From the NCBI RefSeq assembly GCF_004217315.1, contig NZ_SGWR01000001.1, positions 434,001 to 498,000 on the forward strand: 64,000 nt of DNA, given 5' to 3'. The DNA is from Corticibacter populi (lineage in GTDB: Bacteria > Pseudomonadota > Gammaproteobacteria > Burkholderiales > Burkholderiaceae_C). Below are positions 1-64,000 of this stretch, piece by piece; positions within the stretch are counted from its first letter, which is position 1, and each line of letters opens with the position of its first letter. A program made the position numbers and the translations under genes. Below the pieces are notes generated by a model, which was not told the DNA's origin, searched no databases, and saw only the letters and a list, made by a program, of their open reading frames with translations.

Positions 1-22
1 CCGAACGGAGTCAAGACGTCGG

Positions 23-181
23 CTACAGCTTAGCCACTTCCTTGCGCAGCCGCGCCATCTCCGCGTCCTCTCGTGCACGTCCAGGTCCTTGCCCGCTTGG
101 GCCATCGCCATCCCCGCGCTCGGTGACCAGTTTGACCGTTTCAAGCTTGAGCTGATGTCTGAATTTCCTTCTCGTGACCAT
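23..181 (-). pseudogene. Remnant of IS3-family transposase OrfA
   Basis: The 52 codons begin MVTRRKF..KLETVKLVTERG, which resembles the N-terminal helix-turn-helix start of IS3/IS911-type OrfA. They end EMARLRKEVAKL, which resembles the leucine-zipper part of OrfA that normally continues into LKMERDILKKA. The middle is replaced by a Gly/Pro/Arg-rich stretch and the frame stops at the zipper, so this is a decayed, internally rearranged copy. A GGAAGG ribosome site precedes the ATG at 181. An in-frame ATG at 244 would give 73 residues but adds nothing recognisable. No OrfB is visible before the window edge. Identification is from motif memory only. Confidence 0.55.
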
Positions 182-246
182 CAGCCACCTTCCAATTTCA
201 TCTCCCACCTTAACAAGGTGTCTTTGAAACTGGCAGCAGCTCAATG

Positions 247-278
247 AAAAAAGCCGCTGTCATCGACAGCGGCTTTTT
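247..278 (-). terminator. Intrinsic terminator after the SWIB gene
   Basis: A perfect stem, AGCCGCTGTC with GACAGCGGCT around a 3-base loop, is flanked by A and T runs, so it can work on both strands. On the minus strand it lies just after the SWIB stop codon and is followed by a run of T. Confidence 0.85.
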
Positions 279-331
279 CATGCGGTGGGCCGCGACGCAA
301 CGGCATGGCCGGTGCGTCTGCCTGGCGGAGT

Positions 332-598
332 TCAGCTTACGTGCTTGCCGATCAGGCCGGCCAATTCGAACATGGAAACCTGATCCTTGCCGAAGATGGG
401 TTTGAGCTTGGCATCGGCGTTGATGTTGCGCTTGTTCTTCGGGTCCTGCAGGTTGTTGGCCTTGATGTAGTCCCAGAGCTTCTTCACGATCTCGGTGCGT
501 GGCAGCGGCTCGGCGCCGACCACGGCTGCCAGCTGGGCATTCGGTTTCAGCGGCTTCATGAAAGCGGCGTTGGGCGTACGTTTCTTGGCTGTGGCCAT
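332..598 (-). CDS. SWIB/MDM2-domain protein
   Basis: This 88-residue protein is almost wholly a SWIB/MDM2 fold. A basic leader (MATAKKRTPNAAFMKPL) is followed by the conserved run of the domain: LPRTEIVKKLWDYIKANNLQ, then DPKNKR, then IFGKDQVSMFEL. Free-standing SWIB proteins of this size occur in many Betaproteobacteria and chlamydiae and are thought to be DNA-associated; no precise role is known. An AAGGAA site precedes the ATG. The gene is monocistronic, with a strong terminator at 247-278. Confidence 0.9.
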   Translation of the reverse strand: MATAKKRTPNAAFMKPLKPNAQLAAVVGAEPLPRTEIVKKLWDYIKANNLQDPKNKRNINADAKLKPIFGKDQVSMFELAGLIGKHVS

Positions 599-1132
599 GG
601 AGAAATTCCTTTGTTCAAAGGGTGGTTGCTATAAGTCTTGCCGGCGTTGCCGCAAGGGGCAGCAGGCCCGGCTGGACGCTGTTCGATTCTACGGGAACAC
701 CGCCGCACGGGGCGGTATGCGCCGGAAAGGCGGCCATCGAACGAAATCGGCCGAGTGACGCACCAAACTGTCAGGGCGTCCGCAGCCGCCTAGCCGGACA
801 TGGCCGCAATGCTAGCGAAAAAAAGCGCCTGCTACCGCGATCCTGCGGAAAATTCCGTACTTTCCCGCCGATGCTATCGTAAACATCTGTTGCGCCATGG
901 CTTCAGAGCCTGTTCATGGTGTCGTTGATCGGGCGGAGAACGGGCCGATGCCGCTTTCGTGCCATGATGCGGGCCCGCGCCTGTCATGGCCGTGCCTCAC
1001 CAAAATAGATAGAGGGGCCAGCCGCGCGCGGTCATTGGACGAAGCCCGGCCCTGAAGCGCTTACAATGCACGGCTGACAATCATTATCATTCATTGGCCC
1101 CTCGCGAGGGCGGCCGCTTCGCACTTTCGAGT
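599..1132. other. Intergenic region with one Fur site
   Basis: About 530 bases separate the SWIB gene from the siderophore transporter; the two are divergent. Apart from the Fur box at 1075-1093 and a possible -10 (TACAAT at 1062) I see no convincing gene or repeat. Short open frames here have no recognisable protein features. Confidence 0.5.
1075..1093 (+). promoter_or_regulatory. Fur box upstream of siderophore importer
   Basis: The site TGACAATCATTATCATTCA closely matches the Fur consensus GATAATGATAATCATTATC, sharing the AATCATTATCATT core. It sits just downstream of a TACAAT hexamer and about 40 bases before the chosen start of the binding-protein gene. That is the expected position for iron-dependent repression of the transport operon. 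Confidence 0.8.
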
Positions 1133-2116
1133 ATGACCTCTCCATCCGTTTTTCCCCGTTCCCTGCGCGCCGGCTCTGCCGCGCTGGCTATGCTGGCTGT
1201 CTGCTGGACCGGGTTGGTGCCTGCGGCTGCGGCTGCGGCTGCGGCAGAGGTGACCAATGCAGCTGCCACCAAGGTGATCGAGCATGCCAAGGGACGCGCC
1301 GAGGTGCCGCTGCATCCGCAGCGGGTGGTGGTGTTCGATCTGGCCACGCTCGATACGCTCAGTGCACTGGGGGTGGATGCGATCAAGGGCGTGCCAGCCT
1401 TCAAGATGCCCGAGCATCTCAAGCAATACGAATCGGCCGACTTCACCAAGGTCGGTAGCCTGTTCGAGCCGGACTACGAGGCCATTCGTGCCTTGCGGCC
1501 GGATGTGATCTTCATCGGACGCCGCTCGGAAGCGCGCTATGCCGATCTCGAGAAGCTGGCGCCCACCGTGGACATGGCCATCGATGAAGACCACCCGGTG
1601 CAAAGCATTTTTGCCAATGTGCGCATGCTCGGCGAACTGTTCGGCAAGCAGCAGCGCGCGGAGGAACTGGTCGCTGAGACCGAGGCATCGATTGCCGAAC
1701 TGAAGAAGGTCACGCCCGATGCCGGCAAGGCCTTGCTGCTGCTGGTGAGCGGCGGCCGCATCAACAGCTACGGGCCGGGCTCGCGCATGGGCATGGTCTT
1801 CGACGTGTTCGGCGTTCAGCCCGCGCAGGCTGCCGGTAGCCATGAGCGGCATGGCCAGTCGGTTTCGTTCGAATACATTCTGCAGGCCAACCCCGATTGG
1901 CTGCTGGTGCTCGACCGCGATTCGGCCATTGGCCGGGAGGGTGAAGCGGCCAGGCAACTGCTGGACAATGCCCTGGTCAATGCGACGAATGCGGCCAAGA
2001 AGCGCCAGATCGTCTACCTCAATGCGATGAACTGGTATGTGCTCGATGGCGCGGGAATCACCGCGCTGCAACAGAACGTGCAGCAGCTCTACCAGGTCTT
2101 CAGCCGCAAGCCATGA
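1133..2116 (+). CDS. Siderophore ABC transporter periplasmic binding protein
   Basis: This 327-residue protein belongs to the FatB/CeuE/YclQ class of periplasmic siderophore-binding proteins (PBP2 type III, TroA-like fold). A signal peptide with a long Ala run (residues about 10-38) precedes the mature part. Family motifs include PLHPQRVVVFDLATLDTLSALG near the start, then LFEPDYEAIRALRPDVIFIG and NPDWLLVLDRD. There is no lipobox Cys, so it is probably soluble. I chose ATG 1133 because it places the signal peptide at the N terminus; the open frame extends to TTG 1094, which would overlap the Fur box. It leads an operon with two permeases and an ATPase and should be iron-repressed. Confidence 0.88.
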   Translation: MTSPSVFPRSLRAGSAALAMLAVCWTGLVPAAAAAAAAEVTNAAATKVIEHAKGRAEVPLHPQRVVVFDLATLDTLSALGVDAIKGVPAFKMPEHLKQYESADFTKVGSLFEPDYEAIRALRPDVIFIGRRSEARYADLEKLAPTVDMAIDEDHPVQSIFANVRMLGELFGKQQRAEELVAETEASIAELKKVTPDAGKALLLLVSGGRINSYGPGSRMGMVFDVFGVQPAQAAGSHERHGQSVSFEYILQANPDWLLVLDRDSAIGREGEAARQLLDNALVNATNAAKKRQIVYLNAMNWYVLDGAGITALQQNVQQLYQVFSRKP

Positions 2117-2189
2117 GGGCATGCGCCATGGTGGGCTGCGGCTGCAGCCATGTAGTGGCAGCGGCTGGCGGCGCCGGGGTGCACGCCGC

Positions 2190-3209
2190 ATGAGATCCGA
2201 GGCGGGTTCCATCGGTCCGGCCTCTGCGCTGCCCTGGTGGAAGGGCGTGGGGGGCATTGTGGTATTGATCGCGGCGCTGCTGGTGCTGTCGCTGTGCAGC
2301 ATCCTGGTCGGGGCCAGCCAGATCGACCTGCGCAATGTGTTCGATGCCGATTCGGATGACATTGTCTCCAAGGTTCTTTTTACCAGCCGGATTCCACGCA
2401 CACTGGCCTTGCTGCTGGCGGGCGCCAGCATGGCGGTGGCCGGCATGATCATGCAGATGATTGCGCGCAACCGTTTCGTCGAGCCGGCCACCGTTGGCAC
2501 GGTGGGCTCGGCCAGCCTGGGCATGCTGGTGGTCGCGCTGGTCTCGCCGGGTCTGCCGATGATCGGCAAGATGCTGGTGGCGGCACTGTTCGCACTGGCC
2601 GGCACCGGGCTTTTCATGCTGATACTGCATCGGCTGCCGCTGCGCACGGCGCTGCTGGTGCCGCTGGTCGGACTGGTGTTTGCCGGCATGATCGAGGCCA
2701 TCACCAGTTTCCTGGCCTACCGCTTCGAGATGCTGCAGGCGATCCGAGCCTGGACGACGGGGGACTTCTCGGCCGTGCTGCAGGGCCGTTATGAGCTGCT
2801 GTGGATCTCGCTGGCGCTGACGGTGGCAGCCTTCTTTGCCGCAGACCGCTTCACGGTGATCGGCATGGGCGAATCGGTGGCGACCAATCTGGGCGTCCAC
2901 TACGGGCGCTGGATGCTTGTAGGCCTGGTGATCGTGGCGATGGTCACGGCCTCGATCGTGGTGACGGTGGGCACCATTCCTTTTCTCGGGCTGATCGTGC
3001 CCAATCTGGTGAGCCTCTGGATGGGTGATCGCATGCGCCGCTCGGTGATCTGGGTGGCGCTGTGCGGAGCCGCCCTGATGCTGTTGTGCGACATCGTCGG
3101 GCGGCTGGTGATCCACCCATACGAGATTCCGATCGGCACCATCATGGGGGTGCTGGGCAGCTCGCTGTTTCTGGTGTTTCTCTGGCGCAAGCGCGCCGAA
3201 CTGGGCTGA
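2190..3209 (+). CDS. Siderophore ABC transporter permease 1
   Basis: This 339-residue polytopic protein is of the FecCD family (BtuC fold), which moves iron-siderophore complexes across the inner membrane. Visible signatures are RIPRTLALLLAGASMAVAGMIMQMIARNR near residue 65 and the cytoplasmic ATPase contact G(T)IPFLGLIVPNLVSLWMGDRMR near residue 265. It corresponds to the FatD/YclN partner. The start is uncertain because the open frame extends far upstream over the end of the binding-protein gene and no strong ribosome site is present. ATG 2190 gives the normal family length. The next permease follows after 15 bases, so the two should be translated from one message. Confidence 0.88.
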   Translation: MRSEAGSIGPASALPWWKGVGGIVVLIAALLVLSLCSILVGASQIDLRNVFDADSDDIVSKVLFTSRIPRTLALLLAGASMAVAGMIMQMIARNRFVEPATVGTVGSASLGMLVVALVSPGLPMIGKMLVAALFALAGTGLFMLILHRLPLRTALLVPLVGLVFAGMIEAITSFLAYRFEMLQAIRAWTTGDFSAVLQGRYELLWISLALTVAAFFAADRFTVIGMGESVATNLGVHYGRWMLVGLVIVAMVTASIVVTVGTIPFLGLIVPNLVSLWMGDRMRRSVIWVALCGAALMLLCDIVGRLVIHPYEIPIGTIMGVLGSSLFLVFLWRKRAELG

Positions 3210-3224
3210 GGGCAGGGCAGGTAC

Positions 3225-4271
3225 ATGCGTCACGATGCCGCGCCGCCAACGGCGCCTACTGCGTCCCCTGCGCTCACCGCTTCCGAGAAGGCCGGCGATA
3301 TCGGACTGCCCTGGCAGCGCCGCCTGACACCGCCGCGGCGCCTGGCGCTGCTGGCCGTTCTGGCGCTGGCTTGTGCGCTGCTCTTCATGACCGTGGGGGT
3401 CAAGACCGACTGGGCCTTTGCGCTGCAGTTCCGGGGCAAGAAGCTGCTGGCGATGCTGCTGGTGGCCTATGCCATCGGCGTCTCGACGGTGTTGTTCCAG
3501 ACCATCACGCACAACCGCATCCTGACACCGGCCATCATGGGTTTTGATGCGCTGTACCTGTTGATCCAGACCCTGCTGGCCTTTCTTTTCGGCATGCGGG
3601 CGGTCAATGCCTTCGATCCGACGCTCAAGTTCCTGTCCGAGACGCTGCTGATGGTGCTGCTGGCGTGGCTGCTCTTCAGAAGCCTGTTCTCCGGCGCGGT
3701 GCGCAGCCTGCACCTGATGCTGCTGGTGGGGGTGGTCATGGGGGTGCTGTTTCGTTCGCTCACCAGCTTGCTGCTGCGACTGATCGATCCCAATGAGTTC
3801 GGCAGCCTGCAGGATCGTTTCTTTGCCAGCTTCAACCTAGTGGCCACGCACCTGATCGTGGCCGCGGCCGTCGTGCTGGCGGCCACGAGCTGGTGGCTTT
3901 GGCGCCTGCGCCACAACTTCGACGTGATCGGCCTGGGGCGCGACATGGCCATCAACCTGGGCGTGGACTATCCGCGCGTGGTGATGCAGATTCTGGTGTG
4001 CATCGCCATCATGGTTTCGGTCTCGACGGCGCTGGTGGGGCCGGTGACATTCTTCGGCCTGCTGGTGGCCAACCTGGCCTACCAACTGATGGGCGACTCG
4101 CGCCACCGCAACACGCTGCCGGCGGCCGTGCTGCTGGGCGTGGTGGCATTGCTGGGCGGGCAGCTGCTGCTCGAGCGTGTCTTCGAATTCAATACAGCGC
4201 TGAGCGTCGTCATCGAATTCGTTGGCGGGCTGGTCTTCATTGCACTGCTGCTGGGCGGCAAAGGCCGATGA
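3225..4271 (+). CDS. Siderophore ABC transporter permease 2
   Basis: This 348-residue FecCD-family permease is the FatC/YclO-like partner of the preceding gene. It carries FQTITHNRILTPAIMGFDALYLL near residue 88 and the coupling helix GPVTFFGLLVANLAYQLMGDSRHRNTLP near residue 270. Hydrophobic segments run through the whole protein after a polar N-terminal tail of about 35 residues. Two distinct permeases with a FatB-type binding protein fit catecholate or hydroxamate importers of the FatDCBA/YclNOPQ type; the substrate cannot be read from sequence. A MITE-like element separates it from the ATPase gene. Confidence 0.88.
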   Translation: MRHDAAPPTAPTASPALTASEKAGDIGLPWQRRLTPPRRLALLAVLALACALLFMTVGVKTDWAFALQFRGKKLLAMLLVAYAIGVSTVLFQTITHNRILTPAIMGFDALYLLIQTLLAFLFGMRAVNAFDPTLKFLSETLLMVLLAWLLFRSLFSGAVRSLHLMLLVGVVMGVLFRSLTSLLLRLIDPNEFGSLQDRFFASFNLVATHLIVAAAVVLAATSWWLWRLRHNFDVIGLGRDMAINLGVDYPRVVMQILVCIAIMVSVSTALVGPVTFFGLLVANLAYQLMGDSRHRNTLPAAVLLGVVALLGGQLLLERVFEFNTALSVVIEFVGGLVFIALLLGGKGR

Positions 4272-4304
4272 GCAGGCCGGGGAATAGACACATCGCCAGG
4301 ACTG

Positions 4305-4464
4305 GTGTCGTGAATTGGAAGTTCGTTGAATAAACAAAGATGTCGAAATCGTTGTCAGGCAAGGCGCAAACTGCAGTGATAGCCATCGCTATCATGAGGA
4401 TTTGTAACGCAGCATGGCGGCGATTCTCGGCATCTTTATGAGACGAACTTCCAATTCACGACAC
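4305..4464. mobile_element. MITE-like element with 22-bp terminal inverted repeats
   Basis: The element is 160 bases long. Its ends, 4305-4326 (GTGTCGTGAATTGGAAGTTC plus GT) and 4443-4464, are perfect inverted repeats of 22 bases. The interior holds no open frame and is less GC-rich than its surroundings. No target-site duplication is evident. It lies between permease 2 and the ATPase gene, so it interrupts an operon that would otherwise be nearly continuous. A non-autonomous transposon is the simplest explanation; a large RNA structure affecting the ATPase gene is an alternative. Confidence 0.7.
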
Positions 4465-4494
4465 TAGGCTGCAAGGGCAGAACGGAACACCACC

Positions 4495-5253
4495 ATGATC
4501 GAAGCACAATCCGTCAGCAAACGCTATGGCCAGACGCTGGTGGTCGATGACGTTTCGCTGCGCATACCGCGTGGCGGCCTGACCTCCATCATCGGTCCCA
4601 ATGGCGCCGGCAAGTCGACCATGCTGTCGATGATCAGCCGGCTGTTGCCGATGAGCGCAGGGACAGTGCTGGTCGACGGCCAGGACATCCACACCACGCC
4701 CAGCCACGTGCTGGCGCGCAAGCTGGCCATTCTGCGTCAGGACAACCACATGGCACTGCGCCTGACGGTGCGGGATCTGGTGGCGTTCGGCCGCTTTCCA
4801 CACAGCCAGGGGCGCCTGAGCCGCGATGACGAGGCCCGCATCGACGCGGCGCTCGCGCACCTGCATCTGCAGACGCTGGGAGGGCGTTACCTCGACGAAA
4901 TCTCCGGTGGCCAGCGCCAGCGTGCTTTCGTGGCCATGGTGATGTGTCAGGATACCGACTACGTGCTGCTGGACGAGCCACTCAACAACCTCGACATGCA
5001 CCATGCGGTTGCGATGATGGGCTTGCTGCGCTCGCTGGCCGACGAGCATGGCAAGACCGTGGTGGTGGTGGTGCACGACATCAATTTCGCTTCGACCTAT
5101 TCGGACCACATCGTTGCGATGAAGCACGGCAGGCTGGCCTGCCAGGGTAGCCCCACCGAACTGATCCAGGAGGACGTGCTGCAGTCCCTCTACGAAATGG
5201 CGGTGCGGGTGCACGAGATCGCCGGGCAGCGCATTTGCGTGTATTACCGCTGA
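4495..5253 (+). CDS. Siderophore ABC transporter ATPase
   Basis: This 252-residue ATPase of the FepC/FatA/YclP class energises the two upstream permeases. Walker A GPNGAGKS is at residues 34-41, the signature SGGQRQRAFVAMV near 136 and Walker B YVLLDEPLNNLD near 157, followed by the switch histidine in VVVVHDINFAS. Length and the distal NLD dipeptide are typical of iron-chelate importers. It is separated from permease 2 by about 220 bases containing a MITE-like element, so its expression may be partly uncoupled from the rest of the operon. Confidence 0.92.
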   Translation: MIEAQSVSKRYGQTLVVDDVSLRIPRGGLTSIIGPNGAGKSTMLSMISRLLPMSAGTVLVDGQDIHTTPSHVLARKLAILRQDNHMALRLTVRDLVAFGRFPHSQGRLSRDDEARIDAALAHLHLQTLGGRYLDEISGGQRQRAFVAMVMCQDTDYVLLDEPLNNLDMHHAVAMMGLLRSLADEHGKTVVVVVHDINFASTYSDHIVAMKHGRLACQGSPTELIQEDVLQSLYEMAVRVHEIAGQRICVYYR

Positions 5254-5283
5254 GTGTTCTGCGCGCCCCGCCATGCTGCCGGC

Positions 5284-5466
5284 TCAGGCCGACAAGGTGC
5301 TGTTGCACTTGCCCTTGGCGCTGGCACCGGCGCGCAGGAACAGTGGCAGGCTTTTCTGCCGGATGCGCTCGAAGGTCTGGCGAATGTCGGTCTGATCGGC
5401 CGGCACATAGCGAAACTGCGGGTTGGACAAGGAATAACGGGGCTCCGACGATTTGAGGTGTTTCAT
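5284..5466 (-). CDS. Small conserved-looking hypothetical protein
   Basis: This is a 60-residue frame, MKHLKSSEPRYSLSNPQFRY at the start, then a polar segment (TDIRQTFERIRQ) and a basic tail. An AAGGA site lies about 8 bases before the ATG at 5466; the open frame continues upstream to 5547 without a ribosome site. The motif YVPADQTDIRQTFERIR looks like short uncharacterised proteins I associate with Comamonadaceae, but I cannot verify this. It converges on the siderophore ATPase gene. Function unknown. Confidence 0.55.
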   Translation of the reverse strand: MKHLKSSEPRYSLSNPQFRYVPADQTDIRQTFERIRQKSLPLFLRAGASAKGKCNSTLSA

Positions 5467-5920
5467 CTCTGAATCCTTTCGCTGTGGGTGTCGGCAAGAG
5501 CTTATGTGGCGCGATTGCGCGGCCGCGTAGGACAAACGGCGCTGCACCTGTCACCCAGGAACTGAAAGCCCATGTGTCCCGGCCCGCCATTGGGCAGTTC
5601 CGGTGAGGGTGGTGACGCTGATGCCTGTGACCTCGCACGAGGCTGTCGATTCCAGGAAGGAGATCGACAGGTGCGATGGTTTACAATTGCAGCCCCTTGT
5701 CCACCGCCAGTGTCCTGTTCACCGAAGCATTGGCTGGCTGGTCGACGCGCGCCGTGCCTTGACGGTCATCCGCCTTGGGCCGGGCCTGTCGCAGCATCTG
5801 CCCGCCGGGCGCGCAGCTGCTTTCCAGAACTCCACATCTTTACCGCCACCTTGCGCATCGCGCTATAGTGTCGAGCATGCAGGCTCGGTCTGTTGCCGCC
5901 TGCACTTGAGATTGCCTCCC
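5467..5920. other. Intergenic region, no clear feature
   Basis: About 450 bases separate two divergent genes. Open frames crossing this stretch have no recognisable protein character. A TATAGT hexamer at 5864 may be part of the promoter of the gene starting at 5921; no good -35 was found. Confidence 0.4.
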
Positions 5921-6568
5921 ATGACAAACCATAACGAAGCACCCTTTGAAATCCATGTCCACGGGCAAGTCTTTGTCCGGCCGGAAGTTGGCTTTTCGGA
6001 TATCGAGGAGGCATTGAAGCCGCTGTGGCGTTACGCCGGTGCGCGGTCGCTGACTGCCGGATCCGGCAGTGCCTATGACGAGGAGCCGGGCATCGAATTC
6101 GTGGCCCGCGAGCACGTGCTGCAGATCTGCTGGACCGTGAGCGGCGACGAGGATTTCCGCCAGGTCATCGATGAGGTTTGCATGAATCTCAACGAGTTGG
6201 CCAATCGCGGCTGCGTGCTGGAAGTCACTTTCTACGACCGTGCGTTCGACGACATGGACGAGGATGAGGATGACGACGCGGAGGAACTCTCTGAAGAGGA
6301 TTCCCGCGACGACTTCTTTCTGTTGTTCATCGGCCCCACGCCCTCGGCCATCATGCAGATCCAGCGCGACCTGCTGGTGCAGGACGTCATCAGCCTGATG
6401 GAGCGCCATTTCGATGCCAGCGAGCTGACCGGTGTGGTCAAGGAGGTTGACCGCCTCTTCACCGACCGTTTCGATGCGCTGGTCAATTCGCTCGAGTTGG
6501 GACGCCCGCCGCGGGGCGAGTCCGGCTCCGGCGGCCATGGCGGGCGCCGCCCGCGCCATCTGCACTGA
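5921..6568 (+). CDS. Conserved hypothetical protein (DUF6806-like)
   Basis: This 215-residue acidic cytoplasmic protein starts MTNHNEAPFEIHVHG. It has an Asp/Glu-rich linker near residues 110-125 (DDMDEDEDDDAEELSEED) and ends in a Gly/Arg-rich tail (GGHGGRRPRHLH). The middle contains the strongly conserved-looking GPTPSAIMQIQRDLLVQDV. From memory it matches a Burkholderiales family catalogued as DUF6806, with no known function. The frame extends upstream to 5603, but ATG 5921 gives the expected N terminus. No signal peptide or membrane segment is seen. Confidence 0.7.
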   Translation: MTNHNEAPFEIHVHGQVFVRPEVGFSDIEEALKPLWRYAGARSLTAGSGSAYDEEPGIEFVAREHVLQICWTVSGDEDFRQVIDEVCMNLNELANRGCVLEVTFYDRAFDDMDEDEDDDAEELSEEDSRDDFFLLFIGPTPSAIMQIQRDLLVQDVISLMERHFDASELTGVVKEVDRLFTDRFDALVNSLELGRPPRGESGSGGHGGRRPRHLH

Positions 6569-6610
6569 GTCTTTGGAATCCCGGCGCTGGCCGTGTCCCG
6601 GTCGGGCCCG

Positions 6611-7447
6611 TCAATGAAGCTGGGCTTCGGACTGGCGCTGCTGTGATATGGCCGCATCGCCGATGTGCCGCGCCAGCATGGCGTGCAGCAGCTCGGCATT
6701 GCCGCTGCAGCGCGGCACGATGCGGCCGACGACGGCAGCATCGCCCGCATGCAGAAGGCCCTGGCTGGACAGGCGCCGGATGGTCTGGGCAGCCACCGCA
6801 ACGGCGGGGTCGAGAAACCGCACACTTGGCGGAGCAAGCGCCTGCAGTACCGGCAGCACGAACGGGTAATGCGTGCAGCCCAGCACCACCGTATCGATGG
6901 CCGCGGTCCCCTCCACAGGTCGCTCGCGCACCGGCGCCAGGTAGAGATTGCACAGTTCGTGGATGGCCTCGGTGTCATCACGCTCGATCGCTCCCGCCAG
7001 GCCATTGCAGGCGATGTTCAATACCTGGGCCTCGCCATGGCAGTGCTGCAGAAGCTGTCTGTACTTGTCGCTCGCGAGCGTGCGCTGTGTGGCCAGCACC
7101 GCAACGCGGCCACTCCGGCTGCATAGCAGCGCGGGCTTGACGGCCGGCTCCACCCCGATGATGGGCATGCCCGGATGGGCTTGGCGCAGCATGTGGATGG
7201 CCGCTGCCGTGGCGGTGTTGCAGGCCACCACCAGCGCCTTGATGCGATGCTCGTGGAGCAGTGTTTCGGTGATGGCGCTGCTGCGGGCGGTGATGAAGGC
7301 GTCATCGCGCTCGCCATAGGGCGCATGGGCGGCATCGGAGAAGTAGACGAAGGATTCCGCCGGCAAGGCTTGGCGCAGCGCCCGCAGGATGCTCAGCCCT
7401 CCAACTCCGCTGTCGAACACGCCAATCGGCGCATCGCTCTCGCACAT
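6611..7447 (-). CDS. murI: Glutamate racemase
   Basis: The enzyme interconverts L- and D-glutamate for peptidoglycan. The 278-residue product shows the N-terminal GVFDSGVGGLSILRAL, YFSDAAHAPYG, the first catalytic cysteine in VVACNTATA (near residue 72) and the second in LGCTHYPFVLP (near 188). Length is normal. ATG 7447 has an AGGTG six bases upstream; GTG 7456 and TTG 7453 are alternatives. The gene follows the PP2C phosphatase gene on the same strand with a gap of about 110 bases. Confidence 0.95.
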   Translation of the reverse strand: MCESDAPIGVFDSGVGGLSILRALRQALPAESFVYFSDAAHAPYGERDDAFITARSSAITETLLHEHRIKALVVACNTATAAAIHMLRQAHPGMPIIGVEPAVKPALLCSRSGRVAVLATQRTLASDKYRQLLQHCHGEAQVLNIACNGLAGAIERDDTEAIHELCNLYLAPVRERPVEGTAAIDTVVLGCTHYPFVLPVLQALAPPSVRFLDPAVAVAAQTIRRLSSQGLLHAGDAAVVGRIVPRCSGNAELLHAMLARHIGDAAISQQRQSEAQLH

Positions 7448-7557
7448 ACGCAACACCTGTTTCCTGCCCGTGGATGAAACCCGGTCGAGTTCGACGCGGC
7501 CGGCCGCAAAGAGCGGATTATTCCACGCTGGCGGCTTTTCGTCCCGGGCCGTGCCCT

Positions 7558-8382
7558 TCAGATCACGGCGTTGTCGGCGCCAGCGCTGGCTGACGGCGCG
7601 TCCGTCGGCGCCTGGTCGGCGGCGCTTTGCAGCGGCTCGATCTTCAGGATCGCCATTGAGAGGTTGTCGCCACCGCCGTTGGCGCGCTCGCGCGCCTTGT
7701 TGGTGAGGAACATGGCGGCGTCACGCGCGCCCAGCATTTGCACGGTCTGTCCCAGTTCCTGTGGCGTAAAGTGGGCCCACAAGCCGTCGCTGCAGGCCAG
7801 CACCACGTCGCCGGGCTCCAGCTTCGCGACGCTGTGTATGGTCGCAGGGGGTTCGACCTCGCTGCCCAGGCAGCCCACCAGCACGTTGGAGTTGGGGTGG
7901 CCGATGGCTTCCTCCTCGCTGATTTCGCCGCTGTCGATGAGCGATTGCACATACGAGTGGTCGCGGGTGCGGAAAACCATGCGGCCCCACTGGAAGTGAT
8001 AGATGCGCGAGTCGCCGGCATGCACCCAGTGGCACTGGCCGCGTGGCGTCACGAGAAATGCCGCGATGGTGCTGTGAGGCTCCTGCTCGGCGGAGATCGC
8101 CGTCAGGCGAATGACGAGGTGCGACTCCTTGACGATGCCCTGCAGAAAGGCGGTGGGATCGTCGGTTTCGGGGTCGAAACGCTCGAACATCTGGCGAGCC
8201 GTCAGCAGCACCTGGTCGGCCGCCTTGCGGCCGCCGCTACGCCCGCCCATGCCATCGGCGACCACACCCAGAATGCAACCCTTGTTGCGGGGGTGCTGAA
8301 GAATGGCCACCTGGTCCTGCTGGTATTGCCGATCGCCTTTGTGGATGCCGGTGGCGGCAGTCAGTCGATAATTGGTGCCCAT
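7558..8382 (-). CDS. PP2C-family serine/threonine protein phosphatase
   Basis: This 274-residue protein carries the metal-binding and structural motifs of PP2C/Stp1 phosphatases: GDRQYQQDQ near residue 17, GVVADGMGGRSGG near 40, WVHAGDSRIYHF near 122, VVLACSDGLWAHF near 200 and GGGDNLSMAIL near 245. It should remove phosphates from Ser/Thr kinase targets in the cytoplasm; no kinase gene is in the window. A short Ala/Asp-rich tail follows the domain. The frame extends to an upstream ATG at 8433, but MGTNYRLTAATGIHKGDRQ looks like the natural family start. The gene is divergent from the dinG-like gene. Confidence 0.9.
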   Translation of the reverse strand: MGTNYRLTAATGIHKGDRQYQQDQVAILQHPRNKGCILGVVADGMGGRSGGRKAADQVLLTARQMFERFDPETDDPTAFLQGIVKESHLVIRLTAISAEQEPHSTIAAFLVTPRGQCHWVHAGDSRIYHFQWGRMVFRTRDHSYVQSLIDSGEISEEEAIGHPNSNVLVGCLGSEVEPPATIHSVAKLEPGDVVLACSDGLWAHFTPQELGQTVQMLGARDAAMFLTNKARERANGGGDNLSMAILKIEPLQSAADQAPTDAPSASAGADNAVI

Positions 8383-8571
8383 GACGCGTCGATCTCTGAA
8401 CAGAAGGAAAAAACCGGCAATGCCTTGCCTCATCAGGTCGGATTATGGCCTGCCGGATCCGTTTCGTACATTTTCTAACAGCGCCGGGGCGCATCCGGGC
8501 ATCGAAACCGGCACAGGATGGGGCCGGCCGGGTACTGTTTCCCGACGCGCCGGGCAGGGCTGGCGCTGAGC

Positions 8572-10689
8572 ATGCAGTTTTCCGAACACATCGCCGCGAC
8601 CTTCGGCACGCATGGGGCACTGGCGGAGGTCAATCCCGATTTCAAGCCCCGCAGCGGCCAGAGCGAGATGGCCCAGGCGGTGGCCGAGACCATCGAGCAG
8701 GGCGGCGCGCTGGTTGTCGAGGCGGGCACGGGCGTCGGCAAGACCTATGCCTACTTGATACCGGCGCTGCTGAGCGGCGAGCGCGTGCTGGTGTCGACGG
8801 CCACCAAGGCGTTGCAGGACCAGATTTTTTTTCGCGACCTGCCTTTTCTGCGCAAGGCGCTGGGCATTTCGCTGCATGCGGCGCTGCTCAAGGGGCGTTC
8901 CAGCTATCTGTGCCCCTACCGGCTGGAACTGGCCGAATCCGAGCTCGATGGCGCCAGGCCCGAACAGATCCACTGGTTGCAGCAGGTGCGGCGCTGGGCC
9001 GCCACGACGCAAAGCGGCGACATGTCCGAGATGCCGAATTTCCAGGAGCGCTCGCCCCATTTGCCGCTGGTGACCTCCACGCGCGAGAACTGCCTGGGCT
9101 CGCAGTGCCCGAGCTTTGGCCAGTGTCATGTGAACAAGGCCCGCAAGCAGGCGCTGGCGGCAGATCTGGTGGTGATCAACCACCACTTGTTCTTTGCCGA
9201 TTTGCAGGTGCGCGAAAGCGGCATGGCCGAGCTGCTGCCCAGCACGCGCGCTGTCATCATCGACGAGGCGCACCAGTTCAACGAGACGGGCGTGCAGTTC
9301 CTGGGCGTGCAATGGGGCAGCCAGCCGCTCATCGACTTCGCGCGCGACATGCTGCGCACCGCCACGGCGCTGGCGCGTGGCATGCAGGATTGGCAACCGT
9401 TGGCCCATGCCATCGACACGGCCTGCCGCGACTGGTTGCGCCTCATGCCGCAGACCTTGGCCCAGCCACGCCTGAACTGGGCGGGGCGGGCGCCTGAGAG
9501 CATCAATGAAGCAGCCTGGCTGCAGGCGCTCGATGCGCTGGGCGCAGTGCTGGACAGCGCCCTGCAGGCCCTGCAGAGCGTGCAGGAGATGGCGCCCGAG
9601 CTGGCGCGCCTGACCGAGCGCTGCGCCGACATGCTGGAGAAATGCAGGCTGTTCCAGGGACTGGCCGATGCGCCGCGCGTGCGCTGGCTGGAACTGGGCA
9701 GCTTGTCGATGCGGATTTTCGAGAGTCCTCTGGACATTGCTGCCGAGATGCGTGCTCGCTGGCAGCTGGCACCACCGGAGCCGCCATCCGAAGCGGCGCA
9801 GCAGCAGGCCTGGCTGGATTCGCACGCCGAGCTCGTATCACCGGCGAATGCCGGGACAGCTGCACCGCCAGAGCGCCAGCATGCCTGGGTGTTCACCTCG
9901 GCGACGCTGGGCTCGGACGCCGGGCTGAGCCTTTTCACGCATGCCTGCGGGTTGGAAGGGGCGCGCATTCTGCGCGTGCCCAGTCCGTTCGACTATCCAC
10001 GCCAGGCGGCCCTGTATGTGCCCGAGGACCTGCCCGATCCGCGCGAGGCCGAGGCGCACGGCCTTGCGGTTGCCCGGCTGGCGGGTGCGGCGGCGCAGAC
10101 GTTGGGCGGACGCACGCTGGTGCTGACGACCACGCTCAAGGCCCTGCGATTGATCGGAGGCACCTTGCGCGAGCAGTTCGGCGGGGCGGAGAGCGGGGGG
10201 AGCAACAGCGATGGCGTGCAGGTGCTGGTGCAGGGCGAGCGCTCCAAGCAGCAGCTGATGGAGTGGTTTCGCGCGCCGCCAGCGGGCGTCAAAGGCTATG
10301 TGCTGGTGGCTTCAGCCACCTTCTGGGAGGGCTTCGACGTACCCGGCGATGCGCTGGAACTGGTGGTGATAGACAAGCTGCCATTTCCGCCGCCCAACGA
10401 TCCGGTGGTGCAAGCGCGCGCGCGCCGGATCGAGGAAACCGGGGGCAGCCCATTCCGGGAGCTGTTCCTGCCCGAGGCGGCAGTGGCCCTCAAGCAGGGT
10501 GCCGGGCGGCTGATCCGTCGCGAGAGCGACCATGGCTTGTTGGTACTGGGCGACCGGCGTCTGGTGCAGAAGTCCTATGGACGGCAGCTGCTGGCCAGCC
10601 TGCCGCCGATGCGCCGCCTGCAGGACCGTGCGCAGTTCGATGCGGCACTTCAGGAACTGGCGGTGCAGCGTGTGCCGCGCCCAGCCTGA
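8572..10689 (+). CDS. ATP-dependent DNA helicase, DinG/YoaA family
   Basis: This 705-residue XPD-like superfamily 2 helicase has Walker A AGTGVGKT at residues 51-58 and the DEAH box (IIDEAHQFNE) near 230. Between them are four cysteines suited to a 4Fe-4S cluster (CPYR near 112; CLGSQCPSFGQC near 173-184). C-terminal helicase motifs include SATFWEGFDVPGDAL and KQGAGRLIRRESDHG. The overall layout is closest to YoaA/DinG of Betaproteobacteria, which unwind DNA in repair. ATG 8572 starts MQFSEHIAATFGTHG; an upstream in-frame start at 8518 lacks support. The stop precedes a long imperfect palindrome facing bamD. Confidence 0.92.
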   Translation: MQFSEHIAATFGTHGALAEVNPDFKPRSGQSEMAQAVAETIEQGGALVVEAGTGVGKTYAYLIPALLSGERVLVSTATKALQDQIFFRDLPFLRKALGISLHAALLKGRSSYLCPYRLELAESELDGARPEQIHWLQQVRRWAATTQSGDMSEMPNFQERSPHLPLVTSTRENCLGSQCPSFGQCHVNKARKQALAADLVVINHHLFFADLQVRESGMAELLPSTRAVIIDEAHQFNETGVQFLGVQWGSQPLIDFARDMLRTATALARGMQDWQPLAHAIDTACRDWLRLMPQTLAQPRLNWAGRAPESINEAAWLQALDALGAVLDSALQALQSVQEMAPELARLTERCADMLEKCRLFQGLADAPRVRWLELGSLSMRIFESPLDIAAEMRARWQLAPPEPPSEAAQQQAWLDSHAELVSPANAGTAAPPERQHAWVFTSATLGSDAGLSLFTHACGLEGARILRVPSPFDYPRQAALYVPEDLPDPREAEAHGLAVARLAGAAAQTLGGRTLVLTTTLKALRLIGGTLREQFGGAESGGSNSDGVQVLVQGERSKQQLMEWFRAPPAGVKGYVLVASATFWEGFDVPGDALELVVIDKLPFPPPNDPVVQARARRIEETGGSPFRELFLPEAAVALKQGAGRLIRRESDHGLLVLGDRRLVQKSYGRQLLASLPPMRRLQDRAQFDAALQELAVQRVPRPA

Positions 10690-10720
10690 GGCTTAGGGGC
10701 CGCGATGCCTGCGGCCTCGG

Positions 10721-10773
10721 AACCTGTCCGCAATGATCTTTTCATGGGCCCACGAAAAGATCGTGAACAGGTT
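10721..10773. repeat. Imperfect palindrome, possible terminator and repeat-family member
   Basis: AACCTGT at 10721 pairs with ACAGGTT ending at 10773. Inside, ATCTTTTCATGGGCC faces a near-complementary GGGCCCACGAAAAGAT. It sits between convergent genes (dinG-like and bamD), where a terminator is expected. The arm sequence resembles arms found near 11785, 28514, 39413 and 59057-59291. Confidence 0.55.
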
Positions 10774-10809
10774 CGCAGCAGGGGCCATGGATGGGGCGGA
10801 ACGGGTGCG

Positions 10810-11613
10810 TCAATCCCAGAAACGCCACCAGGAGCTGCGGCTGCCTGCGCTGGCCTGCGGGCTCTGGCCTTCCGGGAACGAGGCGGCCATGATGCGGCGC
10901 GTGTCGTCGCGCAGCTCGGTCATGCCCAGCGCGTCATACGAGCGCTCTAAAATCTCCAGCGCCTCGGGCAGTGCTGGCGCATCCTTGTAGTCCTGCAGGG
11001 CCAGCTGGGCGCGGTTGATGGCGGCCACGTAGGCGCCGCGCGAATAGTAGTAGCGCGCCACATGCACTTCATAGGCGGCCAGCGAGTTGACGATGTAGAC
11101 CATGCGCTGGTGGGCGTCCGGCGCGTACTTCGAGTCAGGGAAGCGCTCGACCAGTTGCTTGAAGGATTCGAACGACTCCTTGGCGGCCTTCTGGTCGCGC
11201 TCGGAGAGATCGCGCCGCGACAGCCAGGCGAACAGGCCCAGGTTGTCGTTGAAGTTGATGATGCCCTTGAGGTAGAGGGCATAGTCCATGGCCGGGCTGG
11301 TCGGGTGCAGCATCATGAAGCGGTCCAGCGTGGCAATCGCCTGGGCCCGCTCGCCGTCGCGGTACTGAGCATAGGCCTTCTCCAGCTGTGCTTGCTGGGC
11401 CAGCACGCTGCCGGCCGCGCGGCCTTCGAGGCGCTCGAGCAGTGGCACGGCCTTCTCGTAGTTGGCGGCGCTGATCTCGCTGCGCGCTTCCGAATACAGC
11501 TTGTCGGCGGGCCAGTCGGCACTGGGATCCTTGCCGCTGCTGGCACAGCCGGCCAGCACGAGGACGGAGATCGCAGTTGCGCCCAGGCGCAGGAAAATGG
11601 TTTGGCTTTTCAT
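10810..11613 (-). CDS. bamD: Outer membrane assembly lipoprotein BamD
   Basis: This 267-residue lipoprotein has signal sequence MKSQTIFLRLGATAISVLVL and the lipobox LAGC (Cys 23). TPR-like helical repeats follow, including LYSEARSEISAANYEKAVPL and FMMLHPTSPAMDYALYLKG, with FPDSKYAPDAHQRM later. It is the essential scaffold of the BAM complex inserting beta-barrel proteins, such as the TonB receptors and Slam in this window. The open frame runs to 11991, but ATG 11613 places the signal peptide correctly. It is divergent from dnaE. Confidence 0.95.
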   Translation of the reverse strand: MKSQTIFLRLGATAISVLVLAGCASSGKDPSADWPADKLYSEARSEISAANYEKAVPLLERLEGRAAGSVLAQQAQLEKAYAQYRDGERAQAIATLDRFMMLHPTSPAMDYALYLKGIINFNDNLGLFAWLSRRDLSERDQKAAKESFESFKQLVERFPDSKYAPDAHQRMVYIVNSLAAYEVHVARYYYSRGAYVAAINRAQLALQDYKDAPALPEALEILERSYDALGMTELRDDTRRIMAASFPEGQSPQASAGSRSSWWRFWD

Positions 11614-11848
11614 AGATCGCGTTGAGCTTTCAGATCCGGGGAACGCGGGAAGTCGGATATCCAAGCCGGCCATTGTATCTGCCGGCCGTGCAGCGGGCGG
11701 GTAACAAGGATGCAAAGCCGCGCACGCACTGCGGATGCCGCTGTGTATGACACAGGGATGGGCGTGGCGGATAGAGAAGGTAAGAACCTGTTCAGGCGCA
11801 ACGCGCAAGCGCACTGAGGCTTTGGACACGCTCTTACAATGGCGGGCT

Positions 11849-14800
11849 ATGTTCATCCACCTGCGCCTGCACTCCGAATTCTCCGTCATCGATGGCACGA
11901 CCCGCATCGACGAGGCCGTCAAGAAAGCTGCTGCCGATGGCCAGCCGGCCCTGGCCATCACCGACCTCAACAACCTTTTCGGGGCGCTCAAGCTCTACAA
12001 GGATGCGCGCAAAAAAGGCCTCAAGCCATTGCTGGGCACGGAACTGACGCTGCAGGGGATTGGCGACGACGCACCCAGCCGCGTGGTGGTGCTGGTGCAG
12101 GGCTGGCAGGGCTATCTCAATCTCAACGAGCTGCTGGCACTGGCCTGGACGCAGAACGTCCACCAGTTCCCACAGCCGCTGGTGACCTGGGCGCAGCTGG
12201 AGCAATACAACGAAGGGCTGATCGTGCTTGCCGGCGCGCAGGCCGGACCGGTGGGCCAGAGCCTGCTGCGGGGCGACGATACGCAGGCGCATGAACGTGC
12301 CGCCCGGCTGGCAGCGCTGTTCCCGCAGCGTTTCTATATTGAGCTGCAGCGCGCCGGGCGGCGCGACGACGAGCGCCATGTGCAGGCCGCCGTGCGCCTG
12401 GCAGCGGCACTGGGGCTGCCGGTCGTGGCCACGCACCCGATCCAGTTTCTCGAGCGCGAGGACTTCGAGGCCCACGAGGCGCGCGTGTGCATTGCTGAAG
12501 GTGAGATTCTGGGCGACCAGAAGCGCCAGCGGCGCTTCACCGAGGACCAGTATTTCAAGACCACGGCCGAGATGCAGGCGCTGTTTGCCGACATCCCATC
12601 GGCCCTCGAGAACACGCTGGAAATCGCCCGGCGCTGCAATCTGACGCTGGTGCTGGGCAAACCACAGTTGCCCAACTTCCCGATTCCCGATGGCCTGAGC
12701 ATCGAGCAGTACTTCCGCAAGGTCTCGCAGGAAGGCCTGGAGCAGCGTCTCGAACTGCTGTACCCGGACCCGGCCAAGCGCGATGCCGAGCGGCCGCGCT
12801 ACCAGGAGCGGCTGGAGTTCGAGCTGGAAACCATCCTGAAGATGGGCTTCCCGGGCTACTTCCTGATCGTGAGTGACTTCATCCAGTGGGCCAAGGAAAA
12901 TGGCTGCCCGGTCGGGCCGGGCCGCGGCTCTGGTGCCGGCTCGCTGGTGGCCTACGCGCTCCTGATCACCGACCTTGATCCGCTGCAGTACAACCTGCTG
13001 TTCGAGCGCTTCCTGAATCCGGAGCGGGTGTCGATGCCCGACTTCGACATCGACTTCTGCCAGACCAACCGCGACCGCGTCATCGAGTACGTCAAGGGCA
13101 AGTACGGGCGCGACGCGGTCAGCCAGATCGCCACCTTCGGCACCATGGCCGCGCGCGCGGCCATCCGCGACGTCGGCCGCGTGCTGGACTTCAGCTACAC
13201 CTTCTGCGACAGCGTCTCCAAGCTGATCCCGAACAAGCCCGGCAAGCCGGTGACCATCGCCCAGGCCATCGAGGAAGAGCCGCTGCTCAAGTCGCGCCTG
13301 CAGAACGAGGACGAGGTGCAGACCCTGCTGGCGATGGCGCAAAAGCTCGAGGGCCTGACGCGCAACATCGGCATGCACGCCGGAGGCGTGCTGATCGCGC
13401 CGGGCAAGCTCACCGACTTCTGTCCACTCTACCAGCAGCCGGGCAGCGAGTCGGCCGTCAGCCAGTACGACAAGGATGACGTGGAGGCCATCGGCCTCGT
13501 CAAGTTCGACTTTCTGGGGCTGGCGACGCTGACCATCCTGGAGCTGGCGCGCCAGTTCATCGTCGCGCGCCACCCCAACCAGAAGGACTTCGCGTTCGAG
13601 ACCATTCCGCTCGACGACCGGCCCACCTACAAGCTGTTCCAGGACGGCAAGACCGAGGCGGTGTTCCAGTTCGAAAGCCGCGGCATGCAGGGCATGCTCA
13701 AGGAGGCCAAGCCGAGCCGTCTGGAAGACCTGATCGCCCTCAACGCCTTGTATCGTCCCGGCCCGATGGACCTGATCCCGACCTTCGTGGCGCGCAAGCA
13801 CGGCATGGAGCCGGTCGAGTACCCGCATCCGCTGGTCGAGCCCGTGCTCTCCGAGACCTACGGCATCATGGTCTACCAGGAGCAGGTGATGCAGACCGCG
13901 CAGGTGTTGGGCGGCTACTCGCTCGGTGGCGCCGACATGCTGCGGCGCGCCATGGGCAAGAAAAAGGCCGAGGAGATGGCCAAGCACCGCGAGATCTTCC
14001 GCAAGGGGGCTGCGGAAAAGGGCATCGGCCAGGACAAGGCCGACGAAGTCTTCGACCTGATGGAGAAGTTCGCCGGCTACGGCTTCAACAAGTCGCACGC
14101 GGCCGCCTACTCGCTGCTGGCCTACCACACGGCCTGGCTGAAGGTTCACTATTGCGCCGAGTTCTTCTGCGCGAACATGACCATCGAGATGGACGACACC
14201 GACAAGCTCAAGGTGCTCCTCGAAGATGCGCAGAAATTCGGCATCCGCTTCGAGCCGCCGGACGTCAACACCGGCGCCTACCGTTTCGAGCCGATCGAGA
14301 ACAAGGTCATCCGCTATGGCCTGGGGGCCGTCAAGGGCACCGGCCAGGCGGCCATCGAGGCCATCATTGCCGCGCGTGAAGGCCGTGGCGAAGGCGAACG
14401 CGGCAAGGAGCACGGCCCGTTCAGAAGCCTCTTCGACTTCTGCCTGCGGGTGGACAAGCACAAGATCAACAAGCGCACCGTCGAGGCGCTCATCAAGGCC
14501 GGCGCCTTCGACAGCATCGAGTCGAACCGCGCCGCGCTGCTCGCTTCGCTGGATCTGGCGATGGAATGGGCGGCCACCACGCTGGCCAATGCCAATCAGG
14601 GCGGCCTGTTCGACATGCTCGGCGACGACGCCGTCGGCTCCAGCCAGCAGGAGCCCGAACTGGTGGCGACGCCCGCCTTCGGGGTACGCGAGCGCCTGCT
14701 GCAGGAGAAGACGGCGCTGGGTTTCTTCCTCTCAGGCCACCTGTTCGACGAGTACGAAGCCGAGGCGCGCCGTTTCGTCAAGACGCCGATCGCCGACTTG

Positions 14801-15391
14801 CAGGATACCCGCGACACCCAGCGGGTAACCGGCATCGTCGGCGAGATCCGCACCGTCAACGGCCAGCGCGGCAAGGTCACCATCTTCAAGATCGACGACA
14901 AGAGCGGCACCATCGAGGCCGTGGCCGACGAGGCCACCATGGAGGCTTGCGGCGCCGCGCTGCAGGAAGATGCGTTGCTGGTGCTCAATGTGCGCTACCA
15001 GGCTGGCCGCAATGGTTTCGAGGCGCGTCTCAATGTCCAGGAAATGATGGATCTGGCCACCGCGCGCTGCGCCTTTGCGCGCCATCTGCGGCTCGACTGG
15101 CTCGAACGGGGGGCCAATCAGCCACGGCAACAGCAGTTGCAGCAATTGCATGGCTGGCTGCAGGCCTATGCGCCACCCGCAGCCGAACCGCAGCCCGAGG
15201 ACGAGTACGACGCCGCGCCGCGCCGGCGTGGCGTGCGCCTGCGCATCAGCATGCTGTGCCATGGCGAGCAGGGCAGCGCCCGTGCCGATGTGGTGCTGGC
15301 ACCCGAGCAACTCGTCTACCCCAGCGACGAAGCCTTGCACGAGCTGCTGCGGCACAATGGTGGCGCCGGCGTGCAACTGGTATACCCGTGA
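11849..15391 (+). CDS. dnaE: DNA polymerase III alpha subunit
   Basis: This 1180-residue replicative polymerase has an N-terminal PHP domain (FIHLRLHSEFSVIDG), the palm motifs GPGRGSGAGSLVAYAL near residue 354 and PDFDIDFCQTNRDRV near 395 with catalytic aspartates. The helix-hairpin-helix region (FNKSHAAAYSLLAYHTAWLK) is near 747 and an OB-fold domain follows about residue 985. Length fits Betaproteobacterial DnaE1 (about 1150-1180). A TACAAT hexamer at 11834 may be the -10. ATG 11849 gives the standard N terminus; the open frame starts at 11735. Confidence 0.97.
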   Translation: MFIHLRLHSEFSVIDGTTRIDEAVKKAAADGQPALAITDLNNLFGALKLYKDARKKGLKPLLGTELTLQGIGDDAPSRVVVLVQGWQGYLNLNELLALAWTQNVHQFPQPLVTWAQLEQYNEGLIVLAGAQAGPVGQSLLRGDDTQAHERAARLAALFPQRFYIELQRAGRRDDERHVQAAVRLAAALGLPVVATHPIQFLEREDFEAHEARVCIAEGEILGDQKRQRRFTEDQYFKTTAEMQALFADIPSALENTLEIARRCNLTLVLGKPQLPNFPIPDGLSIEQYFRKVSQEGLEQRLELLYPDPAKRDAERPRYQERLEFELETILKMGFPGYFLIVSDFIQWAKENGCPVGPGRGSGAGSLVAYALLITDLDPLQYNLLFERFLNPERVSMPDFDIDFCQTNRDRVIEYVKGKYGRDAVSQIATFGTMAARAAIRDVGRVLDFSYTFCDSVSKLIPNKPGKPVTIAQAIEEEPLLKSRLQNEDEVQTLLAMAQKLEGLTRNIGMHAGGVLIAPGKLTDFCPLYQQPGSESAVSQYDKDDVEAIGLVKFDFLGLATLTILELARQFIVARHPNQKDFAFETIPLDDRPTYKLFQDGKTEAVFQFESRGMQGMLKEAKPSRLEDLIALNALYRPGPMDLIPTFVARKHGMEPVEYPHPLVEPVLSETYGIMVYQEQVMQTAQVLGGYSLGGADMLRRAMGKKKAEEMAKHREIFRKGAAEKGIGQDKADEVFDLMEKFAGYGFNKSHAAAYSLLAYHTAWLKVHYCAEFFCANMTIEMDDTDKLKVLLEDAQKFGIRFEPPDVNTGAYRFEPIENKVIRYGLGAVKGTGQAAIEAIIAAREGRGEGERGKEHGPFRSLFDFCLRVDKHKINKRTVEALIKAGAFDSIESNRAALLASLDLAMEWAATTLANANQGGLFDMLGDDAVGSSQQEPELVATPAFGVRERLLQEKTALGFFLSGHLFDEYEAEARRFVKTPIADLQDTRDTQRVTGIVGEIRTVNGQRGKVTIFKIDDKSGTIEAVADEATMEACGAALQEDALLVLNVRYQAGRNGFEARLNVQEMMDLATARCAFARHLRLDWLERGANQPRQQQLQQLHGWLQAYAPPAAEPQPEDEYDAAPRRRGVRLRISMLCHGEQGSARADVVLAPEQLVYPSDEALHELLRHNGGAGVQLVYP

Positions 15392-15503
15392 TGCAGGCGC
15401 GCGGCTGCGCCAGTGCCAGTGTGCCCCCGCCCCTACATCCGCCCCGGTTGCCCATTTCCCCAGAAAATATCCCCCCGATGTCCGCCATGCCCCGCATACC
15501 CCG

Positions 15504-16118
15504 ATGAGCACCGAATCCAACACTGCGGCGACTGATGCCGCCATCATCGCCGCGACCCGCCGCTGGGTCGACGTGGCCGTGATCAGCCTGAACCTCTGTC
15601 CCTTTGCCAAGGCCGTGCAGCACAAGGGGCAGGTGCACTACGCCGTCAGCCACGCGCAGAGCGAGGATGCGTTGCTCAAGGACCTTGCGCGCGAGTTGCT
15701 CGCGCTCGCCGACGCCGAGCGCGCCGTGCGTGACACAACCCTGCTGGCCGTGCCCGACATGCTGCAGGATTTTCTCGATTTCAACGACTTTCTGGCGCTG
15801 GCCGACGAACTGCTCGAACGCCTGGGCCTGGCCGGCGAGCTGCAGGTGGCCGATTTCCACCCGCACTACCAGTTCGCCGGCACCGAGCCCGATGATGTGG
15901 AGAACTGCACCAACCGCGCTCCATACCCGACGCTGCACCTGTTGCGCGAGAGCAGCATCGACCAGGCCGTCGAAGCCTTTCCCCAAGCCAGCGACATCTT
16001 CGAGCGCAACATCGAGGTGCTGCGCGCGATGGGCATGGAGGGGTGGCGCGCGCTGGATGTGGGGCCGGCCGTCCAGCCATCCACATCCACCAATTCCCCC
16101 AGGGAGGCACGCGAATGA
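15504..16118 (+). CDS. DUF1415 family protein
   Basis: This 204-residue cytoplasmic protein is recognisable as DUF1415: RWVDVAVISLNLCPFAKAV near residue 18, VADFHPHYQFAG near 112 and NRAPYPTLHLLRE near 133. The function of the family is unknown. The start codon ATG 15504 lies 112 bases after dnaE, and the last codons overlap the next gene as ATGA, so the two are translationally coupled. The open frame extends upstream into dnaE but that part is a shadow. Confidence 0.88.
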   Translation: MSTESNTAATDAAIIAATRRWVDVAVISLNLCPFAKAVQHKGQVHYAVSHAQSEDALLKDLARELLALADAERAVRDTTLLAVPDMLQDFLDFNDFLALADELLERLGLAGELQVADFHPHYQFAGTEPDDVENCTNRAPYPTLHLLRESSIDQAVEAFPQASDIFERNIEVLRAMGMEGWRALDVGPAVQPSTSTNSPREARE

Positions 16119-17062
16119 ACGCCCCGGTGCCGGTGCAGGATCGGTCCATCATCCCGCCGGCGCCGCGCCGGCGCCGCGGCGCCGGCCGCTCGGATGCGGT
16201 CCAAGGCAGCCAGAGCGTGCTGGCCGAGCTGGGCGTCCCGGAAGACCTCTCCATCCGCCTGCTGCAAGAGCTGCACATCCTCACCCGCGAAAGCCGGCTC
16301 AACCAGGATTCGCGCCGCAAGCTCAAGCAGGTGCTGCACCTGGTGCAGTTCATCGAACCGTTGATCCAGGCCTTCGCGCAGGAGGGCGAGGGCACGCACG
16401 CGCCGGTGCTGGTCGACCATGGTGCCGGCAAGTCCTACCTGGGTTTCATTCTCTACGACCTGGTGCTCAGACCCCTGGGCCGGGGCAGGGTGGTGGGCGT
16501 GGAGTTCCGTGCCGAGCTGGTCGAGCGTTCGCAGGCACTGGCGGCGCAGCTCGGCTTCGAGCGGATGGACTTCCTGCCCTTCGCGGTGGCTGAATCCACC
16601 CGCCATCCGGCCCTGCCGGCGCAGGTCGATGTGGTCACGGCCCTGCACGCCTGCGACACGGCCACCGACGATGCCATCGCCTTTGGCCTGGCCAAGCAGG
16701 CGAGGGCCATGGTGCTGGTGCCCTGCTGCCAGGCGGAAGTGGCGGCCTGCCTGCGCGCCAACAAGGCACTGAGCCTGGCGCGCACGCCACTGGCCGAGCT
16801 GTGGCGTCACCCGTTGCACACCCGTGAGCTGGGCAGCCACCTCACCAACGTGCTGCGTTGCCTGTACCTGGAGGCACAGGGCTATCAGGTCACGGTGACC
16901 GAGCTGACCGGCTGGGAGCACAGCATGAAGAACGAGCTGATCATTGCCCGCCACACCGGTCACAGAAAGCACAGTGCCCGCCTGCGGCTCGAGGAGATCA
17001 TGCGGGAAACGCAGCTGGAAGCGCTGCTGGCGCAGCGGTTTCCATTTTCGGATGGCATATGA
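16115..17062 (+). CDS. SAM-dependent methyltransferase (Methyltransf_32-like)
   Basis: The 315-residue protein has an N-terminal variable region (rich in Pro and Arg), then a class I Rossmann methyltransferase: motif I region VLVDHGAGKSYLGFILYDL near residue 102, acidic GVEFRAELVERS near 128, DVVTALHACDTATDDAI near 172 and VLVPCCQAEV near 198. The LHACD plus PCC pair is typical of Pfam Methyltransf_32 proteins, some of which modify RNA. The substrate here is unknown. Its ATG overlaps the DUF1415 stop codon. Confidence 0.8.
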   Translation: MNAPVPVQDRSIIPPAPRRRRGAGRSDAVQGSQSVLAELGVPEDLSIRLLQELHILTRESRLNQDSRRKLKQVLHLVQFIEPLIQAFAQEGEGTHAPVLVDHGAGKSYLGFILYDLVLRPLGRGRVVGVEFRAELVERSQALAAQLGFERMDFLPFAVAESTRHPALPAQVDVVTALHACDTATDDAIAFGLAKQARAMVLVPCCQAEVAACLRANKALSLARTPLAELWRHPLHTRELGSHLTNVLRCLYLEAQGYQVTVTELTGWEHSMKNELIIARHTGHRKHSARLRLEEIMRETQLEALLAQRFPFSDGI

Positions 17063-17107
17063 TTCGCATTTCCTGAGGCATTTCCACAACCCAACGAAAG
17101 GCGAACC

Positions 17108-17386
17108 ATGCGTCAATTCCTTTATTTCGACACCATGCTGGCTCCCAAGCTCATCACGGTGGTCTATTGGCTGCAGCTGGTGCTGTACCTCTTCTCGGGG
17201 GTTGTCGCGTTCTTTGGTGCCATGGTGGGAGGGCGCGGTTTCCTCGGCACGATCTCCGGCATGGTCGGGGCCGTCATCCTGACCTTCCTGGCCTGCCTGT
17301 TTGCCCGCATCCTGGCCGAAGTGCTGATCGTCATCTTCAAGATCAACGACAACATCAAGAAAATCGCCGACCGGTCCGGCAGCTGA
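17108..17386 (+). CDS. DUF4282 small membrane protein
   Basis: This 92-residue protein has two predicted membrane helices (about residues 17-40 and 50-75) after FLYFDTMLAPKLITVVYWLQL, and ends in a polar tail (KINDNIKKIADRSGS). The pattern with LAPKLIT.VYW matches DUF4282. Function unknown. An ACGAAAGGCGA ribosome site precedes the ATG. Confidence 0.82.
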   Translation: MRQFLYFDTMLAPKLITVVYWLQLVLYLFSGVVAFFGAMVGGRGFLGTISGMVGAVILTFLACLFARILAEVLIVIFKINDNIKKIADRSGS

Positions 17387-17412
17387 TACTGTTTTCCTGC
17401 CGCTGCCGCACC

Positions 17413-18120
17413 ATGGCCCGCCTGCCTCGCCTGACCATCCCCGGCATGCCACACCACGTGGTGCTGCGCGGCAACAACCTGCAGCCCATCTTTCTGCAGC
17501 CGGGAGACTACCAGTCCTTTCTGGACGTGCTGGCCGAACAACTGCGGCAGAACTCCGGCCTGGCACTGCACGCCTACGCCTTGCTGGAAAACCGCCTGCA
17601 CCTGCTGGTGACACCGGCCGATGAGCGTTCGCTCAGCCGCTTCATGCAGGGCTTGGGGCGCCAGTACGTGCGCCTGTTCAACCAGACGCACCAGCGCAGC
17701 GGTACGCTCTGGGAAGGGCGCTTTCGTTCGGGCGTATTGCAGCCGTCGCCCTACGTGCTAGGGGTGATGACCTACCTGGACTGGCTGCCGGTGCGCGACG
17801 GGCTGGCGCAGCGGCCGGCCGACTATGCGTGGACCAGCCACCGCAACTTCGCGGGGCTGGAGCACAGCCGCTTCCTGACACCGCATCCGCTCTACTGGGA
17901 TCTGGCCGACACGCCTTTCGGCCGTGAGGCCGCTTACCGCGAACTGGTCGATGCGGGCATCGGCAGCAGCATGCTCGAGCAGATCCACCGCAGCGCCATG
18001 GGCGGCTGGGCACTGGGCAACGAGCGCTTTCTGCAGGAACTCGGCGAGCAGACCCAGCGGCGTCTGCAGCCAGGCAAGCCGGGACGGCCACGCAAACGCA
18101 GTGCCGATGGAGGTTCTTGA
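17413..18120 (+). CDS. RAYT/Y1-transposase-like protein with altered HUH motif
   Basis: This 235-residue protein matches REP-associated tyrosine transposases: MARLPRLTIPGMPHHVVLRGNN at the start, RFMQGLGRQYVRLFNQTHQRSGTLWEGRFRS in the middle and YLDWLPVRDGLAQRPADYAWTSHRNFAG. The usual HUH motif (NHVHLL or NHFHLL) reads NRLHLL at residues 61-66, so the first metal-binding His is Arg. The presumed catalytic Tyr in MTYLDWLPVR is kept, but the normal NPVR is LPVR. It may be inactive as a nuclease or domesticated. It lies 26 bases after the DUF4282 gene. Confidence 0.8.
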   Translation: MARLPRLTIPGMPHHVVLRGNNLQPIFLQPGDYQSFLDVLAEQLRQNSGLALHAYALLENRLHLLVTPADERSLSRFMQGLGRQYVRLFNQTHQRSGTLWEGRFRSGVLQPSPYVLGVMTYLDWLPVRDGLAQRPADYAWTSHRNFAGLEHSRFLTPHPLYWDLADTPFGREAAYRELVDAGIGSSMLEQIHRSAMGGWALGNERFLQELGEQTQRRLQPGKPGRPRKRSADGGS

Positions 18121-18151
18121 AGGGCTTGGGTTGCTTTGGTGATGCGGGTCC

Positions 18152-19372
18152 TCAACGCACCCACTGGTTCATCTGGATGATGGGCAGCAGCACCGCGAGC
18201 ACGATGATCATCACCGCCACGCCCATGGCGACGATCAGCAGCGGCTCCAGCAGCGTGGCCATGCGCACGGCGCGACGCTGCACCTCGCCCTGCATCTGGC
18301 GGGCGGCGCGCTCGAGCATCAGCGGCAACTGGCCGGTCTGCTCGCCCAGTCGCGCGAACATGGCCAGCAGCGCCGGATAGCGTTTCTTCTGACCCAGCGC
18401 GGCGGCCAGCGGCGCGCCCTCGCGTACCAGCACCAGCGCTTCCATGGCATCGCGCCGCATGGCCAGGTTGCCCACTGTTTCGGCTGCCGCCTGCAGGGCC
18501 TTGAGGATGGGCACGCCCGCGCCGCTGAGCATGGCCAGAGTGGATGCAAAGCGCGCCGCGTTGTATTGCGCCGCCAGGCGGCCCAGCACCGGCAGCCGCA
18601 GCCAGGCCGCGTCGAAACGCTCGCGCTGCGACGGAATGCGCAGCCACCAGCGAAACACCAGCGCAGCCAGCACCAGCGCGGCCAGCAGCCACCAGCCATA
18701 CTGGCGCAGCAGGGCGCTGATGCGCATCAGTATTTCGGTCAGCAGTGGCAGGCTGCGGTTGCCGCCGCTGAACACGCTGGCGACCTGTGGCACCACGTAG
18801 CTGAGCAGGAAGGTGACGATCAGGATGCCGACGCCGGTGACGATGGCCGGGTAGAGCGCTGCGCCGACGACCTGCGACTGCAGAGCCTGGCGATTCTCCA
18901 GCTCGTCGGCCAGGCGTTCGAGCACCATGCCGAGGTCACCGCTTTGCTCGCCGGCGCCCACCACGGCAACGTAGACCTCGGAGAACTCGCGCGGCCAGGC
19001 CGCCAGCGCCCGCGCAAAGCTGGTGCCGGCATTGACTTCGGCGCGCAAGGCTGCCACCAGGCGTTGCTGGCGCTCGTCCTCGGCCTCGTCGGCCAGCATG
19101 GCCAGCGCGCGCTCGATCGGCAGGCCGGCGGTGATCAGGCCGGCGAGCTGGCGCGTCCAGATGGTCAGGCCCGTGCTGTTGAAGGCACGGCGGCGCCACA
19201 GGCCCGCGCGGCTGGCAGTCGCATCGGCCTCGGCCTGGACGCTCTCGACGCTCAGTGGCACCAGCCCCTGCGCGCGCAGCAATGCACGTGCCGAGCGCGC
19301 GGTGTCGGCATCGATCATGCCCTTGCGCGACTGGCCCTGGTCGTCGATGGCGTCGAAGGAAAAGGCTGGCAT
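18152..19372 (-). CDS. gspF: General secretion pathway protein F
   Basis: This 406-residue inner-membrane platform protein of type II secretion has two T2SSF domains: the first around TRQLAGLITAGLPIERALAML (residue about 72) and the second around FASTLAMLSGAGVPILKALQAA (about 277). The start MPAFSFDAIDDQGQSRKG is typical of GspF, and three membrane helices are visible (about 168-190, 220-242 and 378-400). PilC is an alternative but the N terminus favours GspF. No other gsp gene lies nearby. The open frame extends to 19444. Confidence 0.9.
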   Translation of the reverse strand: MPAFSFDAIDDQGQSRKGMIDADTARSARALLRAQGLVPLSVESVQAEADATASRAGLWRRRAFNSTGLTIWTRQLAGLITAGLPIERALAMLADEAEDERQQRLVAALRAEVNAGTSFARALAAWPREFSEVYVAVVGAGEQSGDLGMVLERLADELENRQALQSQVVGAALYPAIVTGVGILIVTFLLSYVVPQVASVFSGGNRSLPLLTEILMRISALLRQYGWWLLAALVLAALVFRWWLRIPSQRERFDAAWLRLPVLGRLAAQYNAARFASTLAMLSGAGVPILKALQAAAETVGNLAMRRDAMEALVLVREGAPLAAALGQKKRYPALLAMFARLGEQTGQLPLMLERAARQMQGEVQRRAVRMATLLEPLLIVAMGVAVMIIVLAVLLPIIQMNQWVR

Positions 19373-19483
19373 GCGGCGTTTGGCGTCAGGAAAAGAAGCA
19401 GAAGAGACCGCTGCTGTTGCGGCAAAGCACGCATTGTGCCGCATTGCATGGCGGCTTCATGACGGTGGCAGTCCTGGGACCAG

Positions 19484-19526
19484 GATTGGACGGACGGACG
19501 GACGAACGAATGGATGGAAGGACGGA
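19484..19526. repeat. Short GGAC tandem repeat
   Basis: Four exact GGAC units (19488-19503) continue into degenerate GAAC/GGAT/GGAAGGAC units. The tract lies between divergent gspF and the ygiQ-type gene, about 115 bases before the latter's start. It could vary in length by slippage; its effect, if any, is unknown. Confidence 0.65.
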
Positions 19527-19642
19527 TGCGGCAAGGCATCAGCGGATGCACCGCGTGGCGCAAGGACATGCCTTACTCCATACAATGGCGGGATACCCCC
19601 ACGAATCCCCAGCCTGTGCATGCCGCTGCCCGGGCCCACGCC

Positions 19643-22084
<2,442 letters not shown>

Positions 22085-22128
22085 ACCAGCACCGGCCCGG
22101 CCAGCGCCTGCCCCGGCATGGACCAGCC

Positions 22129-22500
22129 TCAGCACACCCACTGGCTCACATCCAGGCCCAGCAGGGCTGGCAGTTTGGCGCCCCAGAGGTTGAAGGCGAA
22201 CGTCACCGACCAGGGCTGACCGGACAGCAACAGGTTGGCCACGCGCAATCCTGCGAGCGCCAGGCATGCCCACCGCAACGGCCAGGGGCGCGCCCAGAGA
22301 CGTGTGGCTGCAGGCATGGCGTGGGCTGCCAGCGGGTGGGCGGTGCAGTGGCGCGACGATGCTGCGCTTGCGCTGCTCCCAGGCGCATGCCAGCAGTGCC
22401 ACGGCAGCCAGGCCCAGCCATTGCAGCCTGCAGCAGCATCAGGACCAGGGTGGTGAGTGCGACCGGGGCGTCGATGGCTGCGCCGCGCCCAGGCGCCTAT
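22129..22500 (-). pseudogene. Frameshifted fragment of a YeeE/YedE membrane transporter
   Basis: The distal part of the minus-strand frame reads LRVANLLLSGQPWSVTFAFN then LWGAKLPALLGLDVSQW, very like the central segment of YeeE/YedE (DUF395) sulfur-transport proteins, before an early stop. Upstream the hydrophobic continuation lies in another frame (AIDAPVALTTLVLMLLQAAM), so at least one frameshift is present. Normal start, first half and last third are absent. It fills the gap between the ygiQ-type gene and the DAHP synthase gene. Boundaries are approximate. Confidence 0.6.
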
Positions 22501-22546
22501 CTTCCTTGCATGACCGCCTGGCGGCGCGGCGGCCTCGCCGGAAGGC

Positions 22547-23647
22547 TCACTTCTGGCGGCGTGTCCGCACGGCGGCCGCGAGGCCCTGCAGCACCGGAAT
22601 GGTCTGTTCCATGCTGATGCAGGCATCCGTCACCGAGACGCCATAGGCCAATGGCTGGCCGGCCACGATGTCCTGGCGGCCTTCGTGCAGATGGCTCTCG
22701 ATCATCACGCCGATGATGCGCCGGTCGCCTGCGGCGACCTGACCGGCCACATCCTCGGCCACGGTGATCTGCCGCTGGTGCTGCTTGCTGCTGTTGGCGT
22801 GCGAGACGTCGATCATCACCTGTTCGCGCAGGCCGGCCTTGCGCAGCAGTTCGCAGGCCGCATCCACATGCGCGGCGCTGTAGTTGGGCTCCTTGCCGCC
22901 GCGCAGGATGACGTGGCAATGCTGGTTGCCGCGCGTCTCGAAAATGGCGGACTGGCCCATCTTGGTTATGCCCATGAAGGCATGCGGCGCCTGCGCGGCC
23001 AGGATGGCATCGGCGGCAACCTTGATGCCGCCGTCGGTGCCGTTCTTGAAGCCCACCGGGCAGGACAGGCCGCTGGCGAGCTGGCGGTGGCTCTGGCTCT
23101 CGGTGGTGCGCGCGCCGATGGCGCCCCAGCTCACCAGCTCGCTGATGAACTGGGGCGAGAGCAGATCGAGGAATTCGGTGCCCACCGGCAGGCCCAGTGC
23201 CAGTACCTCCAGCAGCAGCTCGCGCGCCATCTCCAGGCCTTCGTTGATCGCGAAACTGCCATCCATGCGCGGATCGTTGATGTAACCCTTCCAGCCCACG
23301 GTGGTGCGTGGCTTCTCGAAATACACCCGCATCACCACCAGCAGATCGTCCTGCAGCGCATCGGCCTGCACCTTGAGCTGGCGCGCATAGTCCATGGCCT
23401 GTGCGTGGTCATGGATGGAGCACGGCCCGACCACCACGATCAGGCGATCGTCCTGGCCATCGAGCACCTGGTTGATGGCGGTGCGGCTGCGTTCGACCAA
23501 CTCGCGCGCCGAAGCGGAGGCGGGCAGCCATTCCTGCAGCAGCGCCGGCGTGATCAGTGGCCGCACGGTGTTGATGCGGGTGTCGTCGATGCGCTGGCTC
23601 TCGGCCGGATTGAGCGGGGTGGCGGTACGGGCTTGTGACGGGCTCAT
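22547..23647 (-). CDS. aroG: 3-deoxy-7-phosphoheptulonate synthase, class I
   Basis: The enzyme condenses phosphoenolpyruvate and erythrose 4-phosphate, the first step of aromatic amino acid synthesis. The 366-residue protein shows VVVGPCSIHDHAQAMDYA near residue 71, MRVYFEKPRTTVGWKGYINDP near 105, GFKNGTDGGIKVAADAI near 198 and MIDVSHANSSKQHQRQ near 275. It is an AroF/AroG/AroH type of normal length. Which feedback inhibitor applies cannot be read. The symbol could equally be aroF or aroH. Confidence 0.93.
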   Translation of the reverse strand: MSPSQARTATPLNPAESQRIDDTRINTVRPLITPALLQEWLPASASARELVERSRTAINQVLDGQDDRLIVVVGPCSIHDHAQAMDYARQLKVQADALQDDLLVVMRVYFEKPRTTVGWKGYINDPRMDGSFAINEGLEMARELLLEVLALGLPVGTEFLDLLSPQFISELVSWGAIGARTTESQSHRQLASGLSCPVGFKNGTDGGIKVAADAILAAQAPHAFMGITKMGQSAIFETRGNQHCHVILRGGKEPNYSAAHVDAACELLRKAGLREQVMIDVSHANSSKQHQRQITVAEDVAGQVAAGDRRIIGVMIESHLHEGRQDIVAGQPLAYGVSVTDACISMEQTIPVLQGLAAAVRTRRQK

Positions 23648-23761
23648 GGTGTGTGCGGGCGGCGACGCGCCCGGTCTCGCTGGTTCGGGTTCGGATTCGG
23701 GGGAGGGAGGGTGCTCGGGTCGGGAATGGAGGTTTCTGGCCGTGCATTCTGCAACATGTTT

Positions 23762-24334
23762 TCAGCGCTGGCGGCTTTGTCGCCATTGCCAGGGCGGCGT
23801 GGGGTTGGCGTCTCCCCACAGGCCCTTGCCGCTGCGGCGCGCCTGCTGCTCCAGGCGCACCAGGCGCGGATAGTCATCGGCGGTGGCGCGGTAGTACCAT
23901 GCCAGGCCTGCGCCCACCATGTGCTCGCCGGCATCGGTCTGCTGGCAGCGGACATCGGCGAGCACGCGGCCATAGCGGTCGCGTGGCGGGCGCAACGGCA
24001 GTTCGATGCGCTGGCCTAGGCACAACCGCAGCAGGGCCTGGCGCGCGGTCTGGCCATGGCGCTGGCGCAGTTCCGGCGCATCGATGCTCCGCAGACGCAA
24101 GCGCTGCAGCGTGGGCTGGCCACGGCCCTGGCAACGTGCCTCGAGCGAATCGCCATCGGGCACACGGGAGATGGTGCAGCTCTGGTTGCCAGCCTGCCCT
24201 TGCGCAGGGGCATGGCCGCAGCCGAACAGCAGCGTGGCGATGAACAGCAGGAAGGCCGTGGCCCGGCCGCAGTGGCGACGGGGCAGCTGGCTCGTCGTGC
24301 TTGCCCGCTGGTGGGAGGGAACAGAAAAACGCAT
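23762..24334 (-). CDS. Thermonuclease (staphylococcal nuclease-like) family protein
   Basis: This 190-residue exported protein has a hydrophobic segment and lipobox-like LLFGC near residue 39. The SNase domain follows: VPDGDSLEARC, LRLRSIDAPELRQRHG with the catalytic arginine context, DRYGRVLADV and MVGAGLAWYYR. The C terminus LWGDANPTPPWQWR is typical of the proteobacterial family. It probably cuts nucleic acid in the periplasm or at the outer membrane. It is divergent from the pnt operon. Confidence 0.88.
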   Translation of the reverse strand: MRFSVPSHQRASTTSQLPRRHCGRATAFLLFIATLLFGCGHAPAQGQAGNQSCTISRVPDGDSLEARCQGRGQPTLQRLRLRSIDAPELRQRHGQTARQALLRLCLGQRIELPLRPPRDRYGRVLADVRCQQTDAGEHMVGAGLAWYYRATADDYPRLVRLEQQARRSGKGLWGDANPTPPWQWRQSRQR

Positions 24335-24582
24335 GAAGGGGATGCAGGGGAGCGAAAGAAGATCAACCCGCTGGCACAGGATGGGGCGATGGTAGCGGCT
24401 TTGTCACCATGCTGGTGCTATATTGCCACCAGACATGGCGGCAGACGTTCCCATGTCTGGACGCCCGATGGACCACCGAGGCGAGTGGCATCAGGCGAGA
24501 CAAAAGAGCACGTATCCCCGCGAATCGGCCGATTGACTGTCCGGGGCGGTGCGGCCCATGAATGGAGCGGAAACAGGTTTCA

Positions 24583-24603
24583 GGCCGGACGGCAGGTCCG
24601 GCC
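24583..24603. promoter_or_regulatory. Hairpin in the pnt leader
   Basis: GGCCGGAC and GTCCGGCC form a perfect 8-base stem with a 5-base loop, ending 27 bases before the pntAA ATG. There is no T run, so it is not a classical terminator. It may be a leader structure or an operator; nothing more can be said. Confidence 0.45.
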
Positions 24604-24630
24604 CATTTCATCCAGCGGAGGGAAATTGGC

Positions 24631-25761
24631 ATGCGAATAGGAGTTGCTGCGGAAACGGCAGCGGGGGAGCGCCGCGTGGCGGCCACGCCGGAGACGGTGA
24701 AGAAACTGGTGGCCCAGGGCCATGCAGTGCTGGTGCAGGCGGGCGCGGGCGAGGGCGCCTCGGTCACCGACGCGGCCTATCAGGCTGCCGGCGCCGAGAT
24801 CACCGATTCCGCGGGCGCACTTGGCGCCGAACTGGTGCTCACGGTCAGGTCGCCCGATGCGCAGGCACTCGCGCTGATGAAACCTGGCTCGGTACTGGTC
24901 GGCATGCTCGACCCGTTCGATCGCGACGGGCTTGCACGCCTGGCGGCGGCCGGCCTCACGGCCTTCGCGCTGGAGGCGGCGCCACGCACCACCCGCGCGC
25001 AAAGCCTGGACGTGCTGTCCTCGCAGGCCAACATCGCGGGCTACAAGGCCGTCATCATTGCCGCCAACATCTATCAGCGTTTCTTCCCGATGCTGATGAC
25101 GGCGGCCGGCACCGTGAAAGCGGCGCGGGTGGTGGTGCTGGGCGTGGGCGTGGCCGGGCTGCAGGCAATCGCCACGGCCAAGCGCCTGGGCGCCACCATC
25201 GAGGCCAGCGACGTGCGTCCCAGCGTGAAGGAGCAGGTGGCTTCGCTGGGTGCCAAGTTCATCGACGTGCCCTACGAGACGCAGGAAGAGAAGGATGCCG
25301 CAGAAGGCGTGGGCGGTTATGCCCGGCCCATGCCGGCGAGCTGGCTGCAACGCCAGCAGGCCGAGGTGGCCAAGCGCGTGGCGCAGGCCGACGTGGTCAT
25401 TGCCACCGCGCTCATCCCCGGCCGCGCTGCGCCCACGCTGATCACCGAGGAGATGGTGCGAAGCATGAAGCCCGGCTCGGTCATCGTCGACATCGCCGCC
25501 GGCAAAGGCGAGGGGGGCGTCGGCGGCAATTGCCCGCTCACCGAGGCCGGCGCCACCGTGGTCAAGCACGGCGTGCACATCGTTGGCGAGACCAATCTGC
25601 CCGCACTCGTCGCCGCCGATGCCTCGGCGCTCTACGCGCGCAACGTGCTGGATTTCCTCAAGCTCATCCTGCCCAAGGACGAGGGCCTGAAGATCGACCT
25701 GCAGGACGACATCGTCGCCGCCTGCCTGGTGGCACGGGATCGCCAGGTGACCCGTGCCTGA
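24631..25761 (+). CDS. pntAA: NAD(P) transhydrogenase alpha subunit, part 1
   Basis: This 376-residue protein is the NAD(H)-binding domain I of proton-translocating transhydrogenase, encoded separately from the membrane part. It begins MRIGVAAETAAGERRVAATP and contains QANIAGYKAVIIAANIYQRF near residue 132, the nucleotide-binding GVGVAGLQAIATAKRLGA near 171 and a GYA motif (GGYARPM) near 229. A GGAGGG site lies 8 bases before the ATG. The complex exchanges reducing equivalents between NADH and NADP using the proton gradient, supplying NADPH. It leads pntAA-pntAB-pntB. Confidence 0.96.
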   Translation: MRIGVAAETAAGERRVAATPETVKKLVAQGHAVLVQAGAGEGASVTDAAYQAAGAEITDSAGALGAELVLTVRSPDAQALALMKPGSVLVGMLDPFDRDGLARLAAAGLTAFALEAAPRTTRAQSLDVLSSQANIAGYKAVIIAANIYQRFFPMLMTAAGTVKAARVVVLGVGVAGLQAIATAKRLGATIEASDVRPSVKEQVASLGAKFIDVPYETQEEKDAAEGVGGYARPMPASWLQRQQAEVAKRVAQADVVIATALIPGRAAPTLITEEMVRSMKPGSVIVDIAAGKGEGGVGGNCPLTEAGATVVKHGVHIVGETNLPALVAADASALYARNVLDFLKLILPKDEGLKIDLQDDIVAACLVARDRQVTRA

Positions 25762-25898
25762 GGGCCTGAGGGCGCCGAATGAAACGCTGAATGCAGCACT
25801 GAGTGAAGTGCCGATCTTGAATTCTGAATCCATCGCCCCGGCCAACCAGGCCGTGGGCACCGACTGTTCGGCCACTGCGCCGTGAAGGAGAAACCAGC

Positions 25899-26249
25899 AT
25901 GGATGCCGTATCCCCCATCATCACCAATCTGATCATCTTCGTGCTCGCCATCTACGTGGGCTACCACGTGGTCTGGAATGTCACACCCGCGCTGCACACG
26001 CCACTGATGGCAGTGACCAATGCCATCTCGGCCATCGTCATCGTCGGCGCCATGCTGGCGGCCGCCCTGACCGAGACCCCGCTGGGCAAGACCATGGGCG
26101 TGCTGGCCGTGGCGCTGGCCGCCGTCAACGTGTTTGGCGGCTTCCTGGTCACGCGCCGCATGCTGGAGATGTTCAGGAAGAAGGAGCGCAAGGCGCCCAC
26201 CGATGCCGCCAAGGCCCAGGGACAAGCGCAACAAGGAGAGGCGCAATGA
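25899..26249 (+). CDS. pntAB: NAD(P) transhydrogenase alpha subunit, part 2
   Basis: The 116-residue membrane part has three to four helices (about residues 8-30, 37-57 and 63-87), starting MDAVSPIITNLIIFVLAIYVGYHVVW and including TPALHTPLMAVTNAISAIVIVGA, the typical transhydrogenase domain II segment. The C-terminal tail is polar and Gln/Ala-rich. An AAGGAGA site precedes the ATG, and the stop overlaps pntB by four bases (ATGA). Confidence 0.95.
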   Translation: MDAVSPIITNLIIFVLAIYVGYHVVWNVTPALHTPLMAVTNAISAIVIVGAMLAAALTETPLGKTMGVLAVALAAVNVFGGFLVTRRMLEMFRKKERKAPTDAAKAQGQAQQGEAQ

Positions 26250-27667
26250 GCATGAACCTCGTCACGCTGCTCTACCTGGTGGCCAGCGTCTGCTTCATCC
26301 AGGCCCTCAAGGGTCTCTCGCACCCGACCACTTCGATCCGCGGCAACCTGTTCGGCATGGCCGGCATGCTCGTTGCCGTCGTCACCACCGCCGCGCTCAT
26401 CATCGAGCTGGCCGGCGGCGCGCTCGGCCTCGGCTGGGTGCTGCTGGGCCTGCTCGTCGGCGGCACGGCTGGTGCCGTCATGGCACGCCGCGTCGAAATG
26501 ACCAAGATGCCCGAGCTGGTGGCCTTCATGCACAGCATGATCGGCCTGGCTGCCGTCTTCATCGCCGTGGCCGCCGTGGCCGAACCCTGGGCTTTCGGCA
26601 TTGCCGGGCATGGCCAGGCGCTGCCGGGTGGCAATCGCGTGGAGTTGGCGTTGGGTGCCTTCATCGGCGCCATCACCTTCACCGGATCGGTGATCGCCTT
26701 CGGCAAGCTCTCGGGCAAGTACAAGTTCCGCCTGTTCCAGGGCCGGCCCGTCACCTTCCCGGGCCAGCACTGGCTCAATCTCGCGCTGGGGCTGGCGGCG
26801 GCCTTCTTCGTGTTCGGCTTCTGGCACAGCCAGAGCTGGCTGGACATCGTGCTGGTCATCGCCATCGGCTTTGCGCTGGGCGTACTGCTCATCATCCCGA
26901 TCGGTGGCGCCGACATGCCGGTGGTGGTCTCCATGCTCAACAGCTATTCGGGCTGGGCGGCGGCGGGCATCGGCTTTTCGCTGAACAACAGCATGCTGAT
27001 CATCGCCGGATCGCTGGTGGGGTCGTCGGGGGCGATCCTCAGCTACATCATGTGCAAGGCCATGAACCGCAGCTTTTTCAACGTCATTCTCGGCGGCTTC
27101 GGTGGCGATGCCGCTGCGGCGGGGGCGGCGGGCGAGGAGCAACGCAGCGTGCACACCGGCAGCGCCGACGATGCGGCTTTCCTGCTCGGCAATGCCGACA
27201 GCGTGGTCATCGTGCCCGGCTACGGCCTGGCGGTGGCGCGTGCGCAGCACGCCGTCAAGGAGATGGCGGCCAAGCTCACGGCCAAGGGCATCAGCGTGCG
27301 CTACGCCATCCACCCGGTGGCCGGCCGCATGCCCGGCCACATGAACGTGCTGCTGGCCGAGGCCGAGGTGCCCTATGACCAGGTGTTCGAGATGGACGAG
27401 ATCAACAGCGAGTTCGGCGATGTGGACGTGGCCATCGTGCTGGGTGCCAACGACGTGGTCAACCCCGCTGCGCACGTCAAGGGCAGTCCCATCTATGGCA
27501 TGCCGATTCTCGAGGTCTACAAGGCGCGCCACGTCATCGTCAACAAGCGCTCGATGGCGGCGGGCTACGCCGGGCTGGACAACGAGCTCTTCTACATGGA
27601 CAAGACCATGATGGTGTTCGGCGATGCCAAGCAGGTGGTCGAGGACATCACCAAAGCCATCGAGTAG
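26246..27667 (+). CDS. pntB: NAD(P) transhydrogenase beta subunit
   Basis: The 473-residue subunit has about nine membrane helices (to residue about 270) and the C-terminal NADP(H)-binding domain III: IVPGYGLAVARAQHAVKEMA near residue 322, YAIHPVAGRMPGHMNVLLAEA near 352, VAIVLGANDVVNPAA near 394 and NKRSMAAGYAGLDN near 432. Length is normal. It is translationally coupled to pntAB. Confidence 0.97.
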   Translation: MSMNLVTLLYLVASVCFIQALKGLSHPTTSIRGNLFGMAGMLVAVVTTAALIIELAGGALGLGWVLLGLLVGGTAGAVMARRVEMTKMPELVAFMHSMIGLAAVFIAVAAVAEPWAFGIAGHGQALPGGNRVELALGAFIGAITFTGSVIAFGKLSGKYKFRLFQGRPVTFPGQHWLNLALGLAAAFFVFGFWHSQSWLDIVLVIAIGFALGVLLIIPIGGADMPVVVSMLNSYSGWAAAGIGFSLNNSMLIIAGSLVGSSGAILSYIMCKAMNRSFFNVILGGFGGDAAAAGAAGEEQRSVHTGSADDAAFLLGNADSVVIVPGYGLAVARAQHAVKEMAAKLTAKGISVRYAIHPVAGRMPGHMNVLLAEAEVPYDQVFEMDEINSEFGDVDVAIVLGANDVVNPAAHVKGSPIYGMPILEVYKARHVIVNKRSMAAGYAGLDNELFYMDKTMMVFGDAKQVVEDITKAIE

Positions 27668-27753
27668 TCGGCGGACATGACCTGCGGCAGCGGGTACTGC
27701 CTGCTGCCGCATAATCTCGGGCTGTACCCAACTTCGCACGCCGGCCGCCCATC

Positions 27754-28467
27754 ATGAGCAAACAGGAATTCGCCCCCGGACTGGAAATCCAGGACATCGC
27801 CGCGCCGTTGTCGCTGCGTGATTTTCGCCTCATCGCCTTCGACATGGACTCCACGCTGGTGACCACCGAATGCGTGGACGAGATCGCCGACATGGTGGGC
27901 AAGAAGCGCGAAGTCGCCGAGATCACCGAGGCGGCCATGCAGGGCATCATCACCGACTTCAAGGAAAGCCTGCGTCGGCGCGTGGCGCTGCTCAAGGGCG
28001 TCACGGTCGAGCAATTGCAGCGCGTTTACACCGAACGCGTGCGCCTCTCGGACGGAGCGCGCGAACTGGTGCAGGCCTGCCATGCTGCGGGCCTCAAGAC
28101 CCTGCTGGTTTCGGGCGGCTTCACCTTCTTCACCGAGCGCGTGCGCGCCGAGCTGGAGCTGGACTTCGTGCGCTCGAACCTGCTCGATATCCGCGACGGC
28201 GTGCTCACCGGCGGCCTGCAGGGCCAGAGCTGGGGCGACATCTGCGACGGCCAGGAAAAGCGCCGTGCCGTGCTGGAGCTGGCCTCGCTGATGGACATCG
28301 AGCCAGCCCAGGCCATCGCCGTCGGTGACGGTGCCAACGACCTGCCAATGATGCAGGCTGTGGGCCTCTCGGTGGCCTACCACGCCAAGCCGCGCGTGCG
28401 CGCCCAGGCCAAGGTGGCCATCAACAGCGGCGGACTCGATCGCCTGCTGGAAGTGCTGCGGCCCTGA
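27754..28467 (+). CDS. serB: Phosphoserine phosphatase
   Basis: The 237-residue HAD-superfamily enzyme catalyses the last step of serine synthesis. The nucleophile motif FDMDSTLV is at residues 29-36, with ECVDEIADMVG following, VSGGFTFFTERV near 117 and AVGDGANDLPMMQAVGLSVAYHAKP near 188. It is the shorter SerB form without an N-terminal ACT domain. A terminator follows at 28548-28572. Confidence 0.95.
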   Translation: MSKQEFAPGLEIQDIAAPLSLRDFRLIAFDMDSTLVTTECVDEIADMVGKKREVAEITEAAMQGIITDFKESLRRRVALLKGVTVEQLQRVYTERVRLSDGARELVQACHAAGLKTLLVSGGFTFFTERVRAELELDFVRSNLLDIRDGVLTGGLQGQSWGDICDGQEKRRAVLELASLMDIEPAQAIAVGDGANDLPMMQAVGLSVAYHAKPRVRAQAKVAINSGGLDRLLEVLRP

Positions 28468-28547
28468 AGCGGGCCACGCGTTCTCCTCGTCGGGCCCAAG
28501 TGCCCCGAACGAAAAGGCTTTGAGCAGGTTCTAAGCCCCTGCTGACG

Positions 28548-28572
28548 CGCATCCCTGCAGGGATGCGTTTTT
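28548..28572 (+). terminator. Intrinsic terminator after serB
   Basis: CGCATCCC and GGGATGCG form a perfect 8-base stem around TGCA, followed by TTTTT. Confidence 0.85.
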
Positions 28573-28701
28573 CTTCGTGCGTCCAGAAAGCCGGTCGGCA
28601 AGGCTGGTTGCCAGTCAGCGAGCGCCGATGGGCATGTTGGTCATCGCCATCGGGCATTGCTGCCATCTCCATTTACAAGAGAGATACGAAAAATTGACGA
28701 C
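28573..28701. other. Upstream region of the hemophore locus
   Basis: From here to the receptor start at 28827 the DNA becomes AT-richer. It holds a TTGACG hexamer at 28694, the FNR-type box at 28702 and an inverted repeat at 28743-28773. A repeat-family arm (CTTTGAGCAGGTTCTA) lies just upstream at about 28518-28533. No small gene is evident. Confidence 0.45.
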
Positions 28702-28715
28702 TTGATAATTATCAA
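28702..28715. promoter_or_regulatory. Perfect FNR/DNR-type box before the hemophore receptor gene
   Basis: TTGAT-AATT-ATCAA matches the FNR/ANR/DNR consensus TTGATN4ATCAA at every fixed position and lies within the 16-base palindrome CTTGATAATTATCAAG. The site is 112 bases before the receptor ATG. If the -10 is the AATATA near 28758-28763, the box centre falls about 61 bases before the transcript start, a usual activator position. The upstream gene serB ends at a terminator, so the only sensible target is the receptor gene. A Crp/Fnr regulator is encoded at 39423-40187. Confidence 0.75.
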
Positions 28716-28742
28716 GAGCATTTCCTGATCCTGCAAAGAAGA

Positions 28743-28773
28743 ATCGATCCCGTTCTCAATATAGAGGATCGAT
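28743..28773. promoter_or_regulatory. Spaced inverted repeat in the receptor leader
   Basis: ATCGATCC at 28743 and GGATCGAT at 28766 are perfect inverted repeats separated by 15 bases that include the AATATA hexamer. This could be a repressor operator across the -10 or a leader hairpin. Function inferred only. Confidence 0.45.
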
Positions 28774-28826
28774 GCGAGGCTGTTGGCTGGCCCCATCGCA
28801 AGAGGTCGTTCCAATCAGGAGAGGAA

Positions 28827-31800
28827 ATGAACAAGAGAGCTTACCCGGCCCTGCAAGGCATCTCGGTGGCGGTGGCACTGGCGTGCTGGAGCATGGCCCA
28901 TGCGCAAGGGCAGGAACAGGAAGGGGAGACGCCCGCGCAGCAGAATGGCTGGCAGCGCGATGCCGAACAGGCGCTGCCGGAGGTTGTCGTGACCGGCGAG
29001 CGCACCCGCGACGAAAAAGGCCAGGACGACGTGTATGACAAAAACGTTACCACCGTCTATCAGGAGCGCGAACAACTGCAGCGCTTCCAGGCCACCAACC
29101 CTGGTGACGCGTTCAAGGGCATGAACGGCGTCTACAGCATGGACACGCGCGGCAGTCAATCGATTACGCCCAACATCCGCGGCCTATCCGGCGAAGGGCG
29201 CGTGCCGCTGACCATCGATGGCACCGAACAATCCACCAACATCTGGCTGCACTTCTTTGGCGCGGGTAACCGCAGCTACGCCGACCCGGCGATGTTCCGC
29301 AGCATCGAGGTGGAAAAGGGCCCGTCCCTGAGCCGCGGCATCAAAAGCGGTGTTGGAGGTTCAGTGAACATCCGCACCATCGAACCCGGCGACATCATTC
29401 CCGAAGGCAAGAACTTCGGCATCGAATTGAAGGCCGACACCTCCGGCAACAGCAGCAAACCCCGATTTGATGCCGCCTCGGTCTACGGCAAGGATTACCG
29501 CGATATTCCCGGCGCGGTGCGCACCGGTACCAGTGTCGCGGTTCCCTCCGGGACGCCGCGGGAGAAGGGCGGCGGGGAGAACTTCAATTTCGACAGCCAC
29601 TCCGGCATGCTCACCATTGCTGGACGCAATGAAATGACGGACTTCCTCGCCTCGTACAGCAAGCGCACCCAGGGCAACTACTACGCGGGAAAAAGGAATG
29701 CCGGAAGGTATGCAGGCCATGATTATCTCGATCAAACCAGCACGGATTCCTTCACCCCGAACATGACCAAGCTGTACGGCGCAGGAGATGAAGTCTTCAA
29801 CACCGCCAGCGAAACCAGAAGCACGCTGCTGAAGAACAACTGGTATTTTCCGGATGGGCAGAAAATCGGCCTGTCATTCATGCGAAATGACATGGATTTT
29901 GGAGAAACCACTCCGGGTAATTCGGTACTGCTCATGTCCTGGCGGGAATCCTTTGAACACCAGTTTCCGGATGCGGATTTTTCCAACACCCAGCGATTCG
30001 TGTTTGAAAGACCGCATTCGGAGATGAAAGTGGATCGCTACAAGCTGGACTATGAGGTCAAGCCGGAAGATTCGAAATGGTTGAATCTGGAGGCCAGCTT
30101 GTGGCATACCAAGACCCGCGGCACACGCTATCAGACCGGAATTTCACCTTATGTCATCGACGCGGATGACGCTACCGCGAATGCCCTGGCGTTGTATGAC
30201 ACCCTCAGCAGTTCCTATCCTGACTTCGACTGGAGCTCCTGGCTTCCGGATCATGACGGCACCATCCTGGCCCGTGGGCGGCAATGGACCAGCCATGACC
30301 GCACCGGCCTGGACTTGAGCAACCAGATCAAGCTGAACGAAAAAATGCAATTGATGCTGGGTGTCAATTACCAGCGCGAAAAACTGGATGACCGGGTCGA
30401 GCAAACCAAACTGAATTTGAGCAGTGGGGGCCTGGGCATTGACGGCAACACCATGCACGCCAGCACCGATTTCTTTGGCCCGCGCTCTGGCGAACGCAAG
30501 GAATATTCCGCCACGATGAATCTGAGCTACCAGCCCACCCCGTGGCTGACGCTGACTGCTGGCACCCGATATATGCGATATACCGGCAAGGACACGGGTT
30601 TGGCGAAGATGGCAGGTAGTCGAGTGAAGACCGGCATGCAATTGGAATATGGAGAGATTCTGACCACGGAAGAAGCAGAGAAATACAGAGACCTTTCAGC
30701 CACCGACACAGCAAATAGCCAGGCCGCCGCCCCATATATTAATGATTATGTTTTCAATGGCGTCGTGACGCCCGAGATTGAAACTTGGCTGGCACACAAG
30801 CAAGTGTATAACGCTTTTCTGGATGGGAGGCAGGTAAGTTATAGATCGATTAATGATGGCTCTGGAATTAACTATCTATACTGGATATATGATCCCGTCC
30901 TTGTTCCGGTCATAAACGGCAAGCCAGATTCGTCTCAGAACCCATTTGCCAACGGTACGCTGAATGCCGCAGAGACTGTGGAGAACACCCAGGGCTTGGA
31001 TGAGGTGGCCCGGTATGCCACTGGAATCGGTGAAGATGTTTATGAAACCCTGAGTTCAGGACAAGCCTGGGAAAACTCCGCAGAACAGTCGGGCCATGCC
31101 TGGAGTCCGGTCTTGAGCGCGACTGCGCGGATTGGCCAATTTGGTACCGGTTTTGCGCGTTATGCGCAGACCACGCGTTTCCCGAGCATTCATGAGCTGA
31201 CCACCAGCTCGGTGGTGGACGGCGCCGGCACCCTCGGAACTTTGGCGGTGAATGGCGCCAGCAAGCCCGAGCGCAGCACGAATATTGAAATTGGCTATGC
31301 CCATAATCTGGCGCAATTCTTCCCCGGGCTGGCGCTGGCGGATGCGCGCATCAGCTATTACAACACCCGGATCAAGAACTTCATCGATCGCACCGCATAC
31401 GCGGACACCATCCAGTTTGACAAGAAGAAAACCAGCGGCATCGAATTGCAATCGCGTTTTGATGCGGGGCGTTTTTTTGGCGGCCTGGGCGGCACCTACC
31501 GCTTGAAGCAGGAAATGTGCGACAAGGATTTCGCCAGCAGCATGGACCCTTATTACAACCGCATTCCCACCTGCATGACGGGTGGTTTCCCTGGTACCTA
31601 TAGCGGCAGCAGCTTGCAGCCCAAATACTCCATCAATATGGAGTTGGGCACGCGCTTGCTGGACAGGCGCCTGGAGGTGGGTTGGCGCGGCACCTATCAC
31701 GCCGGGGCGGAAAACAGGCAATTGGACCGCCTGCTGGCCCAGAGCACCGCGACACCCGGAACCGCCACTTTGCCACGGGATGTGTGGTTCCGTGGCGGCG

Positions 31801-31988
31801 TGGATGCGTTGTATTGGCAGTCGGTCGTGCTGCATGATTTGTACGCGCAGTTCCAAGTCAACAAAAGTGTACTGCTCAACCTGAACATCATCAATCTGAC
31901 CGATCAGTATTACATGGATCCCATGTCCAAAAATGTCATGCCAGGACCGGGACGTACCATTACGGCGGGCATGACCCTCAGGTTCTAG
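28827..31988 (+). CDS. TonB-dependent receptor, probable hemophore/haem receptor
   Basis: This 1053-residue outer-membrane receptor has a signal peptide to about residue 26, a TonB box (EVVVTGER) near 51, a plug domain (TPNIRGLSGEGRVPLTIDG near 112; IEVEKGPSLSRGIKSGVGGSVNI near 161) and a 22-strand barrel ending in MTLRF. The TRFPSIHEL and NGASKPERSTNIEIGY segments near 780-815 occupy the place of the FRAP/NPNL region of haem receptors. Its location before a hemophilin-like gene and a Slam gene suggests it takes haem from that secreted protein, as HphR does for HphA in Acinetobacter; this is inferred. Coding DNA is much poorer in GC than neighbours, for example 22 of 60 in 30841-30900. An AGGAG-type site precedes the ATG. 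Confidence 0.85.
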   Translation: MNKRAYPALQGISVAVALACWSMAHAQGQEQEGETPAQQNGWQRDAEQALPEVVVTGERTRDEKGQDDVYDKNVTTVYQEREQLQRFQATNPGDAFKGMNGVYSMDTRGSQSITPNIRGLSGEGRVPLTIDGTEQSTNIWLHFFGAGNRSYADPAMFRSIEVEKGPSLSRGIKSGVGGSVNIRTIEPGDIIPEGKNFGIELKADTSGNSSKPRFDAASVYGKDYRDIPGAVRTGTSVAVPSGTPREKGGGENFNFDSHSGMLTIAGRNEMTDFLASYSKRTQGNYYAGKRNAGRYAGHDYLDQTSTDSFTPNMTKLYGAGDEVFNTASETRSTLLKNNWYFPDGQKIGLSFMRNDMDFGETTPGNSVLLMSWRESFEHQFPDADFSNTQRFVFERPHSEMKVDRYKLDYEVKPEDSKWLNLEASLWHTKTRGTRYQTGISPYVIDADDATANALALYDTLSSSYPDFDWSSWLPDHDGTILARGRQWTSHDRTGLDLSNQIKLNEKMQLMLGVNYQREKLDDRVEQTKLNLSSGGLGIDGNTMHASTDFFGPRSGERKEYSATMNLSYQPTPWLTLTAGTRYMRYTGKDTGLAKMAGSRVKTGMQLEYGEILTTEEAEKYRDLSATDTANSQAAAPYINDYVFNGVVTPEIETWLAHKQVYNAFLDGRQVSYRSINDGSGINYLYWIYDPVLVPVINGKPDSSQNPFANGTLNAAETVENTQGLDEVARYATGIGEDVYETLSSGQAWENSAEQSGHAWSPVLSATARIGQFGTGFARYAQTTRFPSIHELTTSSVVDGAGTLGTLAVNGASKPERSTNIEIGYAHNLAQFFPGLALADARISYYNTRIKNFIDRTAYADTIQFDKKKTSGIELQSRFDAGRFFGGLGGTYRLKQEMCDKDFASSMDPYYNRIPTCMTGGFPGTYSGSSLQPKYSINMELGTRLLDRRLEVGWRGTYHAGAENRQLDRLLAQSTATPGTATLPRDVWFRGGVDALYWQSVVLHDLYAQFQVNKSVLLNLNIINLTDQYYMDPMSKNVMPGPGRTITAGMTLRF

Positions 31989-31996
31989 GTTTTTTG

Positions 31997-32023
31997 CTTG
32001 TTTTTTTGAAAAACAAGTTTTTT
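31997..32023 (+). terminator. AT-rich hairpin with T run between receptor and hemophilin genes
   Basis: CTTGTTTTT and AAAAACAAG form a perfect 9-base stem with loop TTG, followed by six T. It begins 9 bases after the receptor stop and ends 35 bases before the hemophilin-like start. It may act as a terminator, attenuator or 3-prime end stabiliser. Confidence 0.7.
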
Positions 32024-32058
32024 CGATGTGTTTCAACCCAATCTTGACAGGAGTCGAT

Positions 32059-32952
32059 ATGAAAAAACGCATGATCGCTTTGACCGCGGCAGCTTTGCTG
32101 GGTAGCGGCGCGGCAATGGCAGCATCGGGCGGCAGCTCCAATACAGCCAATGTGGCGGTAGGCAATTCCAACCACATTATGTTTGGAGGTGGAAATTCCG
32201 GCTTGAAATTCGAAAACAGTAGCTTGGGTTTCATCGATATTGCGGGCGGGCCGGTCAATGGCTCCAATATCGCCATCGATGCCCGTGGCAATGGCACCAT
32301 CATGACGGCGGCGGACTTGGGCCTGCTTTTCCCGTTGAATATTGCCCAGGTGTGGAGGGCCTCGGCATCCAATGGCACGGCCAAGTTCATGATCAACAGC
32401 GTGCGCCAGATCAATACTTTTGCGCTGGCGCCGCAGTTTGGCGGCCTGGTGATCGGGCAGGTGGCTGATTCCGCTGGCAAGCCGCTGGCCGTGGGCAGCG
32501 GTGTGTATTTTGGCGAGTGGGCGCCCCGTGCGGCAGGCACGCCGCCGAGCGACAGCACCAACCTGAACATGAGCAGCGGCAGCCGCACCGTTTGGTATGT
32601 GGGCGACAACCCTGTGACGGCGACCCCCAACCTGAGCAATGTCACCTACAACGTGATCGGCATCCGCCAGACCGGCGAGGGTGCCAACCTGCCGGCGACG
32701 CCGAATCTGTACAACGGTGTGCTGACTGCGAACTATGTGGCCGGCGGCAGCAGCAACACGTTGGCGGGCAATCTCAGCCGGACGGGCGACACGACCGTTG
32801 CCATCAATGCCACGATCAACAGCACCGGTCAGTTCACTGGGGATGGAGTCCAAGGCCGTTTCTACAACAATGCCGCAGCCCTGGCCGGCATTTACACGGG
32901 TGGCGGAACCGCTGCCACCAACATCGCTTTCGGTGGCAGTCGCTCGAACTGA
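32059..32952 (+). CDS. Hemophilin-like, Slam-dependent secreted haem-binding protein
   Basis: This 297-residue exported protein has a signal peptide (MKKRMIALTAAALLGSGAAMA) with a type I cleavage site and no lipobox Cys. A Gly/Asn/Ser-rich N-terminal domain (about 22-200) is followed by a C-terminal small beta-barrel (about 215-297: YNGVLTANYV, GRFYNNAAALAGIY, IAFGGSRSN). That barrel is the mark of Slam substrates (TbpB, HpuA and hemophilin types). Lack of a lipid anchor favours a secreted hemophilin such as HphA of Acinetobacter or Hpl of Haemophilus. Haem binding is inferred from the gene set; ligand residues are not visible. An AGGAG site lies before the ATG. Hairpins flank the gene on both sides. 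Confidence 0.72.
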   Translation: MKKRMIALTAAALLGSGAAMAASGGSSNTANVAVGNSNHIMFGGGNSGLKFENSSLGFIDIAGGPVNGSNIAIDARGNGTIMTAADLGLLFPLNIAQVWRASASNGTAKFMINSVRQINTFALAPQFGGLVIGQVADSAGKPLAVGSGVYFGEWAPRAAGTPPSDSTNLNMSSGSRTVWYVGDNPVTATPNLSNVTYNVIGIRQTGEGANLPATPNLYNGVLTANYVAGGSSNTLAGNLSRTGDTTVAINATINSTGQFTGDGVQGRFYNNAAALAGIYTGGGTAATNIAFGGSRSN

Positions 32953-32983
32953 ATGCCATTGATTACGTGACGTGAGTCTATGT

Positions 32984-33016
32984 GGAGGCCGGTTCCGCCG
33001 GTCTCCATTTTATTTT
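32984..33016 (+). terminator. Terminator-like hairpin between hemophilin and Slam genes
   Basis: GGAGGCCGG and CCGGTCTCC form a 9-base stem (one G-T pair) with loop TTCCG, followed by ATTTTATTTT. It starts 32 bases after the hemophilin-like stop and could reduce transcription into Slam. Confidence 0.7.
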
Positions 33017-33094
33017 GGGCCCGCCATTCGCGTGGATGCCGGTGCGCGCCACTCGGATATGCCGCATGGCGGGGCCGATTTCATGGAGCTCTCT

Positions 33095-34585
33095 ATGCCA
33101 CAGGGTTTGCTTGCGCTTTGTCTGTCTCTGATGCTTGTTCTGATTTCCGGGCATGCTCCGGTATGGGCCGACGAGGACGACACCCGATACCTGCTGCAGG
33201 AACAGACGCGCCGCGCCGCCGAACGTGCGGCCGGGCCGCAAGGCGAACTGTTCGCGCCGCCCGGCTCGCTGGTGGTGGATGGCCGGGTGCAGGCGGTGCA
33301 GTCACGCCAGGAGGAACTGGAGCCGGCGATCTACATCGCCATCAATTCCGGCCAGTGGGAGCGGCTGCCGGAGTTCCTCAGCCGCTATCGCCTGCTGCAT
33401 GGCCACCGCCCGGCGCTGGTGGCCATGGCCGAGGCCCTGCTGGCCCGCCACCAGGGCGACTACGCCGCGGCGCTGCGCCGCATGCAGGCCGCGCATGCGG
33501 CCGACCCGGCGGATGCGCGTATCAACCTGGAACTGGCGCGCCTGCGCTTCGAGGACAACCAGGACGGCGCGGCCGGCGAGGGTTTTGCCCGCGCAATGGC
33601 GGCGGGCCTGCCCGGGCAGGTGCAGGCCATGGTGCGGCAGTACCAGCAGGCGCTGGCCGAGCGGGCGCGCTGGCACGGCAGTCTGGCGCTGGGCTGGGGT
33701 TACAACAACAACATCAATCAGGGCAGTGGCGATTACGCATGTTTTTTGGAGCTGGGAGGCATGTGCTTCTTCGAACGACGCATGCCGCAGCCCATCCATT
33801 CGAGCCTGCTGAACTACGAACTGGCGCTGCAGCGGCGCTGGAACCTGGGCGGCAACCACAACCTGCAATTGCGGCCGGTGAGCTATGGCAGCCATTACAG
33901 CCGCAAGGACGGGACGGGCAGCTCGCCGATCAGCGATCATGGCAGCAGGACCTCCATCCTGTACGGCGGCTACCAGTGGCTGGATGCGCGCACCACCGCC
34001 AGCGTGACGCCATATCTGGAGCATTTCCACCGCAACGGGCACACCGAGTACGTGGCGCGCGGCATGCAGTTGGAGTGGCAGCGTATGGTGGGCAGCGGCC
34101 TGCGCCTTGGCACCAGCCTGGATGCCAAGCGCTACGCACATACCGGGCGGGGCCTGCTGGTCAGCGGCAGCGATTATTCGCAGTACCAATGGGGCGTCTC
34201 GGCCGTCTACGTGCCGCAGCCGAACACGGTGCTCAACGTGGGCGCAGACGTGACGCGCAAGAAGTACGCGGTGCCGCAGGCCAGTAGCAGGGACTGGGCC
34301 TTTCGTGGCGGTATCTACCACCAGTTCGCCGGTACGGCCGGATTGTTCGTGAATGTGATGGGCGTTTTCCGTTTCGGCCGCAATGATGCCTACGATGGTT
34401 TTCTGGGGGCGCAGCGCCGCGATCGCCAGCAGGTCTACATTCTCGGCATCGGCGCCAACGCCTGGAAGCTGGCGGGCATGACGCCGGAGCTGCGGCTGCG
34501 CCACAGCGCCAACCGCAGCAATGTGAGCTGGGCCTACGGCTTTCGCCAGACGGAACTGGGCGTGATGCTGCGGCGCAATTTCTGA
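33095..34585 (+). CDS. Slam-family surface protein assembly modulator (TPR plus DUF560)
   Basis: This 496-residue outer-membrane protein has a signal peptide ending near APVWA (about residue 24), an N-terminal TPR domain (about 65-185: ALVAMAEALLARHQGDYAAALRRM, DARINLELARLRFEDNQDGAAG) and a C-terminal barrel of the DUF560/Slam type from about 192 (WHGSLALGWGYNNNINQG) to the terminal Phe. Slams move surface lipoproteins or hemophilins across the outer membrane. The upstream hemophilin-like protein is the expected client. ATG 33095 has GGAG six bases upstream; ATG 33083 is in frame. The gene is GC-rich, unlike the receptor gene. The DUF1971 gene begins 12 bases after its stop. Confidence 0.85.
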   Translation: MPQGLLALCLSLMLVLISGHAPVWADEDDTRYLLQEQTRRAAERAAGPQGELFAPPGSLVVDGRVQAVQSRQEELEPAIYIAINSGQWERLPEFLSRYRLLHGHRPALVAMAEALLARHQGDYAAALRRMQAAHAADPADARINLELARLRFEDNQDGAAGEGFARAMAAGLPGQVQAMVRQYQQALAERARWHGSLALGWGYNNNINQGSGDYACFLELGGMCFFERRMPQPIHSSLLNYELALQRRWNLGGNHNLQLRPVSYGSHYSRKDGTGSSPISDHGSRTSILYGGYQWLDARTTASVTPYLEHFHRNGHTEYVARGMQLEWQRMVGSGLRLGTSLDAKRYAHTGRGLLVSGSDYSQYQWGVSAVYVPQPNTVLNVGADVTRKKYAVPQASSRDWAFRGGIYHQFAGTAGLFVNVMGVFRFGRNDAYDGFLGAQRRDRQQVYILGIGANAWKLAGMTPELRLRHSANRSNVSWAYGFRQTELGVMLRRNF

Positions 34586-34597
34586 AGGAGATGGGCG

Positions 34598-34933
34598 ATG
34601 ACTTCAAGTGTTGCGGGCTTGCCTGCCGGGATCAGGGCTTACAAGCGCACGCCGGAGTTCACGCAGGAGACGGTGCCCGCCGGGCTGCTGCGTGATCACA
34701 CCACGAAGGCGGGCACGTGGGCACTGATTCATGTGCTGGAAGGCGCGTTGCTGTACGTGGTGCCTTCCGAGGGTTTTCAGCAGGTGCTCGCTCCCGGCAA
34801 GCCGCCTGGAGTGGTCAGGCCACAGCAATTGCACAGCGTGAAGCCGCTGGGGCCGGTGCGGTTCTACGTGGAGTTCCACGCGGCCCCGCCGGATGAGGCG
34901 GAAGGCAGTCCGAGTTCGGGGTTGGCGGGGTGA
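34598..34933 (+). CDS. DUF1971 (YeaR-like) cupin-fold protein
   Basis: This 111-residue protein matches DUF1971, found in E. coli YeaR and at the N terminus of some TehB proteins: LPAGIRAYKRTPEFTQETVP near residue 7, GLLRDHTTKAGTWALIHVLEG near 27 and PLGPVRFYVEFH near 85. YeaR is induced by nitrate and nitric oxide in E. coli; its role is unclear. A GAAGGAG site overlaps the Slam stop region, so it is probably co-transcribed with Slam. It also fits the nitrogen-oxide theme of the next genes. Confidence 0.85.
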   Translation: MTSSVAGLPAGIRAYKRTPEFTQETVPAGLLRDHTTKAGTWALIHVLEGALLYVVPSEGFQQVLAPGKPPGVVRPQQLHSVKPLGPVRFYVEFHAAPPDEAEGSPSSGLAG

Positions 34934-35110
34934 TGTATGTGGTTTGGCGTTGTGGCTTTTTTCGGCCCAGTGGTCCAGTGTCTCCCGGTGTCTGTTCGTA
35001 CGGGTGCGGGTCGAGCCATGGATGATTGCCGGTCCCGGTAGGTCTGGGTCTTCATGCCTGAGATGGTTGCGGTGGCTGCAGTGGATGTTTTTTCGGAAAG
35101 GAGTGTTGCC

Positions 35111-36127
35111 ATGGGTATTTCGGATTTCTCCAGGGAGCGTCGGGATTGGCTGGTGGGCGCTGGTGCTTCGGCTTTGGCGCTGGCGTTGCCTGCAGGGGCG
35201 CAAACCCAGCCGGTGCGGGAACGACTGGTGCTGGCAGGCCCGCTGGCCAATGTCTCGTTCCCGTTGATGCGACTGGCCGAGAGTGGCGCGCTGGCGGCGC
35301 TGGCCGACAAGGTGGAATTCCGCGCCTGGACCAACCCGGACCAGTTGCGCGCCCTGGCGGTTGATGGCGGAGCGGATTTCGTCGCCGCACCCAGCAATGT
35401 GGCAGCCAACCTCTATAACCGGGGCGTGCCGCTCAAGCTGCTGGATGTGTCGGTCTGGGGCATCCTATGGCTGGTTTCGCGCAACAGCCAGTGGCAGACC
35501 CTGGCGGATTTCAAGGGACAGGAGATCACGCTGCCGTTTCGCGCCGACATGCCCGACATCGTGTTCCAGTTGCTGGCGCGCCGCCAGGGGCTGGATCCGC
35601 AGAAGGACTTTCGCATCCGCTATGTGGCCTCGCCCATGGATGCCATGCAGCTGTTGGTATCTCGGCGCACGGACCATGCCTTGCTGGCCGAACCGGCGGT
35701 GTCGATGGCGCTGCGCAAGACGCGCTCGTTCCCCGTTTCGGTGATCGCGCCGGAACTCTTCCGCAGTGTGGATCTGCAACGCGAGTGGGGGCGGGTTTTC
35801 GGCCGTGCGCCACGGATTCCGCAGGCCGGCATTGCCGCGGTGGGTGCCGTGCGCGATGATGCCGTGCTGCTTGCGCAGATGCGGCAGGCGCTGGCCGAGG
35901 CGCATGCCTGGTGTTGGGCCAACCCTGCCGAGTGCGGGCAGATGGCGGCACGCTACGCCGGCATGCTGCAGCCGGAGGCGGTGGCCGACTCCCTGCAGGC
36001 CGTGCCGGCGTTCTATCGCACGGCAGCGCAGGCACGCGAGGAACTGGAGTTTTTCTATGGGCTGCTGCTGGAGAATCAGCCCGCCCTGGTGGGCGGCAGG
36101 CTGCCGGATGCGGGGTTCTATGGGTGA
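35111..36127 (+). CDS. NMT1/SsuA-like ABC transporter substrate-binding protein
   Basis: This 338-residue periplasmic binding protein starts MGISDFSRERRDWLVGAGAS, which contains a Tat-type motif (RRDWL) before a hydrophobic segment. The fold follows NMT1/THI5-like proteins (nitrate, sulfonate, taurine type): RLVLAGPLANVSFPLMRLAESG, GADFVAAPSNVAANLYNRG and DFRIRYVASPMDAMQLLVSRRTDHALLAEP. The ligand is unknown. An AAAGGAG site precedes ATG 35111. Permease and ATPase genes follow. Confidence 0.85.
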   Translation: MGISDFSRERRDWLVGAGASALALALPAGAQTQPVRERLVLAGPLANVSFPLMRLAESGALAALADKVEFRAWTNPDQLRALAVDGGADFVAAPSNVAANLYNRGVPLKLLDVSVWGILWLVSRNSQWQTLADFKGQEITLPFRADMPDIVFQLLARRQGLDPQKDFRIRYVASPMDAMQLLVSRRTDHALLAEPAVSMALRKTRSFPVSVIAPELFRSVDLQREWGRVFGRAPRIPQAGIAAVGAVRDDAVLLAQMRQALAEAHAWCWANPAECGQMAARYAGMLQPEAVADSLQAVPAFYRTAAQAREELEFFYGLLLENQPALVGGRLPDAGFYG

Positions 36128-36196
36128 GTGTTTGCCCTGCCGCAACAACCGGGCGAGAAGGTGCCCACCAGTGCCTTGTGCCGCCGTGATACTCGA

Positions 36197-37048
36197 ATGA
36201 TGTCGACAGGCCCCGTTGGCGGCTTGGTGCTTATCGTGGTGCTTATGTTTCTTTCATCGTTTTTGCGCGGTGCGCGGCGCGCCGTGGCTGCCTGCGCCGT
36301 TTATCTCTGGAGCGGCTGGGGAGCGGTGGCCAGCGTGCTGCTGTTCTGCGCGCTTTGGGAGTGGGGGGCGCAGTGGTATGGGGATTTGCTGCTGCCAGGA
36401 CCGCTGGCGACGCTGGCGCAACTGCGCCAGATGCTGGCGGACGGCATGGCCGCACCGCAGCTGCTGATCTCGGCCCGGCGTACCTTTGCCGGGCTGGCGC
36501 TGGCGGTGCTGGCCGGCAGCGTGCTGGGCATGCTGGCGGGCCGCTCGATCACCGCCGCGATGGCCTCGCGCCCGCTGGTGACGCTGCTGCTGGGCATGCC
36601 GCCGATTGCCTGGCTGGTGCTGGCGATGTTGTGGTTCGGCATGGGCGATGCCACGCCGGTGTTCACGGTGTTCATTGCCTGTCTGCCCATCGTCTTTGCC
36701 GGTGCGATGCAGGGCACGCGCACGCTCGATCACCAGCTGCGCGACGTCGCGCATGTGCTGCGCCTGCCATGGTGGATGGGCCTGACCGATGTCTATCTGC
36801 CGCATGTGCTGTCGTATCTGTTCCCGGCCTGGATCACGGCGTTGGGGACATCCTGGAAAGTCGTGGTGATGGCCGAGCTGTTGACCACGGTCGATGGTGT
36901 GGGCGCGGCGCTGGCCGTCTCTCGCGCCCAGCTGGACACGGCCTCGTCGATGGCCTGGATCGTCGCCGTGCTGGTGCTGCTGCTGGCGGTGGAATACCTG
37001 GTGCTGGAGCCGTTCAAGCGCAAGGCCGAGCGCTGGCGGCAGGCCTGA
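36197..37048 (+). CDS. ABC transporter permease (SsuC/NrtB-like)
   Basis: This 283-residue membrane protein of the BPD_transp_1 class has six hydrophobic segments and the cytoplasmic loop HQLRDVAHVLRLPWWMGLTDVYLPHVLSYLFPAW near residue 180 that contacts the ATPase. WLVLAMLWFGMGDATPVFTVF is typical of sulfonate/nitrate permeases. Start is uncertain: ATG 36197 or 36200 versus GTG 36128. It works with the neighbouring binding protein and ATPase. Confidence 0.88.
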   Translation: MMSTGPVGGLVLIVVLMFLSSFLRGARRAVAACAVYLWSGWGAVASVLLFCALWEWGAQWYGDLLLPGPLATLAQLRQMLADGMAAPQLLISARRTFAGLALAVLAGSVLGMLAGRSITAAMASRPLVTLLLGMPPIAWLVLAMLWFGMGDATPVFTVFIACLPIVFAGAMQGTRTLDHQLRDVAHVLRLPWWMGLTDVYLPHVLSYLFPAWITALGTSWKVVVMAELLTTVDGVGAALAVSRAQLDTASSMAWIVAVLVLLLAVEYLVLEPFKRKAERWRQA

Positions 37049-37187
37049 CCATTCGATGGCGGCGATGGAACGGTGCGTCAGCCGGCAACAGAATGCAACG
37101 CAACAGGACGGCAAGGCGGCAAGGCAAGCAAAAAGAAATGCAACGGATCCACAAGAACAGCATGATGCGACACGATGAAGGCTTCCC

Positions 37188-38066
37188 ATGGAATTGCATA
37201 TCCGGCACCTGACGCACAGCTTTGCACTGACGGAGGTGCTCAGCGACATCAACCTCGACCTGCATGCCGGCGAGACGCTGGCGCTGGTCGGGCCATCCGG
37301 GTGCGGCAAGAGCACCTTGCTGCACATCGTGGCGGGGTTGCTGCGGCCTTCGGAAGGGACCTTGGAGTCATCCTTTCGGGGGATTGGCTGCATGTTCCAG
37401 CAACCGCGCCTGATGCCGTGGAAGAACGTGGTGGACAACATCGCCCTGGGCCTCAAGGGCCTGGGCATACCCGCGGGCAGCCGCAGGCGCCAGGGTGCTG
37501 CGCTGGCGTTGCGGATGGGGCTGCTGGAGCGGGATATGGACAAATTCCCGTATGAGCTCTCGGGCGGTATGCAAAGCCGGGTGGCTCTCGCGCGGGCGCT
37601 GGCGACCAGGCCCGACCTGCTACTGCTCGACGAGCCGTTCGCCGCGCTCGATGTGGGCCTGCGCCATGAACTGTATGGCGTCCTGCGCGAGCAGGTGCGG
37701 GGCACGGGTGCCGCAGTGCTGATGATCACGCACGACCTGATGGAGGCGGTCCGGCTGGCCGATCGGCTGCTGCTCATGGCGCCGCATCCCGGCCGGGTGT
37801 TGCGCGAATTCATGGTGCCGCGCCTGCAGGAGCGGCGCAGCGATGACTGGATCTACGGGCAGACGGGCCGGCTGATGCGGATCCGCGAGGTGCGCGAGTG
37901 CTTCGGGCTGCCGCTGCAGCGCGAGGAGGGCGATCATGAGGCCGATCCGACGGCCGCCGATGATGGTGGTGTGCCCGGTGGCATGGACGACGGTGTGCGC
38001 GCGCTGACAGGCGCATCGGCGAACTGCGCTGCGCCACATGGCCATCGCGGAGGGTGCGTGGCATGA
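37188..38066 (+). CDS. ABC transporter ATPase (SsuB/NrtD-like)
   Basis: This 292-residue ATPase has Walker A GPSGCGKS at residues 35-42, CMFQQPRLMPWKNV (Q-loop) near 69, signature LSGGMQSRVALARAL near 125 and Walker B DLLLLDEPFAALD near 145. An atypical tail of about 40 residues follows the ABC core. A 139-base gap separates it from the permease. Its stop overlaps the NnrS-family start (ATGA), tying the transporter to that gene. Confidence 0.92.
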   Translation: MELHIRHLTHSFALTEVLSDINLDLHAGETLALVGPSGCGKSTLLHIVAGLLRPSEGTLESSFRGIGCMFQQPRLMPWKNVVDNIALGLKGLGIPAGSRRRQGAALALRMGLLERDMDKFPYELSGGMQSRVALARALATRPDLLLLDEPFAALDVGLRHELYGVLREQVRGTGAAVLMITHDLMEAVRLADRLLLMAPHPGRVLREFMVPRLQERRSDDWIYGQTGRLMRIREVRECFGLPLQREEGDHEADPTAADDGGVPGGMDDGVRALTGASANCAAPHGHRGGCVA

Positions 38067-39364
38067 AGCGATGGACCAGAGGCTTGATGAAGCGGTGGAC
38101 CACCCATCCGGTGTTCCTGTGCGGCTTTCGGCCGTTCTTCTTCTTCAGCGGCATCGCCGCCTGCGCCCTGATGGGCTGGTGGCTGCTGTCATTGTCGGGA
38201 GTGCCTGCGGTGGCGGCATGGCAGCCTTCGGGGGGCCCCATGCTCTGGCATGCGTGCGAGCTGATCCTGGGTTTTGGCATGGCGGCGGTGGCCGGCTTCC
38301 TGCTGACGGCAGTGCCGGAATTCACCGGCAGCGAGCCGCAGCCGGCATCCCGTCTGCTTTGTGTCGCGGTGCTCTGGCTGCTGGCCCGCCTGGCCTGGTT
38401 GCCGGCGGCCTGGCTGCCATGGGGAGTCGGGATCGGCCTGCTGGCGACCCTGAACCTGGGATTCACGGCTGGCTTGCTGGCACTGCTGCTGCCGGCACTG
38501 TGGCGCGACCGTACCCGCCGCCATCTCAGCTTTGGCTGGGCGCTGCTGGCCATGCTGGCGGTGGAGGCCGGCTTTTTCCTGGCGCTGTACCGGCACGGTG
38601 ATCCCATGGCCTGGCTGCTGCTGGCGATCGGTCTGATGATGGTGCTGATCGTGATTGCCGGCAGCCGCATTTCGATGAACGTGGTCAACCGGCTGGTCGA
38701 GGCAGGCAGACCGGGGCTGGCGGACCATGAAACCGTTGGTTATCTGGCGCGTCCGCCGCGGCGCAATTTCGCCGTGTTCTGCATCTGCCTTTTCAGCGGG
38801 GTGGAGTTCCTCAAGGGGCACGACCTGGTGACGGGCTGGCTGGCGCTGGCGGCGGCGGCGGCCATGTTCAACCTGCTCAATGACTGGCATGTGGGCCGCG
38901 CGCTGCTGTATCGATGGGCGCTGATCCTGTATGCGGGCTACTGGCTGGTGGCGCTGGGCTATGCCGGTATTGGCCTGGCCATGCTGGGCGCACCCTGGAC
39001 GCCATCGTCCGGGCGCCATCTGCTGCTGGTCGGTGCCATGGGCCTGTCCATCTTCACGGTCATGAACATTGCCGGGCGCATTCATGCCGGCCTGTGGCTG
39101 GATGACCGCCGCTGGGTTCCGCTGGCGGCGGCGATGCTGGTACTGGCGGCATTGTTGCGCTGGCTGGCCGGCTGGTTCGCCATGGCGCAGTGGAGCGCCA
39201 TGCTGCTGTTGGTGGCCGGCCTGTTGTGGATGGCCGCATTTGCGCTTTACCTGTGTTTCAGTGCGGCGATCCTGCTGCAGCCCCGCACCGACGGACAGCA
39301 GGGCTGCGCGGAGCCGCTGACGGATGCGCAAGGTCCGCAGGCGATTGCGCACAGGCATCGATGA
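38063..39364 (+). CDS. nnrS: NnrS family haem-copper membrane protein
   Basis: This 433-residue polytopic protein (about 12 helices) resembles NnrS, which protects against nitric oxide stress and is usually controlled by FNR/DNR-type regulators. Signatures are VFLCGFRPFFFFSGIAACAL near residue 17, WHACELILGFGMAAVAGFLLTAVPEFTG near 62 and IFTVMNIAGRIHAGL near 330. The usual WHxHE reads WHACE, so one His is Cys (65). ATG 38063 has GGAGG upstream and overlaps the ATPase stop; GTG 38054 is less likely. Confidence 0.85.
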   Translation: MKRWTRGLMKRWTTHPVFLCGFRPFFFFSGIAACALMGWWLLSLSGVPAVAAWQPSGGPMLWHACELILGFGMAAVAGFLLTAVPEFTGSEPQPASRLLCVAVLWLLARLAWLPAAWLPWGVGIGLLATLNLGFTAGLLALLLPALWRDRTRRHLSFGWALLAMLAVEAGFFLALYRHGDPMAWLLLAIGLMMVLIVIAGSRISMNVVNRLVEAGRPGLADHETVGYLARPPRRNFAVFCICLFSGVEFLKGHDLVTGWLALAAAAAMFNLLNDWHVGRALLYRWALILYAGYWLVALGYAGIGLAMLGAPWTPSSGRHLLLVGAMGLSIFTVMNIAGRIHAGLWLDDRRWVPLAAAMLVLAALLRWLAGWFAMAQWSAMLLLVAGLLWMAAFALYLCFSAAILLQPRTDGQQGCAEPLTDAQGPQAIAHRHR

Positions 39365-39422
39365 TGGCGGGCCTGCCGCCGGGCAGCGCGGTTACACGCA
39401 GCACGGCATCATGAGCAGGTTC

Positions 39423-40187
39423 TTACAGCAGGTTGCAGCATTCGAACAGGCTGCCGCTCAGGTTGCTGGCCGGGCGCGTGCGGATGAAATGCAGGTTCGG
39501 TGGCGGCAGACCCACTTCGTGGCAAAGCGCGACGGGGTCCAGCAGGACGAGTTCACGCTGCCGGCCGGTGCCGATCAGCCCGCGCCGCCTGAATTGCGCC
39601 AGATGCCGGGAGAATGTCTCGGGCGTGATGTTCAACTGGCGGGCAATCACGTTGTGGCTGTTGTTGAGCTGCAGCCAGGCAGTGCCCTGCTGGGCATGCA
39701 CATCCATCAGGTAGCTCACGAGGCGCTGCGCCGAGTTGGTGATGGTGAGCAGGTCGATGCGGTTGACCGCCTGGAGGATGCGGCTGGAGAGAATCTCGAC
39801 CAGCGAGTAGGCAAAGTCTGCGGATTGCCGTGTCAGTGACAGCAGCAGTTCCCGTGGCAGGCGCTGCAACCTGCAGTCCTGCTCGGCGACAGCCGAGAGC
39901 GGGTAGTGGCAGGGCTGTGCATACATCACGGTTTCGGCCACCAGTGCGCCGGCTTCGAGCGAGCGGAACACCTTGCTCTCGCCCATCAGGCTGGGGCTGT
40001 AGAGCGTGAGGGTGCCCGACTCCAGCCAATAGAAGTAGCGGGCCTCGTCACCTGCGATGAACAGGTGTTGCTGGGCATACAGCTGCACCGGTGTGGCGCT
40101 GTGGGCCAGCGCCGTCAGCAACTGTTGGCTGGCCTTGGAGAAGGTGGGCGATCGGGAGAGCGCCACCGTCAGTGATGTGTTGCTCAT
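39423..40187 (-). CDS. Crp/Fnr family regulator, Dnr-like
   Basis: This 254-residue protein has an N-terminal cyclic-nucleotide-type beta-barrel (about 20-135), a long dimer helix (LVEILSSRILQAVNRIDLLTI) and a C-terminal winged helix with HNVIARQLNITPETFSRHLAQFRRRGLI near residue 192. The E-xx-SR pattern (ETFSR) in the recognition helix is that of FNR/DNR proteins reading TTGAT half-sites. No N-terminal cysteine cluster is present, so it is unlike oxygen-sensing FNR and more like nitric oxide-sensing Dnr. It faces nnrS convergently. The open frame extends to 40217; ATG 40187 is preferred. Confidence 0.85.
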   Translation of the reverse strand: MSNTSLTVALSRSPTFSKASQQLLTALAHSATPVQLYAQQHLFIAGDEARYFYWLESGTLTLYSPSLMGESKVFRSLEAGALVAETVMYAQPCHYPLSAVAEQDCRLQRLPRELLLSLTRQSADFAYSLVEILSSRILQAVNRIDLLTITNSAQRLVSYLMDVHAQQGTAWLQLNNSHNVIARQLNITPETFSRHLAQFRRRGLIGTGRQRELVLLDPVALCHEVGLPPPNLHFIRTRPASNLSGSLFECCNLL

Positions 40188-40268
40188 GGCTTGCCGTGTG
40201 CGGGAAAAGCCGGTCATGACCGGCCAGAAGATGTGTGCCCGGAATCATAGCCCTGCTGCCGACATTCT

Positions 40269-40289
40269 GTAAATGAGAAACATTATTTA
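40269..40289. promoter_or_regulatory. Fur-like site upstream of the Crp/Fnr gene
   Basis: GTAAATGAGAAACATTATTT resembles the Fur consensus, keeping AATGA, AA and CATTAT. It is in the gap between the PCuAC gene end and the Crp/Fnr start, about 85 bases upstream of the latter. The match is imperfect, so this is a candidate only. Confidence 0.45.
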
Positions 40290-40419
40290 TTTGACCGCTG
40301 GGTGAAGGCGTGTGCGCTTACCCGTTCGGCCGAACTCGATCGTTGAGCCGACCGGCGCCAGCAACGTCTTCGTGCCCCGGCCGCCTGGGCCTGGCGACCG
40401 GGGCGGGGCTTCGGCGTCG

Positions 40420-40938
40420 TCAGTGGTGGCTGTGTCCGTGCGTTGCGGCGCCATCCCTGGGTTCCTCCACCCACACTTCGACCGGCACGCTGCCGGCATG
40501 CTCGAACTGGATGGTCAGCGGGAACCGGTCGCCGGCCTTCAAGGGCTGCTCGAGTTCGAGCAGCATGACGTGCAGCTTGTTGCCCTCGCCGAGCTTGACG
40601 TGGCCGCCAGCGGGCACGTCCACTCCGTCGACCTTGAACATGCGCATCACGCCACCTTGCATGTCCATGTCATGGATTTCCGTGTGCTTGGCGACCTCGG
40701 ACTGCACGCCGATGATGCGATCACCCGTGCTGCCGGCGTTGTTCACGCCGAACCAGGCCGAGCCATTGAGCTGGCCGGGACGGCTTGGACGTGCGTAGGG
40801 GTGCGTGATTTCCAGGTCGCCGGACTTGAATTCATGGGCGTGGCCGAGTGTGGCGGCCATCATGGCGCCGCACAGCAGCAGGCAATGGCTGACGCGGGTG
40901 ATGCGGGCGATGCGGGGAAGACAGATGCGTTGAGTCAT
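40420..40938 (-). CDS. Periplasmic copper chaperone PCu(A)C
   Basis: This 172-residue exported protein has a signal peptide ending near ATLGHA (about residue 34) and the PCuAC/DUF461 domain. It shows the copper site H(M)x10Mx21HxM: IHDMDMQGGVMRM near residue 90 and NKLHVMLLEL near 122. A His-rich C terminus (GHSHH) adds metal ligands. PCuAC proteins deliver Cu(I) to cytochrome oxidase or nitrous oxide reductase assembly. An AAGGAA site precedes ATG 40938. It follows the copper receptor gene by 53 bases, so the two probably form an operon. Confidence 0.92.
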   Translation of the reverse strand: MTQRICLPRIARITRVSHCLLLCGAMMAATLGHAHEFKSGDLEITHPYARPSRPGQLNGSAWFGVNNAGSTGDRIIGVQSEVAKHTEIHDMDMQGGVMRMFKVDGVDVPAGGHVKLGEGNKLHVMLLELEQPLKAGDRFPLTIQFEHAGSVPVEVWVEEPRDGAATHGHSHH

Positions 40939-40991
40939 GGTGTATTCCTTTTCTGTGCAAGAAGTGTGAGGGAGATGTCGGGAGTGTGGTT

Positions 40992-43139
40992 TCAGTCGAA
41001 GCGGATGTCCGCGCGTACCCAGACGGTGCGGCCCGGCTCGTTGATGCGGGTGCTGCCGGCGTAGCCGAAGCCGGCGTTGCCCGCCAGGTTCAGGTGCTCG
41101 GCATAGGTCTTGTCCAGCAGATTGTCGATGCCGGCGGTCAACCCGATGCGGGGGCTGATGGCATGGCCGATGTTGAGCGAGAGCACGCCAAAACCGGCGC
41201 TGGGGCCGAAATCCTGCCCGACCACGTTGCCCAGGCCGTCGGCATGGCGATGCTGGGCCGCAACCACGCGCCAGAGCAACCCGCCGGTCCATGGCCCTTG
41301 CTCATAACTGGCGCCCAGGCGCAGTTCCAGCGGCGGGGTTTGCGGCAGTGGCTGGCTGTCGGTGCGGTTGCGGGCCCAGATGTAGGCCAGCGAGCCCTGC
41401 GCAGACCAGCCGGCGCCGATGCGGCGTTGCAGGCCCAGTTCGAGGCCGGCGGTGCGGGCATCGACGTTGCGGACCATGCTGCTGCCACTGCGATAGTCGA
41501 ACAGAATGTAGTCTCTGACCTGACCTGCGTAGGCCGAAGCCCAGGCCTGCCAGTCATCGCTGCGGTGCTGGATGCCGATGTCGATCTGCGTGGTGCGTTC
41601 CGGTTGCAGCCAGGCGTAGGCGTTGCCACTGGCCGCCGCGCTGTTGCCGGGCGAGACCAGCTCCCAGTAGTCCGGAAAACGCTCGACGTATCCGATGCCG
41701 GCATACACCGTGGTGGCGTTTGCCGCCGTCTGGTCTGCCAGATCGCGCTCCCAGCGCAGGAAGCCGCTGGGCAGGGAGTCGTTGCGTTTCGTTGCCACGG
41801 ACATACCGGTGCTGGCTCCGCCCATCCCTCCCATACCGCCCATGCTGCTGGTGGCTGCATAGCGCGTGGCTCGGGTACGGTCCATGCGCAGGCCGCCAAT
41901 GACGCGCTGCGCTTCGCTGGCATGCCAGGTCAGTTCGCCGAACAGGCCCGTGTTGGTGCTCTCGAAGTCGCGCACCCGGGGCTTGCTGGAGTAGGGGGCG
42001 CTGGGACTGCCGCTGCGCGCGCTGTGTCTGCTGCGCGTGTGGTCCACGCCGGCCTCGAGCAGCCAGTCCTGTGCCAGTCGCAATGTGGCGCTGGCGCGGC
42101 CGCCGCGGGTGCGGCGATCCGGGTTCGAGGCCATGGGCATGGACATGCCGCTGCCCGGCGTGAAGGTACGCAGCGAATAATTGTCCATCACATGGTCGGC
42201 ATGGTTGGCGTAGAGTTGCGCTTCCACCTTGGCCAGCAGGGTGGAGATTTCCTTCTTCTCGAAACGCAGACCCAGGCTGCGCCGCTTGAACTGGCTGCCA
42301 TCCATGCCGCGACCGCCATAGCGGGCTTCGCCATCGCCCGCACCGGCACTCAGTTCCAGCAGGGTGCGCGGGTCGGGTGTAACGCCCAGGCTGGCGTCGA
42401 CGTTCCACTTGTCCCAGCTTGAGGGCACTTTGCGACCATTGCCATCGCGGTAGTCCTGCCCATGGGAGCGGTTGGCGGTGAGGCGGCCATAAATCTGCCG
42501 GTTGCCGGCGCTCACGTCCACCACCTGGTCGTTGCGTCCCGCACTGGCGCCCAATACGCTGGCGCGGCCGCGTACGCCCGGCGCCTCGAACACCGGGGGC
42601 TTGCGCTCGAAGCGCACCACGCCTGCCGAGGCGCCCGGCCCCCACAGCACGGTCTGTGGTCCTTTGGTGACGACCAACTCGTCGAAGGTGTCGGGCGAGA
42701 GGTAGGAGCTGGGCGAATCCATGCGGGCCGGGCAGGCCCCCAGCAGGGTCGCACCATTGGCGAGGATCGGCAGGCGCGAGCCGAACTGGCCGCGAAACAC
42801 CGGGTCGCTGTTGGATCCGCCGCTGCGGATCGCGGAAAAGCCGGCAATGGTCTTGAGGTAATCCGCTGCGTCGCTGGCAGGCATGGGTTGGCGTGGCCGC
42901 CGCGGGTCCGTCACGACGGTGCCGGGCGCCGTCTCGGGCGTGGCCGTGATGACGACCTCGGCCAGCTGGCCGCTGCGGTTTGCCCGGTCGTGGTCGTGGC
43001 TGTGGTACGAAGCGTGTTCGCGGCCTGCTTCAGCATCTGTCGATTGCGCCAGCACGGCATGAGTGGCCAGCAGGCAAAGGGATGCCAGCATGATTGGCCG
43101 CGGGCGCACCGGAGCACGGGGGGAGAGGGAAAAGGGCAT
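40992..43139 (-). CDS. TonB-dependent copper receptor (OprC/NosA family)
   Basis: This 715-residue outer-membrane receptor has a signal peptide, a His-rich segment (HASYHSHDHD near residue 43), a TonB box (EVVITATPE) and the OprC/NosA hallmark LLGACPARMDSPSSYLSPDT near residue 131, which holds the CxxxM copper ligands. Met-rich loops (GSGMSMPM near 330; SSMGGMGGMGGASTGM near 432) also suit copper. Such receptors import copper under limitation and support copper enzymes of denitrification. A PCuAC chaperone gene follows and a DUF2946 gene lies upstream. Confidence 0.93.
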   Translation of the reverse strand: MPFSLSPRAPVRPRPIMLASLCLLATHAVLAQSTDAEAGREHASYHSHDHDRANRSGQLAEVVITATPETAPGTVVTDPRRPRQPMPASDAADYLKTIAGFSAIRSGGSNSDPVFRGQFGSRLPILANGATLLGACPARMDSPSSYLSPDTFDELVVTKGPQTVLWGPGASAGVVRFERKPPVFEAPGVRGRASVLGASAGRNDQVVDVSAGNRQIYGRLTANRSHGQDYRDGNGRKVPSSWDKWNVDASLGVTPDPRTLLELSAGAGDGEARYGGRGMDGSQFKRRSLGLRFEKKEISTLLAKVEAQLYANHADHVMDNYSLRTFTPGSGMSMPMASNPDRRTRGGRASATLRLAQDWLLEAGVDHTRSRHSARSGSPSAPYSSKPRVRDFESTNTGLFGELTWHASEAQRVIGGLRMDRTRATRYAATSSMGGMGGMGGASTGMSVATKRNDSLPSGFLRWERDLADQTAANATTVYAGIGYVERFPDYWELVSPGNSAAASGNAYAWLQPERTTQIDIGIQHRSDDWQAWASAYAGQVRDYILFDYRSGSSMVRNVDARTAGLELGLQRRIGAGWSAQGSLAYIWARNRTDSQPLPQTPPLELRLGASYEQGPWTGGLLWRVVAAQHRHADGLGNVVGQDFGPSAGFGVLSLNIGHAISPRIGLTAGIDNLLDKTYAEHLNLAGNAGFGYAGSTRINEPGRTVWVRADIRFD

Positions 43140-43402
43140 GGCAGTCCATTTCTGGGGGGCACAGGCCGATGCCGCAGGGCGGTCTGAATGGGCCGGTACC
43201 GGGAACTGTTCGAAGTCCCGGACGTTCCTCGGCGAGGGTATGGGCCTGTCCTGTCATGCCGCCATGCTCCGTCGACCCGATTGGGATGGCGGCAGCTGGC
43301 AGGACAGGCAAACCCACGGCCTCATGGGCAGCGAGAAGACGTCGGGGAAGTGGCGTTTTGCCGAAGGGCCTGCGCACGGGTCACGCAGCAGGCGCGGCGG
43401 CA

Positions 43403-43837
43403 TCAGAACAGCGCCGGTGGGGCCCTTGGCGGGCTGGCCGGCCAGGCCCGCCGGGGGCTGCGCGGCCATGGCCGCGCAGCTGGCGGCCACTCGCTGGCCT
43501 GCGCTTCGGCCGCCAGCCAGGCAACCGTTGCCGTGGCCGGAGGCAGGGCCAGCAACGCCTCATCGCTGAGAAAACAGTACAGGCAATGCGCCATGCCGGC
43601 GTGAGCCGGCGCCGGCACGTCCTCGAACGCTTCCAGTGGACTGGGCATGCCGCCGTCCATGCGCACGTACTCGACACCGTGCGTGGTGCAGACCTCGAGC
43701 CAAGGAGCCGCTGCCGTGCCTTGAGAGGCCGGAGCCTGCATGCCCCAGGCCTGCGCAATCGGCCAGAGCATGCCCAGCAGCATGGTCAGAATGACCAGCC
43801 GGTTCATCAGGGCAAGGCGTGCGCGGAAGATCGTCAT
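43403..43837 (-). CDS. DUF2946 family protein, copper-associated
   Basis: This 144-residue protein has one N-terminal hydrophobic segment (about 10-30), WLEVCTTHGVEYVRMDGG near 46, HCLYCFLSDEAL near 84 and a Pro/Arg-rich end (PRAPPALF). The Cys/His pattern is typical of DUF2946, commonly found in front of OprC-type receptors and PCuAC genes. ATG 43807 (MNRLVILTML) is an alternative start. A 263-base gap to the receptor gene shows no obvious feature. Confidence 0.82.
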   Translation of the reverse strand: MTIFRARLALMNRLVILTMLLGMLWPIAQAWGMQAPASQGTAAAPWLEVCTTHGVEYVRMDGGMPSPLEAFEDVPAPAHAGMAHCLYCFLSDEALLALPPATATVAWLAAEAQASEWPPAARPWPRSPRRAWPASPPRAPPALF

Positions 43838-44002
43838 GGAGAAAATGGTTGCGGAGGCGCCGGCGCATTATGGCGGTGCGGTTGCAACAGTGTCAACGCA
43901 ATCGCCCGCCCGATGGCCGTCTTGCCTATACTAGGTCGGAGTGCGCCACCGGATGCGCCATTTTCGTGGTCATGGACAGCAATCGAGCAAAGGAGATCAT
44001 CG

Positions 44003-44695
44003 ATGTCAGGTTTTCAGGAATTGCAAAGCGCGGATGGCTTCCGCTTCCCGGCCTATGTGGCCCAGCCCAAAGGAGCGCCCAAGGCCGCACTGGTGGTGCT
44101 GCAGGAGATTTTTGGCGTGAACTCGCACATCCGTTCGGTGGCCGACCGCCTTGCCGCGGAAGGTTTCCTGGTGGTGGCACCGTCGACCTTTGCGCGGGTC
44201 AAGAGCGGGGTCGAGCTGGGCTACACCGAGCAGGACATGCAGGACGGCTTTGCCATCAAGACGGCGGTCGATGCGTTGCCGGCGCCCGGCGTGCTGCGGG
44301 ACATCCAGGCCGCCATCGACTTTGCCGCCGGCGCGCAGCCGGGCAAGGTAGGCATCACCGGCTTTTGCTGGGGCGGGCTGCTGACCTGGCGCGCGGCTGC
44401 GGAGCTCAAGGGCCTTTCCGCCGCCGTGACCTACTATGGCGGCGGCATGACCGGTGAGGAAGAGATTGCCCGCCAGCCCCAGGTGCCGGTGCTGGCGCAT
44501 TTCGGCGACAAGGACCACTGGATTTCGCTCGAGAGCGTCGAAGCTTTCCGCAAGGCCCATCCGGACGTGATCGTGCATGTCTACGAGGCCGACCACGGCT
44601 TCAATTGCGACCAGCGCGGCTCCTACGATGAGGCCGCGGCGAAACTGGCCTGGGGACGCACGCTGGACTTCTTCACGCAGCATCTGGTGGGCTGA
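44003..44695 (+). CDS. Dienelactone hydrolase family protein
   Basis: This 230-residue alpha/beta hydrolase has ALVVLQEIFGVNSHIRSVADRLA near residue 29, the nucleophile Cys in GITGFCWGGLLTWRA near 115, the acid in FGDKDHWI near 171 and the catalytic His in YEADHGFNCD near 194. The Cys nucleophile is that of carboxymethylenebutenolidase-type enzymes; the actual substrate is unknown. An AAGGAG site is 7 bases before ATG 44003. A strong terminator follows. Confidence 0.93.
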   Translation: MSGFQELQSADGFRFPAYVAQPKGAPKAALVVLQEIFGVNSHIRSVADRLAAEGFLVVAPSTFARVKSGVELGYTEQDMQDGFAIKTAVDALPAPGVLRDIQAAIDFAAGAQPGKVGITGFCWGGLLTWRAAAELKGLSAAVTYYGGGMTGEEEIARQPQVPVLAHFGDKDHWISLESVEAFRKAHPDVIVHVYEADHGFNCDQRGSYDEAAAKLAWGRTLDFFTQHLVG

Positions 44696-44720
44696 ATCTG
44701 CGGCCGTCGCGTGCGCGTTT

Positions 44721-44757
44721 CCAATAGAAAACCCCGCATGGCGGGGTTTTCTATTGG
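44721..44757. terminator. Bidirectional terminator between convergent genes
   Basis: CCAATAGAAAACCCCGC and its perfect complement form a 17-base stem around ATG, with A and T tracts inside the stem that serve both strands. It separates the hydrolase gene from the BMP transporter operon. Confidence 0.9.
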
Positions 44758-44801
44758 TCACTGGCTGGCCGGCCGCGCACAGGCGGCGGGCAGACCGGAC
44801 A

Positions 44802-46004
44802 TCAGTTGCTGCCGGGCACGCTGCCTTCGACACCCTTGACGTAGAACTTGATGCCACTGAGGAACTGGTCGTCGGCGACCTGGTCGGCGGCGAGCACTTC
44901 CTGGCCGTCCTGACCGAGGATCGGGCCCTTCCAGATGTGGTAGGTACCTTCCTTGAGGCCTTGCTTGACGGCCGCGACCTTGTCCTTGATTTCCTGAGGA
45001 ATGTCATCGGCGAGCGAGACCAGGTCGATGGTGTCTTCCTTGACGCCCCACCAGCTGCGCTGGCTGGTCCAGGTACCGTCCAGCGCGGCCTTGGCAGCGT
45101 GGATGTAGTAGGGTCCCCAGTTGATCACGGCCGAGGCCAGGTGGGCCTTGGGTCCATAGGCGGTCATATCCGAATCCCAGCCGAAGGCACGCTTGCCATG
45201 CTCCTGGGCGGTTTTCAGCACGGCCGGCGAATCGGTGTTCTGGAACAGGACGTCGGCGCCGTTGTTGATCAGCGTCGTGGCGGCCTCGGTTTCCTTGGGT
45301 GGATTGAACCACTCGTTGACCCAAACCACCTTGGTGGTGACGGCCGGATTGACGCTTTGCGCACCCAGCGTGAAGCTGTTGATGTTGCGGATCACTTCGG
45401 GGATCGGCACCGAGCCGACGATGCCCAGCACGTTCGACTCGGTCATGGCACCAGCGATGATGCCGGCCATGTATGCGCCTTCATAGGTACGGCTGTCGTA
45501 GGTGGAGAGATTGGCGGCGGTCTTGTAGCCTGTGGCGTGCTCGAACTTCACGTCCGGGAAGTCCTGGGCGATGCGCACCATGTATTCCATGTAGCCGAAG
45601 GTGGTGCCGAAGACCAGCTGATTGCCATCGGCGGCGAAGCCGCGCAGCACGCGCTCGGCATCGGCGGATTCGGGCACGCTCTCGACGAAGCTGGTCTGCA
45701 CCTGGTCGCCCAGAGCAGCCTCCAACGCCTTGCGGCCATTGTCGTGCGCGAAGGTCCAGCCGCCATCGCCAACCGGGCCGACATAGGCGAAGGCGATCTT
45801 CAGCGGAGCCTTGGTCTCGGCCTTGGCTTCGGCCGCAGGAGCTTCGGCGCTGGCGGGCGCTGCCGCGGCGGGGCTGCTGCTGGGCGCTGCCGGGGCGGCG
45901 GGGGGCGCAGGCGGCTCCTGCTTGCCGCAGGCGCTCAGCGCCACGGCGGCAAACAGGGCCGTCAGCGAGAGTGGCATCACGCGGGATGTGCTGGGAAGGT
46001 TCAT
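44802..46004 (-). CDS. BMP family ABC transporter substrate-binding lipoprotein
   Basis: This 400-residue lipoprotein (lipobox LSAC, Cys 26) has a Pro/Ala-rich linker (about 28-66) and a BMP/PnrA-like domain: KIAFAYVGPVGDGGWTFAHDNGR near 69, NQLVFGTTFGYMEYMVRIAQDFPDVKFEHATG near 125 and GAYMAGIIAGAMTESNVLGIVGSVP near 176. PnrA-type proteins bind purine nucleosides; the permease/ATPase set behind it agrees. It is the first gene of a four-gene minus-strand operon order interpreted as binding protein, then upstream permeases and ATPase on the same strand. Confidence 0.9.
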   Translation of the reverse strand: MNLPSTSRVMPLSLTALFAAVALSACGKQEPPAPPAAPAAPSSSPAAAAPASAEAPAAEAKAETKAPLKIAFAYVGPVGDGGWTFAHDNGRKALEAALGDQVQTSFVESVPESADAERVLRGFAADGNQLVFGTTFGYMEYMVRIAQDFPDVKFEHATGYKTAANLSTYDSRTYEGAYMAGIIAGAMTESNVLGIVGSVPIPEVIRNINSFTLGAQSVNPAVTTKVVWVNEWFNPPKETEAATTLINNGADVLFQNTDSPAVLKTAQEHGKRAFGWDSDMTAYGPKAHLASAVINWGPYYIHAAKAALDGTWTSQRSWWGVKEDTIDLVSLADDIPQEIKDKVAAVKQGLKEGTYHIWKGPILGQDGQEVLAADQVADDQFLSGIKFYVKGVEGSVPGSN

Positions 46005-46061
46005 GTCAATGGCTCCAGGGTGTCAAAAAACAGGGAATCGATGCGCTGCGGCCCGCTGGTC

Positions 46062-46976
46062 TCAATGGCTTGGTACGAAAGGCTTGCCCAGCGACGCCGG
46101 CATGTTGGTGCGGATCCAGATGGGATTGCGCGAGATCAGCACCAGCACCACGATGGTCGCCAAGTACGGCAGCATGCTCAGCAACTGGCTAGCAATTTGT
46201 GCGCCGGTAGCCTGCAGATGCAACTGCAGCATGGTAACGCCACCGAACAGGTATGCACCCAGCAGGATGCGCATGGGCCGCCATGTGGCAAAGGCCGTCA
46301 GTGCCAGCGCGATCCAGCCGCGGCCGGCCACCATGCCCTCGGTCCACAGTGGCGTGTAGATGGTCGAAAGGTAGGCGCCAGCCAGTCCGCACAGGCTCCC
46401 GCCCAGCGCCACGCACAGCAGGCGGATGCCGCGCACGTGGTAGCCCAGCGCATGGGCGGATTCGGGCGACTCGCCGATCGAGCGCAACACCAGTCCGCTG
46501 CGCGTGTGGTTGTAGAACCAGGCCATGAAGACGGCCAGCGCCACCGTGCCATACACCAGCAGGTGCTGGCGAAACAGGGCCGGGCCGATGAACGGGATAT
46601 CGGCCAAGACCGGCACCGAGAACTTGGGCGTGGCCGGGATGGTGGCCTGCACGTAGTCCACCCCCATGTACGCCGAGAAGCCCACGCCGAACAGGCTCAG
46701 CGCCAGCCCGCAGGCATACTGGTTGGTATGCAGGAAGATCACCAGCGCACCCATCGCCGCAGCCAGCAGCGCACCGGTGGCCATGCCCGCCAGCAGCCCC
46801 AGGCTGAAGCTGCCGGTATGCACCACGGTGGCGAAGCCGGCCAGCGCCGCGCACAGCATCATGCCTTCGGCGCCCAGATTGACGATGCCGGCCTTTTCGT
46901 TGATCAACAGGCCCAGGCCCGCCAGTGCGAGGATGGTCCCCGCATTGAGGGTGGCGGCAAGCAGCAGATCCATCAT
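46062..46976 (-). CDS. BMP-type ABC transporter permease 2
   Basis: This 304-residue membrane protein is of the BPD_transp_2 (branched-chain/ribose/nucleoside) type: LALAGLGLLINEKAGIVNLGAEGMML near residue 14 and AHALGYHVRGIRLLCVALGGSLCGLAGAYLS near 170. It overlaps the next upstream permease by four bases. It forms the membrane pore with that protein. Confidence 0.92.
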   Translation of the reverse strand: MMDLLLAATLNAGTILALAGLGLLINEKAGIVNLGAEGMMLCAALAGFATVVHTGSFSLGLLAGMATGALLAAAMGALVIFLHTNQYACGLALSLFGVGFSAYMGVDYVQATIPATPKFSVPVLADIPFIGPALFRQHLLVYGTVALAVFMAWFYNHTRSGLVLRSIGESPESAHALGYHVRGIRLLCVALGGSLCGLAGAYLSTIYTPLWTEGMVAGRGWIALALTAFATWRPMRILLGAYLFGGVTMLQLHLQATGAQIASQLLSMLPYLATIVVLVLISRNPIWIRTNMPASLGKPFVPSH

Positions 46977-48106
46977 GCGTCTCCTTGGGCAGCGGCGGCT
47001 GGTGCGGCGGCCGGGGACCCGGCGGGTGATGCGGTCGCCCGCTGCCTGCCCTTCAGACGCAGCCGGTAGTTGACCAGCGCATCACAGGCGAGCAGGTTGA
47101 AGAGCAGCAGGCCCTGGAACACGCTCGAGAGCGACTTGGGCAGGCCCAGCCGGGATTGCGACAGTTCGCCGCCGATCACGAACATGCTCAGCAGGATGGC
47201 CGACAGCACCATGCCGATCGGGTGCAGTCGCCCGACGAACGCGACGATGATGGCCGTGAAGCCGTAGCCGACGGGAATGTGCGGGTTGAGCTGCCCGACC
47301 GGGCCGGCCACCTCCAATGCGCCCGCCAGGCCTGCCAGGCCGCCCGAGGCCAGCAGCGCCGTCCACAGTGCCCGGCGTGCCGAGAAGCCCGCGTAGCGCG
47401 CCGCCGCCGGCGCCAGGCCGCCGACCTGCTGGGCAAAGCCAGCACGGGTGCGGAACATGAAGAGCCACATCAGCAGGCAGGCGGCCAGCGCCAGCCACAC
47501 GCCGATGTTGGCGCGGCTGCCGGGCATCAGGCGCGGCAGTTGCGTAGCCGCCTCGAACATCTTGGTGCGCGGGAAGTTGTAGCCGTCCGGATCCTTCCAA
47601 GGGCCGTAGACCAGATAGCCCAGCAGCTGGATGGCGACATACACCAGCATCAGGCTGACCAGGATCTCGTTGGTGTTGAAGCGGTCCCGCAGCAGCGCAA
47701 CGATGGCGGCCCAGAACATGCCGCCAAGCACGCCCCCCAGCATCACCAGCGCAATGATCCAGTGGCCGGTATTGGGGCCGGCCTGCAACGCAACCCACCC
47801 TCCGGTAATGGCGCCGAGCACGAACTGGCCCTCGGCGCCGATGTTCCAGATGTTGGAGCGGAAACACAGTGCCAGCCCCAGTGCGATCAGCAGCAGCGGC
47901 GTGGCCTTGATGGCGATCTCGCCCCAGGCGTAGGTGTTCTTGATCGGCTCCCAGAAGAACACCTGCAGCCCCTGCAGCGGCGACTTGCCCGAGAGCGAGA
48001 AGATGGCGATGCCGATCAGCACCGTCAGCAGCAAGGCCAGCAGCGGCGATGCGTAGGTCCACAGGCGCGAGGGCTGTGGACGGGGTTCGAGTATGAGTTT
48101 CATCAT
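46973..48106 (-). CDS. BMP-type ABC transporter permease 1
   Basis: This 377-residue permease has LCFRSNIWNIGAEGQFVLGAITGG near residue 80 and FAQQVGGLAPAAARYAGFSARRALW near 224, both typical of nucleoside-type permeases. An Ala-rich cytoplasmic tail ends the protein. Its stop overlaps the start of permease 2, and the ATPase gene ends 69 bases upstream. Confidence 0.92.
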   Translation of the reverse strand: MMKLILEPRPQPSRLWTYASPLLALLLTVLIGIAIFSLSGKSPLQGLQVFFWEPIKNTYAWGEIAIKATPLLLIALGLALCFRSNIWNIGAEGQFVLGAITGGWVALQAGPNTGHWIIALVMLGGVLGGMFWAAIVALLRDRFNTNEILVSLMLVYVAIQLLGYLVYGPWKDPDGYNFPRTKMFEAATQLPRLMPGSRANIGVWLALAACLLMWLFMFRTRAGFAQQVGGLAPAAARYAGFSARRALWTALLASGGLAGLAGALEVAGPVGQLNPHIPVGYGFTAIIVAFVGRLHPIGMVLSAILLSMFVIGGELSQSRLGLPKSLSSVFQGLLLFNLLACDALVNYRLRLKGRQRATASPAGSPAAAPAAAAQGDA

Positions 48107-48175
48107 GCTGGGCGTGGCATCGGCGGGCGCATGGGCGGCTGCTCTGGTTTTTGGGGGTGCGGGGGCGGCTGGCGC

Positions 48176-49783
48176 TCAGACCATGGTGGCCAGTTCGGCC
48201 TGGCCGGCAGCGGTCGGCTGCTGCGGCCCGCCTTCCCAGAGGCCGCTCATCCACAGGCCGATCTTCTCGATGCTGGCCTCGGCGCGCTGCAGCGAGGGCG
48301 AGAGTGTACCTTTGGCCATCACATAGAGGCGGTCGCAGACCTCGAAAAGCTCATCGAGCTCCTCGCTGATGACCAGCACCGCGCAGCCCTGCTCGCGCAG
48401 CGCCAGGATCTGGGCGCGGATCTGCGAGGCTGCTCCCACATCCACGCCCCAGGTGGGCTGGGCCAGGATCAGCAGGCGCGGGCCGGCGTCCATCTCGCGC
48501 CCGACGATGTACTTCTGCAGGTTGCCGCCCGAGAGCGATCGCGCCGCGCTGTGGGTGCCGGCCGCCTTGACCCTGAAACGCTGCACCACTTCGGCGGCCT
48601 TGGCATGCAGGCGCCGCCGACTCAGCCAGCCCAGGCGGCCAATGGCGAGGTCGCGCGTGAGCAGCAGGTTCTGCGCCAGGTCCATGCTGGGCACGGTGGC
48701 GCGGCCCAGGCGCTCCTCGGGAACGAAGTGCAGGCCCCACTGGCGACGGCGCTGGCGCGGGTCGCTGCGGCCGGCCGGCTGGCCGAACAGCCGGACCGCA
48801 TCGGGTGCGGCCCGCGTGTCCTCGCCCGAGAGCGCGCGCAGCAGCTCGTTCTGGCCATTGCCGGAGATGCCGGCGATCCCGACCACCTCGCCGGCGCGCA
48901 CCTGCAGGTGCAGGCGATCCAGTGCGGTGCCGAACAGGTTGTCGCACGGCAGGCTCAGCCCCTCGACCTGCAGCACCAGCTCGCCCGGCGTCCCGGGACG
49001 GTTTTGCAGCGCGGGCGGCTCGGCGCCGATCATCAGTCGCGCCAGCGAGGCGTCGCTGTGTTCGCGCGGGTCGACCACGCCGGTCACCTTGCCCTGGCGG
49101 ATCACCGTGCAGCGATCGCAGAGGCTGCGGATCTCGTGCAGCTTGTGGCTGATGTAGAGGATGCTGCAGCCCGACTGGGCCAGCCGCCGCAGCATCGCAA
49201 AAAGGCTTTGCACGGCCTGCGGCGTCAGCACCGAGGTGGGCTCGTCGAGAATCAGCAGCTTGGGGTGGGTCACCAGGCTGCGCAGGATCTCCACCTTCTG
49301 GCGCTCGCCGACACTGAGCGTATGCACCGGCCGCTCCAGGTCGATGTCAAGCCCGAACAGCTTGCCGGCTTCGTCGAGGTTGACGCGCAGCATCTCGCGG
49401 CTCATGGTCCATTCCTGGCCAAGCCAGATGTTCTCGGCCACCGTGAGGGTCTCGAACAGATTGAAATGCTGGAACACCATGGCAATGCCCAACTGCCGCG
49501 CCTGCTGCGGATTGCGGATGTGCACCGGTCGGCCATCGAACAGCACTTCGCCCGCATCGGGGGCGACGGCACCGTAGATGATCTTCATCAGTGTCGATTT
49601 GCCTGCGCCGTTCTCACCCAGGATGGCATGGATCTGGCCGCGCCCGACACGGAGGTCGATGCCATCATTGGCGACGATGCCCGGATAGCGTTTGGTGATG
49701 CCGCGCAACTGCAGTCGTGCCGGCGCATCGCCATCGGCCGGCGGCAGGGAAGACGGGGCATCGGGAAGGGGCGTGGCGGTCAT
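48176..49783 (-). CDS. BMP-type ABC transporter ATPase (two domains)
   Basis: This 535-residue tandem ATPase resembles YufO/RbsA proteins. The first domain has Walker A GENGAGKST near residue 56, signature LSVGERQKVEILRSL and Walker B LLILDEPTSVLTP near 180. The second has degenerate GISGNGQNELL near 309 in place of Walker A, signature LSGGNLQKYIVGRE and a Walker B of LLILAQPTWGVD. This asymmetry is normal for the family. ATG 49783 is preferred to an upstream ATG at 49849. It heads the operon ATPase-permease-permease-binding protein. Confidence 0.92.
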   Translation of the reverse strand: MTATPLPDAPSSLPPADGDAPARLQLRGITKRYPGIVANDGIDLRVGRGQIHAILGENGAGKSTLMKIIYGAVAPDAGEVLFDGRPVHIRNPQQARQLGIAMVFQHFNLFETLTVAENIWLGQEWTMSREMLRVNLDEAGKLFGLDIDLERPVHTLSVGERQKVEILRSLVTHPKLLILDEPTSVLTPQAVQSLFAMLRRLAQSGCSILYISHKLHEIRSLCDRCTVIRQGKVTGVVDPREHSDASLARLMIGAEPPALQNRPGTPGELVLQVEGLSLPCDNLFGTALDRLHLQVRAGEVVGIAGISGNGQNELLRALSGEDTRAAPDAVRLFGQPAGRSDPRQRRRQWGLHFVPEERLGRATVPSMDLAQNLLLTRDLAIGRLGWLSRRRLHAKAAEVVQRFRVKAAGTHSAARSLSGGNLQKYIVGREMDAGPRLLILAQPTWGVDVGAASQIRAQILALREQGCAVLVISEELDELFEVCDRLYVMAKGTLSPSLQRAEASIEKIGLWMSGLWEGGPQQPTAAGQAELATMV

Positions 49784-50084
49784 GGTTGACGGACAGAATG
49801 GGGGATGGGCGCTGGCATGCCGTGGCTGCCACGCACAAAACGGGTGCAATCCGGGCGGCCAGTGATGGGATGGGAGGCCGCTGCGGGGTTCAAGAGGGCC
49901 CTATTGTTGTGCAAAAAGCCCTCGAAACTCCCAAAAAAGTGCGTCATTCTCCGCCGTGGGAAGCACGCATGCACGGACGGTTTCCCCGTGATTGCGCTAG
50001 GTGCGCAGACCCGGCGGCAGGTGTACAGTGGGTCAGGCCGCCGGCAAGGCATGGCAAACATCGACACCCGAGAAGGAGACCAGC
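49784..50084. other. Divergent intergenic region
   Basis: About 300 bases lie between the transporter operon and the AhpD-like gene, both reading outward. An AT-richer patch near 49900-49950 may hold promoters. No clear operator, RNA or gene seen. Confidence 0.4.
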
Positions 50085-50681
50085 ATGAGCAAGCGCTTTC
50101 CATTGGTTGAACTGGAGGACATGCCCGCAGACATTCGTGAGCGGATTCTTCAGGTGCAGGAAAAAGCAGGTTTCGTGCCCAACGTGTTTCTTGCGCTGGC
50201 ACGGCGTCCGGAGGAATGGCGGGCTTTCTTTGCCTACCATGACGCGTTGATGCTGCGCGCGGGCAGTTCCCTGAGCAAGGGCGAGCGAGAGATGATCGTC
50301 ACCGCCACCAGCGCCGCCAACCACTGCCTGTACTGCGTGGTCGCACACGGGGCGCTGCTGCGGGTCTACGAGAAGAAGCCGCGCGCCTCCGACCAGATCG
50401 CCATCAATTACCGCAAGGCGCAGATCGAGGCGCGCCAGCGCGTCATGCTGGATTTTGCGATGAAGGTCTGCCAGCAGTCGGAGCAGATCGAGGATGCGGA
50501 CCTCGATCTGCTGCACCAGCACGGTTTCGATGACGAGGACATCTGGGACATCATCTCCATCACGGCATTCTTCGGCATGTCCAACCGCATTGCCAACGCC
50601 ACGGGCCTGATGCCCAACCCGGAGTTCTACCTGATGGGGCGGGTCGCAAGGCCGCAGACCCACGTCAAGGATCGAGCCTGA
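50085..50681 (+). CDS. Peroxidase-related protein, carboxymuconolactone decarboxylase/AhpD family
   Basis: This 198-residue all-helical protein carries the AhpD core: LSKGEREMIVTATSAANHCLYCVVAHGALL near residue 66, with the redox CxxC (CLYC) and following His. It matches the uncharacterised peroxidase-related subfamily. It may reduce peroxides through the CxxC pair; no partner gene is adjacent. An AAGGAGA site precedes ATG 50085. It is convergent with the IF-1 gene 8 bases away. Confidence 0.88.
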   Translation: MSKRFPLVELEDMPADIRERILQVQEKAGFVPNVFLALARRPEEWRAFFAYHDALMLRAGSSLSKGEREMIVTATSAANHCLYCVVAHGALLRVYEKKPRASDQIAINYRKAQIEARQRVMLDFAMKVCQQSEQIEDADLDLLHQHGFDDEDIWDIISITAFFGMSNRIANATGLMPNPEFYLMGRVARPQTHVKDRA

Positions 50682-50689
50682 ACCGATCC

Positions 50690-50935
50690 TCAGGCGGAGG
50701 GCGCCGGGCCGCGGCCGGGCAGGTGGCGGAAGATGATGCGGCCCTTGGAGAGGTCGTAGGGCGACATCTCCAGCGTCACCTTGTCGCCGGCCAGGATGCG
50801 AATGTGGTGCTTGCGCATCTTGCCTCCCGTGTAGGCGATCAGTTCGTGACCATTGTCGAGGGTGACGCGAAAGCGCGAGTCCGGCAGAACTTCGGTGACC
50901 GAACCCTGCATTTCAATCAGTTCTTCTTTAGCCAT
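50690..50935 (-). CDS. infA: Translation initiation factor IF-1 paralogue
   Basis: This 81-residue OB-fold protein matches IF-1: [28 protein letters not shown] near residue 8, [33 protein letters not shown] after it. The short C-terminal extension ([11 protein letters not shown]) makes it longer than the 72-residue ribosomal-operon IF-1. Burkholderiales usually have such a second, stand-alone copy; its special role, if any, is not known. Confidence 0.93.
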
Positions 50936-51453
50936 AAAACGTGGTCAAAGGCCGCCACCCCAGGGCAGCAGAATGGAAACAGCAAAGACCTGCGCCAGGC
51001 TAGACCATCCTGAACCCGGATGCGAAGACGCCATGGCCATGGCGATGACAGCGGGCAGTGCCAGTCCCCCGGACAAGCCCCAGGCATCCCTGGGCATCCG
51101 GGGTCATGAAAAAGGCGGCCGTCGTGCCACCTGTGTGCCGCCATGCGCCGCGCGCGTCCCATCCGGTCCAGTCCCAGCAAACCCTAGCGCCAATGCTGCA
51201 AATGGAGGAAGCGGGCATTATAGAGTGGCTGCTGTGCCGCCGGCAATGTGCGGGGGCGAGATCTTGCGGGGTTTCAGGGCGGTTGTGAAGAGGGCGGCCG
51301 GCGCAGGCCGGAAGCTGGCGCGGCGGGCCGCCGTTTGGCCCGGGCGTCACACGGACGGCAGTGCTTCGCCGCTATACTTTTGAGCTGTTTGAACACCACG
51401 GCGAACGGGCGGACTGGCGGCGACTTGACTTGGGTCGCAGGGCTGAAACGTGT
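50936..51453. other. Long divergent intergenic region before nadK
   Basis: About 520 bases contain no recognisable gene. A TATACT hexamer at 51372 is a plausible -10 for nadK. The open frame running from 51361 into nadK has no protein signature before codon 32. No CIRCE or other heat-shock operator was seen. Confidence 0.45.
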
Positions 51454-52350
51454 ATGCGATCCCAATTTCACAGCATTGCCATCATCGGCAAATACCAGAT
51501 CACCCCATCGATCGATGCGCGCAAGGCGGCCCGCAGCGTGGTCGAGGACGTGGCGCGCTTTCTGCTGCGCCATGACTGCGAAGTGGTGGTCGAGCAGGAC
51601 ACGGCGCGCAATCTGGAGGTGGACGGTTACACCGAGATGGCGCCCGAGGCCATCGGCCTGCACTGCGATCTGTGCATCGCCATCGGCGGCGACGGCACCA
51701 TGCTGGGCATTGCGCGCCAGCTAGCCCCTTATGGCACGCCGCTGATCGGCATCAACCAGGGACGGCTCGGGTTTGTCACCGACTTGCCGCTCAATCATTA
51801 CCAGGACCAATTGGCCCCGATGCTGCATGGAATCTACGAGGTCGATTCGCGCCCGCTGATCCACGCGCGCGTGCTGCGCGATGGTGAATGCATCTACGAA
51901 ACCCACGCCATCAACGATGTGGTGCTCACGCGCGGAGGCATCTCCGGCATGATCGAGATGCGCATCGAGGTGTCGGGCCAGTTCGTCTCCAACCAGCGCG
52001 CCGACGGTCTCATCATCGCATCGCCGACGGGCTCGACCGCCTATTCGATGTCGGCGGGTGGTCCCATCGTCCATCCGGCCACCTCCGGCTGGGTGGTCAC
52101 GCCCATTGCGCCGCACAAGCTCTCGAATCGGCCACTGGTTCTGCCCGACAGCTGTGAAGTGGCGGTGGAGGTGGTGGCAGGACGCGACATGAGCGCCAGC
52201 TTCGACATGCTGTCGCTGCCCTCGGTGCTGATCGGCGACCGCCTGCTGGTGCGGCGTTCGGCCTACAGCGCGCGATTTCTGCACCCCAAGGGCTGGAACT
52301 ACTACGCCATGCTGCGCAACAAGCTCGGCTGGAACGAAGGAGGCAGCTGA
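51454..52350 (+). CDS. nadK: NAD kinase
   Basis: The 298-residue enzyme phosphorylates NAD to NADP. It contains CIAIGGDGTMLGIARQL near residue 73 (GGDGT motif), GINQGRLGFVTDL near 99, NDVVLTRGG near 152 and DGLIIASPTGSTAYSMSAGGPIVHP near 186. ATG 51454 gives normal length. Its stop overlaps the recN start (TGATG), so expression is coupled. Confidence 0.96.
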   Translation: MRSQFHSIAIIGKYQITPSIDARKAARSVVEDVARFLLRHDCEVVVEQDTARNLEVDGYTEMAPEAIGLHCDLCIAIGGDGTMLGIARQLAPYGTPLIGINQGRLGFVTDLPLNHYQDQLAPMLHGIYEVDSRPLIHARVLRDGECIYETHAINDVVLTRGGISGMIEMRIEVSGQFVSNQRADGLIIASPTGSTAYSMSAGGPIVHPATSGWVVTPIAPHKLSNRPLVLPDSCEVAVEVVAGRDMSASFDMLSLPSVLIGDRLLVRRSAYSARFLHPKGWNYYAMLRNKLGWNEGGS

Positions 52351-54143
52351 TGGCATTGCGCCGCATCGTTCTGCAGAATTTCGTGGTGGTGCAGCAGCTC
52401 GAGCTCGAACTGCGGACAGGCTTTACGGTGCTCAGCGGAGAGACCGGTGCCGGCAAGTCGATCTTGGTCGATGCTCTGCAACTGGCCCTGGGCGCGCGCG
52501 CCGATGCCAGCTGGGTGCGCGAGGGGGCACTGCGCGCCGACATCGTGGCCGAGTTCGATCCGCCCGCCGGCTGGCACGACTGGCTGGAGCAGCACGGTTT
52601 CGACGCGGGAGAGTCGCTGCTGCTGCGTCGCAGCGTCGATGCCCAGGGCAAGAGCCGCGCCTGGATCAATGGCACGGTGGCCACCGTCGCACAACTGCGC
52701 GAGCTGGGCGAGGCGCTAGTGGACATCCACGGCCAGCATGCCTGGCAAAGCCTGATGCGGCCGGCATCGGTGCGGCAGCTGCTCGATGCCTATGCCGGCG
52801 CCGACGACACGGCGGTGCAGCAGGCCTGGCAGCAATGGCGCGGCGCGGTCGCGGCCCTGGCGCAGGCCCAGGCCAATGCCGAACAGTTGCAGCGCGACCG
52901 CGAGCGCCTGCAGTGGCAGATCGACGAAGTTGCCAAGCTGGCGCCGCAGCCGCAAGAATGGGAGGCGCTCAACAGCCGTCACACCCGCCTTGGCAATGCG
53001 CAGGACCTGCAAAGCACTGCCAGCCGCGTCTGGGAACTGCTCGACGGCCAGGCCGACGAAGGGCCTGCGCTGCCAAGCCTCGGGCAGGCCATGCAGTTGC
53101 TGGCCGGCCATGCGCACATCGAACCGCGCTTCGATGAGTGGATTCAGGTGCTGTCCTCCGCCATCGACCAGGTGCAGGACGTGGCCCGCAGCCTGCAGGC
53201 CTACGCAGAAGCCGAGGACTGGGACGCTGCCGAGCTGCAGGCGCTGGATGCGCGGGTCGGGCAATGGCTGACGCTGGCGCGGCGCTACCGACAGCCGCCC
53301 GAACAGCTGCCGGGGCTCTGGCAGCACTGGCAGGACGAGCTGGCGCAAATTGATGCCAGCACCGATCTGCAGGCGCTGCAGCAGGCCGAGCGGCAGGCGC
53401 ACGAACGTTACCTGCGCGCGGCCGAAACCTTGTCCGCACTGCGGCAGGTGGCGGCGCCGCGCCTCTCGGCGGCGATCACGGCGGCCATGCAGGAACTGGG
53501 CATGGCCGGTGGCCGTTTCGTTGCCGATCTGCAGCGCCTGGCGGAACCGGCCGCGCATGGACTCGACGAGGTGCAGTTCCTGGTGGCCGGTCATGAAGGC
53601 AGCACGCCACGGCCGCTGGGCAAGGTGGCTTCGGGCGGTGAGCTCTCGCGCATCAGCCTGGCCATTGCGGTGACCACCAGCGGCCTGGGTGATGCCGGCA
53701 CGCTGGTGTTTGACGAAGTGGATTCGGGGGTGGGTGGCGCCGTCGCCGAGATCGTCGGGCGGCTGATGCGCCAGCTTGGCGAAGACCGGCAGGTGCTGGC
53801 CGTAACGCATTTGCCGCAGGTTGCGGCCTGTGCCAACGGGCACCTGCTGGTGGAGAAAAAGCGGCAGGGCGGCAGTGTCAGCAGTTCGGTGCGACCGATC
53901 GCCGGCACCGAGCGCGCCGCCGAGATCGCCCGCATGCTCGGTGGCGAGACGCTGACACCCACCACGCTCGCCCACGCCGAGGAAATGCTGGCAGCGGCCG
54001 GCAGCGGCGTGGGAGGCGGCCGGCGCAAGCGCGCTGCCAGTGCCACAACAGCCCCGAGCATCTCGACTGCAGCGATCCCAACGACTGCAACGACGCAGGC
54101 AGCGGCCGCCGTACCTGGCCCCGAACCGACAAGAAAGCGATAG
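52350..54143 (+). CDS. recN: DNA repair protein RecN
   Basis: This 597-residue SMC-like ATPase has Walker A SGETGAGKSILVDAL near residue 29, a central coiled-coil region (about 150-380), signature KVASGGELSRISLAIAV near 426 and Walker B TLVFDEVDSGVGGAVAEIVG near 451. It acts in double-strand break repair. A Thr/Ala/Pro-rich tail of about 50 residues extends beyond the usual length of about 550. It overlaps nadK by one base. Confidence 0.95.
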   Translation: MALRRIVLQNFVVVQQLELELRTGFTVLSGETGAGKSILVDALQLALGARADASWVREGALRADIVAEFDPPAGWHDWLEQHGFDAGESLLLRRSVDAQGKSRAWINGTVATVAQLRELGEALVDIHGQHAWQSLMRPASVRQLLDAYAGADDTAVQQAWQQWRGAVAALAQAQANAEQLQRDRERLQWQIDEVAKLAPQPQEWEALNSRHTRLGNAQDLQSTASRVWELLDGQADEGPALPSLGQAMQLLAGHAHIEPRFDEWIQVLSSAIDQVQDVARSLQAYAEAEDWDAAELQALDARVGQWLTLARRYRQPPEQLPGLWQHWQDELAQIDASTDLQALQQAERQAHERYLRAAETLSALRQVAAPRLSAAITAAMQELGMAGGRFVADLQRLAEPAAHGLDEVQFLVAGHEGSTPRPLGKVASGGELSRISLAIAVTTSGLGDAGTLVFDEVDSGVGGAVAEIVGRLMRQLGEDRQVLAVTHLPQVAACANGHLLVEKKRQGGSVSSSVRPIAGTERAAEIARMLGGETLTPTTLAHAEEMLAAAGSGVGGGRRKRAASATTAPSISTAAIPTTATTQAAAAVPGPEPTRKR

Positions 54144-54152
54144 GACACCGCA

Positions 54153-55034
54153 ATGCTGGAACTGGTCATCATCACAGGAATGTCGGGCTCGGGCAAATCG
54201 GTGGCACTGCGGGTGCTCGAGGATGCGGGTTATTTCTGCATCGACAACCTGCCCCCCGAGCTGCTGCTGGCCAGCCTGGGGCTCGAGCGCAACCAGCACA
54301 TCTCGCGCATTGCCATTGCCATCGACGTGCGCAATGCCGCCTCGCTGCCGCTGGTGCCGCGGATGCTGGAGACCGTGCGCGCACAGGGCGCGGATGTGCG
54401 CGTGGTTTTTCTCGATGCCTCCACCGAGACGCTGGTGCGGCGCTTTTCCGAGACGCGCCGGCGCCACCCGCTGGCCGGCGGCAATGACGAGCATGGCGAC
54501 GATGCGCTGATCCAGAACATCAAGCGCGAGCGCGAGCTGCTGGCGAGCCTGCGCGAAATCTCCCACGTCATCGACACCAGCAACAGCCGCTCGGCCGAAC
54601 TGCAGAGCAACCTCAAGCAGATGCTGCAGATCCCGCCGGGGCGGCTGACACTGGTGTTCCAGTCCTTTGCCTTCAAACGCGGTATTCCGCGTGATGCCGA
54701 CTACGTGTTCGACGTGCGCATGCTGCCCAATCCGCACTACGAACCCGAACTGAAACCCCTGACCGGCATGGACAAGCCTGTGGCCGACTTTCTCGCCGTG
54801 CAGCCGCTGGTGCAGATCATGCAGCACGACATCGCGGCCTTTCTGCAGAAATGGCTGCCCCAGCATGCCGAGAACCACCGCAGCTACGTCAGCGTGGCGA
54901 TCGGTTGCACCGGTGGGCAGCACCGCTCGGTCTATCTGGTCGAGCAACTGGCGCGCCAGTTTGCCGACGAATGGGAAGTCCTCAAGCGCCATCGCGAAAT
55001 CCAGCAAGGTCTTGCTGGTGGACAGATCCGGTAA
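54153..55034 (+). CDS. rapZ: RNase adapter protein RapZ
   Basis: This 293-residue protein has Walker A GMSGSGKS at residues 8-15, [10 protein letters not shown] near 30, a Walker B-like stretch VVFLDAS near 85 and the C-terminal RNA/metabolite domain [25 protein letters not shown] and [13 protein letters not shown]. In E. coli RapZ tunes glucosamine-6-phosphate synthesis through small RNA decay; in this lineage the role may differ. It starts 9 bases after recN. Confidence 0.95.
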
Positions 55035-55053
55035 AAAGCGATGATTCTGAATC

Positions 55054-55071
55054 GAATCAAATTCTTGATTC
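55054..55071. promoter_or_regulatory. Dyad GAATCAA-N4-TTGATTC upstream of the pirin genes
   Basis: The perfect 7+7 inverted repeat lies in a short AT-rich stretch (55035-55100), about 180 bases before the first pirin gene. An extra GAATC directly precedes it. It is a candidate operator; the half-site order is the reverse of an FNR box. Confidence 0.45.
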
Positions 55072-55108
55072 AAACAATATCTCGAATATAGGAACAATTC
55101 ATTGCGTG

Positions 55109-55133
55109 CATGCCCGCTAGTCAAGCGGGCATG
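55109..55133 (+). terminator. Hairpin after rapZ
   Basis: CATGCCCGCT and AGCGGGCATG form a perfect 10-base stem with loop AGTCA. The downstream sequence is not T-rich, so termination is likely but not certain. Confidence 0.55.
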
Positions 55134-55246
55134 TCGCCCATATTCTTGGGGCTTCAGTATTCGCCATCAGTTCCTACCGGCGCCGCACCGGGTCAGCAGA
55201 CCTGGAGCAGATTCTGGTGGGCAGGGCGTTTGAAAGGAGTTTCCAG

Positions 55247-56119
55247 ATGAAGCAAGTCCAACAAGTCTTCGACGCACCGCGTGGTCACTGGGTCGGAGAT
55301 GGCTTCCCGGTGCGCTCGATGTTCTCGTACCAAGGGGATGCTGCGCAGTTCAGCCCCTTTCTGCTGCTCGACTACGCCGGGCCGGCGCACTTCGATCCGA
55401 GCGCGCACCGCCGTGGTGTCGGCCAGCATCCGCACCGGGGTTTCGAGACCGTGACCATCGTCTACGACGGCGAGGTCGAACACCACGACTCAACCGGTGC
55501 CGGCGGGCAGATCGGCCCTGGTGACGTGCAGTGGATGACCGCTGCCAGCGGCATCCTGCACGAGGAGTACCACGCCAGCAGCTTTGCCAGGACGGGCGGC
55601 GCTTTCGAGATGATTCAGCTCTGGGTCAACCTGCCGGCGCGCGACAAGCTGGCCGCGCCGGGCTACCAGACGCTGCTGCGCAAGGATATTCCGGTGCTGC
55701 CACTGCCCGATGACGCCGGCAGCCTGCGGGTGATCGCCGGTGACTACGCCGGGGCGCACGGTCCGGCGCGCACCTTCACGCCCATCTGGGTGATGGATGT
55801 CTCGCTCAAGGCCGGCAAGCACGCCGAACTGCCATTGCCGCAAGGCTGGACCGGCCTGTTGATGGTGCGGCGCGGTACGCTGCTGGTCAACGGCGAGCAG
55901 ATCGTGCGTGAAGCACAACTGGTGAGCCTCGCGCGCGCCGGTGAAGGGGTCCGGCTCGAAGCCAACAACGATGTCGAGGTATTCGTGATGGCTGGCGAGC
56001 CGATTGACGAGCCCATCGTCGGCTACGGCCCGTTCGTGATGAATTCGCAGCAGGAGATCCGCCAGGCCATCGCGGATTTCAACGGCGGCCGTTTCATTGC
56101 CAAGTCCGCGACCGGCTAA
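55247..56119 (+). CDS. Pirin family protein 1
   Basis: This 290-residue bicupin protein has the pirin N-terminal metal site: HPHRGFETVTIVYDGEVEHHDS near residue 65 and QWMTAASGILHEEYH near 95. These give His/His/His/Glu ligands. FEMIQLWVNLPARDK follows near 121. Bacterial pirins include quercetinases and redox-linked regulators; the substrate is unknown. An AAAGGAG site precedes ATG 55247. A second pirin gene follows after 120 bases. Confidence 0.92.
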   Translation: MKQVQQVFDAPRGHWVGDGFPVRSMFSYQGDAAQFSPFLLLDYAGPAHFDPSAHRRGVGQHPHRGFETVTIVYDGEVEHHDSTGAGGQIGPGDVQWMTAASGILHEEYHASSFARTGGAFEMIQLWVNLPARDKLAAPGYQTLLRKDIPVLPLPDDAGSLRVIAGDYAGAHGPARTFTPIWVMDVSLKAGKHAELPLPQGWTGLLMVRRGTLLVNGEQIVREAQLVSLARAGEGVRLEANNDVEVFVMAGEPIDEPIVGYGPFVMNSQQEIRQAIADFNGGRFIAKSATG

Positions 56120-56239
56120 GTTGCCATCGAAGTCGCCATTGCGGGGGCGGGACGTACGGCACTTCAGCGCACCGGCCCCGCTATCAGCACATTGATCCAT
56201 ATACGCGTGCGCTGCGCGCACAAATGACAAGGAGACCCC

Positions 56240-57163
56240 ATGCTATCGGAAGACAAGGCAGACAAGATATCCACGACCAGCCCGGCTGCCCCGCAGCGCA
56301 TTCCCGCGCGCATGGCCGAGATCGGTGGCGGCGTGCCCGTGCGCCGCGTGCTGCCGAGCAGGGGGCTGCGGACCATCGGCGCCTGGTGCTTCCTGGACCA
56401 TGCCGGACCGGCGCCACGCAACCTGCTGAGCGTCGGGCAGCACCCGCATATCGGCCTGCAGACCTTCACCTGGATGATCGAAGGCGAGATCATGCACCGC
56501 GACAGCCTCGGCTCCGAGCAGGTGGTGCGGCCTGGCGAGATCAACCTGATGACGGCGGGGCGGGGCATCAGCCATGTCGAGGAAGCCCATGGCGATGGCC
56601 CCGTGCACACCGTGCAGCTCTGGATCGCGCTGCCCGAATCGCAGCGCCAGGCCGCGCCGCGCTTTGAGCACTACGCCGGCTTGCCACGCTGGGAGCAGGG
56701 CGGTTGGCAGCACGTGCTGCTGGCGGGCGAACTGGCTGGCCGGCATTCGCCGGTGGAGGTGCACAGCCCCCTGCTGGGCCTCGATCTGCGTGCGGAAGGG
56801 CCGGCCAAGGTCGATCTGGCGCTCGATCCGGCGCATGAATATGGCGTTCTGGTGCTCACCGGTTCGGCCGAGATCCAAGGTGAGGCACTCGCGCCTGGCG
56901 AGCTGCTGTATCTGGGCAGCGGCCATCGCAACCTGGTGGTGCAGAACGCACAGGCAGCCGGCGTCCATCTGCTTGTGATCGGCGGCGAACCGCTGGCCGA
57001 GGCGCCCCTCATCTGGTGGAACTTCGTTGGCTGCAGCACCGCCGAGATCCTGCAGGCGGCCGAGGATTGGAGCCAGCACGACGAACGCTTTGGTACGGTG
57101 CCGGGCACCGTGCTGGGCCGCCTGCAGGCACCGGATGCCTCGGGCCTGCGGCTGCGTCGCTGA
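56240..57163 (+). CDS. Pirin family protein 2
   Basis: This 307-residue paralogue has HPHIGLQTFTWMIEGEIMHRDS near residue 70 and NLMTAGRGISHVEEAHGDGPVHTVQLWIALPE near 100, again with the pirin metal ligands. The C-terminal cupin is more divergent. An AAGGAGA site precedes the ATG. Sequence divergence from the first pirin is large, so this is not a recent duplication. Confidence 0.92.
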   Translation: MLSEDKADKISTTSPAAPQRIPARMAEIGGGVPVRRVLPSRGLRTIGAWCFLDHAGPAPRNLLSVGQHPHIGLQTFTWMIEGEIMHRDSLGSEQVVRPGEINLMTAGRGISHVEEAHGDGPVHTVQLWIALPESQRQAAPRFEHYAGLPRWEQGGWQHVLLAGELAGRHSPVEVHSPLLGLDLRAEGPAKVDLALDPAHEYGVLVLTGSAEIQGEALAPGELLYLGSGHRNLVVQNAQAAGVHLLVIGGEPLAEAPLIWWNFVGCSTAEILQAAEDWSQHDERFGTVPGTVLGRLQAPDASGLRLRR

Positions 57164-57235
57164 AAGAAGGCCTGCGAGAAGGCCTGCGCCGCAGCAGATA
57201 CCAAGGGTGTTGGGCGCGGTACTGCGCCCGCGTGT

Positions 57236-58030
57236 TCATCCCAACAGCAGGGCGTCGTCGCTGACTTGTTCGCCGCGGGTGCGCTCGAACATCTGCAACA
57301 GGTCGGGCACGTCCATGCGAGCACGCTCCTCGCCACTGACGTCGAGCACCACCTGACCCTGGTGCAGCATGACGGTGCGGCTGCCATAGTCGAGCGCCTG
57401 GCGCATGCTGTGAGTCACCATCATGGTGGTGAGCCGGTTTTCCTCGACGATGCGCGCCGTCAGTTCCAGCACGAAGGCCGCCGTCTTGGGGTCCAGCGCG
57501 GCGGTGTGCTCATCGAGCAGCAGAATGCGCGAAGGTTGGAGCGACGCCATCAGCAAACTAACGGCCTGGCGCTGGCCGCCCGAGAGCAGGCCGATGCGGT
57601 CCGTCAGGCGCTTTTCCAGCCCCAGGTTGAGAATGGCCAGGCGTTCGCGAAACAGCTCGCGGTTCTCCTTGCCCAGCGCAAAGCCAAAGCGCCGCTTGCG
57701 GCCACGCGCCAGCGCCAGCGCCATGTTTTCCTCGATGGTCAGCGCCTCGCAGGTGCCGGCCATCGGATCCTGGAACACACGCGCCACCAGATTGGCGCGC
57801 TGCCAGGCCTTGCGGCCGGTGACGTCGATGCCGTCGATCTCGATGCGGCCGCTGTCGACCAGCAGGTCGCCCGAGAGGGCATTGAGAAAGGTCGATTTGC
57901 CCGCGCCGTTCGAGCCGATCACCGAGACGAACTGGCCGGAGGGGATTTCCAGGCTGGCGCCGCGCAGCGCCGGATTCTCGATGGGGGTGCCGGGGTTGAA
58001 TGTGACGCGCAGGTCCTGTGCCTTGAGCAT
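57236..58030 (-). CDS. ABC transporter ATPase (TrpZ/LptB-like)
   Basis: This 264-residue ATPase has Walker A GSNGAGKSTFLNALSG near residue 38, signature LSGGQRQAVSLLMASL near 149 and Walker B RILLLDEHTAALDP near 166. The DEHTAALDP form is typical of the ATPase paired with PF04392 binding proteins. It is the last gene of a binding protein-permease-ATPase set on the minus strand. Confidence 0.92.
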   Translation of the reverse strand: MLKAQDLRVTFNPGTPIENPALRGASLEIPSGQFVSVIGSNGAGKSTFLNALSGDLLVDSGRIEIDGIDVTGRKAWQRANLVARVFQDPMAGTCEALTIEENMALALARGRKRRFGFALGKENRELFRERLAILNLGLEKRLTDRIGLLSGGQRQAVSLLMASLQPSRILLLDEHTAALDPKTAAFVLELTARIVEENRLTTMMVTHSMRQALDYGSRTVMLHQGQVVLDVSGEERARMDVPDLLQMFERTRGEQVSDDALLLG

Positions 58031-58046
58031 GCCGTGTTCCTCCGCT

Positions 58047-58934
58047 TTACTTGAACAGCGCCTTGGCGCGGCGCTTGAGGATCGGGAACACCAGCACCAG
58101 CACCACCAGCACCGAAGCGATCAGGTTCAGGTCCTGCGACTTCAGGCCGATCCAGTTGCTGTTGAGCGCCAGCGCGATGAAGAAGCGGTAGAGCACGGCG
58201 CCGATGACGACCGCCAGCGTGGCCCAGACGATGCGCCGCGAGGGCAGCACGCTCTCGCCGATGATGACTGCCGCCAGGCCGATCACGATGGTGCCGATGC
58301 CCATCGAGATGTCTGCGCCGCCCTGGCTTTGCGCGAACAGCGCGCCGCCAAGCGCGACCAACGCGTTCGAGAGCGCCAGGCCGGCCAGCTTGGCCCAGTT
58401 GGTGGGTACGCCCTGGGCGCTGGCCATGCGGGCATTGGCGCCGGTGGCACGCATGGCCAGGCCCCGCTCGGAGGTGAAGTACCAGTCCAGCACCAGCTTG
58501 GCCAGCAGCACGATGGCCAGCAGGATCAGCGGCTTTTCGATGTAGTCCGGCCAGATGCCGGGCATGGTCACGGAGAACACCGTGGGCTCGAAGATCAGCG
58601 GCACGTTGGGCTTGCCCATGATGCGCAGGTTGATCGAGTACAGCGCCGTCATCATCAGGATGCCGGCGAGCAGATCCATGATCTTGAGGCTGACATGCAG
58701 CCAGCCGGTTGCAAAGCCGGCCAGCGCGCCGGCCAGGGTGGCGATGGCGGTGGCCAGGAAGGGATCGGTGCCGCCGGCGATCAGCGTGGCCGCCACGGCG
58801 CCGCCCAGCGGGAACGAGCCATCGACGGTGAGGTCAGGGAAATTGAGGATGCGAAACGAGATCAGCACGCCGAGCGCAACCAGGCCAAAGATCAGTCCGA
58901 TCTCCAGGGCCCCCATGAAAGCGAAAAAAGTCAT
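58047..58934 (-). CDS. ABC transporter permease (TrpY-like)
   Basis: This 295-residue membrane protein has about eight helices and the family motifs GVLISFRILNFPDLTVDGSFPLGGAV near residue 21 and RGLAMRATGANARMASAQGVP near 171. It belongs to the BPD_transp_2 permeases found with TrpX-type binding proteins. The open frame extends to 58997; ATG 58934 is preferred. It ends 16 bases before the ATPase start. A repeat-bearing gap of 427 bases separates it from the binding-protein gene. Confidence 0.92.
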   Translation of the reverse strand: MTFFAFMGALEIGLIFGLVALGVLISFRILNFPDLTVDGSFPLGGAVAATLIAGGTDPFLATAIATLAGALAGFATGWLHVSLKIMDLLAGILMMTALYSINLRIMGKPNVPLIFEPTVFSVTMPGIWPDYIEKPLILLAIVLLAKLVLDWYFTSERGLAMRATGANARMASAQGVPTNWAKLAGLALSNALVALGGALFAQSQGGADISMGIGTIVIGLAAVIIGESVLPSRRIVWATLAVVIGAVLYRFFIALALNSNWIGLKSQDLNLIASVLVVLVLVFPILKRRAKALFK

Positions 58935-59056
58935 CGTCGTTGATGGCGGGAGAATGAAATGATGAGGATGCAGGCGGCGTACGCTGCGCCGCGCCACATT
59001 GATCGGGGTCAGCCAGACGCCTGCTCGCAGGTGCGACTGGCGGTGTTGCTCATAAC

Positions 59057-59297
59057 AACCTGCTCAAAGTCTTTTCATGGGTTGGGCAGGATGTCAAAGG
59101 TGAAGTGCAGTGGCCAAGACGCCCGGTGTGCTTTTGTCATTCTGGCATTCTGCCATTCGGGTTGATCCGGTTGCCGCATGCTGCGGCTTCTGCACTTCCT
59201 CGTCGGGCCACCAGCCCGACTCCGGTTTGCACCTTGCATCGCATCGCCTGTCTCAGCCCAATGCAACCCATGAAAAGACTTTGAGCAGGCCCTAACA
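59057..59297. repeat. Element with long terminal inverted repeats
   Basis: The left arm CCTGCTCAAAGTCTTTTCAT continues GGGTTG (59059-59084). It is repeated in inverse as CAACCCATGAAAAGACTTTG plus AGCAGG (59266-59291), a perfect 26-base match. About 180 bases lie between them and encode nothing recognisable. Related arms occur at 10721, 11785, 28514 and 39413. It sits between the binding-protein and permease genes of one transporter. Confidence 0.65.
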
Positions 59298-59304
59298 GCA
59301 AAAG

Positions 59305-59334
59305 CAAACCCACGCGGGCAAGGGCGTGGGTTTG
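59305..59334 (-). terminator. Terminator after the binding-protein gene
   Basis: CAAACCCACGC and GCGTGGGTTTG form an 11-base stem. On the minus strand it is followed by CTTTTGC, a weak T tract. It probably reduces transcription from the binding-protein gene into the permease gene, keeping the binding protein in excess. Confidence 0.7.
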
Positions 59335-59361
59335 AGATGCTTCGGTCGGCGGGCCAGGCGC

Positions 59362-60351
59362 TCACTCGATGACTTGCGCGGCGGATTGCACGAGCGCCTC
59401 GCTCAGCGTCACACCCTGGGCCTGGGCGGCCTTCGGGTTGAGGAAGAGCTGCAGGTTGGTGCTGCGTTCCGAGGCGATGTCGCCAGGTTTCTCGCCATTG
59501 AGGATGCGCACCACGATCTTGCCGGTCTGGCGCCCCAGATCCTTGTAGTCGATGCCCAGCGCGGCGATGGCGCCGCGCTTGACGCTGTCGGTGTCCGAGG
59601 CAATCAGCGGCGTCTTGGTGTCGTTGGCGACCTTGACCAGCGCCTCATAGGCCGAGACCACGTTGTTGTCGGTGTTGGAATAGATCACATCCACCTTGCC
59701 CACCAGATTGCGGGCGGCGGCAGTGATGTCCACGGTGCGCGGCGCGGTCGATTCGACCAGCTCCAGGCCCAGCGTTGGCAGCAGTTTCTTCAGTGCTTCG
59801 ACGACCACCACCGAATTGGCTTCACCCGGGTTGTAGACCATGCCGATGCGCTTGACGCCCGGCACGATCTGCTGGATCAACTCGACCTGTTGTTCCAGCG
59901 AGAGCAGGTCCGAGACGCCAGTGACATTGGTGCCGCTCGGGCCCCAGTCCTTGACCAGCTGGGCGGCCACCGGGTCGGTGACGGCCGAATACACGGTCGG
60001 CACCTCCTTGGTGGCAGCCACCACGGCCTGGGCCGACGGCGTGGCGATGGCCACGATCACGTCCGGCTTGTCGCCGATGAACTTGCGGGCGATCTGCGCG
60101 GCCGTGCCGGGATTGCCCTGGGCGCTCTGGTACTGCCACTTGAGCTTGTCGCCGGTGAAGCCGCTGGCCTCGATCTCTTCCTTGATGCCGTCACGCACCG
60201 AATCCAGCGCCGGATGCTCGACGATGGCGGTCACCGCCACCGACTTGGCCTGCGCCATGGCCGCAGGACTGGTGGCAAAGCCCAGGGCGAGCAGGGCAGC
60301 CGCGCTGAGTTGCAACAGCGGGCGACGGCCAATGGAAGAGTGCTTGTGCAT
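59362..60351 (-). CDS. ABC transporter substrate-binding protein (TrpX-like, PF04392)
   Basis: This 329-residue exported protein has a signal peptide ending PAAMAQA (about residue 34) and the ABC_sub_bind fold: VAVTAIVEHPALDSVRDGIKEEIEASGF near 38, QIARKFIGDKPDVIVAIATPSAQAV near 83 and RIGMVYNPGEANSV near 163. Relatives bind tryptophan or tyrosine (TrpX); the ligand here is inferred. ATG 60351 has a GGAG site; the frame extends to 60510. Confidence 0.9.
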   Translation of the reverse strand: MHKHSSIGRRPLLQLSAAALLALGFATSPAAMAQAKSVAVTAIVEHPALDSVRDGIKEEIEASGFTGDKLKWQYQSAQGNPGTAAQIARKFIGDKPDVIVAIATPSAQAVVAATKEVPTVYSAVTDPVAAQLVKDWGPSGTNVTGVSDLLSLEQQVELIQQIVPGVKRIGMVYNPGEANSVVVVEALKKLLPTLGLELVESTAPRTVDITAAARNLVGKVDVIYSNTDNNVVSAYEALVKVANDTKTPLIASDTDSVKRGAIAALGIDYKDLGRQTGKIVVRILNGEKPGDIASERSTNLQLFLNPKAAQAQGVTLSEALVQSAAQVIE

Positions 60352-60538
60352 GGAGGCTCCTTGTTTCTTGAAAATCCTGGCGTGCGCTGCGCGTTGATGG
60401 CAGTGGTGGGCACAGCCAACCGAAGCAGGAATCGTACCTGAAAATACCTGCACTCGGTTACATCGGCAGGGACAATTCGGCCCGGACCGGTCCGGGTCTG
60501 CCCGCTCCAAGCCCTGCCAGTAGCGCCTTGCGTGCGGG

Positions 60539-61723
60539 TTACAGACGCTCGAAGATTGCGGCGATGCCCTGGCCGCCGCCGATGCACATGGTCACCAGCG
60601 CATAGCGGCCCTGGATGCGCTGCAACTCGTGCAGGGCCTTGACCGTGATGAGCGCGCCGGTGGCGCCAATAGGGTGGCCCAGCGAGATCCCCGAGCCGTT
60701 CGGGTTGACCTTGGCCGGGTCCAGCCCCAGGTCGCGCGAGACGGCGCAGGCCTGTGCGGCAAAGGCCTCGTTGGCCTCGATCACGTCGATGTCGCCGACC
60801 GAGAGGCCTGCCTTGGCCAGCGCCAGCCTGGATGCAGGCACCGGACCGATGCCCATGTAGGAAGGCTCGACGCCGGCGTGCGCATAAGCCACCAGCCGTG
60901 CCAGCGGCTTGAGGCCTTTTTGAGTGGCCGCGCCGGCCTCCATCAGCACCACGGCGGCGGCGGCATCGTTCAGGCCAGAGGCATTGCCGGCCGTCACGGT
61001 GCCATTCTCCTTTGCGAAGACGGGCTTGAGCTTGGCCATGTCCTCAAGTGTGGCACCGGCGCGGAAATGCTCGTCGGTGTCGAAGCGCACCTCGCCCTTG
61101 CGGGTCTTGATCACCACCGGCACGATCTGGTCCTTGAAGTAACCGGCATTCGTCGCCTTCTCCGCTCGATTGTGGCTCTCGACGGCGAGCCGGTCCTGGT
61201 CCTCGCGGCTGATGCCCCATTTGGCTGCGATGTTCTCGGCGGTCACGCCCATGTGGATGTTCTTGAACGGATCGTGCAGGGCGCCGACCATCATGTCGAT
61301 CAGACTGACATCGCCCATGCGCGCGCCCCAGCGCGTGTTCAGGCTGGCATAGGGGGCACGGCTCATGCTTTCGGCGCCGGCGCCGATGGCCACGTCGGCA
61401 TCGCCCAGCAGAATGCTCTGGCTGGCAGAGACGATGGCCTGCAGGCCCGAGCCGCACAGGCGGTTGACATTGAAAGCAGGGGTCTCGATCGGGCAGCCGC
61501 CCTCGACGGCGGCCACGCGCGAGAGGTACATGTCGCGCGGCTCGGTGTTGACCACATGGCCGAACACCACATGGCCGACATCCTGGCCGGCCACACCCGC
61601 GCGCGCCAGCGATTCACGCACCACCAATGCGCCCAGCGCCGTGGGGCTGACATCCTTGAGACTTCCGCCATAGGTACCAATGGCGGTACGGACGGCACTG
61701 ACGACAACGACTTCACGGGCCAT
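60539..61723 (-). CDS. bktB: Acetyl-CoA acetyltransferase, BktB-like thiolase
   Basis: The 394-residue thiolase has the acyl-accepting Cys in NVNRLCGSGLQAIVSASQ near residue 89, VTAENIAAKWGISREDQD near 155, the catalytic His in GSGISLGHPIGATGALI near 350 and the second Cys in MCIGGGQG near 380. It closely resembles BktB of Cupriavidus from memory (REVVVVSAVRTAIGTYGGSLKDV and TEPRDMYLSRVAAV), which makes beta-ketoacyl-CoA for polyhydroxyalkanoate. A generic acetoacetyl-CoA thiolase role is equally possible. An AAGGAG site precedes ATG 61723; upstream extension is a shadow. Confidence 0.9.
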   Translation of the reverse strand: MAREVVVVSAVRTAIGTYGGSLKDVSPTALGALVVRESLARAGVAGQDVGHVVFGHVVNTEPRDMYLSRVAAVEGGCPIETPAFNVNRLCGSGLQAIVSASQSILLGDADVAIGAGAESMSRAPYASLNTRWGARMGDVSLIDMMVGALHDPFKNIHMGVTAENIAAKWGISREDQDRLAVESHNRAEKATNAGYFKDQIVPVVIKTRKGEVRFDTDEHFRAGATLEDMAKLKPVFAKENGTVTAGNASGLNDAAAAVVLMEAGAATQKGLKPLARLVAYAHAGVEPSYMGIGPVPASRLALAKAGLSVGDIDVIEANEAFAAQACAVSRDLGLDPAKVNPNGSGISLGHPIGATGALITVKALHELQRIQGRYALVTMCIGGGQGIAAIFERL

Positions 61724-61865
61724 GACAATCTCCTTTTTGCTTGTGCTGTGTGGTTTTGTGTATTGCGCGTCTTGGCGCGGCAAACGGAGGCATTCTGGCA
61801 TGAAACCCCGCCGTGGCAGAAGGCCCTGCGCGACAGTGCCGGACAGCTTCTTGAAGGGGTGTGGA

Positions 61866-61896
61866 CAAAAAAATGGCCTGACTGCTGTCAGGCCAT
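61866..61896 (-). terminator. Terminator after the BON-domain gene
   Basis: ATGGCCTGAC and GTCAGGCCAT form a perfect 10-base stem with loop TGCT. On the minus strand a T run follows (the plus strand A tract at 61867-61873). Confidence 0.85.
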
Positions 61897-61970
61897 GTGC
61901 GGCGTCATGCGTTGCGTGGCAGGGGATCACTCATCCAATCCCCGCTGCAGCCATGACGGGTGGCGCTCAC

Positions 61971-62300
61971 TCACGGACGGACCACGATGTTGTTCTTCAC
62001 ACTGCGCACGTGCTGGCTGGCGCTACGGGCCACGGCTGCGGCACGGTCCTTCTCGGCCTGCGACTTGGCAAAGCCGGAGAGCTGCACCTCGCCCTTGAGC
62101 GTCTCGACACTGATGGCGATGGCCGAGGTCGTCGGGTCCTCAGCCAGCTTGGCCTTCACCGCCGTGGTGATGGCGGCGTCATCGATGTAGGAGCCAACGG
62201 TCTGCTGGTCGCGCGCGACGGCGCAGCCCGTGGCGGTAACAGCGGCAATGCCCAGCGCGGCGGCCAGCGCCAGTGCCTGTGTGAAACGGGTTGTTGTCAT
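61971..62300 (-). CDS. BON-domain lipoprotein (OsmY-like)
   Basis: This 109-residue exported protein has a signal sequence with lipobox-like TATGC (Cys 26) and one BON domain: SYIDDAAITTAVKAKLAED near residue 37 and ISVETLKGEVQLSGFAKSQAEKDRAAAVAR near 62. BON proteins bind membrane phospholipid and are often osmotic-stress induced. A GGAGAA site precedes ATG 62300. Neighbours of DUF883 and DUF1328 type suggest an envelope-stress group. Confidence 0.9.
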   Translation of the reverse strand: MTTTRFTQALALAAALGIAAVTATGCAVARDQQTVGSYIDDAAITTAVKAKLAEDPTTSAIAISVETLKGEVQLSGFAKSQAEKDRAAAVARSASQHVRSVKNNIVVRP

Positions 62301-62519
62301 GGTTTTCTCCTTTTCAAAACTGCATCCTGGCGAGAATGCCCTGATGCCCACACTTCGATCAATGGAAGTCGTTGGTGGTCGGTTGGCAATGCCCTCGGCC
62401 TCGGGCCGAGCCGGCATTGCATTCTGGTTGAATGATGGGAGCTGGGTCCACGGTTCCCGGATCAGCCAGATGGCCCCGGCAGAGCCGGCAGCAGTGTGGC
62501 AGCGTCCGGAGCCGTTGGC

Positions 62520-62990
62520 TCAGCGCCCCCGGCGACCGCCCAGCAGCAGGGCCGTCAGCGCGGCGCCAGCGGCGGCGGCAAAAAACAGGGCCTTGGTCGG
62601 CTGTTCGGTGACGTAACGGTTGGTCGCTTCCGACAGTTCGAGCACACGCTGGCGGGCACGCTCGCCGGTATCAGCCACCAGGTTGATGCTCTTGGTCGCC
62701 AGGTCCAGCGCCTTGTGGGCCAGCTCGTCGATGGCCGGGTCGGCGTGCTGGTGCAGCGACTGCAGCGATTGTTCGGCACGCAGCAAGCCGGCATTGGTGG
62801 CGTTGCGGGTGCTTTGCAGGGCTTGCTCGGCACCGCTCAGAGCCTTGCCGGTGACGTCGTGAGCCAGCTCGGCAGCCTTGTCGACGCCTTTCTCGACGGC
62901 GGCACTGGCCCTGCGTGCAGTGTGCTCGGCCTTCTCGGCGACTTCCTCGACGGCGGTCTCAAGGTCTTGGTCTTTGCGGGTGGATGGCAT
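62520..62990 (-). CDS. DUF883 membrane-anchored protein (ElaB/YqjD-like)
   Basis: This 156-residue protein is mostly charged helix (about 8-120, likely coiled coil) and ends with one membrane helix (ALFFAAAAGAALTALLLGG) and RRGR, the standard ElaB/YqjD/DUF883 C terminus. In E. coli YqjD associates with ribosomes at the inner membrane in stationary phase; the role here is inferred. It is longer than typical YqjD (about 100). ATG 62990 or 62996. Confidence 0.85.
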   Translation of the reverse strand: MPSTRKDQDLETAVEEVAEKAEHTARRASAAVEKGVDKAAELAHDVTGKALSGAEQALQSTRNATNAGLLRAEQSLQSLHQHADPAIDELAHKALDLATKSINLVADTGERARQRVLELSEATNRYVTEQPTKALFFAAAAGAALTALLLGGRRGR

Positions 62991-63059
62991 AAGCAACTCC
63001 TATGTTGGTGAATCTGAATGGTTGCGGCGGTGGAACTGACGCGTCGGCGGCTTCCTGCC

Positions 63060-63224
63060 TCACCGCTTTTGTATCAGATTTAGGATGAAGCTGACCACTG
63101 CAATGACAATAAACACGAAGAACAGAATCTTGGCAATTTCGGTCGCCCCAGCAGCGATTCCAGTGAATCCGAACAGTGCGGCAATCAACGCGATGATGAA
63201 GAAGATGACAGCGTAACGTAGCAT
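63060..63224 (-). CDS. DUF1328 small membrane protein (YtjA-like)
   Basis: The 54-codon gene translates as [20 protein letters not shown], then [20 protein letters not shown] and [14 protein letters not shown]. Two membrane helices and the central [15 protein letters not shown] are the hallmark of DUF1328/YtjA. An AAAGGA site lies 7 bases before the ATG. Such proteins are commonly induced by osmotic or envelope stress. It was found by direct translation because it is very short. Confidence 0.93.
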
Positions 63225-63804
63225 GTCCGGTTTCCTTTCTATGGTTGGGTGCCTGCCATTTGCAGAGCATCGGGAGATAGCGCTCCGGTGGGCACTTCAT
63301 GGCCTCTACTGTAAGCAGGCGTTGCCGCTGGAGCGGCAGGATGAGGCCCGCAGGCCCTGTCCGCCACAGTCCTGTTGCGATGCCGGACGGCTCCTACAAG
63401 CTCAGGCGGGTGAGTCCCGGCAGGCGGGGAATCAAGCCCTGTGAAAAAATCGTAAACAAGCGCTCAAAGTTGTCATCAACGGCAACTGCCCCGCTATGCA
63501 CAGACAAACGAGACCTTGGGCAGACCACGCAGTCCCGTCGAGACCACGTTGAAGAAGCACCAAGGTCGTGCGTAACGGGCTTGTTCCGCATTGCCTTAAT
63601 ATCGGACATTGGCTGGCATCTACCGGTCCGTAGCCGATTCCATGACGGTTGGCGCCGACGCAAGCTTGAAGAGGCTCCGGCAGTCCCCATCTGGCTCTTC
63701 AGGAAGTTGCGCGCAGCCCATGCGGCGCAAGGCCATATGGAATGGGTTTCCGCCTTGGCATCACGGCAGGCGGATCCAGTCCGTCAAGAAAGAAAGGTTT
63801 GCAT
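63225..63804. other. Intergenic region, no clear feature
   Basis: About 580 bases separate the DUF1328 gene from the last, divergent gene. The DNA is less GC-rich than average. Minus-strand frames here have no recognisable motif. No tRNA or terminator hairpin with T run was found. Confidence 0.4.
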
Positions 63805-64000
63805 TTGAACAATCTTGTCGCTTTGCTGATTCGCATGCTGCTGCTGGTGACGGCGCTGGTGGCCGGCATGGTGTTTTTTGCCCTTTTCGTGTTTCTGGCA
63901 CTGGGCTTCTGGCTGTTCTGGAGTGGGCGACTTCTGTGGGCGCGGCTGACCGGCAGGCCGGTCGGAGCATGGACATTCCGCATGGATCCGCGCAACGGAT
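63805..64000 (+). CDS. Small membrane protein, cut by the window end
   Basis: A TTG start at 63805 with AAAGG eight bases upstream opens a frame of at least 65 codons that runs off the window. It begins MNNLVALLIRMLLLVTALVA and contains a long hydrophobic stretch (VFFALFVFLALGFWLFW) followed by a basic RLLWARLTGRP segment. Two membrane helices are likely. The family is not recognised. Confidence 0.6.
   Translation, partial: MNNLVALLIRMLLLVTALVAGMVFFALFVFLALGFWLFWSGRLLWARLTGRPVGAWTFRMDPRNG

Follow-up and report, generated by a model that had tools for sequence, protein, structure and literature searches.

A 64,000-nt stretch of Corticibacter populi DNA (GCF_004217315.1, NZ_SGWR01000001.1, 434,001-498,000 of the forward strand), hereafter the window, is read here, with a probability of roughly 0.7, as encoding a Slam-dependent hemophilin system that forms one arm of a Crp/NnrS-linked regulon. 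The identities of the proteins, the fold of the small protein, the gene order, the operator shared among relatives and the replacement of a receptor are drawn from sequence and predicted structure. The gene set most likely exports a small haem-catching protein and then takes it back up, and in relatives the trio of receptor, hemophilin and Slam appears to share a putative DNA switch with neighbouring nitric-oxide-linked genes. Four ORFs, all on the + strand (28827-31988, 32059-32952, 32972-34585 and 34598-34933), begin the locus (Table 1). A sequence-only reading had proposed an adjacent one-strand set of a 1053-aa TonB receptor, an exported protein and a Slam with TPR and SlipAM domains, and this set is borne out by the ORFs and by profile matches.

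Table 1. Features of the hemophilin locus and the adjoining module, in window coordinates.
Feature	Position	Strand	Evidence or remark
Palindrome TTGATAATTATCAA, candidate operator	28702..28715	.	CRP/FNR-type 14-mer, AATT core, 111 bp 5' of receptor start codon
TonB-dependent receptor, haem/hemoglobin type, 1053 aa	28827..31988	+	PF07715, PF00593; TIGR01785; PDB HasR, PhuR
Hemophilin-fold protein, predicted secreted, 297 aa, no lipobox	32059..32952	+	NF041636; AF2 model; Foldseek; alignment
Intrinsic-terminator-like hairpin, 12 pairs + T-rich tail	32982..33008	+	Between hemophilin and Slam; terminator scan + junction comparison
Slam / type 11 secretion outer-membrane protein, TPR + SlipAM barrel	33095..34585	+	PF24575, PF04575
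DUF1971 (YeaR / TehB N-domain-like), 111 aa, accessory	34598..34933	+	PF09313; PDB 3m70 TehB, 3bb6 YeaR
Periplasmic substrate-binding protein (SBP), NitT/TauT type	35111..36127	+	TIGR01728 below cut-off; PDB 3hn0 E 2.9e-17
ABC permease	36128..37048	+	PF00528
ABC ATPase	37188..38066	+	PF00005
NnrS membrane protein	38054..39364	+	PF05940 266 bits, cut-off 28
Crp/Fnr-family regulator, DNR-like, ExxSR recognition helix	39423..40217	-	PF13545, PF00027; best PDB match DNR 3dkw E 3.7e-17

The 297-aa protein, counted from 32059 in a longest ORF that begins at 32026, is a hemophilin by predicted fold. An AF2 model (pLDDT 77, pTM 0.80) has the N-terminal handle and C-terminal 8-stranded barrel of hemophilins, and Foldseek ranks 1-8 are all hemophilins (TMt 0.50-0.71), led by 7re4 (E 8.9e-11, TMt 0.70), in agreement with the hemophilin/TbpB-type barrel foreseen from the sequence. 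Sequence comparison also finds PDB hemophilins, with 8gm3 matching residues 149-295 and 7re4 residues 70-295, and the gene has a Slam and a TonB receptor as neighbours. Pfam gives no match at E 0.001; the proposed search for a hemophilin profile returns NCBIfam NF041636, 'Slam-dependent surface lipoprotein', at a marginal 80.7 bits, 0.7 bit above the cut-off of 80. The N-terminus, MKKRMIALTAAALLGSGAAMA, resembles a signal peptide and lacks a Cys lipobox, both judged by eye, as had been claimed. In 14 loci the hemophilin is 46-70% identical. Haem is the presumed ligand. In the available sections on HphA of Acinetobacter baumannii (PMC8560813), two His residues are haem ligands. Two axial His like H43/H106, a feature of HphA that may not define the whole family, are not found in the window protein; its single His, H39, is kept in 15/16 homologues and forms the sole conserved His column of the alignment. 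Haem-ligand terms are absent from PMC10964412.

The flanking genes fit this assignment. The receptor's best TIGRFAM profiles, TIGR01785 and TIGR01786, score below cut-off (TIGR01785 245 bits, cut-off 317), and its PDB matches include HasR and PhuR, supporting the suggestion of a haem-type receptor alongside hemophilin and Slam. In the third gene, both the TPR N-domain (PF24575 TPR_Slam, 62 bits, cut-off 35) and the expected SlipAM/DUF560 barrel (PF04575, 102 bits, cut-off 22) are present. Its longest ORF starts at GTG 32972 (537 aa); translation probably starts at ATG 33095 instead, because the terminator-like hairpin falls between the two codons, a placement that also draws on junctions compared by eye. 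The stretch scanned for terminators has 13 terminator-like sites vs 9.3 in shuffles, and the scan is therefore weak taken alone. By eye, the same type of hairpin stands at 16/17 hemophilin-Slam junctions, including three Comamonas loci (L007-L009) where it has one mismatch and where the automatic scan returned none. In relatives, the interval from hemophilin to Slam contains a structured RNA, of which the window retains the terminator hairpin only. Rfam has no match at gathering score, neither in window 28440-40400 nor at the L010, L013 and L015-L017 junctions; with the threshold relaxed to E 5, the junction of L012 yields a single chance-like match on the opposite strand.

The trio is found in Comamonas, Pseudomonas, Stutzerimonas, Halopseudomonas, Marinobacter, Neptuniibacter and Thiopseudomonas, and its usual partner is the NnrS module, not DUF1971. 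An SBP-permease-ATPase-NnrS module with a DNR-like Crp gene adjoins the trio in 12/18 loci, in three arrangements; in the Comamonas records L007-L009 the trio is followed by the same ABC genes, with L007 stopping inside the permease. The sequence-only reading overlooked these neighbouring genes, as it did the palindrome as a candidate operator. In 298 genomes of one family, a sample that includes previously known carriers and whose statistics ignore kinship, hemophilin occurs in 10 and the permease in 37. The permease accompanies hemophilin in 9/10 carriers vs 28/288 others (Fisher p 2.5e-8) and is adjacent in 7. Modules away from hemophilin have a haem-type receptor of their own in 13/16 cases, the other 3 being cut by contig ends, and no stand-alone haem-type receptor is found in the stretch covered at the 12 trio-linked modules. 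The trio thus occupies the place held by a stand-alone haem-type TonB receptor in other NnrS-ABC modules, and hemophilin or receptor therefore probably meets the same uptake need. Within the window module, NnrS scores far above the PF05940 cut-off, and the Crp protein combines CRP/FNR domains with the ExxSR recognition helix seen in 11/11 Crp proteins examined, with DNR as its closest PDB match. The longest SBP ORF begins at 35054, and its start is taken as 35111; the AF2 model, built from one codon after the ATG, is poor (pLDDT 67), and Foldseek with it returns the general fold only, with no ligand indicated.

The regulatory side of the argument centres on the palindrome, the sole perfect TTGATNNNNATCAA within 64 kb. 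Its first base is also the coordinate at which the sequence-only reading began its feature. Across the loci, TTGAYNNNNRTCAA with at most 1 mismatch lies 5' of the receptor in 13/18 upstream regions (shuffle mean 0.76, maximum 4 in 500), with an AWWT core in 13/13 of these sites. Relatives also carry it 5' of the SBP (8/12, of which 7 have the AWWT core as listed) and of crp (4/11); none is found 5' of Slam (0/18), NnrS (0/11) or the permease (0/12). Sites of the form TTGAY-N4-RTCAA, putative operators, are enriched at linked genes, with none before the window's crp or SBP, whose best upstream sites have at least 3 mismatches; within the window the palindrome lies only 5' of the receptor. It is present in 13/13 loci with a Crp gene adjoining the trio vs 1/3 without (p 0.025), a count that omits the cut loci L007, L011 and L019. 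Genome-wide, 19 carrier genomes contain 42 exact sites, 28 at module or trio genes and 12 at other genes. Exact sites fall exclusively at module or trio genes in 7/19 genomes (G154 3/3, G157 3/3, G309 3/3, G268 2/2, G153 2/2, G159 2/2, G151 1/1); 4/19 have exact sites with none at these genes (G149, G150 and G162 among them), and G161 and G346 have no exact site anywhere in the genome. In the window genome a second exact site, at C1:188109, falls outside the module. We take the arrangement for a hemophilin system that has been incorporated into an uptake regulon linked to Crp and NnrS.

An alternative holds that the hemophilin system is an ordinary iron-regulated one of the HphA/HphR/HsmA kind, that shared ancestry or chance accounts for its NnrS/ABC/Crp neighbourhood, and that the palindrome serves as a generic Anr/Fnr site or in part as a Fur site. 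Fur-like boxes (at most 6 mismatches) do occur in 10/18 upstream regions vs 0.33 in shuffles, 3/10 of them overlapping the palindrome, and iron may therefore be the main signal in some loci. In L020, where no module adjoins, the trio is preceded by FecI- and FecR-like genes (assigned by best family, below cut-off), and in L019, where the contig stops before Slam, by a FecR-like gene; no palindrome is seen in either. Trio and module lie on separate contigs in Thiopseudomonas G162, and some exact sites fall at ANR-like, Aer-like and UspA-like genes and near nosZ (names by eye except nosZ). However, the three arrangements in which the module adjoins the trio, together with the permease association, make this account unlikely, as do the AWWT core of the receptor sites, which differs from the cores of the sites listed near nir/nos genes in G154, G155 and G160 (none listed in the G157 stretch), and three genomes with three genome-wide sites each, one per receptor, SBP and crp. 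Fur as sole regulator is rejected for the window, where the best Fur-like box has 7 mismatches and overlaps the palindrome.

It is likewise improbable that the set carries a cargo different from haem (heme d1, for instance, or a further metal tetrapyrrole or metal complex) and that this cargo enters through the linked NitT/TauT-type ABC importer to serve nitrogen-oxide enzymes. In favour of this, the second conserved His is absent, one T11SS cargo already known, CrpC, is termed a 'cobalt receptor protein' (available sections of PMC12282271), the permease goes with NosZ (34/37 vs 68/261, p 7e-15), and cd1-family matches occur in 13/16 carriers, one of them weak. Yet the receptors are nearest to haem receptors, the eight top structural neighbours are hemophilins, and neither the window genome nor that of Comamonas kerstersii has a match to the cd1 family or to NosZ. 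In the window genome NarG also has a weak, partial match only; a denitrification role is therefore unfitting there, and a strict one is ruled out. Across the 298 genomes, hemophilin itself shows weak associations, with kinship ignored: NosZ is found in 7/10 hemophilin carriers vs 95/288 non-carriers (p 0.02) and the cd1 family in 6/10 vs 86/288 (p 0.05).

The DUF1971 gene (PF09313, 83 bits), put forward earlier as a defining feature and functional part of the system, follows Slam by 12 bp with a good ribosome site and holds an equal position in Comamonas kerstersii; it is very unlikely to be such a part and is ruled out as a core one, being behind Slam in these 2/18 loci with Slam in view and not found in 16/18 (tblastn E 1e-4; some contigs stop soon after Slam). 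In the available part of PMC1274295, the NsrR (nitrosative) targets include a tehB homologue, which suits the NnrS side better.

On the preferred reading, a hemophilin arm of a Crp/NnrS-linked regulon, the small protein would leave the cytoplasm by Sec, cross the outer membrane through its cognate Slam, capture haem or a closely similar tetrapyrrole extracellularly and pass it to the dedicated TonB receptor. The regulon would also comprise the NitT/TauT-type ABC importer and NnrS, and a DNR-like Crp regulator would switch it through the single palindromic operator; the uptake need would most likely arise under nitric oxide or low oxygen. We infer secretion, sensed signal and operator-binding protein alike. 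A bolder version, somewhat unlikely as a whole, is a complete envelope-crossing route, undescribed as far as an incomplete literature search reached, in which hemophilin or stand-alone haem-type receptor would pass the same ligand to the SBP-ABC importer and on to NnrS under one dedicated Crp operator, while a gammaproteobacterial three-hairpin junction RNA, with one hairpin nearly invariant, would tune Slam and perhaps sense the ligand.

Like the window set, HasA/HasR pairs a secreted hemophore with a dedicated TonB receptor; the HasA fold is unrelated, however, and its export is by type I secretion. The A. baumannii hemO cluster (HphA, HphR, HsmA; PMC8560813) in the sections available likewise has a soluble hemophilin fold, its own TonB receptor and its own Slam. 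Unlike that cluster, the window locus lacks a haem oxygenase, one lying behind another Slam gene in the same genome (L033); it also differs in its one conserved His, its NnrS/ABC/Crp neighbours and its palindromic candidate operator. Group 1 of the haemophilin-like T11SS cargo, predominantly soluble according to the sections available (PMC12282271), Haemophilus Hpl (6om5) and Xenorhabdus HrpA/HrpB/HrpC (PMC8406197) share with the window set a single-barrel cargo that a DUF560 protein secretes, together with a haem receptor; the terms 'denitrif', 'nitric' and 'nitrous' have 0 occurrences in the main texts of PMC12282271 and PMC8406197. From the other side, the DNR, NnrR and NsrR regulons of nitrogen-oxide metabolism count nnrS among their targets in the parts of PMC1274295 and PMC2908626 available, and resemble the module in the CRP/FNR-type regulator, in the operator, putative here, and in nnrS, here a candidate target. 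Unlike them, as far as those parts go, the 14-mer here has an AWWT core and is confined to this module in several genomes, and a haem-type receptor and hemophilin belong to the set; 'TonB' has 0 occurrences in PMC1274295 and PMC2908626.

In the hemophilin literature compared here, the bacteria are host-associated and obtain haem from haemoproteins of the host; the presence of this machinery in Comamonas, Stutzerimonas, Halopseudomonas, Marinobacter and Thiopseudomonas suggests that hemophilins may also have a role away from hosts. In the junction RNA there is a new cis-element that can be put to the test. Adjacency, co-occurrence and the shared putative operator link hemophilin to NnrS, whose nitric-oxide role is unsettled, so that NnrS and the ABC transporter gain a testable partner in haem supply. 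The shared putative switch suggests that haem scavenging and nitrogen-oxide metabolism may be connected.

Sequence and predicted structure give good support to the hemophilin set at the window locus. The sequence-only reading had placed genes for a TonB receptor, an exported protein, a Slam protein and a DUF1971 protein side by side; the ORFs agree with this placement, and Pfam and NCBIfam bear out the families. The receptor is of haem/hemoglobin type in NCBIfam, with a score under curated cut-offs, and its solved relatives in the PDB include HasR and PhuR. Slam translation probably starts within the longest ORF, because a terminator-like hairpin lies 3' of the hemophilin stop codon and an ATG, judged by eye, stands at the matching place in relatives. 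By sequence, the exported protein matches the PDB hemophilins 8gm3 over residues 149-295 and 7re4 over 70-295, and a profile of 15 homologues matches PDB hemophilins only over the C-terminal half. Structure prediction, which the earlier reading had proposed, gives a hemophilin fold with good support: for an AlphaFold model on those 15 homologues (pLDDT 77, pTM 0.80), Foldseek ranks 1-8 are hemophilins of A. baumannii, S. maltophilia, H. parainfluenzae, H. haemolyticus and V. harveyi, with HpuA after them. Fifteen of 16 aligned sequences keep H39, within an SNH or STH motif, and the alignment holds no second conserved His; HphA, according to PMC8560813, coordinates haem through H43 and H106. 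We therefore infer haem as the ligand and expect coordination unlike that of HphA.

Features of the window (positions without prefix) and of related loci (L) and genomes (G)
Feature	Position	Strand	Remark
Receptor	28827-31988	+	ORF
Exported protein	32059-32952	+	ORF
Terminator-like hairpin	32982-33008
Slam	32972-34585	+	longest ORF; ATG 33095 probable start
DUF1971	34598-34933	+	ORF
Copper receptor, PCu(A)C chaperone	40423-43139	-
Junction RNA	L012:4449-4576		also L010, L011, L013-L018, L020-L022
Second Marinobacter set	L025:2156-7453	-
MoaA, NrdD, NrdG-like	L015:721-5643		NrdG-like by eye
Cobalamin riboswitch	L017:3715-3916	-
Haem oxygenase	L033:11123-11776		window's own genome
Palindrome between stand-alone haem-type receptor and NrdD-like gene	L054:1798; L058:1893		NrdD-like by eye
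NarG	G157:C11:61144-64845; G309:C1:1376284-1379985

Two further Slam genes occur in the window's own genome, both behind FecR-like genes (in L033 assigned by family, under cut-off), STN-type receptors and long lipobox proteins (by eye), and a search of this genome with the window hemophilin returned no match besides itself. The window system therefore has a cargo different from those of the two other Slam sets, and its regulation, as far as could be seen, is different too. Behind one of the other Slam genes lies a haem oxygenase gene (PF01126).

One contig scan gave 14 loci in relatives, to which five further stretches were added afterwards; L025, the same place as L017, was not counted a second time. 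Slam is in view at 18 loci including the window, and out of view in L019 (Thauera). DUF1971 is present at two of the 18, the window and Comamonas kerstersii (L009). At 12 of the 18, the trio of receptor, hemophilin and Slam genes is adjoined by the SBP and permease of an NnrS module (SBP, ABC permease, ATPase and NnrS, with a DNR-like Crp gene). The module lies downstream on the trio's strand in the window and Comamonas (L007-L009; the L007 contig stops within the permease), convergent and downstream in L010, L012, L013, L015, L021 and L022, and divergent and upstream in L018 and L014, where another ORF intervenes in L014. The L011 stretch is truncated, the trio of L016 and L024 has the Crp gene alone of the module beside it, and no module adjoins the trio in L017, L020 or L023. 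Several neighbours were observed in passing: a copper receptor (TIGR01778, TonB-dependent, 758 bits, cut-off 472) and a copper chaperone beyond the window's Crp gene; a second, divergent receptor-SLP-Slam set adjoining the first in Marinobacter; MoaA, the anaerobic ribonucleotide reductase NrdD and an NrdG-like gene directly 5' of the Pseudomonas abyssi trio (L015); and, in L017, a cobalamin riboswitch with the trio on one side and an NrdD-like gene (by eye) on the other.

The hemophilin-Slam junction in 12 gammaproteobacterial loci fits one RNA model at 120-144 bits, built from ten of them (L021 and L022 not included). The RNA comprises three hairpins: the first, of 45 nt, is near-invariant in sequence, the second shows compensatory changes, and the third resembles a terminator. 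Across the ten aligned sequences, 11 pairs are changed on both sides versus 4.0 in shuffles, none of 500 reaching 11, and 98% of cells pair versus 33-47% when the alignment is slid. Under strict filters, the model scores 124-144 bits in nine of 298 genomes, each time at the hemophilin-Slam junction, with 30.8 bits the best match elsewhere; these are the hemophilin carriers except G346, and seven had contributed to the training set (G268 and G309 had not). Thauera fits the model over positions 1-31, up to the end of its contig, the window and Comamonas junctions retain the terminator-type hairpin alone, and Rfam gave no match at the junction where searched.

TTGATAATTATCAA at 28702 is the window's only perfect FNR-type 14-mer; with up to two mismatches there are 20 versus 10 expected, and looser matches mean little. 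Allowing one mismatch, TTGAYNNNNRTCAA stands upstream of the receptor in 13 of 18 regions (L019 in; L011, which has no receptor, out), versus a mean of 0.76 and a maximum of 4 in shuffles (n=500), and all 13 sites carry the AWWT core. L016 and L017 have a core site there with two mismatches, and L019, L020 and L023 have no receptor-upstream site. A site precedes the SBP at eight of 12 loci, seven with the core as listed, and L014 also has a core site; the four SBP genes without one, in the window and Comamonas, come after Slam and share its strand. Sites precede crp at 4/11 loci and the hemophilin gene at 3/18 (none with the core), and none precedes Slam (0/18), NnrS (0/11) or the permease (0/12). 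In the nir/nos stretches of G154 (Stutzerimonas nitrititolerans), G155 and G160 the sites listed carry other cores, and none is listed in that of G157. All 13 loci that have a Crp gene next to the trio carry the palindrome, versus one of three without such a gene (p 0.025), in a comparison that leaves out the cut loci L007, L011 and L019. DNR is the closest match of the linked Crp protein, and ExxSR is found in all 11 Crp relatives examined; this protein is a candidate to bind the palindrome.

Across 19 carrier genomes there are 42 exact WTGAYAWWTRTCAW sites, and a scan with the pattern read backwards found one. By our own tally 28 lie upstream of the receptor gene of the trio, of SBP or the permease, of crp, or of a receptor beside them, two more precede a haem-type receptor adjoining an NrdD-like gene (L054 and L058, the L058 receptor match being in two pieces), and 12 lie elsewhere, including at ANR-like, Aer-like and UspA-like genes (by eye) and a place near nosZ. 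The 28 include the second site of G159, which stands between a haem-type receptor and the permease, about 10 kb from the trio. The trio site of G149 and G150 is one base off the exact form and thus outside the count; G161 and G346 have no exact site in the genome.

Co-occurrence was counted within the family of S. nitrititolerans (Pseudomonadaceae by inference), in a sample of 298 genomes that took in seven carriers known beforehand (G153-G157, G160, G162). Hemophilin was found in ten (E <= 1e-30), the permease in 37 (E <= 1e-70), NosZ in 102 and the cd1 family in 92, with overlaps between gene lists counted by hand. The permease is present in nine of ten hemophilin carriers versus 28 of 288 others (p 2.5e-8, kinship not corrected for). 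The two are adjacent in seven carriers (G154-G157, G160, G268, G309) and on separate contigs in G153 and G162; G346 has a hemophilin copy with an internal stop and no permease. NosZ occurs in 34 of 37 permease genomes versus 68 of 261 others (p 7e-15, likewise uncorrected for kinship). Among 16 genomes holding hemophilin, NosZ occurs in 13 and a cd1-family match, in one case weak, likewise in 13; neither was found in the window's own genome. In G157 and G309, the respiratory nitrate reductase gene narG and the trio operator are some 9-10 kb apart.

Apart from G153 and G162, 29 permease places lie away from hemophilin, and from these we made our own choice of 16 NnrS modules. A stand-alone receptor of one family is close to 13 of them, two as partial matches of 376 and 390 aa (L077, L087), and the remaining modules (L072, L073, L076) are truncated where their contigs end. 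The exact palindrome was found at only L072 and L074 of the 16, and a Crp gene at only L074. The same receptor family occurs at the modules of G153 (L045), G162 (L035) and G159 (L046), where its best family is TIGR01785 (haem/hemoglobin receptors), under cut-off. No such receptor was found at the 12 trio-linked modules in the stretch compared, only a short one in the case of L007, L008 and L012; the trio and the stand-alone receptor therefore look interchangeable. Membership of the hemophilin set in a Crp/NnrS-linked uptake regulon is partly supported for the window itself, where the operator precedes the receptor only, and is well supported in the relatives.
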